The notes under the pieces are model-generated. The model searched no databases. It was given only the letters and a program-made list of their open reading frames with translations, and was not told where the DNA came from. Positions 1-45,600 of a stretch of 45,600 nucleotides of DNA are shown piece after piece. The number at the start of each line of letters is the position of its first letter. Position 1 is the first letter of the stretch. The stretch is from Bradyrhizobium sp. (GTDB lineage Bacteria > Pseudomonadota > Alphaproteobacteria > Rhizobiales > Xanthobacteraceae), in contig JAQGKC010000283.1 of the NCBI GenBank assembly GCA_028290305.1, positions 1 to 45,600 on the forward strand, read 5' to 3'. The position numbers and the translations under genes are program-made.

Positions 1-1112
1 ATGGCGACGCGATCGCCGACCCGGCCCATCCGGCCTTCGGTCAAGGTGACGTTGCCGCAGCGCACCGCCACCAGCGCGTCGGCGCGCATTTCAAGCGGCA
101 AGGTGTCGCCGACTTTCAGCTTCATCAATTGCTTGAGCGGAATCTCGGCTTCATAGAGCACGGCATCGACCGAAATTTCCGCCTGGGCTACTTCGGTCGC
201 GAAATGGCCTTCCCAGATTGGATCGCGGCCGAATTTCTCGCCCATGAACATCTGCAGCAGCACACTGCGGATCGGCTCGATGGTCGCATAGGGCAGCAGC
301 AGCTCGATATTGCCGCCGCGATCTTCCATGTCGATGCGCAGCCGCACCAGAATGGCGGCGTTGGCGGGTCGGCTGATGGCGGCGAAGCGCGGATTGGTTT
401 CCAGCCGGTCGATGCTGAAGGTCACCGGCGACAGCGGCCTGAACGCCTGCTCGGCATCGGCCAGCACGACTTCAACGAGCCGCTTCACGAGGTTGGTTTC
501 GATCGTCGTGTAGGGGCGGCCTTCGATGCGCAGCGAGGTCTGGCCGCGGCGACCGCCCAGGAGAACGTCGATCATCGAATAGATCAGGCTTGAATCCACC
601 GTCGCGAGACCGAAGTTTTCCCATTCCTCGGCCTTGAACACGCTCAACACGGCCGGCAATGGAATCGAATTCATGTAGTCGCCGAACCGCACCGAGGTGA
701 TGCGATCGAGCGAGACTTCGACGTTGTCGGAAGTGAAGTTGCGCAGGCTGGTGGTCATCAGCCGCACCAGCCGGTCAAAGACGATTTCGAGCATCGGCAG
801 ACGCTCGTAGGAGACCATCGCGGAATCGATGATCGCGCGAATGCCGGAATGGTCGTCGATGTTGACTTCGCCGACGGAAAAGCCGAGCAGGTTGTCGATT
901 TCCTCCTGCGACAGAACCCGCTCGCCACCGTTCTTGCCGCCGCCGAAGTCGCGGCTGCCGTCTTCGACCATGGCGGCCCATTGCAGCGCCATCGTGCCGG
1001 AGAGTTCATTGGCGGCAGCCGCCTCCGCGGCCTCCGCCGGATCTTCGGAATCCAGCGACGCTTCCCATTGGGCTGCGATTGCATCCTGATCGACCTGATC
1101 GTTGCCCGCCAT
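1..1112 (-). CDS. fliM: Flagellar motor switch protein FliM (3' end cut by window)
   Basis: FliM sits in the cytoplasmic C-ring, binds phosphorylated CheY and sets the direction of motor rotation. About 370 codons are visible and the frame stays open to base 1, so the C-terminus is missing. The conserved CheY-binding helix, LSQEEIDNLL, is at residues 67-76. In most FliM proteins it is at the very N-terminus, so here it follows an acidic, alanine-rich extension of about 65 residues. The middle domain follows, and the last visible part (LKVGDTLPLEM onward) is the SpoA-type domain that contacts FliN. The ATG at 1112 lies 18 bases after the fliL stop, so the two genes are probably co-transcribed. 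Family identity is near certain. Confidence 0.95.
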   Translation of the reverse strand, partial: MAGNDQVDQDAIAAQWEASLDSEDPAEAAEAAAANELSGTMALQWAAMVEDGSRDFGGGKNGGERVLSQEEIDNLLGFSVGEVNIDDHSGIRAIIDSAMVSYERLPMLEIVFDRLVRLMTTSLRNFTSDNVEVSLDRITSVRFGDYMNSIPLPAVLSVFKAEEWENFGLATVDSSLIYSMIDVLLGGRRGQTSLRIEGRPYTTIETNLVKRLVEVVLADAEQAFRPLSPVTFSIDRLETNPRFAAISRPANAAILVRLRIDMEDRGGNIELLLPYATIEPIRSVLLQMFMGEKFGRDPIWEGHFATEVAQAEISVDAVLYEAEIPLKQLMKLKVGDTLPLEMRADALVAVRCGNVTLTEGRMGRVGDRVA

Positions 1113-1130
1113 GATTCTAAATCCGTCTCG

Positions 1131-1622
1131 TCACTGAACGACGATTTCCTTGAACAGCACCGCGTTGACTTCGCTCGGCGAGACCACCGCATTGACCCGC
1201 CGGGTCAATTCTTCCTTCAGGCGAAACAAGCCGGCAGAACCGTTCAGATCACTCGACCGCAGTTCGCGTAGATAGGTTTGGAAGATATCCGTGACGCGCG
1301 GCAGGGCCGGCTTGATCGCCTCGGCCTGCTTCTCTTCCTTGACCTCGAGCACGATCTTCACCTTGAGGTATTGCACGCGCTCGCCGGGCAAATTGACCAG
1401 ATTGACCAGCAGATCCGGCACGTCGACAAATACCGACGGTTTCGCCGGCGGCGCCTCGGCGTGCACTTCTTCACCGTGATGACGGAAGAAAAAGAACCAG
1501 GTCGCCCCGCCGCCAAGGATCGCGAGGACACCGGCCGCGGCGATGATCAGCTTGAGCTTGCCTTTGGGCGCGGCGGCTGTCGCAGCTTCCGCCGCGCCGT
1601 CTGCCTGATCGCTGTCTGCCAT
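1131..1622 (-). CDS. fliL: Flagellar basal body-associated protein FliL
   Basis: FliL is a single-pass inner-membrane protein next to the stator that supports motor torque. The product is 163 residues with a short cytoplasmic tail, one membrane segment at about residues 23-46 (rich in A, G, L, ending WFFFF) and a periplasmic stomatin-like domain. Its C-terminus SPSEVNAVLFKEIVVQ is typical of the family. I chose the ATG at 1622 (MADSDQADG) because the in-frame upstream extension does not resemble FliL. fliL-fliM divergent from flgFGAH is also the Caulobacter arrangement. I found no convincing sigma-54 site on this strand upstream. Confidence 0.93.
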   Translation of the reverse strand: MADSDQADGAAEAATAAAPKGKLKLIIAAAGVLAILGGGATWFFFFRHHGEEVHAEAPPAKPSVFVDVPDLLVNLVNLPGERVQYLKVKIVLEVKEEKQAEAIKPALPRVTDIFQTYLRELRSSDLNGSAGLFRLKEELTRRVNAVVSPSEVNAVLFKEIVVQ

Positions 1623-1824
1623 CGCCCGCCCGCCCGTTTCGCAAATGAATTCGATTGCCGCCAGGCAGGCCAGGACGCGATACAAATGCCGCCAGCGCAC
1701 ACGCGCTCTCTAGATGCGGACGCTAAGGTAATAATGGTTAACGGAACCTTTCGTTTGCCGCACGACTAGGAAAAAGTTGCCGGGCAAACATGGTCAACAA
1801 GACCTTATTGCCGCCCGTCGCCAA

Positions 1825-1836
1825 CCCCGGCAAAAC
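1825..1836 (+). promoter_or_regulatory. CCCGGCAA box, putative FlbD-type enhancer site
   Basis: CCCCGGCAAAAC lies about 35 bases upstream of the -24 element of the flgF promoter. The same CCCGGCAA core recurs upstream of the flgI and flgE sigma-54 promoters. Caulobacter flagellar ftr elements, bound by FlbD, have a similar CGGCAAA core as I recall it. The binding protein is inferred. Confidence 0.5.
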
Positions 1837-1869
1837 ATCTAAGTCATTCCAGAATCGACATTTTCTCAA

Positions 1870-1886
1870 TTGGCACGGCTTTCGCT
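1870..1886 (+). promoter_or_regulatory. Sigma-54 promoter of flgF operon
   Basis: TTGGCACGGCTTTCGCT matches the sigma-54 pattern TGGCACG-N4-TTGCW except at one position of the -12 element. The invariant GG (1872-1873) and GC (1884-1885) are exactly ten bases apart. The flgF start is about 100 bases downstream, leaving an untranslated leader. Class III flagellar genes in Caulobacter use sigma-54 in the same way. Confidence 0.8.
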
Positions 1887-1988
1887 GTGTTGTCTGTGAA
1901 CCGCCGGCTTGGGAGAGCTTCAGCGGTTCGCAGCATCCGCAACCAGCCTGGGAGGGTTGCTCGCGGATTACTCAGGGGAGAACTATCG

Positions 1989-2750
1989 GTGGAGAATACG
2001 CTTCTCATCGGGCTTTCGCGGCAAACGACGCTGGAACGCCAGCTCGATGTCATCGCCAACAACGTCGCGAACGTGAACACCGTCGGCTTCAAGGCCGATA
2101 CGTCCCTGTTTGAGGAATACCTCATGCCGGGCGCGCACGAAGATAACTTCATCGGCAGCGACCGCCGTCTCAGCTACGTCCAGGATCGCGGCACCTTCCG
2201 CGATTTTTCGGAAGGCGCCGCCGAGCAGACCAAGAATCCCCTCGACGTCGCGATCGACGGCGGCGGTTTCCTTGTGGTGCAGACGGCGGCCGGCGAGCGC
2301 TACACCCGCGACGGCGGTTTGCATCTCAACAGCCAGGGCCAGCTTGTGACGGTTACCGGCAATCCGGTTCTCGGCACCAGCGGACCGATCGTGTTTCAGC
2401 CCACCGACCATGACATCAACGTCGCGGAGGATGGCACCATCACCGTGCAGGAAGGCAACGGCAGAGCGGACGCGCTTCGCGGCAAGCTCCGGCTCGTCAG
2501 CTTTCCGGATGCGCAGAAGCTGCTGAAAGAGGGCTTTAACCTCTATTCCTCGGGAGAAGGCGCCGCGCAGGCCGACGTCAAATCCGCGCTGCGCCAGGGC
2601 TTCATCGAGAAATCCAATGTCAATGCGGTGGCCGAGATGAGCCGCATGATCGAGGTGACGCGCGCCTACACGCAAATCTCGACGCTGCTGCAGCAGGAGA
2701 GCGACCTGCACAAAACGGCAATCGAAAAACTCGCCGACGTTCCGGCTTAA
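1989..2750 (+). CDS. flgF: Flagellar basal-body rod protein FlgF
   Basis: FlgF is a proximal rod subunit in the periplasm. The 253-residue product has the N-terminal rod/hook signature (LDVIANNVANVNTVGFK, about residues 15-31) and the C-terminal signature NVNAVAEMSRMIEVTRAY shared by axial proteins. I start it at GTG 1989, which has a GGGGAGA Shine-Dalgarno eight bases upstream and gives the family N-terminus VENTLLIGLSRQ. A longer in-frame reading from 1887 would overlap the sigma-54 promoter. First gene of the flgF-flgG-flgA-flgH operon. Confidence 0.94.
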   Translation: MENTLLIGLSRQTTLERQLDVIANNVANVNTVGFKADTSLFEEYLMPGAHEDNFIGSDRRLSYVQDRGTFRDFSEGAAEQTKNPLDVAIDGGGFLVVQTAAGERYTRDGGLHLNSQGQLVTVTGNPVLGTSGPIVFQPTDHDINVAEDGTITVQEGNGRADALRGKLRLVSFPDAQKLLKEGFNLYSSGEGAAQADVKSALRQGFIEKSNVNAVAEMSRMIEVTRAYTQISTLLQQESDLHKTAIEKLADVPA

Positions 2751-2771
2751 AGACCATTCGGGAGACACCAC

Positions 2772-3560
2772 ATGCAAGCTCTTCATACCGCTGCGACCGG
2801 AATGGCTGCCCAGGAACTCAGCGTTCAGGTCATCTCCAACAACATCGCGAACCTGCGCACCACCGGCTACAAGAAGCAGACCGCCGCGTTCCAGGATTTG
2901 ATTTACGAGCACATCCGCCGGGTCGGCGCCCAGTCCTCGGACCAGGGCACCATCCTGCCGATCGGCATCGATATCGGCGGCGGCGTGAAGACCGTTGGAA
3001 CGCCGCGGTCGATGACCCAGGGCACGCTTTCGCAGACCGGCAACGATCTTGATCTCGCGATCACGGGCGAAGGATTTTTCAAGATCCAGATGCCGGACGG
3101 CACCTTTCAATATACAAGGGACGGCACGTTCCAGATGGATAACCAGGGCCGCATCGTCAACGCCCAGGGCAATCTGGTGCAGCCCGCCATTACCATACCG
3201 CAGAATGCTTCGGGCCTGGTGGTCAATGCCCAGGGTCAGGTATCCGTGACGTTGCCGGGTTCGACGACGTCGACCATCATCGGGCAGATCGGTCTCACGC
3301 GATTCATCAACAAGGCCGGACTGCAACCGGTCGGAAACAACCTGTTCACCGATACGCCGTCGTCCGGCCCGCCGCAGGACGGCCTCGCCAACGCCGAAGG
3401 CTACGGAAACATCACACAGGGAAGCCTCGAACAGGCGAACGTCGACGTGGTCGCGGAGATGTCCGACATGATTGCCGCGCAGCGCGCCTATGAAATGAAT
3501 GCGAAGGTGATCAGCGCGGCCGACCAGATGCTGCAAACCACGTCCGCACTGTTCCGCTGA
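2772..3560 (+). CDS. flgG: Flagellar distal rod protein FlgG
   Basis: FlgG forms the distal rod that passes through the P and L rings. The product is 262 residues, the usual length. It has ISNNIANLRTTGYKK near the N-terminus and NVDVVAEMSDMIAAQRAYEM near the C-terminus. The start at 2772 follows a GGAGA Shine-Dalgarno and the gap to flgF is only 21 bases. The gene order flgF-flgG-flgA-flgH is conserved in alphaproteobacteria. Confidence 0.97.
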   Translation: MQALHTAATGMAAQELSVQVISNNIANLRTTGYKKQTAAFQDLIYEHIRRVGAQSSDQGTILPIGIDIGGGVKTVGTPRSMTQGTLSQTGNDLDLAITGEGFFKIQMPDGTFQYTRDGTFQMDNQGRIVNAQGNLVQPAITIPQNASGLVVNAQGQVSVTLPGSTTSTIIGQIGLTRFINKAGLQPVGNNLFTDTPSSGPPQDGLANAEGYGNITQGSLEQANVDVVAEMSDMIAAQRAYEMNAKVISAADQMLQTTSALFR

Positions 3561-3571
3561 GGGAGCTGATC

Positions 3572-4648
3572 ATGATCGTCCGCTTCATTCTGTTCGCAGC
3601 CGCCCTGCTCGCGATAACCACCGCGACCGCATTTGCGCAGAGCAGCGACGACGTCATCGCAGCGCCGGTGCTTCGCGCCAGCGTCGCCGTCGCCGGCGAT
3701 GTCGTGCGGATCGGCGACGTCATCGACAACGCCGGCACGGCCGCGCAAATCGCGATCTATCGCGCGCCCGACCTCGGCACTACCGGCTCGCTGCCGACCG
3801 CGCAGGTGCTCGCCGCGTTGCAGGCACATCAGGTGATCGGCGTCGACACCAGGGACATCAAGGCGATTTCGGTGACCCGGCTGTCTCGCGCGCTCGAGAG
3901 CAAGGACATCGAACTTCAGGTCGCCCGCGCGCTCGAACACCGCAACGGCCTCGGCGACGCCGCCAACCTCGCCCTGAGATTCGATCGCGACGTACAGGAT
4001 ATTCAGCTCGAAGCATCGAACACCGGCGCCATGACGCCGGTCTCGGCCCGGTTCGAGCCGCGCAACGGCCGCTTCGATGTCAGTTTCGAAATCGCCAACG
4101 AGACTGGCACCGCGTCAACAAAGCTGCGCTTTACCGGCACCGCGCTCGAAACCGTGGAAGCCGCCGTGCTGACGCGCGCCGTTGAGCGCAATGAAGTCCT
4201 GAAGGCCTCCGACGTGGTGACCGAGCGGCGCCCGAAGGCCGAGGTTGGCACCGACGCCGCCGTGCGCGCTCTCGCGGTCGGAATGCAGACGCGGAAACAG
4301 CTTCGCGCCGGCCAGGCCTTGCGGGTCGCCGATCTCGCCAAGCCGGACCTGGTGCAGCGCGACGACAATGTCACCCTGATCTACGAATCCCCCGGTCTCT
4401 ACCTCACCATTCGCGGCAAGGCGCTGGAGAACGGCACCGAAGGCGACCTGGTCAGCGTGCTCAACCTGCAATCCAAGCGCACGGTATCCGGCGTCGTGAT
4501 CGGCCGCGGACAGGTCGCGATTTCGGTCGCAACGCCCCGGCTTCCCGCAGCCTCGGATGCATCCTCCACGGTCGGATCGGCTGAAACGGCCGCGCCGGTT
4601 TCAGTCACCGCCAGCAACAATTCGCCAGTCGCTCCAAAAGCCGAGTAA
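3572..4648 (+). CDS. flgA: Flagellar P-ring assembly chaperone FlgA
   Basis: FlgA is a periplasmic chaperone that helps FlgI polymerise into the P ring. The product is 358 residues. It has a Sec signal peptide at about residues 1-22 ending in ATAFAQ. The C-terminal third contains the SAF/ChapFlgA features: V-(x)-R-A-V-E-R-N-E-V, then LRAGQALRVADL, and finally GxLVSVLNLQSKRTVSGVV. A GGGAG Shine-Dalgarno precedes the ATG and only 11 bases separate it from flgG. The serine/threonine/alanine-rich last 35 residues look disordered. Confidence 0.92.
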   Translation: MIVRFILFAAALLAITTATAFAQSSDDVIAAPVLRASVAVAGDVVRIGDVIDNAGTAAQIAIYRAPDLGTTGSLPTAQVLAALQAHQVIGVDTRDIKAISVTRLSRALESKDIELQVARALEHRNGLGDAANLALRFDRDVQDIQLEASNTGAMTPVSARFEPRNGRFDVSFEIANETGTASTKLRFTGTALETVEAAVLTRAVERNEVLKASDVVTERRPKAEVGTDAAVRALAVGMQTRKQLRAGQALRVADLAKPDLVQRDDNVTLIYESPGLYLTIRGKALENGTEGDLVSVLNLQSKRTVSGVVIGRGQVAISVATPRLPAASDASSTVGSAETAAPVSVTASNNSPVAPKAE

Positions 4649-4653
4649 AGTTC

Positions 4654-5409
4654 ATGTACACGTCCAGTATCAATCGTATCGCGCTCACCGGCACATTGTT
4701 GACCATCGTCAGCGTCGCAGGCGGCTGTTCGTCGATCGACCGTCTTTCGCAGATCGGCGAACAGCCGAAGCTTTCCGCGATCGAAAATCCGACGGCGCAG
4801 CCCGGCTACAAGCCGGTGCAGATGCCGATGCCGAAGCCCGAGGCGGTCTCCTACAACGCCAACTCACTGTGGCGAAACGGTTCGCGCTCGTTCTTCAAGG
4901 ACCAGCGCGCGCATCAGATCGGCGATCTTCTGACCGTCACGGTCAACATCACCGATCAGGCCAACTTCGCCAATGAGACCCAGCGCAGCCGCAAGAATAC
5001 CGAAGACTCCGGCATCACGGATTTCCTGGGCGCCAAATTGCTCTCTGGAAGGGCCGCGTCGGTTCTGCCCGGACGCATCCTGACCGAGGACTCGACCGCT
5101 TCCAGCGACGGCAAGGGTTCGGTGCAGCGGCAGGAAAGCCTCACGACCAACATCGCCGCCGTCGTCACCCAATTGCTGCCGAACGGCAATATGGTGGTCG
5201 AAGGCAAGCAGGAGATCCGCGTCAACTTCGAAATGCGCGAATTGATCGTCGCCGGCATTGTGCGTCCGGAAGACATCCAGAGCGACAACACCATCGATTC
5301 AAGCAAGATTGCGCAGGCCCGCATCGCCTATGGCGGCCACGGCCAGATCACCGACGTGCAGCAGCCGCGCTACGGCCAACAGGTGATGGACATATTGCTG
5401 CCGTTCTAG
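4654..5409 (+). CDS. flgH: Flagellar L-ring lipoprotein FlgH
   Basis: FlgH builds the outer-membrane L ring around the rod. The 251-residue product has a lipoprotein signal peptide with lipobox VAGGC, so Cys25 is the likely lipidated residue. The body shows family blocks: SLWRNGSRSFFKDQRAHQIG, DLLTVTVNI and the C-terminal VRPEDIQSDNTIDSSKIAQA with RIAYGGHGQI. The start is five bases after the flgA stop. It is the last gene of the operon and is followed by a candidate terminator at 5521. Confidence 0.96.
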   Translation: MYTSSINRIALTGTLLTIVSVAGGCSSIDRLSQIGEQPKLSAIENPTAQPGYKPVQMPMPKPEAVSYNANSLWRNGSRSFFKDQRAHQIGDLLTVTVNITDQANFANETQRSRKNTEDSGITDFLGAKLLSGRAASVLPGRILTEDSTASSDGKGSVQRQESLTTNIAAVVTQLLPNGNMVVEGKQEIRVNFEMRELIVAGIVRPEDIQSDNTIDSSKIAQARIAYGGHGQITDVQQPRYGQQVMDILLPF

Positions 5410-5411
5410 CG

Positions 5412-5514
5412 GCATGATCCCGAAAAGTGGAACCGGTTTTCGGAGAAAGATCATGCCCAAATAGAGATTTGAGAGCTCCCACATCTCATCGCGAACCTAG
5501 GCGCGATGAGATGT
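5412..5514 (-). repeat. Composite palindromic repeat, copy 1
   Basis: Read on the minus strand, this is a hairpin with 13-base arms (5481-5493 and 5502-5514, core CATCTCATCGCG) followed by a conserved module bounded by GCATGATC (5449-5456) and GATCATGC (5412-5419). The module carries CCGAAAA / TTTTCGG inner arms. The same hairpin-plus-module layout recurs at 12588-12707 and 16847-16952 with a different hairpin each time. It lies between the convergent flgH and hydratase genes. Confidence 0.75.
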
Positions 5515-5520
5515 CCTACA

Positions 5521-5561
5521 CGGCCTCCGCCAGCTCCCCTGGCGGGGGCCGTGGTCGTTTT
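5521..5561 (+). terminator. Rho-independent terminator after flgH
   Basis: CGGCCTCCGCCAG (5521-5533) pairs with CTGGCGGGGGCCG (5539-5551), with one G-U wobble and a five-base loop. A short T-run follows at 5558-5561. It lies downstream of the flgFGAH operon. The T-run is short, so efficiency is uncertain. Confidence 0.6.
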
Positions 5562-5575
5562 GAAGTGTGAAAAGC

Positions 5576-5700
5576 GCGTCATTGCGAGAAGCGAAGCGAT
5601 GAAGCAATCCAGCTTCTAGTCTCTTCGCTGAAGCTGGATTGCTTCGCGGAGCCTGTCATCGGGCGGCGCTTCGCGCCGACCCGTTGGCTCGCAATGACGC
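5576..5700. repeat. Inverted-repeat element bounded by GTCATTGCGAG, copy 1
   Basis: The outer arms GCGTCATTGCGAG (5576-5588) and CTCGCAATGACGC (5688-5700) are perfect inverted copies. Inside, GAAGCAATCCAGCTTC and its complement form a second, nested palindrome. A close relative is at 21285-21401. Such elements are common intergenic repeats in this group. There is no coding potential. Confidence 0.8.
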
Positions 5701-5715
5701 AACACGCGATGCCGT

Positions 5716-6504
5716 TCAAGCGAACGTTACATTCACCGCGCCGAGCCCCGACAGATCCATCTCCACCGTGTCGCCGGCATTGAGCCAAATCGTCTTCACC
5801 AGGCTGCCGGTCAACACGATCTGGCCCGCGCGTAACCCTCTGCCCTCATCCGCGAGATGATTGGCGAGCCAGGCTAGCGGGTTATGGGGATGGCCGAGCA
5901 CATCGGCGCCGGTGCCGCGGCTGACTTCGGCGCCATTGATGATGGCGCGGCCGACCACTTCGAGCAGATCGGGGGCGGCGGATCGCGCAACCGGTTTTCC
6001 GAGCACGCAGCCGGCGGCATAGAAATCATCGGCCACCAAGGTTGGCGCGCCGATGGTCTGCCAATCGACGTAGCGTTCATCGACGATTTCGATCGCGGGA
6101 TGATAGGCCTCGATCGCCTGCGCCACCGACTCTGCCGTGAAGGGCGCCGCCGACGGCGGCAGATCGCGTCCGAGCCGGACGGCAATTTCGCACTCGACGC
6201 CGACGCGAACGAAATCGCCGTGGCGCAGCGAGACGCCGCTGTCATGAACGCCCTTGGCGAACACGCCGCCGCCGCAGGGATGCGGGATGTTGAGATATTG
6301 CTGCATCACCGCGCTGGTACAGCCGATCTTGTACCCGACCGTGGCGCCGAACTGCGGCAGCAGGAGATCGTGCACCGCGCGTTGAACCTGATACCCCTCC
6401 GCTTCGTCTCGCGGCGCGGCGTCGGGCGCAAAGGCTTGGACCCGCATGCGGTTACGGCGGGCGGTGGCGATGACCTGTGCGGCCGCGAGGATCTTGTTCT
6501 TCAT
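5716..6504 (-). CDS. 2-keto-4-pentenoate hydratase / MhpD-family protein
   Basis: The family hydrates 2-hydroxypenta-2,4-dienoate in meta-cleavage pathways or decarboxylates related 2-oxo acids. The product is 262 residues, the usual length. Visible blocks are VGYKIGCTSAVMQQYL, a metal-binding VGVECEIAVRL, AIEIVDERYVDW and GTGADVLGHPHNPLAWLAN, all typical of the FAH-like hydratase fold. I chose ATG 6504 because a CCGGAGG Shine-Dalgarno sits just upstream; a start eight codons earlier is possible. No other aromatic-degradation gene is nearby, so the true substrate is unknown. It has no link to the flagellar genes around it. Confidence 0.85.
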   Translation of the reverse strand: MKNKILAAAQVIATARRNRMRVQAFAPDAAPRDEAEGYQVQRAVHDLLLPQFGATVGYKIGCTSAVMQQYLNIPHPCGGGVFAKGVHDSGVSLRHGDFVRVGVECEIAVRLGRDLPPSAAPFTAESVAQAIEAYHPAIEIVDERYVDWQTIGAPTLVADDFYAAGCVLGKPVARSAAPDLLEVVGRAIINGAEVSRGTGADVLGHPHNPLAWLANHLADEGRGLRAGQIVLTGSLVKTIWLNAGDTVEMDLSGLGAVNVTFA

Positions 6505-6768
6505 CGGCAACGGCCTCCGGAACGCCATTTCAAATCATACAAGGGGTCGCGTATACAGACACAATAACGACGGTCCTTGCAAGCCACCATCGCGGCATCT
6601 GTCTCCGGCGGTGCGAGCCTTCGTCGACTGCAGTTGGAACGGCGCTGTCTTCCTATGGAAAACCATCACAGCTCGCATAACGCGGAGCTGCTGCATCTGC
6701 GGCTGGATCTGCTCAATGTTAGAAGCACTGTCGCGGAGTTTCGCAGCCGCTGCTCCAAGCGCGCCGGA

Positions 6769-7315
6769 TTATGCGCTGGATTTAACAAGCCCGAACCTCA
6801 ACAGGCTGTCAGCCGTAGCGACAATGATCTCTTCATTGGGGCGCGGGGCCCAGCCAAACCTGTCGATTGCCTTCGCGTTAGATGAACTCCTGACTCTGCC
6901 GAGCTGAGGCACGGCACCCCGAAGCGCCGACGCGCGCATCGCCGCAAGCCGGACCAGCCAGTTGGGCGCCTGAAATTGCGGTACGCGGGCGGCCGCGCCC
7001 ATCTTGCGCCTGAGCACTTTGGCGATGTCATGCATCGACATCGTCTCGCCGGCGACAGCGATGAACCGTTCGCCTTTGGCCGCAGGACTGGTCATCGCGC
7101 GAATGCTGCCAGCCGGCATCGGCCTCAAGATCGGCGGTGAAAAACGAAAGCTGGTCGACCGACGGCGCACCACCCTCGCGCAGCATCGCCGGCACATCCT
7201 GGCTTCGGTCCGGATTGCGCACGGTCGTCCGCACCCGATGCCCCGCCACGAGGAGTTGCAGGATGGTATGCACCGCCACGAACCCCGATCCGCCCGTCAC
7301 CAACACGGTGCTCAT
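6769..7315 (-). pseudogene. Broken SDR / NAD-dependent epimerase gene (internal deletion and frameshift)
   Basis: The minus strand starts well at ATG 7315 with the extended-SDR N-terminus MSTVLVTGGSGFVAVHTI, containing the GxxGF-type Rossmann motif, and continues to FFTADLEADAGW. The frame then shifts. A second frame picks up IRAMTSPAAKGERFIAVAGE and runs to the C-terminus, ending at 6769. Intact relatives, dihydroflavonol-reductase-like proteins, are about 340 residues. Here the middle, including the catalytic YxxxK region, is missing, so about half the gene is lost. The junction is near 7090-7110. A promoter and start codon remain next to the divergent HxlR regulator. Confidence 0.8.
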
Positions 7316-7434
7316 GTCGTTAGCCTTTTACCAGCCGTCGATCCCGGCATGGAAGTCATGCCGCAGCGACGCGCTGAAAGCGCATCTGGGGTATTATATT
7401 GTCGGCGGCAAGTAGGATGGAGTTGGAGACCGGT

Positions 7435-7818
7435 ATGGAAAACAATACCAGCAAGCATTTCGATGAAGCCGGCTGCGCGAGCTGTTCGCCTGATCCGCTG
7501 GTTCTCGCCAACTTTCAAAAGACAGTGCGTGCGATCGTCGGCAAATGGAAATTTGAAATCCTGTTCGCGCTGGTGGACGGCGCGATGCGGTTTGGCGAAC
7601 TGCGCCGATCGCTTGGGAGCATCACCCAGCACATGCTGACGACACAACTGCGCGAGCTCGAAAATGGTGGCTTGGTGCTGCGGACCGCTTTTCCGGGCGC
7701 GCAGCTGCGGGTCGAGTATGAACTGACCGAAGCCGCCTACGGACTTCTGCCGGTATTCAGAGAATTGCTGGGCTGGTCCAAACTCTACGGCCGCGACGGC
7801 GGTGGAAAGAGCGATTAG
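7435..7818 (+). CDS. HxlR-family winged-helix transcriptional regulator
   Basis: HxlR proteins are dimeric winged-helix regulators that often control a neighbouring oxidoreductase. The product is about 127 residues. It has the family CASCSPDPL cysteine motif near the N-terminus, VGKWKFEILFALVDGAMRF, the recognition region SLGSITQHMLTTQLRELE and the wing YELTEAAYGLLPV. I prefer ATG 7435, preceded by GGAG; ATG 7417 is an alternative. It is divergent from the broken SDR gene, the usual HxlR-target layout, so its original target is probably dead. Confidence 0.88.
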   Translation: MENNTSKHFDEAGCASCSPDPLVLANFQKTVRAIVGKWKFEILFALVDGAMRFGELRRSLGSITQHMLTTQLRELENGGLVLRTAFPGAQLRVEYELTEAAYGLLPVFRELLGWSKLYGRDGGGKSD

Positions 7819-7878
7819 TCCGGACGCCTCCAGCGAAAGGCGACGCGAACTTCAGGCGAATAGGTGCGATCGGCGCTC

Positions 7879-8307
7879 TCAGCTCGAAACCGAGCCTGTA
7901 CCAACCCGTCCTAGCGAGAAGGTCCCCGACCAGGACATCGCGACGCCGTTGCCTTCGAAGCTTGTCGCAGTATGGAAGTCGGCAACAGGCGCTGATGAGG
8001 AACTGCCTGTGGCTTGTTTGCCGCTTTCTTCCGCGAGCATCAGGAAGTTCTGCAAAGCATCCGAAAATGCCTGCTGGCCGGCATTGAATGCCGTGGGGTC
8101 GCCCGACGTGAACAGCGAGTTATCGCCCGCGGGTTCGATCATCTCGTATTGGAAGTTGCCGCTCAGTTGTTCCGCGCCTGTCCCGGTCTGCGAGGGAGCG
8201 GAGACGTTGAACGCTTCGCCGTTATTGAAGCTTGCCTTGGCTTTGTCGGAGAGAGACTGAAGCAAGGGCGTGAGATTTGACGACGTGACCTGCAAGGGAA
8301 TCCCCAT
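7879..8307 (-). CDS. Hypothetical protein
   Basis: I do not recognise this 142-residue product. It is rich in serine, glycine and threonine, has no signal peptide or membrane segment, and carries a central stretch rich in Phe, Asn and Gln (AFNAGQQAFSDALQNFLML). It begins MGIPLQVTSSNLTPLLQSLS and ends with a repetitive Gly/Ser tail. The Shine-Dalgarno is weak. Codon use resembles its neighbours, which supports a real gene. It is convergent with the HxlR gene. It may be a secreted or surface-related protein, but that is only a guess from composition. Confidence 0.55.
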   Translation of the reverse strand: MGIPLQVTSSNLTPLLQSLSDKAKASFNNGEAFNVSAPSQTGTGAEQLSGNFQYEMIEPAGDNSLFTSGDPTAFNAGQQAFSDALQNFLMLAEESGKQATGSSSSAPVADFHTATSFEGNGVAMSWSGTFSLGRVGTGSVSS

Positions 8308-8432
8308 TCACCGATGAGGCGAAGCCTTGCGCAAATATCTTAAATAAGATCCTAACCGTGTTAATTCACGGATGCCCGGGACCGCGCATTGATGTCCATC
8401 ACGACAAGGCTGCCGCGTGAACGACCGCGGCT

Positions 8433-8476
8433 GATACAATTTTTGAATTGTATCATTGGTACAATTCTTCGAATTG
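8433..8476. promoter_or_regulatory. Tandem palindromes upstream of hydrolase, putative operators
   Basis: GATACAATT (8433-8441) and AATTGTATC (8446-8454) form a perfect nine-base palindrome with a four-base spacer. A second, weaker palindrome follows: ACAATT (8461-8466) with AATTG (8472-8476). Their centres are about 25 bases apart, and they are AT-rich in a GC-rich region. The hydrolase start is about 70 bases downstream. This looks like a double repressor site, for example of a TetR-type protein, but the regulator is not identified in the window. Confidence 0.55.
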
Positions 8477-8544
8477 ACTCTCTTGCGCCACGTCCGAAGC
8501 TTTACGACAGTGAGTAGATAAAAATAAAAACTCGGGAGACGATT

Positions 8545-9339
8545 TTGAATCTTCGAACGACACGTCGTGGTGCAATTGTTGGTGCCGTTGCCGCCCTCGG
8601 CGCAGCGAGTTGGTCAAGACTTTCTGCTCAGCCTGCGGCCAAGACCTTTGTTCTCGTTCACGGGGCGTGGCATGGCGGATGGTGTTGGCGCCGTGTCTCC
8701 GACATCCTCGAGCGAAAGGGTAACAAGGTCTTCGCGCCGACGATGACGGGGCTCGGGGAGAGATCCCACTTGCTCACCAAGGATGTGAACTTATCGACTC
8801 ACATCACCGACATCGCGAACGTCATCGAGTGGGAGAACCTTTCGGACGTCGTGCTGGTTGCCCATTCGTACGGCGGAATCATCGGTAGCGGCGTCGCTGA
8901 GCGTCTTCACGGAAAAATCTCATCCATCGTGTTCCTGGATGCTTTCATGCCCGAGGACGGCGAGACCCTATTTCAGAAATCGTCTCCGGCTTTCGTCGAG
9001 GCGATCAAAAACGCGATGGAAAGCGGCCAAACGGGAATAAAGGCCCCTCCAGCCGCCGCCTTCGGCGTCGAAGAAAAGGATCGCGCATGGGTCGAGTCGA
9101 AGATGACGTCCCAACCCGTTGGCACCTATACCGAGAAAGCCGCCTACACGGGCGCGCGCGACAAGATCGCCAAGAAAACATTCATTCGAGCCAAAGGATA
9201 TAAGAGTCCGACGTTCGACTCGAATCTCGCAAAGGCAAAGGCCAGCGGGAGCTGGAAGACCTACGAATTGGAATCCGGTCACGACGCGATGATCGTCATA
9301 CCGGATCAATTGTCTGACATTCTTCTCGCCTCGGCGTAG
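8545..9339 (+). CDS. Tat-exported alpha/beta hydrolase
   Basis: The 264-residue product begins with a Tat-like signal (TTRRGAIVGAVAALGAASW, cleavage near residue 29). It then has an alpha/beta hydrolase domain: LVHGAWHGGWCW (oxyanion region), the nucleophile elbow VAHSYGGIIGSG with Ser in GxSxG-like form H-S-Y-G-G, and a late LESGHDAM that supplies the catalytic histidine. It resembles the family of small esterases related to plant methyl-ketone and salicylate esterases (EstC-like). The start uses TTG at 8545 after a GGGAGA Shine-Dalgarno. The substrate is unknown. The tandem palindromes upstream suggest it is induced by a ligand. Confidence 0.85.
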   Translation: MNLRTTRRGAIVGAVAALGAASWSRLSAQPAAKTFVLVHGAWHGGWCWRRVSDILERKGNKVFAPTMTGLGERSHLLTKDVNLSTHITDIANVIEWENLSDVVLVAHSYGGIIGSGVAERLHGKISSIVFLDAFMPEDGETLFQKSSPAFVEAIKNAMESGQTGIKAPPAAAFGVEEKDRAWVESKMTSQPVGTYTEKAAYTGARDKIAKKTFIRAKGYKSPTFDSNLAKAKASGSWKTYELESGHDAMIVIPDQLSDILLASA

Positions 9340-9371
9340 TCATCTCACCGTGGACGATCGAGCGCCTGGCC

Positions 9372-9782
9372 CTACTCGTCGCGATAGACCTTCTCGCGCT
9401 TCTCGTGGCGCTCCTGCGCTTCCACCGACAGCGTTGCGATCGGGCGGGCTTCGAGCCGCTTCAGCGAGATCGGCTCACCGGTCTCCTCGCAATAGCCGTA
9501 GGTGTTGTCGTCGATGCGCTGCAGCGCCGCGTCGATCTTGGAGATCAGCTTGCGTTGCCGGTCGCGGGCGCGCAGCTCGATCGCGCGATCGGTTTCGGAC
9601 GACGCGCGGTCGGCAAGATCGGGATGATTGACGTTCTCTTCCTGGAGCGTCTGCAATGTGATTCGCGATTCCCGCAAAATTTCGTCCTTCCACGCCAGCA
9701 GCTTGGCGCGAAAATAATCGCGCTGGCGGTCGTTCATGAAAGGCTCTTTTTCGGAGGGTCGATAATTCTTCAACTTGTCCAA
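9372..9782 (-). CDS. dksA: RNA polymerase-binding transcription factor DksA
   Basis: DksA enters the RNA polymerase secondary channel and works with ppGpp to reset transcription. The core YRPSEKEPFMNDRQRDYF, the coiled coil with DLADRASSETDRAIEL, and the C-terminal GEPISLKRLEARPIATLS are diagnostic. The zinc-finger region keeps only one of the four classical cysteines: YGYCEET then ATLSVEAQ, where C-terminal partners are Ser and Ala. Single-cysteine forms are known in alphaproteobacteria. No ATG gives the full N-terminus; TTG at 9782 or 9773 is likely, while ATG 9737 would remove conserved residues. It lies next to fliX, as in related genomes. Confidence 0.93.
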   Translation of the reverse strand: MDKLKNYRPSEKEPFMNDRQRDYFRAKLLAWKDEILRESRITLQTLQEENVNHPDLADRASSETDRAIELRARDRQRKLISKIDAALQRIDDNTYGYCEETGEPISLKRLEARPIATLSVEAQERHEKREKVYRDE

Positions 9783-9930
9783 GGCCAGCCCATCTCGTGC
9801 AAGGCGGCCGAAAAAGGGTCCGTCCGCGCGCGCCTTATATAGCGGCGTGTTGTGACAGACAATATCGCGGCGGGCGGGGACGGTGCACTGCGGCGGTTTC
9901 CCGCGGGAACCCGTGAGCAAGCGGCTGGCG

Positions 9931-10344
9931 TCAGAACTGTCCGGCTTTGGCCAGTTCCACTTCGACCCGCAACTCGATCTCGGACAAGACCGCGTCGAGG
10001 CCGGGGTCGCCAGAACTGGATTTGAGGCTGGCGGCCGCGTCGCGTAACCGACTCACCGTGGAAACATTGAAATTACCGGACAACAGGCCGATCTTGAGGT
10101 CATCGAGCACGTCGAGCGCCCCCTTGCCGCGCTGGACCGAGCGCTTGCGGCGCTCGACCGGATCCTCGACCCCCTGCATGGCCAGCAGCGCATCGATGTT
10201 GGCCGTGGCCTTGGGCGCGATCACGGCGCGGCTCTCGGAGGTCGATGCCGCATCCTCAGGCAGCGCAAAGCCGGTCGAGCTGGTTCGCCTGACGTTGGCA
10301 GCCGGAGACCCCAGAGTGGTGCCGTTCGGTCCGTAGATGCGCAT
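9931..10344 (-). CDS. fliX: Flagellar assembly regulator FliX
   Basis: In Caulobacter FliX couples completion of early flagellar structures to the activity of the sigma-54 activator FlbD. The 137-residue product starts MRIYGPNGTTLGSPAA and contains VDPVERRKR-like charge (VEDPVERRKRSVQRGKG), LDVLDDLKIGLLSG and the invariant C-terminal LSEIELRVEVELAKAGQF. I start at ATG 10344; an in-frame extension upstream is unlike the family. It is divergent from flgI, with an inverted pair of CGGCAAAA boxes between them. Its presence fits the sigma-54 promoters found in this window. Confidence 0.92.
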   Translation of the reverse strand: MRIYGPNGTTLGSPAANVRRTSSTGFALPEDAASTSESRAVIAPKATANIDALLAMQGVEDPVERRKRSVQRGKGALDVLDDLKIGLLSGNFNVSTVSRLRDAAASLKSSSGDPGLDAVLSEIELRVEVELAKAGQF

Positions 10345-10407
10345 CGTTGGTTCTCGCGGTGTGTGCCGCAAGCTTCGCCCTGTTTTGGTTAATGGAGCGT
10401 AAATGAC

Positions 10408-10441
10408 CCGGCAAAATCTGCCGCCGGGGGCAGTTTTGCCG
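10408..10441. promoter_or_regulatory. Inverted CCCGGCAA / CGGCAAAA boxes between fliX and flgI
   Basis: GGCAAAATCTGCC (10410-10422) and GGCAGTTTTGCC (10429-10440) are inverted copies with one extra base in the left arm. Each arm contains CGGCAAAA, the core seen upstream of the flgF and flgE promoters. The site is about 80-110 bases upstream of the flgI sigma-54 promoter, a normal enhancer distance. A FlbD-type activator as the ligand is inferred. Confidence 0.55.
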
Positions 10442-10515
10442 TTGTCGCGGCCGGCGCCCGCAGCCGCCATCGGACAAATTACTCAATAATATCAATTTGT
10501 TGCCTTCGCGGGGGA

Positions 10516-10533
10516 CGTGGCACGGCGCTCGCA
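10516..10533 (+). promoter_or_regulatory. Sigma-54 promoter of flgI
   Basis: TGGCACGGCGCTCGCA (10518-10533) matches TGGCACG-N4-TTGCW at all but one position. GG at 10519-10520 and GC at 10531-10532 are ten bases apart. The flgI start is 72 bases downstream. Confidence 0.8.
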
Positions 10534-10604
10534 TAGTTAATACCGGGTCGCCGTCATGGGAGTGATGCGCTGGTCCAAGCCAGAACCTCAGCGGGGAGCA
10601 GAGG

Positions 10605-11729
10605 ATGCCAAGCGTCTATTCGGCAAGAGTGTTTGAAGTGGTCTGTGCCGCGCTGCTGGCGCTGGCATTGTCCGCGATTCCTGCCGGCGCGACGTCCCGG
10701 ATCAAGGATCTCGCCAATATCGAGGGCGTGCGGCAGAATCAGTTGGTCGGCTACGGCCTCGTCGTCGGCCTCAACGGCACCGGCGACACCCTCAACAACA
10801 TCCCTTTCACCAAGCAATCGCTGCAGGCGATGCTCGAGCGGATGGGCGTCAACATCCGCGGCGCCACCATCCGCACCGGCAACGTCGCCGCCGTGATGGT
10901 GACCGGCAATTTGCCCCCGTTCGGCACGCAGGGCACCCGGATGGACGTCACGGTGTCCTCGCTCGGCGATGCCAAAAACCTGCAGGGCGGCACCCTGCTC
11001 GTCACCCCCCTGCTCGGCGCCGACGGCAACGTTTATGCGGTGGCGCAGGGTTCGGTCGCGATCGGCGGTTTCCAGGCCGAAGGGGCCGCCGCCAGCATCA
11101 CCCGCGGCGTGCCGACCGTCGGCCGCATCGCCAATGGCGCGATCATCGAGCGCGAGATCGAATTCGCGCTCAACCGCCTGCCCAATGTGCGGCTCGCGCT
11201 GCGCAATGCCGATTTCACCACCGCGAAGCGTATCGCCGCCGCGGTCAACGATTATCTCGGCGCCAAGAGCGCGGAACCGATCGATCCCTCCACCGTGCAG
11301 CTCTCGATTCCCCCGGAATTCAAGGGCAACGTCGTCGCCTTCCTGACCGAGATCGAGCAGTTGCAGGTCGAACCGGACCTCGCGGCCAAGATCGTGATCG
11401 ACGAACGCTCCGGCATCATCGTGATGGGCCGCGATGTCCGTGTCGCCACGGTTGCGGTTGCCCAGGGCAATCTCACCGTCACGATTTCCGAAAGTCCGCA
11501 GGTCAGCCAGCCCAATCCATTTTCCCGCGGTCGGACCGTGGTGACGCCGAACACGCGCGTCGGGGTGACCGAAGATGGCAAGAAATTCGCGCTGGTGAAG
11601 GACGGCGTATCGCTGCAGCAGCTCGTCGACGGCCTCAACGGGCTCGGAATCGGCCCGCGCGACCTGATCGGCATCCTGCAGGCGATCAAGGCCGCGGGCG
11701 CGATCCAGGCTGACATCGAGGTGATGTGA
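10605..11729 (+). CDS. flgI: Flagellar P-ring protein FlgI
   Basis: FlgI forms the periplasmic P ring that acts as a bushing for the rod. The 374-residue product has a Sec signal peptide (hydrophobic residues 11-27, cleavage near PAGA) and then the hallmark SRIKDLANIEGVRQNQLVGY. Further blocks are GLNGTGDTLNNIPFTKQS, ERMGVN and IDERSGIIVMGRDVRVATVA. The length is typical. A GGGGAG Shine-Dalgarno precedes the ATG. It overlaps the next gene by one base, so translation is probably coupled. Confidence 0.97.
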   Translation: MPSVYSARVFEVVCAALLALALSAIPAGATSRIKDLANIEGVRQNQLVGYGLVVGLNGTGDTLNNIPFTKQSLQAMLERMGVNIRGATIRTGNVAAVMVTGNLPPFGTQGTRMDVTVSSLGDAKNLQGGTLLVTPLLGADGNVYAVAQGSVAIGGFQAEGAAASITRGVPTVGRIANGAIIEREIEFALNRLPNVRLALRNADFTTAKRIAAAVNDYLGAKSAEPIDPSTVQLSIPPEFKGNVVAFLTEIEQLQVEPDLAAKIVIDERSGIIVMGRDVRVATVAVAQGNLTVTISESPQVSQPNPFSRGRTVVTPNTRVGVTEDGKKFALVKDGVSLQQLVDGLNGLGIGPRDLIGILQAIKAAGAIQADIEVM

Positions 11730-12079
11730 TGCAAATCAGCTCGCACAACAGCCCGTCCGCCGCTGCAGCGATACCGAGCTACAACGGTCGTCCGGATTAT
11801 ACGCTGGCGGATGCGCTGAAAAAGGTATCGCCGCAGGCGCAGGCCAAGACCAAGGCGACGGCAACCGATTTCGAGGCGATGTTTATCAATCAGATGTTCT
11901 CGCAGATGACCAGTGGCCTCAAGGGCGAAGGTCCGTACGGCGATACGGAGGGCACCGGCGTGTGGCGCTCGATGCTGACGGAAGAATATTCGAAATCCTT
12001 CGCCAAGGCAGGCGGCATCGGGATTTCCCATGACGTCTATCGCACGCTGATTCTTCAGCAAGCCAACCGCGCCAGCTAA
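11729..12079 (+). CDS. flgJ: Rod-binding protein FlgJ-type (no muramidase domain)
   Basis: This 116-residue protein matches the N-terminal rod-binding domain of FlgJ, which caps the growing rod. The signature is FEAMFINQMFSQMTSGL followed by YGDTEGTGVWRSMLTEEYSK and GGIGISHDVYRTLI. The peptidoglycan hydrolase domain of enterobacterial FlgJ is absent, as is normal in alphaproteobacteria, where the protein is also called CheL. The ATG at 11729 shares its first base with the flgI stop TGA, and GAGG lies seven bases upstream. A GTG one codon earlier is possible. Confidence 0.9.
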   Translation: MQISSHNSPSAAAAIPSYNGRPDYTLADALKKVSPQAQAKTKATATDFEAMFINQMFSQMTSGLKGEGPYGDTEGTGVWRSMLTEEYSKSFAKAGGIGISHDVYRTLILQQANRAS

Positions 12080-12099
12080 ACCCCTTAGGAAAACCAGAC

Positions 12100-12591
12100 A
12101 TGCATCAGCATCCTCAACGGCAGCCGGCAGCAGCGCCGATCCCGATGGCAACGACAGCCGCCGAGGCCCGCAAGCTTGCCGAGAACCTGATGGATGTCAT
12201 GAGCGCGTTGCTCGGCGTCATCGAGCGCGAAACCGAACTGGTTCGCGCCGGCAAAATCCGCGAGGCAATGAGTTTCGAGCCGAAGAAAACGGAGTTGTCG
12301 CGCCGCTATGTCAACGCGATCGCGCATCTGAAGGCCAGCCAGAAATATTTATTCGAGACGGCGCCGGAGCTTCTGAACACGCTGCATCGGCATCACGACA
12401 TGTTTCGCGCCATGCTGCAGGTCAACCTCACGGTGCTGGCCACGGCGCACGCGGTGTCCGAAAGCATCGTGCGCGGCGTCAACACCGAGATGCAGCGCCG
12501 CAACATTCCCAACACCTACACCGCGGCCGGAAAGCCTGCGGCGCCGGGACCGCGCCACATCACGCCGCTCGCGGTCAGCCGCTCGCTCTAG
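12100..12591 (+). CDS. FlgN-like flagellar export chaperone
   Basis: The 163-residue product is mostly alpha-helical. It contains LMDVMSALLGVIERETELVRAG near residues 30-51 and a KKTELSRRYVNAIAHL segment, which matches the FlgN-type pattern of helices ending in a fully charged linker. FlgN proteins bind FlgK and FlgL before export. Its place as third gene after flgI and flgJ supports a flagellar role. Similarity is moderate, so it may be a FlgN-family relative with a divergent tail. The stop codon lies inside the hairpin of the composite repeat at 12588. Confidence 0.75.
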   Translation: MHQHPQRQPAAAPIPMATTAAEARKLAENLMDVMSALLGVIERETELVRAGKIREAMSFEPKKTELSRRYVNAIAHLKASQKYLFETAPELLNTLHRHHDMFRAMLQVNLTVLATAHAVSESIVRGVNTEMQRRNIPNTYTAAGKPAAPGPRHITPLAVSRSL

Positions 12592-12631
12592 AGTTTGATT
12601 CAACTGAGTTGAATCAAACTCTAGTGTTTTT
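12588..12631 (+). terminator. Strong hairpin plus T-run ending the flgI operon
   Basis: Arms 12588-12604 and 12608-12624 are perfectly complementary over 17 bases with a three-base loop, and GTGTTTTT follows. The flgN-like stop TAG (12589-12591) is within the left arm. This has the form of an intrinsic terminator and is also the hairpin part of composite repeat copy 2. Confidence 0.75.
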
Positions 12632-12707
12632 GTTTGAGCATGATCTTCGCGCAAAGGCATAGCGTTTGTCGCGAGGGAAAACCGGTGTCCACTTTTCCGG
12701 ATCATGC
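12588..12707 (+). repeat. Composite palindromic repeat, copy 2
   Basis: The 17-base-arm hairpin (12588-12624) is followed by TTTGAGCATGATC and a module that ends in GATCATGC at 12707. The module contains the GAAAACCGGTGTCCACTTT-like block that is also in copies 1 and 3. Here the module carries an extra insert, CGCGCAAAGGCATAGC, that the other two copies lack. It lies between the convergent flgN-like and TonB receptor genes. Confidence 0.75.
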
Positions 12708-12735
12708 TTTTAGGACGCATGCTCAGCGGCGATAA

Positions 12736-15087
12736 CTAGAAGGCGCCGACAAGCGTGAGGCGAACCGCCAAGGGCTCTATCGGATGCAGGACATAGTCCA
12801 TGACGCCGTTCTGGCAAACGGCCGTCGGCGCCGTCTGGACAGGGTAGCAAAGATTATAAAGGCTGTCGGTCTTGATCAGCGATCCATAGGCATAGGTTAT
12901 CTGGTTGGCTTTGGTGTTGAGCAGGTTGAGCACGTCGAGCTGGATGCGCCACCCGTTTTCGAACAGATACCCCACGCGGCCATTGAATATGCTGGTGGGT
13001 TGCGACCGGAATGCATTGTCTTCGGTGAGCGGGCTTGCACCTAGATAACGCCAGCGCAATGTTTCGAACCAGCCGGTCTTCTCGCCGATTGTGATACCGG
13101 CGGAAGCGACCATTGCCGGTGCGTTGGGGATATAATTGCCGGGAGCGTTGCCGATTTGCGCCTGCGGAAATCCTGCAAGAGATGCATAAAGTTCGGCTTG
13201 CTCCGTGTCGAAGCCGATAAATCGAGCGTGCGACAGCGCAAGATCGCCGTCGAGAGTTAGCCATGAGGTCGGGTGATATTTGTTGGTCCATTCGATCCCA
13301 TAACGTCGGCTGGGCCTGCTGGCCGAGGTGTCGCCCGCATCGCCGTTGAAAACGATCTCGGATGCCTGGTCGAGGACAAACAAACTAACCGATGAATCGA
13401 GACCCGGAACGATCCTGGTGCGGACACCTACCTCCGCGCCTTGCGTCCGCACCAACAGCGGCGAGGCGGATAATTTCATGGCCGGATCGGTGGGATCTTC
13501 CGTAATCGTCGCGCCCCGCGCGTCATTGCTGTGCATCCCCATGCCCGCGCCGAAGAACCATTCCGTCTTGTTGAACGGACCTAAAACCAGACTGAATTTT
13601 GGACTGCCGATTCCCGCCTGGGTGCTTCCCGAATTATTCGCATCGAAAATCGAATCGACTTTCGCCGCGAAGGTGTCGCCGCGCCAGCCCGTCGTGGTCC
13701 TGAACCAATCAGTCCAATGAACCGTGTTCTGGGCGTAGATTCCGACGCTTGCTTCCTCCACTTTGTCGCTGCGGACGTTTGACAGGAAAGAACGTTGATA
13801 TGTATCGGTCAGACCAAGATCGATCTCGTCGTATCGCGTCTGGATGCCGAACGTGGTTTCCATCGGCCGGCCCGCGAAAGACCCGTTGAGAGTTCGAGAT
13901 GCGTTTACCCCAGTCATCACGCGGTCGTCGCGCTGATGAAACTGATCGCCTTGGGTCGGATTGGACAGAAAGTAGGTGAAGTTGTTAAACAGATCGAGAT
14001 CGCTTTTGACGACATAGGCATTGGCCTTCCACGATCCGGCATCGTCGGTTCCGGCTATTCGGGCCGAGAGCGCAAACCGGTTGGTGTTGCCGCCGTCGGT
14101 CGGATCTTCCTCGCCAAAGAGTCCGATCTGACCCGAAGTGATGGCCCGTTGCGGCACCTGGTCGGTTGAATTCCATTTGTTTGAGTAGGCCATGCCGGTA
14201 ATGGAAAACCCGTCTTGCGCCGTCCCTTGGGTGTAGCGCATCAAACTGTTGATCTTGCGCATATCGTCGGGATTGAGCCACGGTCCATTGTATGTGCCGG
14301 CCTCACCCGCGAAGAGCAGTGTACCATCGCCAATTTTAGTCGAGCCCATGCCGAAGATTCGTTGGTAGCCGAAGCTGCCAACGGTCATTTCCGCGATGTT
14401 CTTGTTGACGCTGTCGATGAGGCCGATGTGAAGATTGCCGGCAGACGCAAAGTCGCCTTCGTCGGCAAAATATGGTCCTTTGCGAACCTCGACCGAATTG
14501 ATCGTTTCGGGCATCAGCCAATTCAAGTCGGAATATCCCTGCCCATGTGCATGGGTACGCATATTGATCGGTACATCGTCGACCCAGATCGCCATGTCGG
14601 TGCCGTGATCGAGATTGTAGCCGCGCAAGAAATACTGGTTGGCTTTGCCCTCTCCGCTGTGTTGCGTCACGATGAGGCCGGGGACCGCCTCCAGTATTTC
14701 CCCCGGACGGGTGACGGGACGCGCGTTGAGTTCTTCACCCGTGAGCGTCATTTGGCTCGCCAAACCCGGCTGGGCCAAGGGTCCCCCGCCGGCATTGGGG
14801 GCACCTGATCCCGGAGCGGCCACTTGCGCAGGTGCGTTGGCGGTAGGGGCAACAACGGCGGTACGCTCGTGTCGAGGCCCGGCAATGCGTGTACCGCGCT
14901 GACGGGACTTGAACGGCGCGCGCACCATGATAGCCGGAAGAGCGGTTGAACCTCGCGACGGTCCCGGAGGCGTATTGGGCAACATCTCGGAGGGTTTTAC
15001 CGTCGACGGCATTTCGGCCAATGCCGGCTGATAAAATGACGGCGTAAGCACCAGGGTCAACGCCAGCCGGTACATGAACTTTGACAC
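12736..15087 (-). CDS. TonB-dependent outer-membrane receptor, probably for nickel
   Basis: This 783-residue protein is an outer-membrane beta-barrel receptor energised by TonB. It has a Sec signal (cleavage near LAEMPS), an Arg/Pro-rich linker, a plug domain (GEILEAVPGLIVTQHSG, YFLRGYNLDHGTDMAIWVDD, then NSVEVRKGPYFADEGDFASA) and a barrel ending in LTLVGAF, whose terminal Phe is typical of outer-membrane proteins. The plug has a histidine-bearing MRTHAHGQGYSDLNW stretch. GTG 15087 is preceded by GGAG. It is divergent from nikR with a perfect NikR operator between them, so nickel uptake is the likely role. That assignment is inferred from context and a plausible ligand, not shown. Confidence 0.88.
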   Translation of the reverse strand: MSKFMYRLALTLVLTPSFYQPALAEMPSTVKPSEMLPNTPPGPSRGSTALPAIMVRAPFKSRQRGTRIAGPRHERTAVVAPTANAPAQVAAPGSGAPNAGGGPLAQPGLASQMTLTGEELNARPVTRPGEILEAVPGLIVTQHSGEGKANQYFLRGYNLDHGTDMAIWVDDVPINMRTHAHGQGYSDLNWLMPETINSVEVRKGPYFADEGDFASAGNLHIGLIDSVNKNIAEMTVGSFGYQRIFGMGSTKIGDGTLLFAGEAGTYNGPWLNPDDMRKINSLMRYTQGTAQDGFSITGMAYSNKWNSTDQVPQRAITSGQIGLFGEEDPTDGGNTNRFALSARIAGTDDAGSWKANAYVVKSDLDLFNNFTYFLSNPTQGDQFHQRDDRVMTGVNASRTLNGSFAGRPMETTFGIQTRYDEIDLGLTDTYQRSFLSNVRSDKVEEASVGIYAQNTVHWTDWFRTTTGWRGDTFAAKVDSIFDANNSGSTQAGIGSPKFSLVLGPFNKTEWFFGAGMGMHSNDARGATITEDPTDPAMKLSASPLLVRTQGAEVGVRTRIVPGLDSSVSLFVLDQASEIVFNGDAGDTSASRPSRRYGIEWTNKYHPTSWLTLDGDLALSHARFIGFDTEQAELYASLAGFPQAQIGNAPGNYIPNAPAMVASAGITIGEKTGWFETLRWRYLGASPLTEDNAFRSQPTSIFNGRVGYLFENGWRIQLDVLNLLNTKANQITYAYGSLIKTDSLYNLCYPVQTAPTAVCQNGVMDYVLHPIEPLAVRLTLVGAF

Positions 15088-15222
15088 GCCGCGGCTCCAG
15101 CCAACCGTATCTGGAGGGCGAGAACGCGAGAGCGCGCACCCCGCAATGACCGGATCGAAGTTGCGGTTTGAGCAGGCACCCCACCGTGCTCTTATTGATG
15201 GTGCAAGGGTATAAACGGCTCA

Positions 15223-15250
15223 GTATGATGTCAATCTGAAAAGATCATAC
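15223..15250. promoter_or_regulatory. NikR operator (GTATGA-N16-TCATAC)
   Basis: GTATGA (15223-15228) and TCATAC (15245-15250) are separated by exactly 16 bases. This is the full Escherichia coli NikR operator pattern without mismatch. It lies between the TonB receptor and nikR starts, 15 bases before the nikR ATG, so it can control both directions. Confidence 0.9.
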
Positions 15251-15264
15251 TCGGGAGACGGCGG

Positions 15265-15723
15265 ATGCAGCGCTTAACAATCACGATCGATGACGATCTC
15301 GTCGCCATGGTCGATGACTTCATGGAGGCACGCGGCTACGCCAACCGATCGGAGGCGATCCGCGATCTTGTCCGCAGTGGACTTCAGCAATCCAGCCTTG
15401 AAGTGGCGCGCAGTCGCGACTGCATCGCGACCTTGAGCTATGTCTATGATCACGCCGCCCGCGAACTACCCAAGCGTCTGACGCAGGACTTCCACGATCA
15501 CCACCACCTCGCGCAGGCAACGCTCCATGTTCACATCAGCCATGATAGCTGTCTCGAAGTAACCGTGCTCAAGGGACGCAGTTCCGAGGTGAAGGCGTTT
15601 GCCGACCATGTCATCGCCGAGCGAGGTGTGCGCCACGGCCACGTTGTGTTCGTGCCGGCGGATCCTGAACTTAACCCGCACGGCCAACATCCCGCACATC
15701 GCACCGCCAAAAAAAGACTCTGA
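15265..15723 (+). CDS. nikR: Nickel-responsive regulator NikR
   Basis: NikR is a ribbon-helix-helix DNA-binding protein with an ACT-like nickel domain that represses uptake genes when nickel is plentiful. The product is 152 residues. The N-terminus QRLTITIDDDLVAMVDDFM, with RGYANRSEAIRDLVR, forms the RHH domain. The nickel ligands are visible in TLHVHISHDSCLEVTVLKG (two His and one Cys), plus a preceding His-rich DHHHLAQ. A GGGAG Shine-Dalgarno precedes the ATG at 15265. The perfect operator just upstream indicates autoregulation and control of the divergent TonB receptor. Confidence 0.96.
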   Translation: MQRLTITIDDDLVAMVDDFMEARGYANRSEAIRDLVRSGLQQSSLEVARSRDCIATLSYVYDHAARELPKRLTQDFHDHHHLAQATLHVHISHDSCLEVTVLKGRSSEVKAFADHVIAERGVRHGHVVFVPADPELNPHGQHPAHRTAKKRL

Positions 15724-15928
15724 TCATCGGCGGAATGGATTCCGCGCAGCCCGTCAGGATCAAAAGCCTGCCGAAATCTGCAAAACGATCTCGACAATTT
15801 TTCATAAAACTTATCGCCGGTATCAGCCCGGCGTTCACTGCGTTCTCTAACCCAACGTTGAGAGGTGCAGATCATAATTGCGGTTTGGAGGGGTTGGGAT
15901 TTGACTCGAGGGAAGCCAGGAGGCTGCC

Positions 15929-16294
15929 ATGAGTACGGATTTCAGCATCAAGCCGGTGGGGGCACCGGCTGCTACACCTGTTGTGCAGCCGGTGAGCGAC
16001 GCGGCCAACAATGCCGTCGCGACCGAGTTGCCCGCTAGCCAAAGCGTCACCGCTGCTGACGCGAGCGCAGGCGTTCGCAACGATTCGCAGCCTGCGAGCG
16101 ATTACGTATCGCGTCAGGCGTATGTCGATACAGCCGCGGCCTCGATCGTCTATCAGGTCGTCGATGGCAAGACTGACCAGGTGATCCAGCAATTTCCCGA
16201 TGATGCTGTGCTGCGCCGTCGCGCCTATTTTCACACGCTTGATCTGACAAAAGGCGAACCCACGCGCCTTCTCGCCACCGACCGCAAGGCCTGA
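15929..16294 (+). CDS. FlaG-like flagellar protein
   Basis: The 121-residue product has a low-complexity N-terminal half, rich in Ala, Val, Pro and Ser. Its C-terminal core AASIVYQVVDGKTDQVIQQF resembles FlaG proteins, whose core reads about VQVVDxxTGEVIRQIP. FlaG influences filament length in other bacteria. The start has an AGGAGG Shine-Dalgarno. It is convergent with flaF and close to the flagellins. The match is short, so I call it FlaG-like rather than FlaG. Confidence 0.65.
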   Translation: MSTDFSIKPVGAPAATPVVQPVSDAANNAVATELPASQSVTAADASAGVRNDSQPASDYVSRQAYVDTAAASIVYQVVDGKTDQVIQQFPDDAVLRRRAYFHTLDLTKGEPTRLLATDRKA

Positions 16295-16309
16295 GCTTCG
16301 CGGCTGGGG

Positions 16310-16675
16310 TTACGCCCTGCCCGCCAGCCCCGCAGCGATGTTCGAATTGATGTCGATCAACGACTGCAGTTTCTCAGGCGCGGGACTGGACTGCAGTTCG
16401 ACGGTCCGCTGCATCACGAACACCGCGATGTTCACGATATTTTGGCGGATCTCAAGCGGCTGGGGATTGTCGTTGCTTTCCGCCGCGCTCATGAAAATGG
16501 TCCAAAGCCGGCGATTGAACAGCAACGCCGCCTGCATCCGCTTGTCGAGGCCCTTCCAGTCGCTCTGAACTTCAACGAGTTTCCGTGCTGCCATCAGCAG
16601 GGCCTGCGCTTCGATGTCACGGGGAGAAGAGGATTGTTGGGCAGTGCGAGCGTAGGCGTTGGTAGCGTTGGACAT
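16310..16675 (-). CDS. flaF: Flagellin regulator FlaF
   Basis: FlaF is required for flagellin synthesis and secretion in Caulobacter, where it opposes FlbT. The 121-residue product shows the family pattern: NAYARTAQQSSSPRDIEAQA, LLMAARKLVEVQ, ALLFNRRLWTIFMSA and LRQNI-like EIRQNIVNIAVFVMQRT. It lies downstream of the flagellin genes in the same direction, with flbT on the other side of the pair. The gap to flagellin 1 is about 360 bases and contains a composite repeat, so it may be transcribed separately. Confidence 0.92.
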   Translation of the reverse strand: MSNATNAYARTAQQSSSPRDIEAQALLMAARKLVEVQSDWKGLDKRMQAALLFNRRLWTIFMSAAESNDNPQPLEIRQNIVNIAVFVMQRTVELQSSPAPEKLQSLIDINSNIAAGLAGRA

Positions 16676-17032
16676 TCATGGCCTCAGCGGGAAGTTGAGC
16701 AGGCCACCGGCTTCGAGGCTGCCTGCGTTATATACGTTGCTGCTTTTAAAATTGGGTTAGCGGTGATTTCCAAATACGACCGAAGCCCGGTGCGACAGAT
16801 TCTCCTTAGATCGGGCGCGCCGCATGATCCCCGTATAAATACGTGGTCACCTTGGAGCGGGATGACTTTTCTTCGAGTCGTCCTCCCGCTCCAAGGTGAT
16901 TATTTGAACATGATCTTTTCGGAAAACCGGCGTCCACTTCTGCGGATCATGCTTTAGAAATCACCCTGGATTAGCACAGGCAAAGCGACGGGATGTCCTC
17001 CGCCGCTTCGCGTTATCTTTCGAAAGATGAGA
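16676..17032. other. Intergenic region flaF / flagellin 1
   Basis: This 357-base gap holds composite repeat copy 3 (16847-16952) and the 3' flank of flagellin 1. A weak hairpin with AAGCGGCGG and CCGTCGCTT lies near 16980-17015. I see no gene. Confidence 0.6.
16847..16952 (+). repeat. Composite palindromic repeat, copy 3
   Basis: The hairpin arms TCACCTTGGAGCGGGA (16847-16862) and TCCCGCTCCAAGGTGA (16884-16899) match over 16 bases, with an inner GACT / AGTC stem. TTTGAACATGATC follows, then the conserved GGAAAACCGG block and the closing GATCATGC (16945-16952). The layout equals copies 1 and 2 although the hairpin sequence is different. Confidence 0.75.
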
Positions 17033-18652
17033 TCAGCGCAGCAGCTGCAGCACGCTCTGCTGCGACTGGTTTGCGAGCGCCAGCGCCGAGACCGCGATCG
17101 ACTGGCGGGTGGACAACGCCTGGCTGTTGGCCGCTTCCTGGTTCGGATCCGCCAGCGTCAGGTTCGACGCACCGGTCTGCAGCACGTTGACCAGGTTCTT
17201 GTTGAAGTCCTGACGGATCTCCACGATCGACAGGTTCGAGCCGAGCGAGGAAGCCGCCGTGCGCAGCACGGTGCTGGCCTGGGTGAGCTGCGCCAGCACG
17301 GTATTGGCGGAGTTGCTGTCCAGGAAGTCGACACCCACGTTCAGGTTCGAAAGCGAAAGGCCGGCGTCGTTCAAATTGTAGCCCTTGATGGCCAGCTTCG
17401 ACGCGCCAGTTTCATCGAACGTCAGGTTGAGGGTATCGCCGGCCAGCAGGTTGATGCCGTTGAACGAGGCATCCTGCGCCGTGGTGTTGATGTTGGCCAG
17501 AACCTGGTTGTATTGCGCTATCAAGCTGGCGCGAGTGGTTTGCGAATTCGGGTCGGCGACCGGAGCTCCCGCGGTCAGGCCATTGAACGGGGCGCCTGTA
17601 TTCGTTACCGCCGTTCCGCTGATCGTGCCGATCGTCGCCGAGGCCGCGTTGTTGGTGGTCGAGAGGTTGATATGACCGCTGGTGTCGACGCTGGCCTGCA
17701 GGTTGTTCGGCGCCAGCGCCGCGTTGAGCTGGTTGAGGGTCGAAATCTGGCCGACGCCGGTGCCGAAGACGATATTGGTCTGCGTGCCATTGCCGGTGGG
17801 GGTGATCGAGAGCGTTTCGCCGCTCAGCGCGGGAGGCGTCACAGGCGTGGTCCCAGGGCTCAGACCGAGCGCCGCAAGCGCGTTGCCGGTCCCGCCGGTG
17901 GCGATCGTCAGGTCGGACGTGATACCGGTGCTCAGCTTGAGTCCGCCGGTGGTAGTGTTGACGGTCGAAGCGGTCGAGCCTGTGGCTCCGGTGATGCTGT
18001 CGATCGCGGTCAGGACACTCTGAACGGTCTCGTTGCTGCCCGTACCGATACCGATCGTGACGTTGCCGTTGGCGTCCGCGGTCGTCGTGGTCTGCGACGT
18101 GCTGAAGGTGATGGTGTTGTTATTGATTTTCAGCACCGAACCGGCCGCGATCGGGGTGCCGAGACTGTCCGTGCCGGCGGCGCCGACCAATTTGGTATTG
18201 ACCGTGATCGGTGCCGCCGTTGGGGCCACCTGATTTACCAGCCCCGTCCCGGCAACGGTAGCGTTGGTTCCCGGCCCCAATAAATTATTGGCGGTCGCGC
18301 CGGGAATGGCGGTCGAGGTCACGTTGGATTTCGTCGAATAGCCGGTGGGCGCCTGCAGCACCTGATTGGCAATCGACTGCGCGCTGGCAATATAGCCCTG
18401 CAACGCGGTGATGCCGGTGTTGGCGGCCTGCAGCACCTGCACGCCGTTGCCGATGCCGTCGAGCAGGTTGTTGATGTCGCTGGCGCGGTTGTTGAGGCCC
18501 TGCGCGGTGAAGAATTCGGTCGGGTTGTCGAGCGCGGTATTGACCTTGTTGCCGGTCGCAAGATTGTTTTGCGTGGTCGCGAGCAAGGAGGCCGTGGACT
18601 GCAGCGAGAGCAGGTTCTGGCGAACCGCCGCCGAAAGAACGATACCGGACAT
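17033..18652 (-). CDS. Flagellin 1 (filament protein)
   Basis: The 539-residue product is the filament subunit. The N-terminal D0/D1 region reads SGIVLSAAVRQNLLSLQSTA, then NLATGNKVNTALDNPTEFFT. The C-terminal region carries NQEAANSQALSTRQSIAVSA and ends SQQSVLQLLR. The centre is a Ser/Thr/Gly/Asn-rich variable domain. The ends match flagellin 2 nearly residue for residue, so the two are tandem duplicates. It contains a module at about 17860-18235 that is also in FlgE, FlgL and flagellin 2. A Shine-Dalgarno AAGG-like sequence precedes the ATG. I could not identify a strong promoter. Confidence 0.95.
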   Translation of the reverse strand: MSGIVLSAAVRQNLLSLQSTASLLATTQNNLATGNKVNTALDNPTEFFTAQGLNNRASDINNLLDGIGNGVQVLQAANTGITALQGYIASAQSIANQVLQAPTGYSTKSNVTSTAIPGATANNLLGPGTNATVAGTGLVNQVAPTAAPITVNTKLVGAAGTDSLGTPIAAGSVLKINNNTITFSTSQTTTTADANGNVTIGIGTGSNETVQSVLTAIDSITGATGSTASTVNTTTGGLKLSTGITSDLTIATGGTGNALAALGLSPGTTPVTPPALSGETLSITPTGNGTQTNIVFGTGVGQISTLNQLNAALAPNNLQASVDTSGHINLSTTNNAASATIGTISGTAVTNTGAPFNGLTAGAPVADPNSQTTRASLIAQYNQVLANINTTAQDASFNGINLLAGDTLNLTFDETGASKLAIKGYNLNDAGLSLSNLNVGVDFLDSNSANTVLAQLTQASTVLRTAASSLGSNLSIVEIRQDFNKNLVNVLQTGASNLTLADPNQEAANSQALSTRQSIAVSALALANQSQQSVLQLLR

Positions 18653-18819
18653 GTGTCACCTTCCTAGTTTGGTCGGTGCTTTTTATCGGGACTCCTTTAA
18701 ATTAGAGTTAATGGCGACTTAAAGTTCTTGATTAACGCTTTGCTACCTAAAATAAATCAAGCTTGGGCAAAGGGATAGAGCCGGCTTCTGATCCAATCAG
18801 AAAAGCTCGCGGCAGGTCG

Positions 18820-18854
18820 AAAAAACAAAAGCGGCGGGGTTTCCCCCGCCGCTT
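18820..18854 (-). terminator. Rho-independent terminator of flagellin 2
   Basis: On the minus strand AAGCGGCGGGG pairs with CCCCGCCGCTT (18844-18854 and 18829-18839) around a four-base GAAA loop, and TTGTTTTTT follows. It starts 24 bases after the flagellin 2 stop, so the two flagellins are largely separate transcription units. A degraded version lies after flagellin 1, which suggests the 3' flank was duplicated too. Confidence 0.9.
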
Positions 18855-18878
18855 CGCGTTATTTTTCGAAGAATCAGA

Positions 18879-20462
18879 TCAGCGCAGCAGCTGCAGCACG
18901 CTCTGCTGCGACTGGTTGGCGAGCGCCAGCGCCGAGACCGCGATCGACTGGCGGGTCGACAGTGCCTGGCTGTTGGCCGCTTCCTGGTTCGGATCGGCCA
19001 GCGTCAGGTTCGACGCACCGGTCTGCAGCACGTTGATCAGGTTCTTGTTGAAGTCCTGCCGAAGCTGGACCACCGACAGGTTCGAACCGAGCGCGGAGGC
19101 TTCGGTGCGCAGCGTGGTGCTGGCCTGGGTCAACTTCGACAGCACGCCGTTGGCGGAGTTGGAGTCCAGGAAGTCGGTACCCGCGGACAGGGTCGAAAGA
19201 CCGAGGCCCGTGCTATTGAACGTAACACCGGTGATCGACAGCTTCGAGGCGCCGGTTTCGTCGAACGTCAGGTTGAGGGTATCGCCGTTCAACAGGTTGA
19301 TGCCGTTGAACGAGGAATCCTGCGCCGTGGTGTTGATGTTCGATATAACCTGGTTGTACTGCGCCACCAGGCTGTTGCGGGTCGCCTGCGAGTTCGGATC
19401 GACGACGGCAGCCGCGCCGCCGGCAGCCTTGCCCGCGAAGATCGCGCCCGTTCCCGTCACGGCCGTGCCGCTGAACGCGCCGACCTTGCTCGAGGACGCG
19501 TTGTTGCTGGTCGTGATGGTGAGCACGCCCGTGGAGTCGATGCTGGCCTGCAGATCATTCGCCGCCAGCGCCGTATTGAGGTCGTTGAGCGTGTGAATCT
19601 GGCCGGCGCTGGTGCCGAAGGTGATGTCGGTAGCCGTTGTGGTGCCGTCGGTCGTGGTCGCGGCGATCTTCAACTCTTGGCCGCTGAGCGCCGTTGTTCC
19701 GCCGCCGCGGGCGGTCGTTCCGGCCGTGAGACCGAGGGCCGTCAAAGTGCTCGCGGTGCCGCCGATGACGAGATCCTGTGCCACGCCGGTATGGAGGGTC
19801 AGCGCGCCGGTGGCCAGGGTTGACGTGGCCGCGGGGTTGCCCGTGATCGCATCGACGGCGTTGAGCAGGTCACCTACGGTTGCGGTGCTCAGGTCGAGGC
19901 TCGCCCCCGCAGCCGTACTGGTGTTACCAGTGGTTGACCCGAAAGAAATGGTCTTGCCATCGACCGTGAAGCTGTCGGTCGCGGTGATCGCCGTGGTCAG
20001 CGCGCTCAGCTTGGTGGTGAGTGCGGTGGCACCGGGGATCGCCGTGCCGGCGGCGGCCGTCGCGTCGGTGAACGCGCTCGGCGTGCCCAGCAGATTGTCG
20101 GCGGTCGCGCCGGTAGTGGCAATGGAGCTAACGGAGGATTTCGTCGAATAGCCCGTGGGCGCCTGCAGCACCTGGTTGGCAATCGATTGAGCGGTGGAAA
20201 TGTAGCCCTGCAACGAGGTGATGCCGGTGTTGGCGGCCTGCAGCACCTGCACGCCATTGCCGATCTGGTCCAGGAGGTTGCCGATGTCGCTGGCGCGGTT
20301 GTTGAGGCCCTGCGCGGTGAAGAAGTTGGTCGGATTATCCAGCGCCGAGTTGACCTTGTTGCCGGTCGCGAGATTGTTTTGCGTGGTGGCGAGGAGAGAT
20401 GCTGTCGACTGCAGCGAGAGAAGGTTCTGGCGAACCGAAGCCGAAAGAACGATGCCTGACAT
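18879..20462 (-). CDS. Flagellin 2 (filament protein)
   Basis: The 527-residue flagellin is a tandem paralogue of flagellin 1. Its first 110 residues differ at only scattered positions, as do its last 60. The middle diverges but keeps the shared module (about 19725-20045). The family ends are intact: SGIVLSASVRQNLLSLQSTA and NQSQQSVLQLLR. AGAAAGG precedes the start, with a second ATG seven bases earlier. The gene is divergent from flbT and has its own terminator. Long leader hairpins lie upstream, possibly a site for FlbT-type control. Confidence 0.95.
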   Translation of the reverse strand: MSGIVLSASVRQNLLSLQSTASLLATTQNNLATGNKVNSALDNPTNFFTAQGLNNRASDIGNLLDQIGNGVQVLQAANTGITSLQGYISTAQSIANQVLQAPTGYSTKSSVSSIATTGATADNLLGTPSAFTDATAAAGTAIPGATALTTKLSALTTAITATDSFTVDGKTISFGSTTGNTSTAAGASLDLSTATVGDLLNAVDAITGNPAATSTLATGALTLHTGVAQDLVIGGTASTLTALGLTAGTTARGGGTTALSGQELKIAATTTDGTTTATDITFGTSAGQIHTLNDLNTALAANDLQASIDSTGVLTITTSNNASSSKVGAFSGTAVTGTGAIFAGKAAGGAAAVVDPNSQATRNSLVAQYNQVISNINTTAQDSSFNGINLLNGDTLNLTFDETGASKLSITGVTFNSTGLGLSTLSAGTDFLDSNSANGVLSKLTQASTTLRTEASALGSNLSVVQLRQDFNKNLINVLQTGASNLTLADPNQEAANSQALSTRQSIAVSALALANQSQQSVLQLLR

Positions 20463-20827
20463 GTTTCATACCTTTCTGGTGTGAAATTGAGTGTGCGTGC
20501 GTGATCCCGACCTTCTTGATCGGAGACGCCGCACGTTCGGAGTATCGCGCTAACAAAACCTGAATCAGTACTGCACCACCGATGTCCGGGTGGTGCCGGC
20601 GACGCACGGGCTTGCTGTCTTGGGGTCGTGCGACCCCGCAACACCGCTGATATTGCTGCATATTTTTGCGACACTGGCGTCGTTTACCAAGTGTTAACCG
20701 TGATCGGAAAGGATTGTGGCCGCATCGGCAACAGATCGATTCCCGCCCCGTTGGCCAGGAGATTCGACGTTCGTTCAAACTCATTGTGGTAACCACGCGC
20801 ATATCAGCGCGCCAACGGAGAACAGGC
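20463..20827. other. Divergent leader region flagellin 2 / flbT
   Basis: This 365-base gap contains two hairpins: GCACCACC (20573-20580) with GGTGGTGC (20589-20596), and GGGGTCG (20622-20628) with CGACCCC (20631-20637). They are 110-175 bases upstream of the flagellin start. They could lie in the 5' untranslated region, or in the flbT promoter region. I find no strong sigma-54 or sigma-28 match and no gene. Confidence 0.5.
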
Positions 20828-21244
20828 ATGGCTCTAAAGGTCGAACTCAAGCCCAATGAACGGATCATCATCGGCTCATGCGTGATCACCAATACCGATC
20901 AGCGCGCCCGCCTGTTGATCGACGGCGACAACGTTCCGATTTTGCGCGAGAAGGACATCATGACGCCGGCGACCGCCGACACGCCGGCGAAGCTCGTCTA
21001 TCTGGCCGTGCAGTTGATGTACATCTCGCCGGACCCGGTGGCCAACCACGGCACCTATTTCAGCCTGGTGCGCGATATCGTCACCGCCGCGCCGAGCACG
21101 TGGGCCATCATCGAGGGCATCAACAACAACATCATGACCGGCGATCTCTACCACGCGCTGAAGGAAGCGCGGAAGCTCGTCGCCTATGAGAAGAAGCTTC
21201 TCGATCACAACCAGGCTAATAATCGCAAGTCCGACGCCGCCTGA
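20828..21244 (+). CDS. flbT: Flagellin translation regulator FlbT
   Basis: In Caulobacter FlbT binds flagellin mRNA and promotes its decay until the hook is complete. The 138-residue product starts MALKVELKPNERIIIGSCVI and has ADTPAKLVYLAVQLMYISPD and the helical C-terminal DLYHALKEARKLVAYEKKLL, all typical. I start at ATG 20828, since the upstream in-frame reading is unlike the family. It is divergent from the flagellins it should control, with flaF on the far side. Confidence 0.95.
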   Translation: MALKVELKPNERIIIGSCVITNTDQRARLLIDGDNVPILREKDIMTPATADTPAKLVYLAVQLMYISPDPVANHGTYFSLVRDIVTAAPSTWAIIEGINNNIMTGDLYHALKEARKLVAYEKKLLDHNQANNRKSDAA

Positions 21245-21284
21245 GGGCGGACCGGAAATACGGCCAATGGAATAAGGCGCTTTC

Positions 21285-21401
21285 CGTCATTGCGAGGAGC
21301 GCTTGCGACGACCTGTCCGCCGCAGCTTTTTAGCGAAGGCGGAAGCAATCCAGCGCTTCCTTCTTTGCTTCTGGATTGCTTCGCTGACGCTCGCAATGAC
21401 G
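21285..21401. repeat. Inverted-repeat element bounded by CGTCATTGCGAG, copy 2
   Basis: CGTCATTGCGAG (21285-21296) and CTCGCAATGACG (21390-21401) are perfect inverted copies. The interior has GGAAGCAATCCAGCG and CTGGATTGCTTCGC, as in the copy at 5576-5700. No coding potential. Confidence 0.8.
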
Positions 21402-21434
21402 ACTGATTTGAAAGTGAACCACAACATGATCGGC

Positions 21435-21561
21435 GTCATGCCCGGCCATAGTAGTCTGCCTTGCGCAGACTGCGTATGCTTGTCTGCGCTGCCGGGCATC
21501 CACGTCTTGTCTGAATTTTAGCAAGAAAGACGTGGATGGCCGGACGAAGCCCGGCCATGAC
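21435..21561. repeat. Inverted-repeat element bounded by GTCATGCCCGGCCAT
   Basis: The outer arms are GTCATGCCCGGCCAT (21435-21449) and GCCCGGCCATGAC (21549-21561). A nested palindrome of ATCCACGTCTT and AAGACGTGGAT lies inside. It is a different family from its neighbour at 21285-21401. The two elements fill most of the 330-base gap between flbT and the decarboxylase gene. Confidence 0.75.
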
Positions 21562-21574
21562 AAAAAGGGCGCGC

Positions 21575-23092
21575 TCACATCGCCAGTGGCGGAGAGCGCT
21601 CGACGGTCAACACGCATCCCTCACCGGGCCTCGATCGCTGCGCGCCGAATTCGAGTACCGCCGAGATCAGCGCGTCGATATCGCAAATGTCGGTACGGTG
21701 ATTGACGATGGCCGCCCGTATCGCGAGCTGGCCGTCGAGAACCGTCGTCGACGGAGCCGCGATCCCGGATTCCTGAATATCGATGACAATATCGCCATTC
21801 ACCTTGTTGGCGTCGGCAGCGCGATAACGGAAACAGACAATGTTGAGCTGCACCGGCGCCATCAACTCGAGCTTGGGTTCGGCCAGGATCCGGGCTTCCA
21901 GATATCCGGCGAGCGCGCAGGTGCGCGTGATCACCGCTCCCAGCTTTTCGGTCCCGTAGGTTTTCAGTGTGAACCATGTCTTGAGCGCCCGGAAACCGCG
22001 CGACAGATCTGGACCGAGATCGCACGGCCAGGATGAGCCGGCCGCGAGCCCTCGGGTCTCCCGCCGCAGATAGGCCGCCGGCGCCGAAAATGTCTCGCGG
22101 TGTTGCCGGCCGTCGCGAACAAGCAGGAAGCCGGCGTCGTAAGGCACCTGCCCCCATTTGTGAAAATCGAGCGCGATCGAATCGGCGCTTTCGATTCCAG
22201 CAAGCCGCGGCGCAAGCGCCGGCGAGAGAATTCCAAGAGCGCCATAGGCGCCGTCGACATGAAACCAGAGCTTCTCTTCCCGGCACAGCGCGCTCAGCGC
22301 CTGGAGATCGTCGATGGCGCCGATATCCACCGTGCCGGCCGAGGCAACGACGAGAAACGGCTTCAGGCCGGCCTCGCGATCCGCTGCGATCTGAGCGCGC
22401 AACGCCGCCACATCGATGCGGTGAAACTGATCGACCGCGATGCAGCGCAACGCGTCGCTGCCGAAGCCCGCGATATCCATCGCCTTTGTGATGCAGCCAT
22501 GCGCCGCCTTCGACGTGTAGGCGGTCAGCAACGCGCCTTCATTGCCGATGCCGTGTTGTCGGACGGACTGTCCCAGTGCCGCCGTTCGCGCCACCAGCAC
22601 GGCCATCAGATTGGCCATCGAGGTGCCGGTGACGAAAATGCCGCTCGCCTCGGCCGGGAAACCAAACATCGATCGGGTCCATTCGACCACCTGGCGCTCG
22701 ACCTCGATCGGCATGTGATCGCGCCCGCCGAGATTGGCATTCAGTCCGGCCGCCAGCATCTCCGCCAGCATGCCGACGGCAGTGCCGCCGCCATGCACCC
22801 ATCCCATGAAGCCGGGATGAACATTGCCCGTCGCATAGGGCACGACGCAATCGGTGAACTCGCGATAGACTTCGTCGAGCCCGGACGGCTGACGCGGAAG
22901 CTCTGCGCGAAAACGCGCACGAACCTCATCCGGTATCGGCGACCACACCGGACGCTCGCGGATGTTGGCGGCATAGTCGAACATGTCATCGAGCATGCGA
23001 TGACCCTGCGCACGGATGTCGTCCCAGTTTTGCGGATCGAGCGTCTCGCTCGATTCGGACGACAGATGTCCTTCGCGCAACACGATGGTCAT
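21575..23092 (-). CDS. PLP-dependent group II amino acid decarboxylase
   Basis: Family members decarboxylate aromatic amino acids, glutamate or similar substrates to amines. The 505-residue product contains the substrate-loop GNVHPGFMGWVHGGGTAVG, GIFVTGTSMANLMAVLVA, HVDGAYGALG (about 278-287) with the PLP-pairing Asp, and DFHKWGQVPYDAG with the Schiff-base lysine near residue 312. The start ATG 23092 shares ATGA with the stop of the ATP-grasp gene upstream and has AGGAG eight bases before, so the two are translationally coupled. Substrate is not predictable by eye. It is the third gene of the glycosyltransferase / ATP-grasp / decarboxylase operon. Confidence 0.9.
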   Translation of the reverse strand: MTIVLREGHLSSESSETLDPQNWDDIRAQGHRMLDDMFDYAANIRERPVWSPIPDEVRARFRAELPRQPSGLDEVYREFTDCVVPYATGNVHPGFMGWVHGGGTAVGMLAEMLAAGLNANLGGRDHMPIEVERQVVEWTRSMFGFPAEASGIFVTGTSMANLMAVLVARTAALGQSVRQHGIGNEGALLTAYTSKAAHGCITKAMDIAGFGSDALRCIAVDQFHRIDVAALRAQIAADREAGLKPFLVVASAGTVDIGAIDDLQALSALCREEKLWFHVDGAYGALGILSPALAPRLAGIESADSIALDFHKWGQVPYDAGFLLVRDGRQHRETFSAPAAYLRRETRGLAAGSSWPCDLGPDLSRGFRALKTWFTLKTYGTEKLGAVITRTCALAGYLEARILAEPKLELMAPVQLNIVCFRYRAADANKVNGDIVIDIQESGIAAPSTTVLDGQLAIRAAIVNHRTDICDIDALISAVLEFGAQRSRPGEGCVLTVERSPPLAM

Positions 23093-24342
23093 GCGGCACA
23101 CTCCTGATCTTTCTGGCTGCGGCGTTCAATCATCGCCGCGAACGCATCGAATATCCTGCGCATCTCGGGCGGCTTGTAGGGAAAGACGCCGGGCGGATCC
23201 ATGTCGTGGACAATAGCGGTATTGTCGGCCTCGAAGACCAGCAACGATCCGTTTTTGGTTTCGGCGCAATCCACGATGAAGTAATCGAGACCGATTCGCT
23301 CCGCGATGCCGCGAAGCGCCGTCGCATGGCGGCGCGCGAAGCCGATGTCGAAGGTGCGCATGAACGTCTCTTCTTCGAGACGCTTGCTCGCGCTCTGCGA
23401 CATTCCCGCGTTGAGATACCAGATGTCCCAGCGATCGGCGATCGCCATATGGCATGCGTAAGGCCGGCCATCGATGAAGGCAATCCGGCACTTGCGGAAC
23501 AGGCCGTCCCCATCAGAGTAATCGACAAAACGCGACAGGAAGAACTCCTGCTCCTGTCGCGTCTCGAGATAGCGTCCCATCGCGGCGCGGTCGTCGATCT
23601 TGGCAAGGCCCGCCCCCGCATGCGATCCGCGCGGCCTGACAATAACGGGAAATACAAGATCGGCTGCGACGTCGCCAAGCGCGAGCGATGCATGCGAAAT
23701 CTCTGACAATCGTTCGCGTGCGACGCCTGTCGTTGCCGGAATTTCAAGACCGTCGATTCCGCAAAGCAGATGATGCAGCTTGTCGCGATCCAGATTGCAG
23801 ACGAGATGCGGCGGGTTGAGAAGCGGCCGCGGCCAGCGCGATGCGGCTCGTTCGATCTTGCGCAGCGCATCGCGGCACTCTTCCGAGTCGGACGCGATCA
23901 CGATGGCGATGTCATGATCGGGCAGCGGCGCCGGCAATTCAACTTCCGGAATGACATAGAGCGTTAATAGTTCGATGCCGGATCCCTCCAGCAAGAACTC
24001 GATCGGCGTGTTGCTGCCCATGTCGGTCGCCGCCGCCAGCGCCAGAATGCGCAACCGAGGTCTCGTTACCGAGCACGGCGAACGGAATAGTTGATGCGAC
24101 GCAAGGATCTCATCCTGGATGGCGAGACCCGCCTGCTTGTCGCCCAGCAATTGCGCGATCAGCGACAAATCGAGCCCCTCGCCCGCTTCTGCGGTGCCAT
24201 CGATCAGCTTCGCGATCAGGGTTTGCCACAGCGGACGAAGATCGGTTCCGCTGACGGCCATTTTCGAGAGCCTGGCGACGCCAATACGGTCTGCGCAAGG
24301 AGACCGAGCACCACCGGTCTGTACGTCGGAAACCGATTCCAT
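23089..24342 (-). CDS. ATP-grasp family protein, copy 1
   Basis: ATP-grasp enzymes join a carboxylate to an amine or thiol through an acyl phosphate. The 417-residue product has an N-terminal domain of about 220 residues that I do not recognise (NTPIEFLLEGSGIELLTLYV, then DIAIVIASDSEE). The C-terminal ATP-grasp part has FPVIVRPRGSHAGAGLAKI (231-249), LDYFIVDCAETKNG and LLVFEADNTAIVHDMD with the metal-binding Glu and Asn. I chose ATG 24342 by comparison with copy 2 at 30619-31863, whose N-terminus lines up. It overlaps the upstream stop region closely. The acceptor and donor are unknown. Confidence 0.8.
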   Translation of the reverse strand: MESVSDVQTGGARSPCADRIGVARLSKMAVSGTDLRPLWQTLIAKLIDGTAEAGEGLDLSLIAQLLGDKQAGLAIQDEILASHQLFRSPCSVTRPRLRILALAAATDMGSNTPIEFLLEGSGIELLTLYVIPEVELPAPLPDHDIAIVIASDSEECRDALRKIERAASRWPRPLLNPPHLVCNLDRDKLHHLLCGIDGLEIPATTGVARERLSEISHASLALGDVAADLVFPVIVRPRGSHAGAGLAKIDDRAAMGRYLETRQEQEFFLSRFVDYSDGDGLFRKCRIAFIDGRPYACHMAIADRWDIWYLNAGMSQSASKRLEEETFMRTFDIGFARRHATALRGIAERIGLDYFIVDCAETKNGSLLVFEADNTAIVHDMDPPGVFPYKPPEMRRIFDAFAAMIERRSQKDQECAA

Positions 24343-24343
24343 C

Positions 24344-25117
24344 TCACGCGGCATCGGTCGCAAGCGCGGGTGCTGCAAACTGCGACGCGATATCGCCGTG
24401 GAAGACTGAAGGGCCGACATGATCGAGGCGGCTCTCGAGGTCAGCCCAGATTTCGCCGCCAATATCGGTCCAGCGCGTGCAGAACGCAAAATCTTCGCTG
24501 AGATAGGTCCCGCTCTTCGGATCGATCATGCATTCGAACAGCGCAAATCGATTGGGACTGCCCGCAAGCGCATCGAGCGAATGCTCGCGAAAGAACTGCA
24601 GCGATGCGTAAGCCGCGCACATCTTCTCGAACACGTGGCGCCGGATCATCAGAAATCCGGTCCCGGCATAACGCACGCGCGTAAAGCCGTTCACGACAGC
24701 GACATGATCGGGATCGTTGATCTCCAGCACGTAATCGAGCGCAGCGGACGCCACTTTCGGCCGGTTGCTCTCGATCACCCGTCTCGCCTTGTCCCAGTTG
24801 ACGCGCTTGATCGGATAGACGCCGGCCACCACGTCGGCGCCGGATTCGATCAGCCGGAACACTTGCTCGGGCTCGAACCCGATATCCGCATCCACGAACA
24901 GGAAGTGCGTCGCCATGGGGTCGTCGAGGAACAGCGTCATCAGATTGGCGCGCGCACGCGTAATCAGGGCGTCGCCATCCCGCATCAGAACCTTGAGTTC
25001 CACGTTGGACTTGGAGCGCAAGGCGCGCTGCAATTGGAAGATGGAGCTGGCGTAGATGCTGGAAACCTGCCCGCCGAAGCATGGCGTAGCCACCACAAGG
25101 TGAATTCGTTCGGTCAT
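24344..25117 (-). CDS. Glycosyltransferase-like protein (GT-A fold)
   Basis: The 257-residue product begins TERIHLVVATPCFGGQVSS and contains a DxD-type motif FLFVDADIGFEPEQV at about residues 73-87, with ARANLMTLF before it. This is the pattern of a GT-A nucleotide-sugar transferase or related small family. A histidine-bearing VGPSVFHGDIA lies near the C-terminus. There is no signal peptide. The ATG at 25117 follows GGAG. A small hairpin (GGCAGC / GCTGCC, 25131-25146) lies in its leader. It is the first gene of the operon with the ATP-grasp and decarboxylase genes. Donor and acceptor are unknown. Confidence 0.7.
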   Translation of the reverse strand: MTERIHLVVATPCFGGQVSSIYASSIFQLQRALRSKSNVELKVLMRDGDALITRARANLMTLFLDDPMATHFLFVDADIGFEPEQVFRLIESGADVVAGVYPIKRVNWDKARRVIESNRPKVASAALDYVLEINDPDHVAVVNGFTRVRYAGTGFLMIRRHVFEKMCAAYASLQFFREHSLDALAGSPNRFALFECMIDPKSGTYLSEDFAFCTRWTDIGGEIWADLESRLDHVGPSVFHGDIASQFAAPALATDAA

Positions 25118-25210
25118 GAATGGCTCCGAAGGCAGCAGATGCTGCCTGCATTCCTCACCAAACAGTAAATAGACGTGGTTAACGAAATCCTAACGCCGGC
25201 GGGCAGCCCA

Positions 25211-25235
25211 CCCAAAATGCCCGGCCATGCCGGGC
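25211..25235 (-). terminator. Rho-independent terminator of the TPR gene
   Basis: On the minus strand GCCCGGC, a three-base ATG loop and GCCGGGC are followed by ATTTTGGG. It begins at the last base of the TPR stop codon, so that gene is a separate unit from the glycosyltransferase operon. Confidence 0.7.
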
Positions 25236-26818
25236 TAGCTCAATTGCTCCAGTTCAGCGCGCACACGAACGATCACGCTGTCCCAGTCGCCGAAGGCCGG
25301 CTGCCGGAGCAATTTCGCGGTTGGGTACCAGGGAGTGTCGTCGCGGTTCCTCATCCAGCGAAAATCCGCGGCATAGGGAAGAAGGACCACGACCGGCTTC
25401 CCCAGCGCTCCCGCGAGATGCGCAACCGCCGTATCGACGGTGATCACGACATCGAGCAGTGAGATGATGGCGGCGGTATCGGCGAAATCGCGCAAGCCGC
25501 CGCCAAGGTGGACAAGGTTCGGCAGGCCAGCCAGCATGTCGCTGTCCGTAGCCCGCACATCGCTTTGAAGGCTGAAACACTGGACAGGCGGGTTCTCGAA
25601 CAGCGCAGCGAGACGCGCGAGCGCGATCGATCGGTTGCTGTCATTGTTGTGAGACGACGAGCCGGACCAGACAAATCCGGCACGCGGGCGCCCCGGCGGC
25701 AAACGATCGCGCCAATGATCCACGCGCTCCACGGGTGCTGCGAGATATGGAACGGCCGCCGGAATCGTGTCGGGTTGTGTTTTGAACGCGAAGGGAAGAC
25801 TGAGCAAAGGACAATGCAGGTCGAATGCCGGAAGCGGCGCGCCGGAAGCGAGGACAGTGACGCCTTCGAGCTGCGACAACAGCGGCTGCAGTTCCGGCTG
25901 AACCTCGCAGATCACCTTCGCCCCCTGACGCGCCAGCAACGGCGCATAGCGGATGAACTGGATGGTGTCGCCCAACCCCTGTTCGGCGTGGAGCAGAATG
26001 GTTTTGCCGGAGACCGACTCCTCTCCCAGCCATAACGGTGTTTGATACGGCCGGCGGTGCCGGGCAAATGCACCGGTCTTCCAGCGCCATTCATACTCTT
26101 TCCAGCCCGCATCGAAATCGCCCAGCGTCAGATGCGCCATCGCGGCTTCGAAATGGGCTTCGGGAAATTCCGGCGCGGCCGCGAGCGCAACCGTAAAGTC
26201 CGCGAGCGCTTCGACGGGCCGGTCAAGGCGGCGAAGCGCGTGACCGCGGTTGGTCAGGATCTGCGCATGACCGGGCGTCGCCGCAAGAGCTACGTCGTAA
26301 CTCGCCATTGCCTCCAGCGGCCGGTTGAATCGCAGAAGCGTATTGCCTCTGTTGACGAGAGCGCCCACATGGCTGGGATCGCTCGCCAGCACGGCGTCGT
26401 AGCTCTCGAGCGCATCGGCGATGTGGCCGATCGCAAGACAGGCGTTGCCGAGATTGTAGAGAATTTCCGGATGATCCGGCGCGAGCCGAAGCGCGTTACG
26501 GTAGCTCGAGATTGCCTCTTCGTGGCGTCCCATCGCATGAAGCGCCAGCCCGAGATTCGACAGCGCGCCCGAGGAATTCGAGTTGCTCTTGAGCGCCGCC
26601 GAAAGAAAGTGGAGCGCCTCGACCATGCGACGGCGCTGGAAGTTGAGCATGCCGAGCAGATGCAACGCATCGAAATCTTCCGGCCGGTATTCCAGAATCC
26701 CGGCGCACAGCTTCTCCGTCCTGCCGAGATCACCTTGCTGGAAAGAACTATAAGCCTGCCGCTGCAAGCGAGACAGGTTCGGCATCCGCCCAGATGTTTT
26801 TTTCGATTTCGCAGACAA
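25235..26818 (-). CDS. TPR-repeat protein with GT9-like glycosyltransferase domain
   Basis: The 527-residue protein has about seven to eight TPR units in residues 15-260, with repeated ALSNLGLALHAMGRHEEA-like and ILYNLGNACLAIG segments. A C-terminal domain resembles GT9 heptosyltransferases: ILLHAEQGLGDTIQFIRYAP, RAGFVWSGSSSHNNDSNRS and VITVDTAVAHLAGALGKPVV. Such proteins are often found near flagellin genes and may glycosylate proteins. The start is TTG 26818, with ATG 26785 as an alternative. Its own terminator sits at the stop. A flagellin-glycosylation role is inferred from place only. Confidence 0.8.
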   Translation of the reverse strand: MSAKSKKTSGRMPNLSRLQRQAYSSFQQGDLGRTEKLCAGILEYRPEDFDALHLLGMLNFQRRRMVEALHFLSAALKSNSNSSGALSNLGLALHAMGRHEEAISSYRNALRLAPDHPEILYNLGNACLAIGHIADALESYDAVLASDPSHVGALVNRGNTLLRFNRPLEAMASYDVALAATPGHAQILTNRGHALRRLDRPVEALADFTVALAAAPEFPEAHFEAAMAHLTLGDFDAGWKEYEWRWKTGAFARHRRPYQTPLWLGEESVSGKTILLHAEQGLGDTIQFIRYAPLLARQGAKVICEVQPELQPLLSQLEGVTVLASGAPLPAFDLHCPLLSLPFAFKTQPDTIPAAVPYLAAPVERVDHWRDRLPPGRPRAGFVWSGSSSHNNDSNRSIALARLAALFENPPVQCFSLQSDVRATDSDMLAGLPNLVHLGGGLRDFADTAAIISLLDVVITVDTAVAHLAGALGKPVVVLLPYAADFRWMRNRDDTPWYPTAKLLRQPAFGDWDSVIVRVRAELEQLS

Positions 26819-27361
26819 CAGGCCGTCTTTCCGCCGGAACGCACCAAATCGAAAATCATCCGCGGCCTCGACAACAACATGTCGCCCTGAGGCTACCGGA
26901 TCGCTTTCGAATCAGCCAAGGCCCGTAAGTTACCATTTTCCGCTGCATCTGCCTCGCAAGGCGCGATGGGTTTCGTCCACGGTCTGCCATTACGCGGGCA
27001 ATCGCGGGCGGCCATTCCACTTCGAATCACGATGCAGCCAGGTTCGGCGCGGGAAGCTGAACATGTTGGCCGCACGTCCTCCGCCACTCCAAACCGGGTA
27101 CTATTTCGTTCACGCTCCAAACGCCAAGCCTTCATCTTCTGACGTTGCTCCGTGATTGGGTGGTTGAGACCGCGCGGCCGTTTCGGACGGGAGCCGTTAA
27201 GCGTTCGCCGCAGAAAGAGAGTGTGCTTCATGTCCTTCCATTGACCGGAAACCGACGTGCTATCTCGTCCGACGCATGCGCGCTGGGGTCTAAGGCATCC
27301 GGCGACCTGTGTGGCCGCCGGATTCTTTTGTAGCTCCTCCCGCCGACGCGGCGGAAAGACG
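26819..27361. other. Intergenic region with no supported gene
   Basis: This 543-base gap lies between the TPR gene and the SnoaL-like gene. The one longish open frame on the minus strand is Arg/Cys/Pro-rich without recognisable features. I see no clear promoter or repeat. Confidence 0.5.
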
Positions 27362-27811
27362 TTAAGCCGCGCGCATAAGGCCGAGTTGCTGCAGAGCGGT
27401 GACTCCATCGTCGAGACCGATTTCCTCCACGATTTTTCCGTCCCTGAGCTTCAATACCGTCGTTCCCGTGAATTTCATCTTCCGGCCGGTATTGGCTGGC
27501 AACGCTCCCATCAGGAAATCGCTGAACGCGGGTCCGGTGTGCGTTCCACCGCCTTCCCATCGGCCGACAACGTAATCACCTTCCGCGATGAGATCGGCTG
27601 CTCCCCAGAAATTGAGATCGGGGAAGGCTTCTCGAAAGCCCTTCATGAAGGCCTTGATGTCATTGCGACCCTTGCGTGGCTCGTGGAGCGAATACTGCAG
27701 GAGCATGTCGGGCGCAGCGAGTTCATCGACAATTGCGAGGTTGCAGGTCTTACCCCAGAAATCCGTGAACCATCGACCCACGATAGCCTTGTTGTCATCT
27801 TCTTTGGACAT
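27362..27811 (-). CDS. SnoaL-like / ester cyclase family protein
   Basis: The 149-residue product has the cone-shaped NTF2 fold pattern of SnoaL-like proteins: AIVGRWFTDFWGKTC, DIKAFMKGFREAFPDLNF, AEGDYVVGRWEGGGTHTG and TTVLKLRDGKIVEEIGLDDG. Such proteins include polyketide cyclases and many small binding or isomerising enzymes. ATG 27811 has a strong GGAGAAGAG Shine-Dalgarno upstream. No biosynthetic partner is next to it, so the function is open. Confidence 0.82.
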   Translation of the reverse strand: MSKEDDNKAIVGRWFTDFWGKTCNLAIVDELAAPDMLLQYSLHEPRKGRNDIKAFMKGFREAFPDLNFWGAADLIAEGDYVVGRWEGGGTHTGPAFSDFLMGALPANTGRKMKFTGTTVLKLRDGKIVEEIGLDDGVTALQQLGLMRAA

Positions 27812-28116
27812 GATCTCTTCTCCAATTTTCAATCCGGTTGTCGCCGCGATTGGCGGACGCTCCGAGAATAAATTGGGATGTCGTGCAGCTGCACTCCGGT
27901 TCTTGTCGGGGTATCGAAGAGACGGAAGGGGCGACGAGTGAGTGGGCGCTGATGCGGCGGCCTCCGGAAACGCGCCGCGAGATCGCGCCCCACCGTTTCG
28001 ATCGAAGCGCTCCCGCCGCTTGGATCGCCCGCTTTGATTAGAGAGCAAGAATCGAAGTTCGCATCCTCCCCTCCTGATTATATTCGCGGGAACAGGAATT
28101 GATCACGGAGGGCATG
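27812..28116. other. Divergent intergenic region
   Basis: About 305 bases separate the SnoaL-like gene and the hypothetical at 28117. It holds a good TATAAT-like hexamer on the minus strand (28077-28082) and an AGGAGG sequence before an eight-codon open frame that I do not accept as a gene. I see no longer gene. Confidence 0.45.
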
Positions 28117-28587
28117 ATGAAGCTTGTGCGATTTGACGACCGGAAAACGGGCTTACTGGTCCAACTCCCGGCCGGGTTACACGTGATCGACGTCACGGCA
28201 AGCCTCGGCGCGCTTTCGCCTGATGACCCCATATCCAACGGCGTGCTCTATGGCATCCTTAGGGATCGAGGTAATTGGGCTCCGCTGATCGCGCACTGGG
28301 AGCTGGTGCGCGTCGGATTGAGACGGTTGACCGTTATGGCCACGACGAACCCCGATCATTCCGGCCTCGTCATTCGCAGGCTGGACGAAATCCATTTGGA
28401 CCCTTCCTCCGTCAATCAGACGGATATCGCCGCTCTGGAGATCGCGGAATTGGGCGAAGTCGCGCATGATCCCACGGGACGCGAAACGATGCTTCGGCAG
28501 ATAGCTCTCCCGCCGCGCGTAGACGAATGCCCGGAGGGCCGCATCGTGGAGTTGGACGCGCTCCGAAGGCTTAAATCAGACGCCTGA
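28117..28587 (+). CDS. Hypothetical protein with FAH N-terminal-like start
   Basis: The 156-residue product begins MKLVRFDDRKTGLLVQLPAG, which recalls the N-terminal domain of fumarylacetoacetate hydrolase family enzymes, whose catalytic domain is absent here. The rest (LYGILRDRGNWAPLIAHWEL, then a charged helical tail) is not familiar. GGAGG sits five bases before ATG 28117. It may be a stand-alone small protein or a truncated FAH-family gene. Codon use is like the neighbours. Confidence 0.55.
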   Translation: MKLVRFDDRKTGLLVQLPAGLHVIDVTASLGALSPDDPISNGVLYGILRDRGNWAPLIAHWELVRVGLRRLTVMATTNPDHSGLVIRRLDEIHLDPSSVNQTDIAALEIAELGEVAHDPTGRETMLRQIALPPRVDECPEGRIVELDALRRLKSDA

Positions 28588-28788
28588 CCGCACCCCGCTC
28601 AACGGTTTCCTGCCGTCCAATTCAACCAACCCGGAAATCGGGTGGCGCGGGCATGTTCTATCCCGCCTAATGCTCGCACCGGAGCGCCTCCGCTTTCTGC
28701 CGCCGCGCAGATACGCATACGGAGCAACGCAGGAGCGCCTGACCCTCAACTGGGGAGCACCAAAGAACTTTCTCGAAAGGATAAACCG

Positions 28789-28977
28789 ATGGACACGGCG
28801 AAAAATCACGAGGCAGTGCAAACCAGGAATGACCCGCGATGGTCCGCCGTCGTAGACCGAGCGGCAGCGTTCGACGGAAAGTTTGTCTACGTCGTCAAGA
28901 GCACGGGCATCTATTGTCGCCCGAGTTGTCCGTCGCGGCAACGCGCGCTGCTTAAGGCGGAAGCCAAGCGCGCGTAA
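28789..28977 (+). pseudogene. ada: Remnant of ada (methyl-DNA receiver domain)
   Basis: The short product of 62 residues has [18 protein letters not shown] and [15 protein letters not shown], which is the N-terminal part of the Ada zinc domain. Only the first two of four zinc-binding cysteines are present; the frame ends before the second pair and the AraC and methyltransferase domains. A complete Ada is about 350 residues. AAAGGA precedes the ATG. I take it as a truncated gene, though a short product could still be made. Confidence 0.7.
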
Positions 28978-29186
28978 CCGCAAAAAGCCCAACTCAAACT
29001 CCCCGTTTGAGGGCAAGAAACGGGAAGCCGGTTGCCGGCCTTGAGATCGTCGCCAAAGAAAGGTTTACTAACGGCACGCGCTTGTTGGGCTGCGGGCCTG
29101 CAGCTGCCGATAAAGGTGGAGAACGATGCCGTCGTTCGCCCTATTTGTCGAGCCGCTGCAGCTCCGCTTGGAGTGGGGCATCACAA

Positions 29187-30581
29187 GTGTTTCGCGGGCA
29201 ATTCTCCATTGTCGCTTTGGCGCTGGGCAACTTCGTCGTTGGTCTCAGCATACTTCTGCCAACAGGAATGCTGGCTGAACTCTCCTCTAACCTTGGTGTC
29301 ACCATCGGGACGGTGGGACTGCTGATCAGCCTTGGTGCGGCCGTCGTGTGCGTGTCGCCGCCGTTCGTAGCCTGGATTACAAGCCGAATTGACCGACGTG
29401 TGCTTTTGGGCGCAATTTTGCTTTGGATTGCATTAGGCCACGCGGCGTCCGCCTTCGCGCCAAATTACCCGAGCCTTTTGGTCATCCGCCTGGCAATGCT
29501 TGCCTTCGCCGGTGCCTTCACGCCCTTGGCAGCCGGTACCGCGGCCCTATTGGTCCCGGAAGACAAGCGCGCCTCGGCCATCGCATCGGCGCTGCTGGGG
29601 TGGGCGCTCGCGATCGCGGTTGGATTGCCGCTGATCTCGGTAAGCGCGCCGCTGATTGGCTGGCGAGCGACCTATAGTCTTGTCGGCATGCTCGCTGCGG
29701 TGGGCTTTCTCGCGCTTCTGGTTGGATTACCGAAGGGACTTAAAGGGACGCCCGTGATTTTTGCGACGTGGCGGGCGGTCGGCCGCAATCGTCAGCTTCT
29801 TCTGCTATTGTTGATCACCAGTTTGCTGGCAGCCGGCCAACTCGTCGTCATCGCGTTTGTCGGACCGTTGTTGTCGGATCTCACGGGTGCTACGCCTCGC
29901 GGGATCGCCATCGTGTTCCTGTTTTTCGGGGTGATGACGCTCATCGGGAATGTCTGCGCGTCTCAAGTTGTTCGGGTGTGGGGCCCGTTCAAAACATCCG
30001 CCGTTTTCATGGTTTGCATCGTGATCGGCGCCGCGTTATGGGCGATCGGTGCCGGGACATTTACTTTGATGGCAGCAGGCGCCGCGATCTGGGGTCTCGG
30101 GTTTGCTGCCGCAAGCGCAATGCAACAGGTGAGATTGATTGCAGCGGCTCCTGCGCTGGCGACAGCGTCCGTGGCAATCAATAACACGGCGTTGTATCTC
30201 GGCCAGGCCATCGGCTCAGGAATAGGCAGCGTCCTGTTCGTCCAGGGAAAATTGATCACCATGGGCTTCGCGGCTCTGGCCCTGGTTGCTTCGTCGCTTG
30301 GCGTTCTGTGGCTGACGCGGTTCGCGCCGGAACGGTTGGGGGTTCGCTTCGATACCGATACGATTCAACTGCTGGCTCGCGTATTCGATCAAGCCCTGGA
30401 GCGTTATCTGAAAAACAAACCGGTCGTGAAAGACCAGGCGGGCCTGCACTCCGAGCTTGCCAGACATATCGTCGCCGTAGCCCAAACCGGTGAACGTGAC
30501 GAAGATCGCCTCGCTACCAGGGGTTATCTGATGCTCCGATCGCTGGAAGCTGCGACCAGCATGGAGCCGTCATTCGACTAG
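29187..30581 (+). CDS. MFS transporter with extra C-terminal domain
   Basis: The product of about 464 residues has 12 predicted membrane segments and MFS features, including the loop RIDRRVLLGAILLW and the repeated Gly-rich helices. It resembles sugar or drug efflux permeases of the AraJ/YdhP kind. After the last helix (WLTRFAPERLGV, residue 380 or so) there is a soluble tail of about 75 residues with LARHIVAVAQTGERDEDRLA, a pattern I know from small stand-alone proteins of this bacterial group. I chose GTG 29187, preceded by GGAG, because the upstream in-frame region has no MFS features. Substrate unknown. Confidence 0.8.
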   Translation: MFRGQFSIVALALGNFVVGLSILLPTGMLAELSSNLGVTIGTVGLLISLGAAVVCVSPPFVAWITSRIDRRVLLGAILLWIALGHAASAFAPNYPSLLVIRLAMLAFAGAFTPLAAGTAALLVPEDKRASAIASALLGWALAIAVGLPLISVSAPLIGWRATYSLVGMLAAVGFLALLVGLPKGLKGTPVIFATWRAVGRNRQLLLLLLITSLLAAGQLVVIAFVGPLLSDLTGATPRGIAIVFLFFGVMTLIGNVCASQVVRVWGPFKTSAVFMVCIVIGAALWAIGAGTFTLMAAGAAIWGLGFAAASAMQQVRLIAAAPALATASVAINNTALYLGQAIGSGIGSVLFVQGKLITMGFAALALVASSLGVLWLTRFAPERLGVRFDTDTIQLLARVFDQALERYLKNKPVVKDQAGLHSELARHIVAVAQTGERDEDRLATRGYLMLRSLEAATSMEPSFD

Positions 30582-30618
30582 ACTAGGGCGGCGAAATAAC
30601 CTGCACAACTTCGCACCA

Positions 30619-31863
30619 TCACGCCGCGCGTTCCCGGCCGCCCTCGGCGCGGCGGTACAGCATCGCCGCGAATGCCTCGAAGATCTTTCGCATTTGCGGA
30701 GGCTTGTAGGGATACAGATCCGGCGAATCCATATTGTGCACGACCGCGGTATTGTCCGCCTCGAATATCAACAATTCGCCGAGCTTGTTTTCCGCGCAGT
30801 CGATCGTGAAATAATCCAGGCCCACCCGATCGATCATGGCGGCCAGTGCGTGTTGATGGCGAACCGCGAAAGCATGATCGAACGTGCGCATGAAATTTTC
30901 TTCTTCGAGGCGCTTGGTCTCGCTGAATGCCATGCCCGCATTGAGATACCAGATGTCCCAGCGGTCGACGATCGCCATGTGGCAGGCATAGGGCCGGCCG
31001 TCGACGACGACGACCCGGTATTTGCGAAACAACCCGTCATCATTGGCGTAATCGACAAAGCGCGAGACGAAAAATTCCTGCTCCGGCCGTTCGGCAAGAT
31101 ATCGGCCGACCGCCGCGCGATCATCGAGTTTGGCAAGCCCGATGCCGGCATGCGACCCGCGCGGCCGGATGATGATCGGGAACTGCAAATCGGCCGCAAT
31201 ATCCACGAGCAGGTCGGTCGGCTGACCCAGCTCCGATAATCGTGCCCGCGTCACGGATGTGGTCGCCGGGATATCAAGTCCTTCGATCCCGTCAAGCAGA
31301 CGGTGCAGCTTGTCGCGATCGAGGTTGCCGACAAGGTGCGGCGGATTGAGCAGCGGCCGCGGCCAGCGCGGCAGCGCCCATTCGATTTTGCGCAGCGCAT
31401 CCCGGCACTCCTCCGAATCGGATGCGATCACGATCGCGATGTCATGATCGGGCGGCGGCGCGGGCAATTCCGTTCCCGCGACGACGTAAAGCGTCAGTAG
31501 CTCGATCCCGGAGTGTTCGAGCAAAAATTCGATGGGCGTGTTGCCACCCATGTCCATTGCGGCCGCAAGCGCGAGAACGCGCAGTCTCGGTTTTTCCACC
31601 GAACAGGGCGAGCGAAACAATTGATGAAAGGCGAGCACTTCGGCCTGAATGGCCAGGCCTATCTGCTTTTCACCCAGGAGCTGCACGATCAGCGACAGAT
31701 CGAGCCCCTCGCCCGCGCCAGCCGTTCCGTCGGCGATTTTCGACATGATCTCGTCCCGCATCGGACGAAGATCGGTTCCGCCGAACGCCATCGTCGTCAG
31801 CTTGGCAAATCCGATCCGATCCGCACAAACGAGATTGGCGCTGTCGGTGCACTCAAGCTCCAT
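30619..31863 (-). CDS. ATP-grasp family protein, copy 2
   Basis: The 414-residue product is a close paralogue of the protein at 23089-24342; most positions agree by eye from GLDLSLIVQLLG to the end. The ATP-grasp features are FPIIIRPRGSHAGIGLAKL, LDYFTIDCAENKLG and LLIFEADNTAVVHNMD. The N-terminus ELECTDSANLVCADRIG matches that of copy 1 in place. ATG 31863 has GGAG in front and overlaps the end of the PLP enzyme gene by 11 bases, so translation is coupled. It closes a run that begins with flgE. Confidence 0.8.
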   Translation of the reverse strand: MELECTDSANLVCADRIGFAKLTTMAFGGTDLRPMRDEIMSKIADGTAGAGEGLDLSLIVQLLGEKQIGLAIQAEVLAFHQLFRSPCSVEKPRLRVLALAAAMDMGGNTPIEFLLEHSGIELLTLYVVAGTELPAPPPDHDIAIVIASDSEECRDALRKIEWALPRWPRPLLNPPHLVGNLDRDKLHRLLDGIEGLDIPATTSVTRARLSELGQPTDLLVDIAADLQFPIIIRPRGSHAGIGLAKLDDRAAVGRYLAERPEQEFFVSRFVDYANDDGLFRKYRVVVVDGRPYACHMAIVDRWDIWYLNAGMAFSETKRLEEENFMRTFDHAFAVRHQHALAAMIDRVGLDYFTIDCAENKLGELLIFEADNTAVVHNMDSPDLYPYKPPQMRKIFEAFAAMLYRRAEGGRERAA

Positions 31864-33502
31864 GGGAAATCTCCGCTGAATTGAGACCGTCCATATGCGC
31901 AAGCAGCCATTCGGTCTTCGAGACGATTGCGCCGACGCGGGCGAGCTCGCGCTCCAGATTCGCGCGCGCGGTGTCCTCGTCGGGTGACCATGTCTCGGTG
32001 ACGAAGCGCGCGCCTGCGCAGATACGAAGCGCCGCGATGGGGTCCGCCCCGGAACGATCCAGTGCGACGGGTTGGCCGACGAGGCAAACATTGGCCGCGA
32101 TATCTCGATCGCGCGTATCCGTAGAAGCGACATTTCGCGCATCCCGGGCAAGCGCACGATAGATCTTCCTGCAATCGCTTAACGGGAAAACGCGGTCATC
32201 GCGCCGGATCACAAACGGAAAGATCGTCGGCTGAGCCAGTTCTTCATCGTCGAGGCTGTTGCCTTCGGGCCTTTGCTGTGGCGGCAACAGGCGAAGGGAC
32301 GGCGAGGACGCGATGATTCGCTCCACAGCTTTGCCGAACATCATCAGAGCCGATCGCCTGAAGTCGCCGGGCACGTCATGATAGGCCCGGATTTCCTCGA
32401 GTGCGGCTTCCCAGCGCAGCCATTGGCCAAAATTTGCCCGGACCGGAAAACGCGACCGCAGGTTCGGCCAATTGTTCGGCCAGTCGCTGCGGCTACTGTA
32501 TTCGCGGAGCCCCGCAGCAACCTCGGTGACCGCATCGATCTCCCTGGAGAGATCTGCAGGCACCAGCAGCGCACCGCTGAAGGCAGGTCCCGTAAAAAAC
32601 TTCGAGCCGGTGACAATCACCATATATCCGCGATCGAGATATTTTCGCAGCCGTGGGCGGCCGAGCCGCATCTGGCACGCGTCGACGACGATCTGGACCC
32701 GATCGGGCCAGCGTGCCGCGATCTCGTCGAGGCATTGGTCGCTCGGGGCCCGCCAGCCCAGCTTCGATGAATCCATGATTTGCAGAAGAACGTTGGCCCC
32801 ATTGGCGACAGACCTTTCGACCGCCCCGAGAACCAGTGAATCGGTTTCGGCTTGCGGACGGAAATCGCCGTTCTCGTCGAGCAACCCAAGCGCGACGCTG
32901 GTTACGGAGTGAGCCAGGCCGGCAATGGGCTCGCCCTTTCGAACCCGGCTTCCATGCGCCGTCGCGGCATTGAAATGACGTCCGCGCGCGGTATGTTCGG
33001 TTCCACTGCCGGTTTGATCGGCAGCCACGACGACCGTCGTCAACTCAGGACCAAGTAGCGCGCGCGCCAGGAACAGCGCCTGAAGCTGCGAATCGGTGCC
33101 CGACGGAGAAAAGACGACTTCGGCCTTGGCTGAGGATAATCCGAGACAGGCCTTCAATTCGTCGCGCATCGTTTCGATGCGTGCATCGAACGTAGTCTCG
33201 ATGCCTGTCGCAACGGCGGACCGCATCAGCGTGTTCCGCGCATGGCTCGCACGATCGTAAGCCCGCTCTGAAATCGATGTCGCTGTGCTTGACGCGAAAC
33301 TCAGCGTGCCCGGGCACGGTAAGGGCGTGCAGCCATATCCGTTGGTCCCGCTGGCGGGGTCGATGCTCAGTCGCGGATCGCCGCCGCAACCGAGCAGACG
33401 GTCCAGCGGCGCGAACAGGCCGGCCATAGCGGAAGCTGAGCGGGATTGATCCCGAGCGATCGGATTCTCGGCCGCATCTATTCGAACGCCACCGTCTAGC
33501 AT
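31853..33502 (-). CDS. PLP-dependent enzyme (aminotransferase-fold, decarboxylase/desulfurase-like)
   Basis: The 549-residue product has a PLP-enzyme fold: VVFSPSGTDSQLQALFLAR (about 130-148), QIVVDACQMRLGR with the PLP-pairing Asp near 274, and VTGSKFFTGPAFSG with the likely Schiff-base lysine near residue 301. It belongs to fold type I but not clearly to one named family. It differs from the group II decarboxylase at 21575. I prefer ATG 33502; GTG 33565 would add 21 residues. It follows flgL by 82 bases with no visible terminator and overlaps the ATP-grasp gene. Substrate unknown. Confidence 0.75.
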   Translation of the reverse strand: MLDGGVRIDAAENPIARDQSRSASAMAGLFAPLDRLLGCGGDPRLSIDPASGTNGYGCTPLPCPGTLSFASSTATSISERAYDRASHARNTLMRSAVATGIETTFDARIETMRDELKACLGLSSAKAEVVFSPSGTDSQLQALFLARALLGPELTTVVVAADQTGSGTEHTARGRHFNAATAHGSRVRKGEPIAGLAHSVTSVALGLLDENGDFRPQAETDSLVLGAVERSVANGANVLLQIMDSSKLGWRAPSDQCLDEIAARWPDRVQIVVDACQMRLGRPRLRKYLDRGYMVIVTGSKFFTGPAFSGALLVPADLSREIDAVTEVAAGLREYSSRSDWPNNWPNLRSRFPVRANFGQWLRWEAALEEIRAYHDVPGDFRRSALMMFGKAVERIIASSPSLRLLPPQQRPEGNSLDDEELAQPTIFPFVIRRDDRVFPLSDCRKIYRALARDARNVASTDTRDRDIAANVCLVGQPVALDRSGADPIAALRICAGARFVTETWSPDEDTARANLERELARVGAIVSKTEWLLAHMDGLNSAEISHGA

Positions 33503-33584
33503 TGTTGAAGCCCCAGGCAACGATACCTCTATTGCCGCTGCAGTGCCGTACCGGCGTCTCCGCACTCAGAAACGACCGCGGGGA

Positions 33585-35465
33585 TCAGCCGACCGGAAGA
33601 TATTTGGTCAGAGTCAACTGAGAGAGCATCGAGGTCGTTTGATAGGACGCCTGCAGGCTGTTCTGTAGCGCCAAAATCTCACTGGCCACCTGAGCCGTAG
33701 AAACGGTTTCAGTATTGTTCACCATGGTCTGCAGCATGGTTTGTGACTGTGTTTGCCGGGCCGTGGCGTCCTTGATCGTGGTTTGCGCGGCGGCGAAACT
33801 CGATTGAATATCCTGCATGGTCTGCTGGCCTACTTGAGGCGTCAGGTTCGTCGCGGTCCGCTGGCTGAGGGCGGAGATCTGTGCGCCGGAATTGGCGCCC
33901 GTCGGCGACGCCGTAAAGGCGGCGAATACCGCGATCGACTGGAGCTGCGAACGAATTGCCGACTCGTTGGCCTGCGCGCCGTATTGAACCGTTATCGACT
34001 GATCGATCCGGGCCGTCGACGATGCCCGCGCCGAACCTGGCCCCGAATTGCCGGTGTACCAGGACACAGTATTCGCCGATCCGTTGGCCAGCGACGTCGC
34101 AGCGCTCAACGGGGAGCCCGAGACCCGCAGCGGCGGCTGTGGCGCGGTCACGGTGCCGCTGAAGCCGAGCGCCGCGAGCGCGGCCGTGTTCGTGCTTGTA
34201 ATTTTCAGGCTTGCCGCGTCGTCGGCATTCACCTCGACCACGCCACCGTGCACGGTCGACGGGGTCGAGGTGCCGGTGATCTGGTCGATTTTCGTCAACA
34301 GCGTCTGCACGCTGTCGGTGACGTTAAGCTCATTGCCGGTCGCGCCGGAGGCGACAAACTTGATCGGCGTGCCGTTGACAGTGATGGTGTCGCCGGCTGC
34401 GAAACTGGCGGACAGCGAGTCCGAGCCTCCGGCAACGGACAGAAGCGTTGCTCCCGTGATCGGCGCCGCGGGCGTCGCCTGGTTGTTGACCACGCTTCCG
34501 GTTGCCGTTCCGGCGGTGTTGAAAAAATTATCCCCCGCGGCGATCGCCGACGCCGCCACCAGCGATGAATTGGCAAGCGTGCCGATCGATGTGTTCAGCG
34601 CCGCGTTCAAATTGGCCGCGGTCGCCGTCGGAGTCGTGCCGATCGAAAAACTTCCGGTCGGCGCCGGCGTCGTGCTCGTCGCCGTCAACTTAATGGATTC
34701 GGTCGTGCCGTCAGGCAGATTGAAGGTGAAGCTCACCTGATCGCCCGGATTGGGGTTGGTGGTGCCGAGGTCGATCGAGACGGCCGCCGGCGAACCGGCA
34801 GGACCCGTTACCGTCGCGCCGGTAAGCGACGACGACACCGAATTCAGCTTCAGGCCGAACGGCGAGCCGGCAACGTCCTCACTGACCGATACCGCGGTCG
34901 GGGTCGCGGTCGGAGTCGAAATCACCAGACGGCCGGTGCCGGTGGTGCCGTCGGCCTGCGCGCGCTCGGAAATCATCGTCTTCAGCCCGGCCTGGGTCGC
35001 GGTGCCATTGAGGATCTGATCGACCGGGGCCGTCGATGGCGTATTGATCGCGGTGCCGGAAAACAAATAGCGATCGCCGGCCGGGGTATTGATGATCCCG
35101 ATCATCGAAGACAGCTCGGCCGAGGCATTCTCCTGGGCGATGGTTTGTCCGGTACTATCCAGCGTCTGCGGCGTACCGGCCGCGGCGTTCTGTACCTGCC
35201 CGCCGAGATCCGACATCGATTGCAGCGCGTTGTTGGCTGCTGAGATGATGGTATTGACGTTGGTCATCGTGTCGGTGAACGCGGAAATATTGGCGAGCTG
35301 GGCTCGCGCGGCGATGGCAAAGCCTTCATTGACGCCCATGCCGGAGTATGTGGTCGACTTCTCTCCGGTAGCGAGTTGCGTCGACAGGTTCGTGAGCTGA
35401 TTGTTGAGGTTCAGCACCGCCTGTCCAAGCGGAGAACTGGTATAACTTACGCTGTTGATTGCCAT
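33585..35465 (-). CDS. flgL: Hook-filament junction protein FlgL (HAP3)
   Basis: FlgL joins the hook-associated zone to the filament. The N-terminus SVSYTSSPLGQAVLNLNNQL with LSTQLATGEKSTTYSG and the C-terminus ASEILALQNSLQASYQTTSM are flagellin-like and fit FlgL. At 626 residues it is about twice the usual length; the extra part is a Ser/Thr/Ala-rich central region containing the shared module at about 34155-34480. It starts ten bases after the flgK stop, so it is in the flgE-flgK-flgL operon. Confidence 0.9.
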   Translation of the reverse strand: MAINSVSYTSSPLGQAVLNLNNQLTNLSTQLATGEKSTTYSGMGVNEGFAIAARAQLANISAFTDTMTNVNTIISAANNALQSMSDLGGQVQNAAAGTPQTLDSTGQTIAQENASAELSSMIGIINTPAGDRYLFSGTAINTPSTAPVDQILNGTATQAGLKTMISERAQADGTTGTGRLVISTPTATPTAVSVSEDVAGSPFGLKLNSVSSSLTGATVTGPAGSPAAVSIDLGTTNPNPGDQVSFTFNLPDGTTESIKLTATSTTPAPTGSFSIGTTPTATAANLNAALNTSIGTLANSSLVAASAIAAGDNFFNTAGTATGSVVNNQATPAAPITGATLLSVAGGSDSLSASFAAGDTITVNGTPIKFVASGATGNELNVTDSVQTLLTKIDQITGTSTPSTVHGGVVEVNADDAASLKITSTNTAALAALGFSGTVTAPQPPLRVSGSPLSAATSLANGSANTVSWYTGNSGPGSARASSTARIDQSITVQYGAQANESAIRSQLQSIAVFAAFTASPTGANSGAQISALSQRTATNLTPQVGQQTMQDIQSSFAAAQTTIKDATARQTQSQTMLQTMVNNTETVSTAQVASEILALQNSLQASYQTTSMLSQLTLTKYLPVG

Positions 35466-35475
35466 CTGGATCGCC

Positions 35476-37353
35476 TTATATCTGAGCCTGCAGCAAGGTG
35501 TTCATCATGCTTTGAACGACCGACATCACGTGAGCATTGGCGGCGTAGGAATTTTGCAGCGCGATCAGGTTCGACATTTCGGTATCGATGCTGACGCCGG
35601 CCACGGAATTGAACTTCTGTTGCAACGTACTGACCACGACGTCCTGGCCCTGCTGCAATTGCGTCGCCGTGGTGGCCGCATTGCCCTGCAGGCTCAGGAA
35701 CTGCTGCATGTAGCTGGTGATCGTGCCCGAGAATGGCGACGACGTCGAACCGAGTCCGGTTTGCGACGAGTACGTGAATGTCCCCGACGTCAGTTGCGAA
35801 TAGAGAAAATCCGAGCGTGTGGTGTCGCCAGGCGCCGTTGCCGGCGACGTGCTGTAAACGCTGAGACTTGATGGATTGTTCAGCAGCGCCGGATTGACCG
35901 TGATGCGTCCTGCAAGGCCTGTCATTTGCGAGCCGCCGCCGGTGATCGCGCCGGTGTAGAGCGAATTGCTGTCGGTAAACAACGGCAGCTGCGTGCTTCC
36001 GCTCGTAAGCGACTGGGTCGTCGTCGTCACCGAAGCGGCATTGACCGTCGCCGCGGATGTTCCGTTATCAACCACGCTTAATAACGTCGCGGGTGGACCA
36101 GGTGGATTCGAGAACGTCAGATTGCTGCCGCCGAGCGCCGCGTTCAATTGGGAAACGACCGACGCCATTCCGCCGGAGAAATTGACGCCGACCAGTGTTG
36201 GATTGGCACCGGGCGCATTCTTCAGCGGCAGCGCCGACGAATCCGTCACATTCACGATGGATATCTGATGCTGGGTGTTGGTCGCGCTGTCGGTATAGGT
36301 CAGGTTGATCGTGTTGCCCGGCAACATGTTGGCCGTATCGACACTGAAGCCTGCCGGCGGTCCGGTGACCGCGGTGCCGGCCGTGGTTTGATCGGACATC
36401 GCGCTCGACATCGACGCCGCCAACTGATCGACCTGCGTCTGCGCCTGCACCAGCGTCTGGTCGCGCAGTTTCAGGTCGGCGGCGATCTGGCCCGAACTGA
36501 GCGTCTTGTTCGCGACCATGTCGTAGCTGGCGCCGTTCGGAAGTTTGATCGTGAGGGCGCCGACGCCGGATTTGGTCGGGTCGCTGTTGTACAGCGAGTT
36601 GGGGGTCAGCGCTCCCGATGAGGAGAACGACATCTGGGACGCCAGACTGCCGCCCACGAGCTGAACACCGGAATTCGTGAAGACGCTGGTCTGGTTGGAA
36701 GCGTCGGTGACGGCCCGAACATCCATCAATTTCGACAGGTCATTGATCGCGTTGTCACGCTGATCCATCAGCGTCGCCGCGGCGGGATCGGTCGGACTCA
36801 GTCCCTGCAACTGGGTGTTGATGGTCGCGATCTGGTTCATATCCGTGTTGGCCTGGCCCACGGACGTGCCGATATCCTGTTCGACGTTCGAGCGCAGCGA
36901 CTGGATGCCCTGCGACGTTGTGTTGAGCTGTTGTGCCAGCGATTGCGCCGCCGCCAGCGCCGAGGTCTGCGCGGACTGGCTGCCCTGACTTGTCGACAGC
37001 GCCTGCAACGCCGAGGTGAAATTGCTGAACGCCGTTTCGAGCGTACCGCTGGCCCCGGGCGTGCCGTAGACGCTTTGCAACTGGCCCAGAATATTGGCCA
37101 TCTGGTCGGCATAGGCGCCGCCGGAGGTTTCCGTGCGCAACTGGCTCTGGACGTACAGATCGAGCTGGCGATTGACGCCGGTGACCTGGACGCCCGTGCC
37201 CACGCCACCACTGGCCAGTTCGACCTGGTTCGCAGTTTGGGTGACGTAGCCGGGCGTTTGCGCGTTCGCAACATTCCCCGACACGATCGAAAGCGCGGCC
37301 TGGTTGGCGCGCAGACCGGACATCGCAGTGGCTAGGGCTGAACTCAAACCCAT
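35476..37353 (-). CDS. flgK: Hook-associated protein FlgK (HAP1)
   Basis: FlgK is the first hook-filament junction protein. The 625-residue product begins GLSSALATAMSGLRANQAAL with SIVSGNVANAQTPGYVTQT, the standard axial-protein start. It ends DTEMSNLIALQNSYAANAHV, with a C-terminal coiled-coil typical of the family. The length is normal for FlgK. It lies 56 bases downstream of flgE in the same direction. Confidence 0.95.
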   Translation of the reverse strand: MGLSSALATAMSGLRANQAALSIVSGNVANAQTPGYVTQTANQVELASGGVGTGVQVTGVNRQLDLYVQSQLRTETSGGAYADQMANILGQLQSVYGTPGASGTLETAFSNFTSALQALSTSQGSQSAQTSALAAAQSLAQQLNTTSQGIQSLRSNVEQDIGTSVGQANTDMNQIATINTQLQGLSPTDPAAATLMDQRDNAINDLSKLMDVRAVTDASNQTSVFTNSGVQLVGGSLASQMSFSSSGALTPNSLYNSDPTKSGVGALTIKLPNGASYDMVANKTLSSGQIAADLKLRDQTLVQAQTQVDQLAASMSSAMSDQTTAGTAVTGPPAGFSVDTANMLPGNTINLTYTDSATNTQHQISIVNVTDSSALPLKNAPGANPTLVGVNFSGGMASVVSQLNAALGGSNLTFSNPPGPPATLLSVVDNGTSAATVNAASVTTTTQSLTSGSTQLPLFTDSNSLYTGAITGGGSQMTGLAGRITVNPALLNNPSSLSVYSTSPATAPGDTTRSDFLYSQLTSGTFTYSSQTGLGSTSSPFSGTITSYMQQFLSLQGNAATTATQLQQGQDVVVSTLQQKFNSVAGVSIDTEMSNLIALQNSYAANAHVMSVVQSMMNTLLQAQI

Positions 37354-37409
37354 CTTTATGGCCCGCCTTGAATCACATCATACTGAATACTGACTTTTAC
37401 CGACGTCGA

Positions 37410-39248
37410 TCAGCGTATGACCGCCAGCAAACTCTGAACCATGTCGTTGGCTGTGGTGATCACCTTGGTGTTGGCCGAATAGGCCTGCTGGGTCACGATC
37501 AGCTTGGTGAATTGGTCGGCGATGTCGGTGTTAGAACCTTCGAGCGACGAACCGCTGATTGAGCCGGACGCGCCGGCGATCGCCGGACCGGACTGATCGG
37601 TGACGGCATAGGCGCCGCCATCGAGCGCCTTCAGGTAGTTGGTGCCGTTGAAGTGCGACAGCGTGACGGAAGCAAGATCGATGTTCTGCCCGTTGGAGAA
37701 GGTTCCGACCACGAGGCCGTTGTTGTTGATCGCGACCGATTGAAGCTGGCCGGCGGCGTAACCGTTCTGCGAGATGGTGTTGATGGTCGCGGTGCCGCCC
37801 GTGCTGGCATACTGCGTCAAACCACCGGAGCCGATGTTGAACGTTACGTTGCCGAGCGATTGGCCGCTGACGGTCAGACCCGGAATGGTGATGCCGGAGC
37901 CGGACGGGCTCGACAACGATCCATTGGAGTTGAACGTGAAATTTGTGCCGACGTTGACCCAAGCGGCTTGCGTACCGGTCGCGCTCGGATCGGTTTGATA
38001 GAAAAGATTCCAGGTGTCTTGGTGCGGACTGCCCAGCGAGGAGCTGTCGGATTTGACCCATCGCAGTTGTACGTTAACCGGCGTTCCGGCCGAGTTGTAC
38101 CCCGTGACCGCGCCGCCGCTGATGGATTCGTTGGTAAAGGCCGTGATGTCGTTGCCGATGACGACGCCGGTACCAGTTGAGCCGCCGCCTGAACGCGCCG
38201 CCGTCGCTGTGGTTGCGAAACCGAGCGCGCTGAAGGCCGCCGCCGCCGTCGTCGTCGGTCCCGCCGCAACCGAGAGACTCTGCACTGTGCCCGTATGCAG
38301 CGTGATCGCGCCGGTGGTCGCGTCGATGGTCGGCATAACTCCGGTGATGGTTTTGATCTGGTTGAGCAGGTCACCGACGGTACCGGTATCAACGCTGATA
38401 TCGTTAGGACCGGTAGCGGTGCCAGTTACGAAGTTGATCGTCGTGCCGTCGACGATAAGGGAATCACCGGCAGCAAAGCTGGCCGTCAGCGAGTTGGTTC
38501 CGGGAGCTCCCGCCAGCAGCGTTGCGGCGGTGATCGGACCCGGCGTGGGCGTCATCTGGTTCTGGGCGCGGCTACCGGTTACCGAATTGTCGGTGAAAGG
38601 TGCGGGGGGCGTTCCCAACACCAGGGGATTTTGGCTGAAATCACCGGTGTTCAGGCCTCCCGCGGCGGTGATCGTACCGGCGCCCGCGGTAGTGCTCGCC
38701 GCGGTCGAGGGTTGGGTCGGGAGGTTGGCGGCGTACTGAATTGTGCTGGTGGCCTGCGCCGGAATGAAGTTGTTCTGGAATTGCAGCACCCCCGGAACGT
38801 TGCCGGTCGGGTTTCCGGTCTTCGGATCAACCGTGACACCCATCAGGTAATATCCGGCGCCGTTGACGAGATTGCCGTTGGCGTTGACCTGAAAGTCACC
38901 GCGGCGGGTATAATCCGTGACGCCGCTGAAGACCGGCGAGTTATCTACCGTGCCGCTGGCCGCTTGCACCGAGAAGAAGCCATCGCCGTTGATCGCCATA
39001 TTGGTCGCAACGGTCGATGCCGAGACGGTACCCTGGGTGGTGATGGTCGACTGCGCGTAGGCGGTGACGCCGCCGGCGACTTGCCGGTTGGGCGTGGTTG
39101 CATCCGGAATGAGATCTTCGAAGCTGGTATTGATGCCCTTGTAACCCGTGGTCGATGCATTCGCGATGTTGCCGGAAATGTTCTGCAACGCGAAGGATTG
39201 AGCCTGCAAGCCGCCAACCGAGGTATTTAGCGCATCGAAGATACCCAT
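37410..39248 (-). CDS. flgE: Flagellar hook protein FlgE
   Basis: FlgE polymerises into the curved hook. The 612-residue product starts GIFDALNTSVGGLQAQSFAL with NISGNIANASTTGYKGINTS, and ends SNTDIADQFTKLIVTQQAYS, both classic FlgE signatures. The hook is longer than average (400-450 residues in enterics). The extra length includes a module at about 38215-38545 that recurs in FlgL and the flagellins. Its own sigma-54 promoter lies upstream at 39319-39335. It is the first gene of the flgEKL run. Confidence 0.96.
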   Translation of the reverse strand: MGIFDALNTSVGGLQAQSFALQNISGNIANASTTGYKGINTSFEDLIPDATTPNRQVAGGVTAYAQSTITTQGTVSASTVATNMAINGDGFFSVQAASGTVDNSPVFSGVTDYTRRGDFQVNANGNLVNGAGYYLMGVTVDPKTGNPTGNVPGVLQFQNNFIPAQATSTIQYAANLPTQPSTAASTTAGAGTITAAGGLNTGDFSQNPLVLGTPPAPFTDNSVTGSRAQNQMTPTPGPITAATLLAGAPGTNSLTASFAAGDSLIVDGTTINFVTGTATGPNDISVDTGTVGDLLNQIKTITGVMPTIDATTGAITLHTGTVQSLSVAAGPTTTAAAAFSALGFATTATAARSGGGSTGTGVVIGNDITAFTNESISGGAVTGYNSAGTPVNVQLRWVKSDSSSLGSPHQDTWNLFYQTDPSATGTQAAWVNVGTNFTFNSNGSLSSPSGSGITIPGLTVSGQSLGNVTFNIGSGGLTQYASTGGTATINTISQNGYAAGQLQSVAINNNGLVVGTFSNGQNIDLASVTLSHFNGTNYLKALDGGAYAVTDQSGPAIAGASGSISGSSLEGSNTDIADQFTKLIVTQQAYSANTKVITTANDMVQSLLAVIR

Positions 39249-39318
39249 AACATAGTCTCCAAATTCGATCCGGGCGGCCAGCCGGCATTCCCGCCATGGC
39301 CGTCATCGAAGGAGACAT

Positions 39319-39335
39319 CGCAAGTGCTATGCCAA
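39319..39335 (-). promoter_or_regulatory. Sigma-54 promoter of flgE operon
   Basis: Minus-strand TTGGCATAGCACTTGCG matches TGGCAC-N5-TTGC closely. The invariant GG (39332-39333) and GC (39320-39321) are ten bases apart. The flgE start is about 70 bases downstream. Two CCCGGCAATTG boxes lie upstream at 39397-39425. Confidence 0.8.
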
Positions 39336-39360
39336 AATGAAAAACGCGCTATATCAGATA

Positions 39361-39396
39361 CTTAAATAGAAATGCCCCGGTCCGAAGACCGGGGCA
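39361..39396 (-). terminator. Rho-independent terminator of msrB
   Basis: On the minus strand TGCCCCGGTC, a four-base TTCG loop and GACCGGGGCA are followed by TTTCTATTT. UUCG loops are very stable. It separates msrB from the flgE promoter downstream. Confidence 0.85.
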
Positions 39397-39425
39397 CAAT
39401 TGCCGGGCGGGCAACAATTGCCGGG
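39397..39425 (-). promoter_or_regulatory. Two CCCGGCAATTG boxes upstream of flgE
   Basis: CCCGGCAATTG occurs twice on the minus strand (39415-39425 and 39397-39407), starting 18 bases apart. They lie about 65-95 bases upstream of the flgE sigma-54 promoter. They share the CCCGGCAA core with boxes upstream of flgF and flgI. A FlbD-like activator is the inferred ligand. Confidence 0.55.
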
Positions 39426-39436
39426 CTTTAGCCCGA

Positions 39437-39937
39437 TCAGGTCGCCGTCGGGGCGGCTGGATGAAACACCAGCGCAAAGCCGTCCATGCAGTAGCGCAGG
39501 CCGGTCGGCTTCGGCCCATCGTCGAAGACGTGACCGAGATGACCGCCGCAACGGCGGCAGTGAATTTCGGTCCGCAGCATCCCAAAGGTCCGGTCCTCGG
39601 TTTTGCCGACCGCGTTCTCGAGCGGCTGATAAAAACTCGGCCAGCCGGTGCCGCTCTCGAATTTCGTCTCCGAGGAGAACAGTGGCAGGTCGCAGCCGGC
39701 GCAGGCGAAGATGCCCTTGCGATGCTCCTTGAGCAGCGGGCTCGATCCGGGGCGCTCGGTGCCTTCCTTGCGCAGGATTTCATATTGCTGCGGCGTCAGT
39801 TGCGCACGCCATTCCGCATCGGTCTTTTCGATCTCGAATTTCTCCGCGGCGTTTGCCGGGGTGGCTCGCAGCCAGCGGAAGGCGGCAAGGCCAAACAGAC
39901 CGGCAACAGATGCGAGCAGGATACGGCGGTCAATCAT
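39437..39937 (-). CDS. msrB: Peptide-methionine (R)-S-oxide reductase MsrB, exported
   Basis: MsrB reduces methionine-R-sulfoxide in proteins. The 166-residue product has an N-terminal signal-like segment ([18 protein letters not shown], residues 3-20), so it is probably exported to the periplasm. The MsrB core follows: [20 protein letters not shown], the second zinc pair [16 protein letters not shown] and [13 protein letters not shown] with the catalytic cysteine. ATG 39937 has GGAG upstream. The UUCG-loop terminator lies downstream. No link to flagella. Confidence 0.93.
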
Positions 39938-40099
39938 GATGGTCTCCGTGCAAAGCGGAACTCGATGTGTTCGCTGTAAGTACGGGGCGCACCGGCATAA
40001 GTTACACCGATCCGGACGAAATTTCCTCACTTTCCTGCGAGGGCCCCCCACGTCGCGGCAAGCCTTTCTTCTTCCCCGTCTCCCGTAGGCGGGGAGAGG

Positions 40100-41551
40100 T
40101 TAAGAAAGCTCGCTTTCGCCCTGTTTTGCCGGGACGGGCGGCTGGGGACGCTCGGGACGCGGGCGGCCCGGCGGTGGGCGGCGGCGGGGCGGCATCGTTC
40201 CGGCCTGACGATTTGCCTCGGCCAGGCGCGCCTCGCGAATCCGTTCCCGGGCGCGCGCTCCTTCCCGATAGCGGGCCAGGGCGCCGGCAGCGGCAGAACT
40301 TCCCCGTCCCCACATCCCCACAATATGTCCGGCGACGCGGCCGGTCGGGCCGCCGGCCCACACGAGTTCGAACGGCGAAAACAGCCGCCAGCGGTCGTCG
40401 CCCCAAAGAATGCTGCGCGAAATCAACTGCCCGGCCGTCGCCGAGGTGTTCAAACCCTGCCGGCCGAAGCCGCTGGCAACCCACAACCCGCGGCGCAACT
40501 GACCGATCTGCGGCATGCCGTGCACGGTCTGGCCGACCGCGCCACCCCAGGTCTCCGCAATCTCGACCCTTCCGAGCTGGGGAAAAATCGTGCGGATCCT
40601 GCGCGCAATGGCGCCGGCGAAACGCTCCGGCCGCGCCGCCCAGGTGGTCTCCGGTGAAGCCCACATCAACCGGTCGCCATCCACGATCCGGAAATGATCG
40701 ATGCCATCGCTGTCCGTTACCGATCCCTGGAATGTCACGGCCTCGGCAAGGCGCTCGCCGAGCGGCGCGGTCACGGCGGCGTAGCGCCAGATCGGCAGCA
40801 GCGTTTCCGACAATCGCCGCAGCGGCGCGCCAAGATGGATGTTGCCAGCGAGCACGATGTGCGATGCACGCAAACGTGCCGATGGCGTCACGATGCGCTT
40901 GCGAATACCCGATGAATCGATGCTGACGACCGGCGTGTCGTCGAATATCCGTGCCCCTGCCCGCCGCGCCAGCGTGGCAAGGCCGTGGACATATTTGCGG
41001 CCGTCGATCTGAAACGCCTTGGGATAATAGACGCCGTGGAAATAACGCCCGGTTCTGAGCTGATCGCGCACGCGATCGACCTGCCAGCCCTCTACTTCCG
41101 TATCGAAATCCTCGCCGAGCATTTGCAGCCGGCTGATCAGCTGATCGCCGACATCGACGTTGGAGACCTCGAGGACGCCCTCGCTCAGCGCAATGCCCGG
41201 AATCAATTCTTCGGACGCGGTGGCCCGAACATACTCGGCGCCCTCCTTCGACAGTGACCAGAGTTCGCGGGCGTCTTCGAAGCCGATGCGTGCGATCAAG
41301 TCGCCAATCGGAAGGCCGTAGCCTGGCATGACCGTGCCGAGCTGATGGCCGGAGGCGTTCCAGCCGACGTGCCGTCCTTCGAGAACGGCGACGCTGGCGC
41401 CGAGCCGCGCGGCCTCCAGCGCCACCGTGAGGCCGGCAAGGCCCGCCCCGACCACGCAGATATCGACATCCAGATCGAACGAAAGCCGCAAGCGCTCTGG
41501 TATCGTCCCGGTGTCTTGTCCGGCGGTCGCGCCTGTGGAAGTTTCGCTCAT
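40100..41551 (-). CDS. FAD-dependent oxidoreductase (DAO family)
   Basis: The 483-residue product has the FAD-binding VDICVVGAGLAGLTVALEAA (residues 29-48) and family features HVGWNASGHQLGTVMPGYG, GVYYPKAFQIDGRKYVHGLA and the C-terminal SGFGRQGLNTSATAGQL. It resembles amine or amino-acid oxidases of the glycine oxidase / PuuB kind. The last 40 residues are Arg/Pro/Gln-rich (PPRRRPPPGRPRPERPQPP) and look disordered; this is not typical. No operon partner is apparent. The substrate is unknown. Confidence 0.85.
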   Translation of the reverse strand: MSETSTGATAGQDTGTIPERLRLSFDLDVDICVVGAGLAGLTVALEAARLGASVAVLEGRHVGWNASGHQLGTVMPGYGLPIGDLIARIGFEDARELWSLSKEGAEYVRATASEELIPGIALSEGVLEVSNVDVGDQLISRLQMLGEDFDTEVEGWQVDRVRDQLRTGRYFHGVYYPKAFQIDGRKYVHGLATLARRAGARIFDDTPVVSIDSSGIRKRIVTPSARLRASHIVLAGNIHLGAPLRRLSETLLPIWRYAAVTAPLGERLAEAVTFQGSVTDSDGIDHFRIVDGDRLMWASPETTWAARPERFAGAIARRIRTIFPQLGRVEIAETWGGAVGQTVHGMPQIGQLRRGLWVASGFGRQGLNTSATAGQLISRSILWGDDRWRLFSPFELVWAGGPTGRVAGHIVGMWGRGSSAAAGALARYREGARARERIREARLAEANRQAGTMPPRRRPPPGRPRPERPQPPVPAKQGESELS

Positions 41552-41646
41552 AGCGTTTTCTTACGGACCGATCGGGCGCTTGTCACCTTGTCCTGAACGT
41601 CAGTCTGTACATTAATCTGCGGATTGGAAACGAATCGAGTTGCGCC

Positions 41647-42189
41647 ATGCGCCGTTTGATGCTGCTGCGTCACGCCAAGACCGAGACCGATGCGCCCTCA
41701 GGCCGCGACAAGGACCGCCGTCTCGACGACCGTGGCCGCAGCGACGCCGCCGAGATCGGCGGCTGGATCGCGCGGCATCCACCATTTCCCGATTCCGTCC
41801 TGGTGTCCCCCGCGGTCCGGGCGCTCCAGACCTGGGAAATTGCCTGGGCGGCGATGAAAGGTTTCGTTCCCAAACCGCAAGTGGAACAGCTTCCGGAACT
41901 TTATGGCGCCGACCCGTCGCTGCTCCTGCAGACCGTCCGCATGGCATCCGCTACCGACCCGCAGCGGCTGATGGTGGTCGGGCACAATCCCGGAATGCAT
42001 GAACTGGCGCTCGCCCTTGCCGGCAGCAGCGACTCCGCCGGACGCCGCGCGCTCGCCAACAACCTGCCGACGTCGGGTCTTGCCGTATTCGACTTCGCGG
42101 TCGACGATTGGACCGATGTGGCATTCCGACGCGGACGGCTCGTGCTTTTTGTCAGCCCAAAGCTGCTGAAGCAAACCTCGGGCGAATAA
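41647..42189 (+). CDS. SixA-like histidine phosphatase
   Basis: The 180-residue product is a histidine phosphatase superfamily protein. The RHG-type motif LLRHAKTE is at residues 6-13, and VVGHNPGMHELALAL carries the second catalytic histidine. RLDDRGRSDAAEIGGWI with SPAVRALQTWE is typical of SixA-like proteins, which dephosphorylate phospho-histidine. The start uses ATG 41647. Its partner is not evident from the neighbours. Confidence 0.9.
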   Translation: MRRLMLLRHAKTETDAPSGRDKDRRLDDRGRSDAAEIGGWIARHPPFPDSVLVSPAVRALQTWEIAWAAMKGFVPKPQVEQLPELYGADPSLLLQTVRMASATDPQRLMVVGHNPGMHELALALAGSSDSAGRRALANNLPTSGLAVFDFAVDDWTDVAFRRGRLVLFVSPKLLKQTSGE

Positions 42190-42260
42190 GCGGGAGGCCA
42201 TCCGGCGCGTCGTCAAAAACTTCATTTTATGTTATGCTGGCTTCACACACGGAGGCACAG

Positions 42261-42686
42261 ATGTTCAATTCCATTCTGGTCCCGATTGATCTGGCCGATA
42301 CCGATCTGGCCAAGCCCGCGATCGCGACGGCGGCGACGCTGTCGAAGACCTGGAGCGGTGCGGTGCGGCTTCTGAACGTGTTGCCGATGACACCGGTGAT
42401 GCTGGCGGAATATGTGCCCGCGGATTTCGACACCCAGCAGCGCCAAACTTCCGAGGAGGCGCTCGCCATCGTGGCGCGCGAATCCGGCATCGATGCACCG
42501 CGCATCTCCAGCTTGGTGCGGCAGTGTGGCATCTATCACGAAATTCTCGAGGAGGCCGCCGCGATCAAGGCCGACCTGATCGTCATGACATCGCACCGCC
42601 CGGCGATGCGGACCTATTTTCTCGGCTCCAACGCCGGCCATGTGGTGCGCTACGCCAAATGCTCGGTGCTGGTGGTGCGGCACTAA
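42261..42686 (+). CDS. Universal stress protein (UspA family)
   Basis: The 141-residue protein begins FNSILVPIDLADTDLAKPAI and ends with the ATP-binding pattern HRPAMRTYFLGSNAGHVVRY then CSVLVVRH, corresponding to the G-(2x)-G-(9x)-G-S/T motif of UspA. A GGAGG Shine-Dalgarno lies five bases before the ATG. It follows the phosphatase gene by about 70 bases in the same direction. Confidence 0.93.
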   Translation: MFNSILVPIDLADTDLAKPAIATAATLSKTWSGAVRLLNVLPMTPVMLAEYVPADFDTQQRQTSEEALAIVARESGIDAPRISSLVRQCGIYHEILEEAAAIKADLIVMTSHRPAMRTYFLGSNAGHVVRYAKCSVLVVRH

Positions 42687-42802
42687 CGCGTTACTTGATA
42701 ACGGTCTCCGGGCGCGCCGTGGAATTGCCGTCACCGTCTATTCATTTGCCATCGCGGCCGGTGCGATCGACAATCGCCTCCCGTCCCTTTGGAGATTTGG
42801 CC

Positions 42803-43363
42803 ATGCGTTTGCCCATTATCCCGCCAGCGGAATTGAACGCTGAACAGAAGCCGCTTTTCGAAGACATGAAGCAGGGCATCGCGGCCAATTTCCAGGGCTT
42901 CGTCAACATTCGCGACGATGGGGCGCTGCTCGGCCCGTGGAATCCCTGGATACATGAGCCTCAATTCGGCAAGCCGGTCTGGGAATTGACAAAGGCGATG
43001 GTTTCGAAGCCGTCGCTGCCCGCCGCGGTCAGGGAAGTCGCCATCCTCGTCACCGGCGCGCATTTCAAGTCGGCCTACGAACTCTATGCGCATGTGATTG
43101 TCGCGGAGCATCGCGGCCTGTCGGACGAAAAACTGGCAACGATCGTCGCCGGCCAACGTCCAGCCGACCTCACGCGGCCGGAGGCGGTTGCCTATGATTT
43201 TGCATCCGCGCTGGTAAATGGCGGCGTGCTGCCCGAGTTGACGTATCGAGCGGCAGTCGGGGAATTCGGCCAGCACGGCGCGGCGGAGCTTTCTTACCTC
43301 GTCGGACTTTATTGTCTGGTATCGGTGACACTGAACACTTTTGACGTTCCCGTTCCCGATTGA
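42803..43363 (+). CDS. Carboxymuconolactone decarboxylase family protein
   Basis: The 186-residue helical protein shows the CMD/AhpD-like pattern: LREVAILVTGA-like AVREVAILVTGAHFKSAYEL, then YAHVIVAEHRGLSDEKLATI. The AhpD CxxC pair is absent, so it is not a peroxidase helper of that kind. ATG 42803 follows GGAG. The true role is unknown; many relatives are annotated only by the family name. Confidence 0.85.
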   Translation: MRLPIIPPAELNAEQKPLFEDMKQGIAANFQGFVNIRDDGALLGPWNPWIHEPQFGKPVWELTKAMVSKPSLPAAVREVAILVTGAHFKSAYELYAHVIVAEHRGLSDEKLATIVAGQRPADLTRPEAVAYDFASALVNGGVLPELTYRAAVGEFGQHGAAELSYLVGLYCLVSVTLNTFDVPVPD

Positions 43364-43384
43364 GCAGCCTTGATTGCTGTCTGC

Positions 43385-43975
43385 TTACGGCAGCAGCGCC
43401 TCCGGCAAATGATCGAACGTATAGGCCTGCGGCCGGTTACGCCGGATAAAGCCGCCGATCTGCCAGGCAAACAGCGCGGCGAAGCCGACCAGAAACAACA
43501 CGCCCGGCCATTCGCCGATGGCGACGGCTCGAATGAACAGTCCGGCCATCGCGATTGCGACCAGCGTCAGCAATACGATGGCGGCGGCATAGACGCGCGG
43601 CGTGAGACCGCCGGTTAGCGTAGCGTTGCTTCCGGCCTCCGCCATCCGCCGGTGTAATTCCACGATGAAGGCGCGGTAGTCACGGTCTTGCGGCGCCATC
43701 AACGCTGCGGTCTGCCAACTGGTCGACAGTAGCACGATGCGTCCACGGCCGGCGCTTTCGATGTCGGCGCGAAACCGGCGCGACTGCATCGACACCGGCC
43801 GGTACGACAACCGGATCGCGGAGATCTCGGCGTAAGGCCAGACTCCGGATTTACCGGCAATGCGCCAGGACAGGCCTTCGTCGGTCAGTTCGAACCGATG
43901 CGCCGCGCCGATCAGCGACGCGCGATAAGCGTAATGGACGCCGGTGGAAGCCTCGCTGGATAAATCAGGCGCCAT
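43385..43975 (-). CDS. Hypothetical membrane protein
   Basis: The 196-residue product has a soluble N-terminal domain of about 125 residues (LTDEGLSWRIAGKSGVWPYA) like a PH-like or YcxB-type domain, then two membrane segments near residues 127-150 and 158-175. I do not recognise the family. ATG 43975 is chosen; TTG two codons earlier is possible. It is followed on the same strand by no close partner. Confidence 0.7.
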   Translation of the reverse strand: MAPDLSSEASTGVHYAYRASLIGAAHRFELTDEGLSWRIAGKSGVWPYAEISAIRLSYRPVSMQSRRFRADIESAGRGRIVLLSTSWQTAALMAPQDRDYRAFIVELHRRMAEAGSNATLTGGLTPRVYAAAIVLLTLVAIAMAGLFIRAVAIGEWPGVLFLVGFAALFAWQIGGFIRRNRPQAYTFDHLPEALLP

Positions 43976-44032
43976 GGACAATCTGCTGATCTCACGGAAT
44001 CGGCGCGGGTGCGCGTGAATTCGGGACCGCGT

Positions 44033-44467
44033 CTAGCGCGACATACATGCCCATAAAAATGCGACGGTTGCGAGCGCGCCCAGGACGGTGCGCACGCTGT
44101 GAAGCGCGCCCCATTTGACGACGAGCGTTCGGACTTGCGGCCCGGCTCTCTCGGGCTCGGTCGCCAGCAGCGCATCGTTGGTGGGCTTGATGCCGATCAG
44201 CGTCCATGGCCACGGCGCGATCATCGCAATGGCGCCGATCAAAAAGCCGGGATGTGAGGTCTGCCACCATGCGATCAATCCAAGCAGGCACCCCAGCAGC
44301 GCGAGCGGCGCCTGCATCGCGGCCCCGCGCTGGTAGGAAGGCTTCCATTCCGTGAGCAGCGCGCGGTCGTCGAGCAACAGCCGCGCCGGTTGCTCGGCGA
44401 CATTGACGTAAAACGCTGCGCCCAGGAAGATGGCGGCTGCGATCAGCGCGAGAAGCCCTGATGTCAT
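44033..44467 (-). CDS. DUF1772-like membrane protein
   Basis: The 144-residue product has four likely membrane helices. It contains FYVNVAEQPARLLLDD near the N-terminus and IAPWPWTLIGIKPTNDALLA, which match DUF1772 (anthrone-oxygenase-like) proteins, whose activity in bacteria is unknown. The start at 44467 follows AGAGGA. It points away from the protein at 44550. Confidence 0.8.
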   Translation of the reverse strand: MTSGLLALIAAAIFLGAAFYVNVAEQPARLLLDDRALLTEWKPSYQRGAAMQAPLALLGCLLGLIAWWQTSHPGFLIGAIAMIAPWPWTLIGIKPTNDALLATEPERAGPQVRTLVVKWGALHSVRTVLGALATVAFLWACMSR

Positions 44468-44549
44468 GGCTTGAGTCCTCTTTGGAAAGATCGACTGAGA
44501 TCATCGCGTCGGCTTGCGCGGCGGACCGGCTTTATCTTACAACCGCGTC

Positions 44550-44984
44550 ATGGCCGAGACGACCTATTTTCCGCGCCGGCTGATTCTCGCCGGCGCCATG
44601 ATTTCGGGAGTGCTGCTGGCGCTTGCCGTACACATGCTGGGCGCGCGGTTCGGATTGGATCTCGGCGGCCTGTGGCGATCCGATACGCGTGAATTCATGC
44701 CGGCAGGCGCGGCCGTCGCCTGGTGGCTGATCGCGACGGTGGGTTTCTGCGGCGGCTATTTCACCGCAAACCTGATGGACAGCGCCGTATCAGGCCAAAT
44801 CCCGCAGCGGATGCGGCAGTTCCTGATCGCGATTGGCGTGCTTGTGCTGGCCGGCGCGGGTCAGGCGGCTTCCGCGCCGAGCCCGATCCCGACGATATCA
44901 GGCGTGCTCGCGGGTCTGGCGGCGCTGTGTCTCGGCGCGGCGATGGCGTTCTGCGGTGCGCACTTTGCGCTGCGCAGGGCGTAG
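44550..44984 (+). CDS. Hypothetical four-helix membrane protein
   Basis: The 144-residue product is mostly hydrophobic with about four membrane helices (for example LILAGAMISGVLLALAVHML and FLIAIGVLVLAGAGQAASA). No known domain is recognised. I start at ATG 44550 (MAETTYFPRR), whose positive N-terminus suits an inner-membrane protein. It is divergent from the DUF1772 gene with 82 bases between them. Confidence 0.65.
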   Translation: MAETTYFPRRLILAGAMISGVLLALAVHMLGARFGLDLGGLWRSDTREFMPAGAAVAWWLIATVGFCGGYFTANLMDSAVSGQIPQRMRQFLIAIGVLVLAGAGQAASAPSPIPTISGVLAGLAALCLGAAMAFCGAHFALRRA

Positions 44985-45014
44985 GGCGAGAAATTCCGCG
45001 ATCGACCCTCTGGA

Positions 45015-45600
45015 TCACCTCGATGCCTGACGTACGGCGCCGCACCAGATCGCCGCTCCCGCGGCGAACAGAAGGCACGCAGAGATGATCAGCGACTCAT
45101 GCGCGCCCGACATGAACCCGTTTGACTGACCGGCCAGCGAACCGAACAGCGCGACACCCAGCACGCTGCCGGTTTGCCGGGTCGCGTTAAGGACGCCGGC
45201 GGCGATACCCGAGCGCGACTTCTCGACGCTTCCGAGCAGCGTTGACGTGAGTGGAGGCACCAGCAAGCCGAGGCCTGCGCCGATGATCGTTAGCTGCGGC
45301 CCGATTTCCCAGTAGCTGGTGCCGGGCTTCAATCCGAGCAACGCAAGGCATCCTGATGCCGCCCGGGTAGCGCCGGCGGCAATCGTCGCCGGCGCGCCAA
45401 TGCGCTCGGCCACGCGCGGGGCAACGAGGTTGACCGGCAGCACCACGCCCATCATGGGCAGGAACGCCAGCCCGGTCGCAAACGGCGACAAGCCGTTGAC
45501 GCGCTGGAGATACAGGCTGAAGACAAAGATCAATCCGTAGAAGGCGACGTTGACGAGAAGCCCGACCACCGACGTCACCGTGAACAGCCGATGTCCGAAC
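45015..45600 (-). CDS. MFS transporter, DHA2-type, 5' end outside window
   Basis: The reading frame is open to the right edge, so only about 194 C-terminal residues are seen. They contain membrane helices and the DHA2 pattern VNVAFYGLIFVFSLYLQRVN, SPFATGLAFLPMMG, then GVLNATRQTGSVLGVALFGS, which is the hallmark of 14-helix drug efflux permeases. The frame enters at the edge as FGHRLFTVTSVVG. Substrate unknown. Confidence 0.88.
   Translation of the reverse strand, partial: FGHRLFTVTSVVGLLVNVAFYGLIFVFSLYLQRVNGLSPFATGLAFLPMMGVVLPVNLVAPRVAERIGAPATIAAGATRAASGCLALLGLKPGTSYWEIGPQLTIIGAGLGLLVPPLTSTLLGSVEKSRSGIAAGVLNATRQTGSVLGVALFGSLAGQSNGFMSGAHESLIISACLLFAAGAAIWCGAVRQASR

What the first reader, a model, noticed from the sequence alone, without database searches (positions are those of the whole stretch)
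21575..33502. Two PLP-enzyme / ATP-grasp modules flank an unrelated gene patch in a flagellar region
The sequence shows two close ATP-grasp paralogues (23089-24342 and 30619-31863), each translationally coupled to a different PLP enzyme: a group II decarboxylase (21575-23092) and a fold-type-I enzyme (31853-33502). Established knowledge: ATP-grasp enzymes form amide or similar bonds from carboxylates and amines, and group II decarboxylases make amines. Inference: each module may make or attach an amine-derived group, with the decarboxylase supplying an amine to the ligase. The N-terminal domain shared by both ATP-grasp proteins is not one I recognise. This is the best candidate here for an undescribed system.
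Basis: partly seen in the sequence, partly recalled or inferred. Interest (0 to 1): 0.75.

Follow-up and report, generated by a model that had tools for sequence, protein, structure and literature searches.

The report
One split amide-making cassette beside flagellins
What looked like two enzyme pairs is probably one undescribed three-enzyme cassette, split around two copies of its ligase inside a flagellar gene cluster, that likely makes an amide-containing chemical group, perhaps for decorating flagella.

Summary
In detail: the four genes are where stated, the ATP-grasp paralogues are 72% identical, and each overlaps a different PLP-enzyme gene. The two-module reading does not hold. In 44 of 76 related loci one ATP-grasp gene sits contiguously with GTx (glycosyltransferase-like), the PLP enzyme and the decarboxylase. 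Old paralogues of both ATP-grasp types fill that same slot, so the window shows one pathway, split. Outside the family the trio is side by side in 12 of 24 wide loci, in varied order. In a phylum sample a decarboxylase orthologue is present in 14 of 17 genomes with the PLP enzyme and 1 of 63 without. The ATP-grasp is RimK-like in fold with a helical, TPR-like N-terminus; the PLP enzyme is fold-type I, without a Pfam or NCBIfam match, and often missing. Best reading: decarboxylase and ligase make an amide-bearing substituent, tailored by the PLP enzyme and used here for flagellin modification. The chemistry is inferred from family and fold. The flagellar role rests on gene position, with modest support from other lineages. 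The substrate is unknown. Ten literature searches showed no description of the trio.

The parts
31853..33502 (-). PLP: fold-type-I, class-V-like PLP enzyme, 549 aa, no Pfam or NCBIfam family
   Evidence: no family; model; fold; D274, Q277 and K301 motif (the assignment of these residues is from recalled class V motifs)
30619..31863 (-). AG2: ATP-grasp ligase with TPR-like N-terminus, 414 aa; overlaps PLP by 11 nt
23089..24342 (-). AG1: ATP-grasp ligase paralogue, 417 aa
   Evidence: model; fold; D358, E371, D373 at the spacing of ATP-grasp metal ligands (spacing recalled from Ddl)
21575..23092 (-). DEC: group II PLP decarboxylase, 505 aa; overlaps AG1 by 4 nt
24344..25117 (-). GTx: glycosyltransferase-like protein, 257 aa, 1 nt upstream of AG1; next to PLP in 44 of 76 loci
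   Evidence: no Pfam hit; only a weak PHROG glycosyltransferase match, E 0.006; no PDB match
25235..26818 (-). TPR + Glyco_transf_9 protein, FlmG-like in layout; present in 10 of 76 loci
   Evidence: FlmG layout from passages of PMC7591256
18879..20462 (-). flagellin
   Evidence: PF00669 and PF00700 over cut-off
17033..18652 (-). flagellin
   Evidence: PF00669 and PF00700 over cut-off
20666..21244 (+). FlbT
   Evidence: PF07378, 140.8 bits
33585..35465 (-). probable FlgL (by position and my reading; no Pfam support)
35476..37353 (-). FlgK
   Evidence: PF22638 and PF06429
37410..39248 (-). hook protein FlgE
   Evidence: PF06429, PF22692 and PF00460

Best explanation
The four genes are one biosynthetic cassette (PLP enzyme, ATP-grasp, decarboxylase, with GTx), split in this genome because it keeps both old ATP-grasp paralogues with other genes between them. 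Likely working: the group II decarboxylase turns an amino acid into an amine; the RimK-like ATP-grasp activates a carboxylate as an acyl phosphate and joins it to that amine (or to an amino sugar); the class-V-like PLP enzyme tailors the amino acid or product (transamination, racemisation or elimination) where present; GTx, and in this lineage the TPR-glycosyltransferase, place the decorated sugar on flagellin before export. Shown: gene content, linkage, co-occurrence, folds, conserved catalytic residues. Inferred: every chemical step, the order of steps and the flagellin target. The substrate is unknown.
Against: The trio is often away from flagellar genes (Rhodopseudomonas, Mesorhizobium, the Rhizobium plasmid). 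Flagellin presence does not discriminate: 24 of 25 PLP+ genomes against 329 of 398 in the whole sample. Outside the family only 3 of 23 PLP genomes have a flagellin seen within 15 kb (G617, G850, G248; list was cut), P about 0.01 under my assumed 2% chance. PLP is absent from 11 of 13 genomes tested because their AG locus showed no PLP, so it is not essential; DEC was not found in 2 AG genomes (G1083, G006). 9 of the 24 outside loci have PLP without AG or DEC beside it, some at contig ends. No glycan, amide or modified flagellin has been measured.
Confidence: 0.5

Rival explanations
1. The trio makes a free small metabolite or an envelope substituent unrelated to flagellin; in Bradyrhizobium it merely settled in a flagellar cluster.
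For: Stand-alone copies in Rhodopseudomonas, Mesorhizobium and on a Rhizobium tumorigenes plasmid; PLP beside an NRPS/PKS gene in R. jaguaris; PLP beside dTDP-sugar-type genes in L169 (named from my reading of the sequences).
Against: Position between FlgL and the flagellins is kept across Bradyrhizobium, together with GTx; separate flagellar links in L182 and L191; a chemoreceptor gene lies directly upstream of PLP in the Rhodopseudomonas-type loci, confirmed by Pfam in L063 only.
Confidence: 0.3
2. The ATP-grasp acts directly on the flagellin polypeptide, like RimK on ribosomal protein S6, with the TPR-like N-terminus gripping flagellin and the amine from DEC as the added group.
For: Closest folds RimK and ArgX/LysX, which act on proteins; TPR-like N-terminus; FlmG uses its TPR domain to bind flagellins (PMC7591256 passages); AG occurs near flagellins without adjacent PLP or DEC in L057.
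Against: The cassette also exists far from flagellar genes; MdnC, ITPK and Ddl folds are also close, so fold does not fix the acceptor; the TPR-like part is only four helices in the model.
Confidence: 0.12
3. One reading: two separate modules with two products.
For: Two ATP-grasp paralogues kept in the window and in 5 further Bradyrhizobium-type loci, L001, L003, L004, L006 and L008, of which PLP is seen in L004 and L006.
Against: Both ATP-grasp types serve the same PLP-AG-DEC slot in single-copy loci.
Confidence: 0.04
4. A coenzyme side branch like methanofuran or methylofuran: tyrosine decarboxylase plus amine-glutamate ATP-grasp ligase plus PLP transaminase.
For: Same three enzyme types (PMC8141765 passages).
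Against: DEC scores 83 bits on the MfnA model TIGR03812, cut-off 299.4; I recognised no C1-coenzyme genes among the listed neighbours (by eye, not scanned).
Confidence: 0.04

Closest known systems
RimK and ArgX/LysX ATP-grasp amide ligases
   Different: 12-21% identity in the fold rows; below the RimK family cut-off (16 against 143.4 bits); extra TPR-like N-terminus; PLP and decarboxylase partners
C. difficile type B flagellin modification (PMC5207245, PMC5207246; passages)
   Same: Flagellar locus with glycosyltransferases, an ATP-grasp and an aminotransferase; product is an amide-bearing glycan cap with taurine, Ala and Gly
   Different: No group II decarboxylase named there (0 occurrences of the word in PMC5207245); the ATP-grasp is a Pfam PF13535 type; no sequence comparison was made here
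Caulobacter FlmG flagellin glycosyltransferase (PMC7591256; passages)
   Same: The window protein at 25235-26818 has the same layout, N-terminal TPR and C-terminal glycosyltransferase
   Different: No direct sequence comparison made; the window protein is 527 aa, FlmG 596; it is present in 10 of 76 loci only
Shewanella sfmABCDE flagellin modification (PMC3765264; passages)
   Same: A 412-residue ATP-grasp-domain protein (SfmE) in a flagellin-modification operon
   Different: Partners are a PseI-like protein, a TPP enzyme, a reductase and a methyltransferase, not PLP enzymes
Methanofuran/methylofuran pathway (MfnA, MfnD, MfnC; PMC8141765 passages)
   Same: Decarboxylase, ATP-grasp amine ligase and PLP enzyme
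   Different: MfnA model not met; different genomic setting

Membership tests
Group II PLP decarboxylases (PF00282) | Pfam gathering score | tested here: met
   225 bits, cut-off 27
Group II PLP decarboxylases (PF00282) | Catalytic Lys, stacking His, Asp, and loop Tyr (decarboxylase rather than aldehyde synthase) | tested here: met
   K312, H198, D280, Y341 in 100 of 100 family sequences, aligned with solved relatives; roles recalled
MfnA tyrosine decarboxylase; DABA decarboxylase RhbB; PanP | NCBIfam equivalog cut-offs | tested here: not met
   83 of 299.4, 197.6 of 900, 127.3 of 606.1 bits
RimK family (TIGR00768) | Curated score cut-off | tested here: not met
   16 against 143.4 bits for AG1; no hit for AG2
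ATP-grasp superfamily | Fold and metal-binding residues | tested here: met
   models and folds; residues
TPR domain proteins | TPR repeats in the ATP-grasp N-terminus | tested here: inconclusive
   No TPR hit in the window proteins; TPR_12 in 20 of 52 relatives at E up to 1, the strongest TPR hits coming from one full-TPR relative; helical hairpins in the model
Fold-type-I, class V PLP enzymes | Fold | tested here: met
Aminotran_5 (PF00266) or any NCBIfam PLP family | Family score | tested here: not met
   No Pfam or NCBIfam hit
Flagellin modification system | Flagellin mass or glycan depends on the genes | not testable with these tools
   Needs mutants and mass spectrometry
Flagellin modification system | Genes beside flagellin or hook genes | tested here: met
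   Window and 71 of 76 loci; not in many distant loci

The most novel reading that the evidence does not exclude
The cassette makes a C2 amine with an anionic head (taurine, 2-aminoethylphosphonate or phosphoethanolamine, from cysteate, phosphonoalanine or phosphoserine) and caps flagellin sugars with it through an amide, a Gram-negative counterpart of the taurine-peptidylamido glycan of C. difficile type B. Hints, each from one locus: DEC-PLP beside phosphonoacetaldehyde hydrolase (340.9 bits, cut-off 220), a TIGR03364 oxidoreductase and an aliphatic-sulfonate binding protein in L114; AG beside a taurine-type binding protein just under cut-off (300.4 of 304.25) in L241; AG overlapping serC in L240. 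An Arg (R124) is invariant in 100 of 100 DEC sequences and is not Arg in the first three of the five solved relatives aligned, where I could place it; it could hold an anionic head. Most other loci show no such neighbours.
Probability: 0.12. Interest if true: 0.8.

Novelty: new variant of a known kind. Interest (0 to 1): 0.55.

Why it matters
If true, a widespread but unnamed three-enzyme cassette, including a PLP enzyme family with no Pfam or NCBIfam model, would gain a testable function, and the position in Bradyrhizobium flagellar clusters points to flagellin as the first target to examine. Flagellin decoration affects motility and recognition by plant immunity, and I saw no report on it for Bradyrhizobium in the search listings. 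The cassette also offers a clean example of one pathway being mistaken for two because of gene order.

Tried and rejected
Two independent modules: rejected from synteny and the tree. Recent tandem duplication of the ATP-grasp: my first idea (note), dropped when the tree put AG1 and AG2 in old separate groups (midpoint root, some weak forks). Flagellin presence as proof of a flagellar role: dropped, because the background is 329 of 398. Methylofuran: disfavoured. Graspetide maturation: no match to flagella, decarboxylase or PLP in passages of PMC8939145, and no precursor gene was looked for. Substrate of DEC from PDB relatives: inconclusive. GTx against PDB: nothing. PHROGs for AG1 and PLP: nothing. 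The neighbour hints for sulfonates and phosphonates are single loci and were not tested statistically. No padloc or Rfam search was made.

Limits. The phylum searches score few first-look candidates per genome (3), so PLP-negative genomes may include misses. The 63 PLP-negative genomes are an evenly spaced pick from the 398; the 17 PLP-positive ones are those of the 25 that carried handles from G545 on; 8 were left out because they came from earlier draws. Genomes are not independent (some are close kin). Neighbour genes were mostly named by eye from their first residues; only those were checked against families. The list of flagellin places was cut. Loci at contig ends undercount neighbours. 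The 2% chance used for the 3 of 23 test is my assumption.

Full report
What was checked. All four genes of the finding are present on the minus strand at the stated coordinates. The ATP-grasp proteins AG1 (23089-24342) and AG2 (30619-31863) are 72% identical. DEC (21575-23092) is a group II decarboxylase (PF00282, 225 bits). The PLP gene (31853-33502) has no Pfam or NCBIfam hit. Overlaps are 4 nt for AG1/DEC and 11 nt for PLP/AG2; GTx (24344-25117) ends 1 nt before AG1. Around them lie two flagellins, FlbT, FlgK and FlgE, with FlgI and FlgA further off. No whole genome is held for the window; the nearest named relatives are Bradyrhizobium.

One cassette, not two modules. A scan of one genome per species with an alignment of 11 ATP-grasp proteins gave 76 loci: mostly Bradyrhizobium, plus Rhodopseudomonas, Tardiphaga and a few others (141 stretches encoded relatives, the best 80 were kept). 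In 44 of 76 the order GTx-PLP-AG-DEC is contiguous, in 54 PLP-AG-DEC is contiguous, and in 71 AG-DEC is contiguous; all 44 have one AG in the locus. Over the 76 loci, PLP was seen in 61, DEC in 72, GTx in 60 and flagellar genes in 71; several loci are cut by contig ends. The five without flagellar genes are L032 (short contig), L047, L061, L063 and L067.

The two ATP-grasp types. In a tree of 84 rows AG1 falls in a group of 21 (support 98/96) with single-copy relatives such as strain BTAi1, while AG2 falls with rows on the other side, near the single-copy main Bradyrhizobium group (midpoint rooted, so old duplication with differential loss and lateral exchange are both possible). Of the 44 contiguous loci, 9 carry an AG1-type gene and 35 one from the other side. 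Two AG genes were seen in L001, L003, L004, L006, L008, L057 and the window; the second gene of L057 is a distant TPR-bearing relative. In the window, then, PLP-AG2 and AG1-DEC are two halves of one cassette.

The trio outside this group. Profile searches with PLP found it in 11 of 297 genomes of the order, 3 of 247 of one family, 25 of 398 of the phylum and 21 of 198 of the home family. I fetched 37 wide loci from those hits. All three genes are side by side in 22, PLP with DEC only in 5, PLP with AG only in 1, and PLP alone in 9, some at contig ends. Of these, 24 loci lie outside the home family: 12 with all three, 3 with DEC only, 9 with PLP alone. Three orders occur: PLP-AG-DEC, DEC-AG-PLP and AG-PLP-DEC. 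A Rhizobium tumorigenes plasmid has AG-PLP-DEC with no flagellar gene annotated within 8 kb. In R. rhenobacensis (L047) PLP and AG share one open frame, which may be a fusion or a sequencing error.

Co-occurrence. Among 80 genomes of the phylum sample (17 PLP+, 63 PLP-), a DEC match of 46% identity or more is present in 14 of 17 and 1 of 63 (G722) (Fisher 6.5e-12). The three PLP+ misses are G658, G809 (no match) and G854 (37%). AG at 500 bits or more is in 11 of 17 and 0 of 63; weaker AG matches occur in G850 (PLP+) and in G602, G547 and G687 (PLP-). Where AG is missing, PLP or DEC can sit beside other ATP-grasp types: sugar-transfer-associated ATP-grasp in L115 and L186, and Ddl-like in L173 and L174. 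On a Paraburkholderia plasmid an AG relative is overlapped by serC, itself a class V enzyme by recall.

Against tight dependence. PLP was absent from 11 of 13 genomes that I chose because their AG locus showed no PLP; some are incomplete bins, but B. erythrophlei GAS478 (L015) is an isolate. No DEC was found in G1083 and G006, which have AG. So AG with DEC looks like the core, and PLP an accessory.

Flagellar link. For: the conserved position in Bradyrhizobium; L182, where FliD and FliS (Pfam) lie upstream of DEC-AG-PLP with a flagellin on the same contig about 7.6 kb away; L191, with FlaF and FlbT around PLP-AG; G850 and G248, with flagellins 9.6 and 14.1 kb away; G007, where AG sits with flagellins while PLP and DEC are on another contig. 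A chemoreceptor gene precedes the trio in Rhodopseudomonas-type loci (Pfam in L063; others by eye). Against: flagellin is in 42 of 44 PLP genomes tested but also in 329 of 398 overall, so presence says little; outside the home family 3 of 23 genomes have a flagellin seen within 15 kb, P about 0.01 at an assumed 2%; and many copies are elsewhere.

Precedents. FlmG of Caulobacter has an N-terminal TPR domain, tested for binding to flagellins, and a C-terminal glycosyltransferase (PMC7591256, passages); the window protein at 25235-26818 has that layout. SfmE of Shewanella carries an ATP-grasp domain in a flagellin-modification operon (PMC3765264, passages). The C. difficile type B locus has an ATP-grasp gene, and its flagellin glycan ends in a taurine-Ala-Gly cap (PMC5207246 and PMC5207245, passages and abstract). 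In B. diazoefficiens the subpolar flagellins FliC1-4 are bll5843-bll5846 (PMC4823718, passages); that the cassette lies beside these is my inference from L045 and similar loci.

Literature. Ten searches listed no paper describing this trio; most subscription papers are not in that library.

Judgement. That the genes form one pathway is well supported. That DEC and AG make an amide is probable from family and fold. Use for flagellin in this genome is the best reading at about even odds. The chemistry is open; the boldest reading, an anionic C2 amine cap, rests on single-locus hints and an invariant Arg.

Noticed in passing
L057:3002-6864: A full TPR plus ATP-grasp protein next to flagellins, followed by a 722-aa protein with a weak HAD hydrolase match (E 3e-5, below cut-off); a similar pair is in L114 15360-18972.
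   Followed up: partly
L114:7326-13387: DEC-PLP on the same strand as a TIGR03364 oxidoreductase and phosphonoacetaldehyde hydrolase, with a divergent aliphatic-sulfonate binding protein.
   Followed up: partly
L242:1-17326: Distant PLP relative beside an NRPS/PKS gene, with an NTP transferase, a DgaE-like PLP protein, a GHMP kinase and a CDP-alcohol phosphatidyltransferase on a Rhizobium jaguaris plasmid.
   Followed up: partly
L169:8105-10285, L171:9119-11395, L172:9275-11494: PLP relatives carry an N-terminal extension of about 170-230 residues; Pfam gave no family for L169 and L171.
   Followed up: partly
L173, L174, L175: PLP relatives divergent from a Ddl-like ATP-grasp gene (Pfam in L173 and L174; L175 by likeness).
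   Followed up: partly
L170:5749-13210: DEC-AG-PLP followed by an ABC permease and an ATPase with an AAA-associated C-terminus.
   Followed up: partly
L055: A record titled Frankia sp. RB7 carries a Bradyrhizobium-type flagellar locus and its ATP-grasp groups with Bradyrhizobium; probably a mislabelled or mixed assembly.
   Followed up: no
L047:8354-11215: PLP and ATP-grasp in one open frame of about 954 codons in Rhodopseudomonas rhenobacensis.
   Followed up: no
L241:4051-9175: Cupriavidus plasmid: the ATP-grasp match spans two annotated ORFs, beside glycosyltransferases and a gene annotated flgB whose Pfam match is below cut-off.
   Followed up: partly
window 27362-30581: A SnoaL-like protein and an MFS transporter lie inside the patch; the transporter is below the cut-offs of the drug-efflux models it matches.
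   Followed up: no
window 12736-15087: TonB-dependent receptor within the flagellar region.
   Followed up: no
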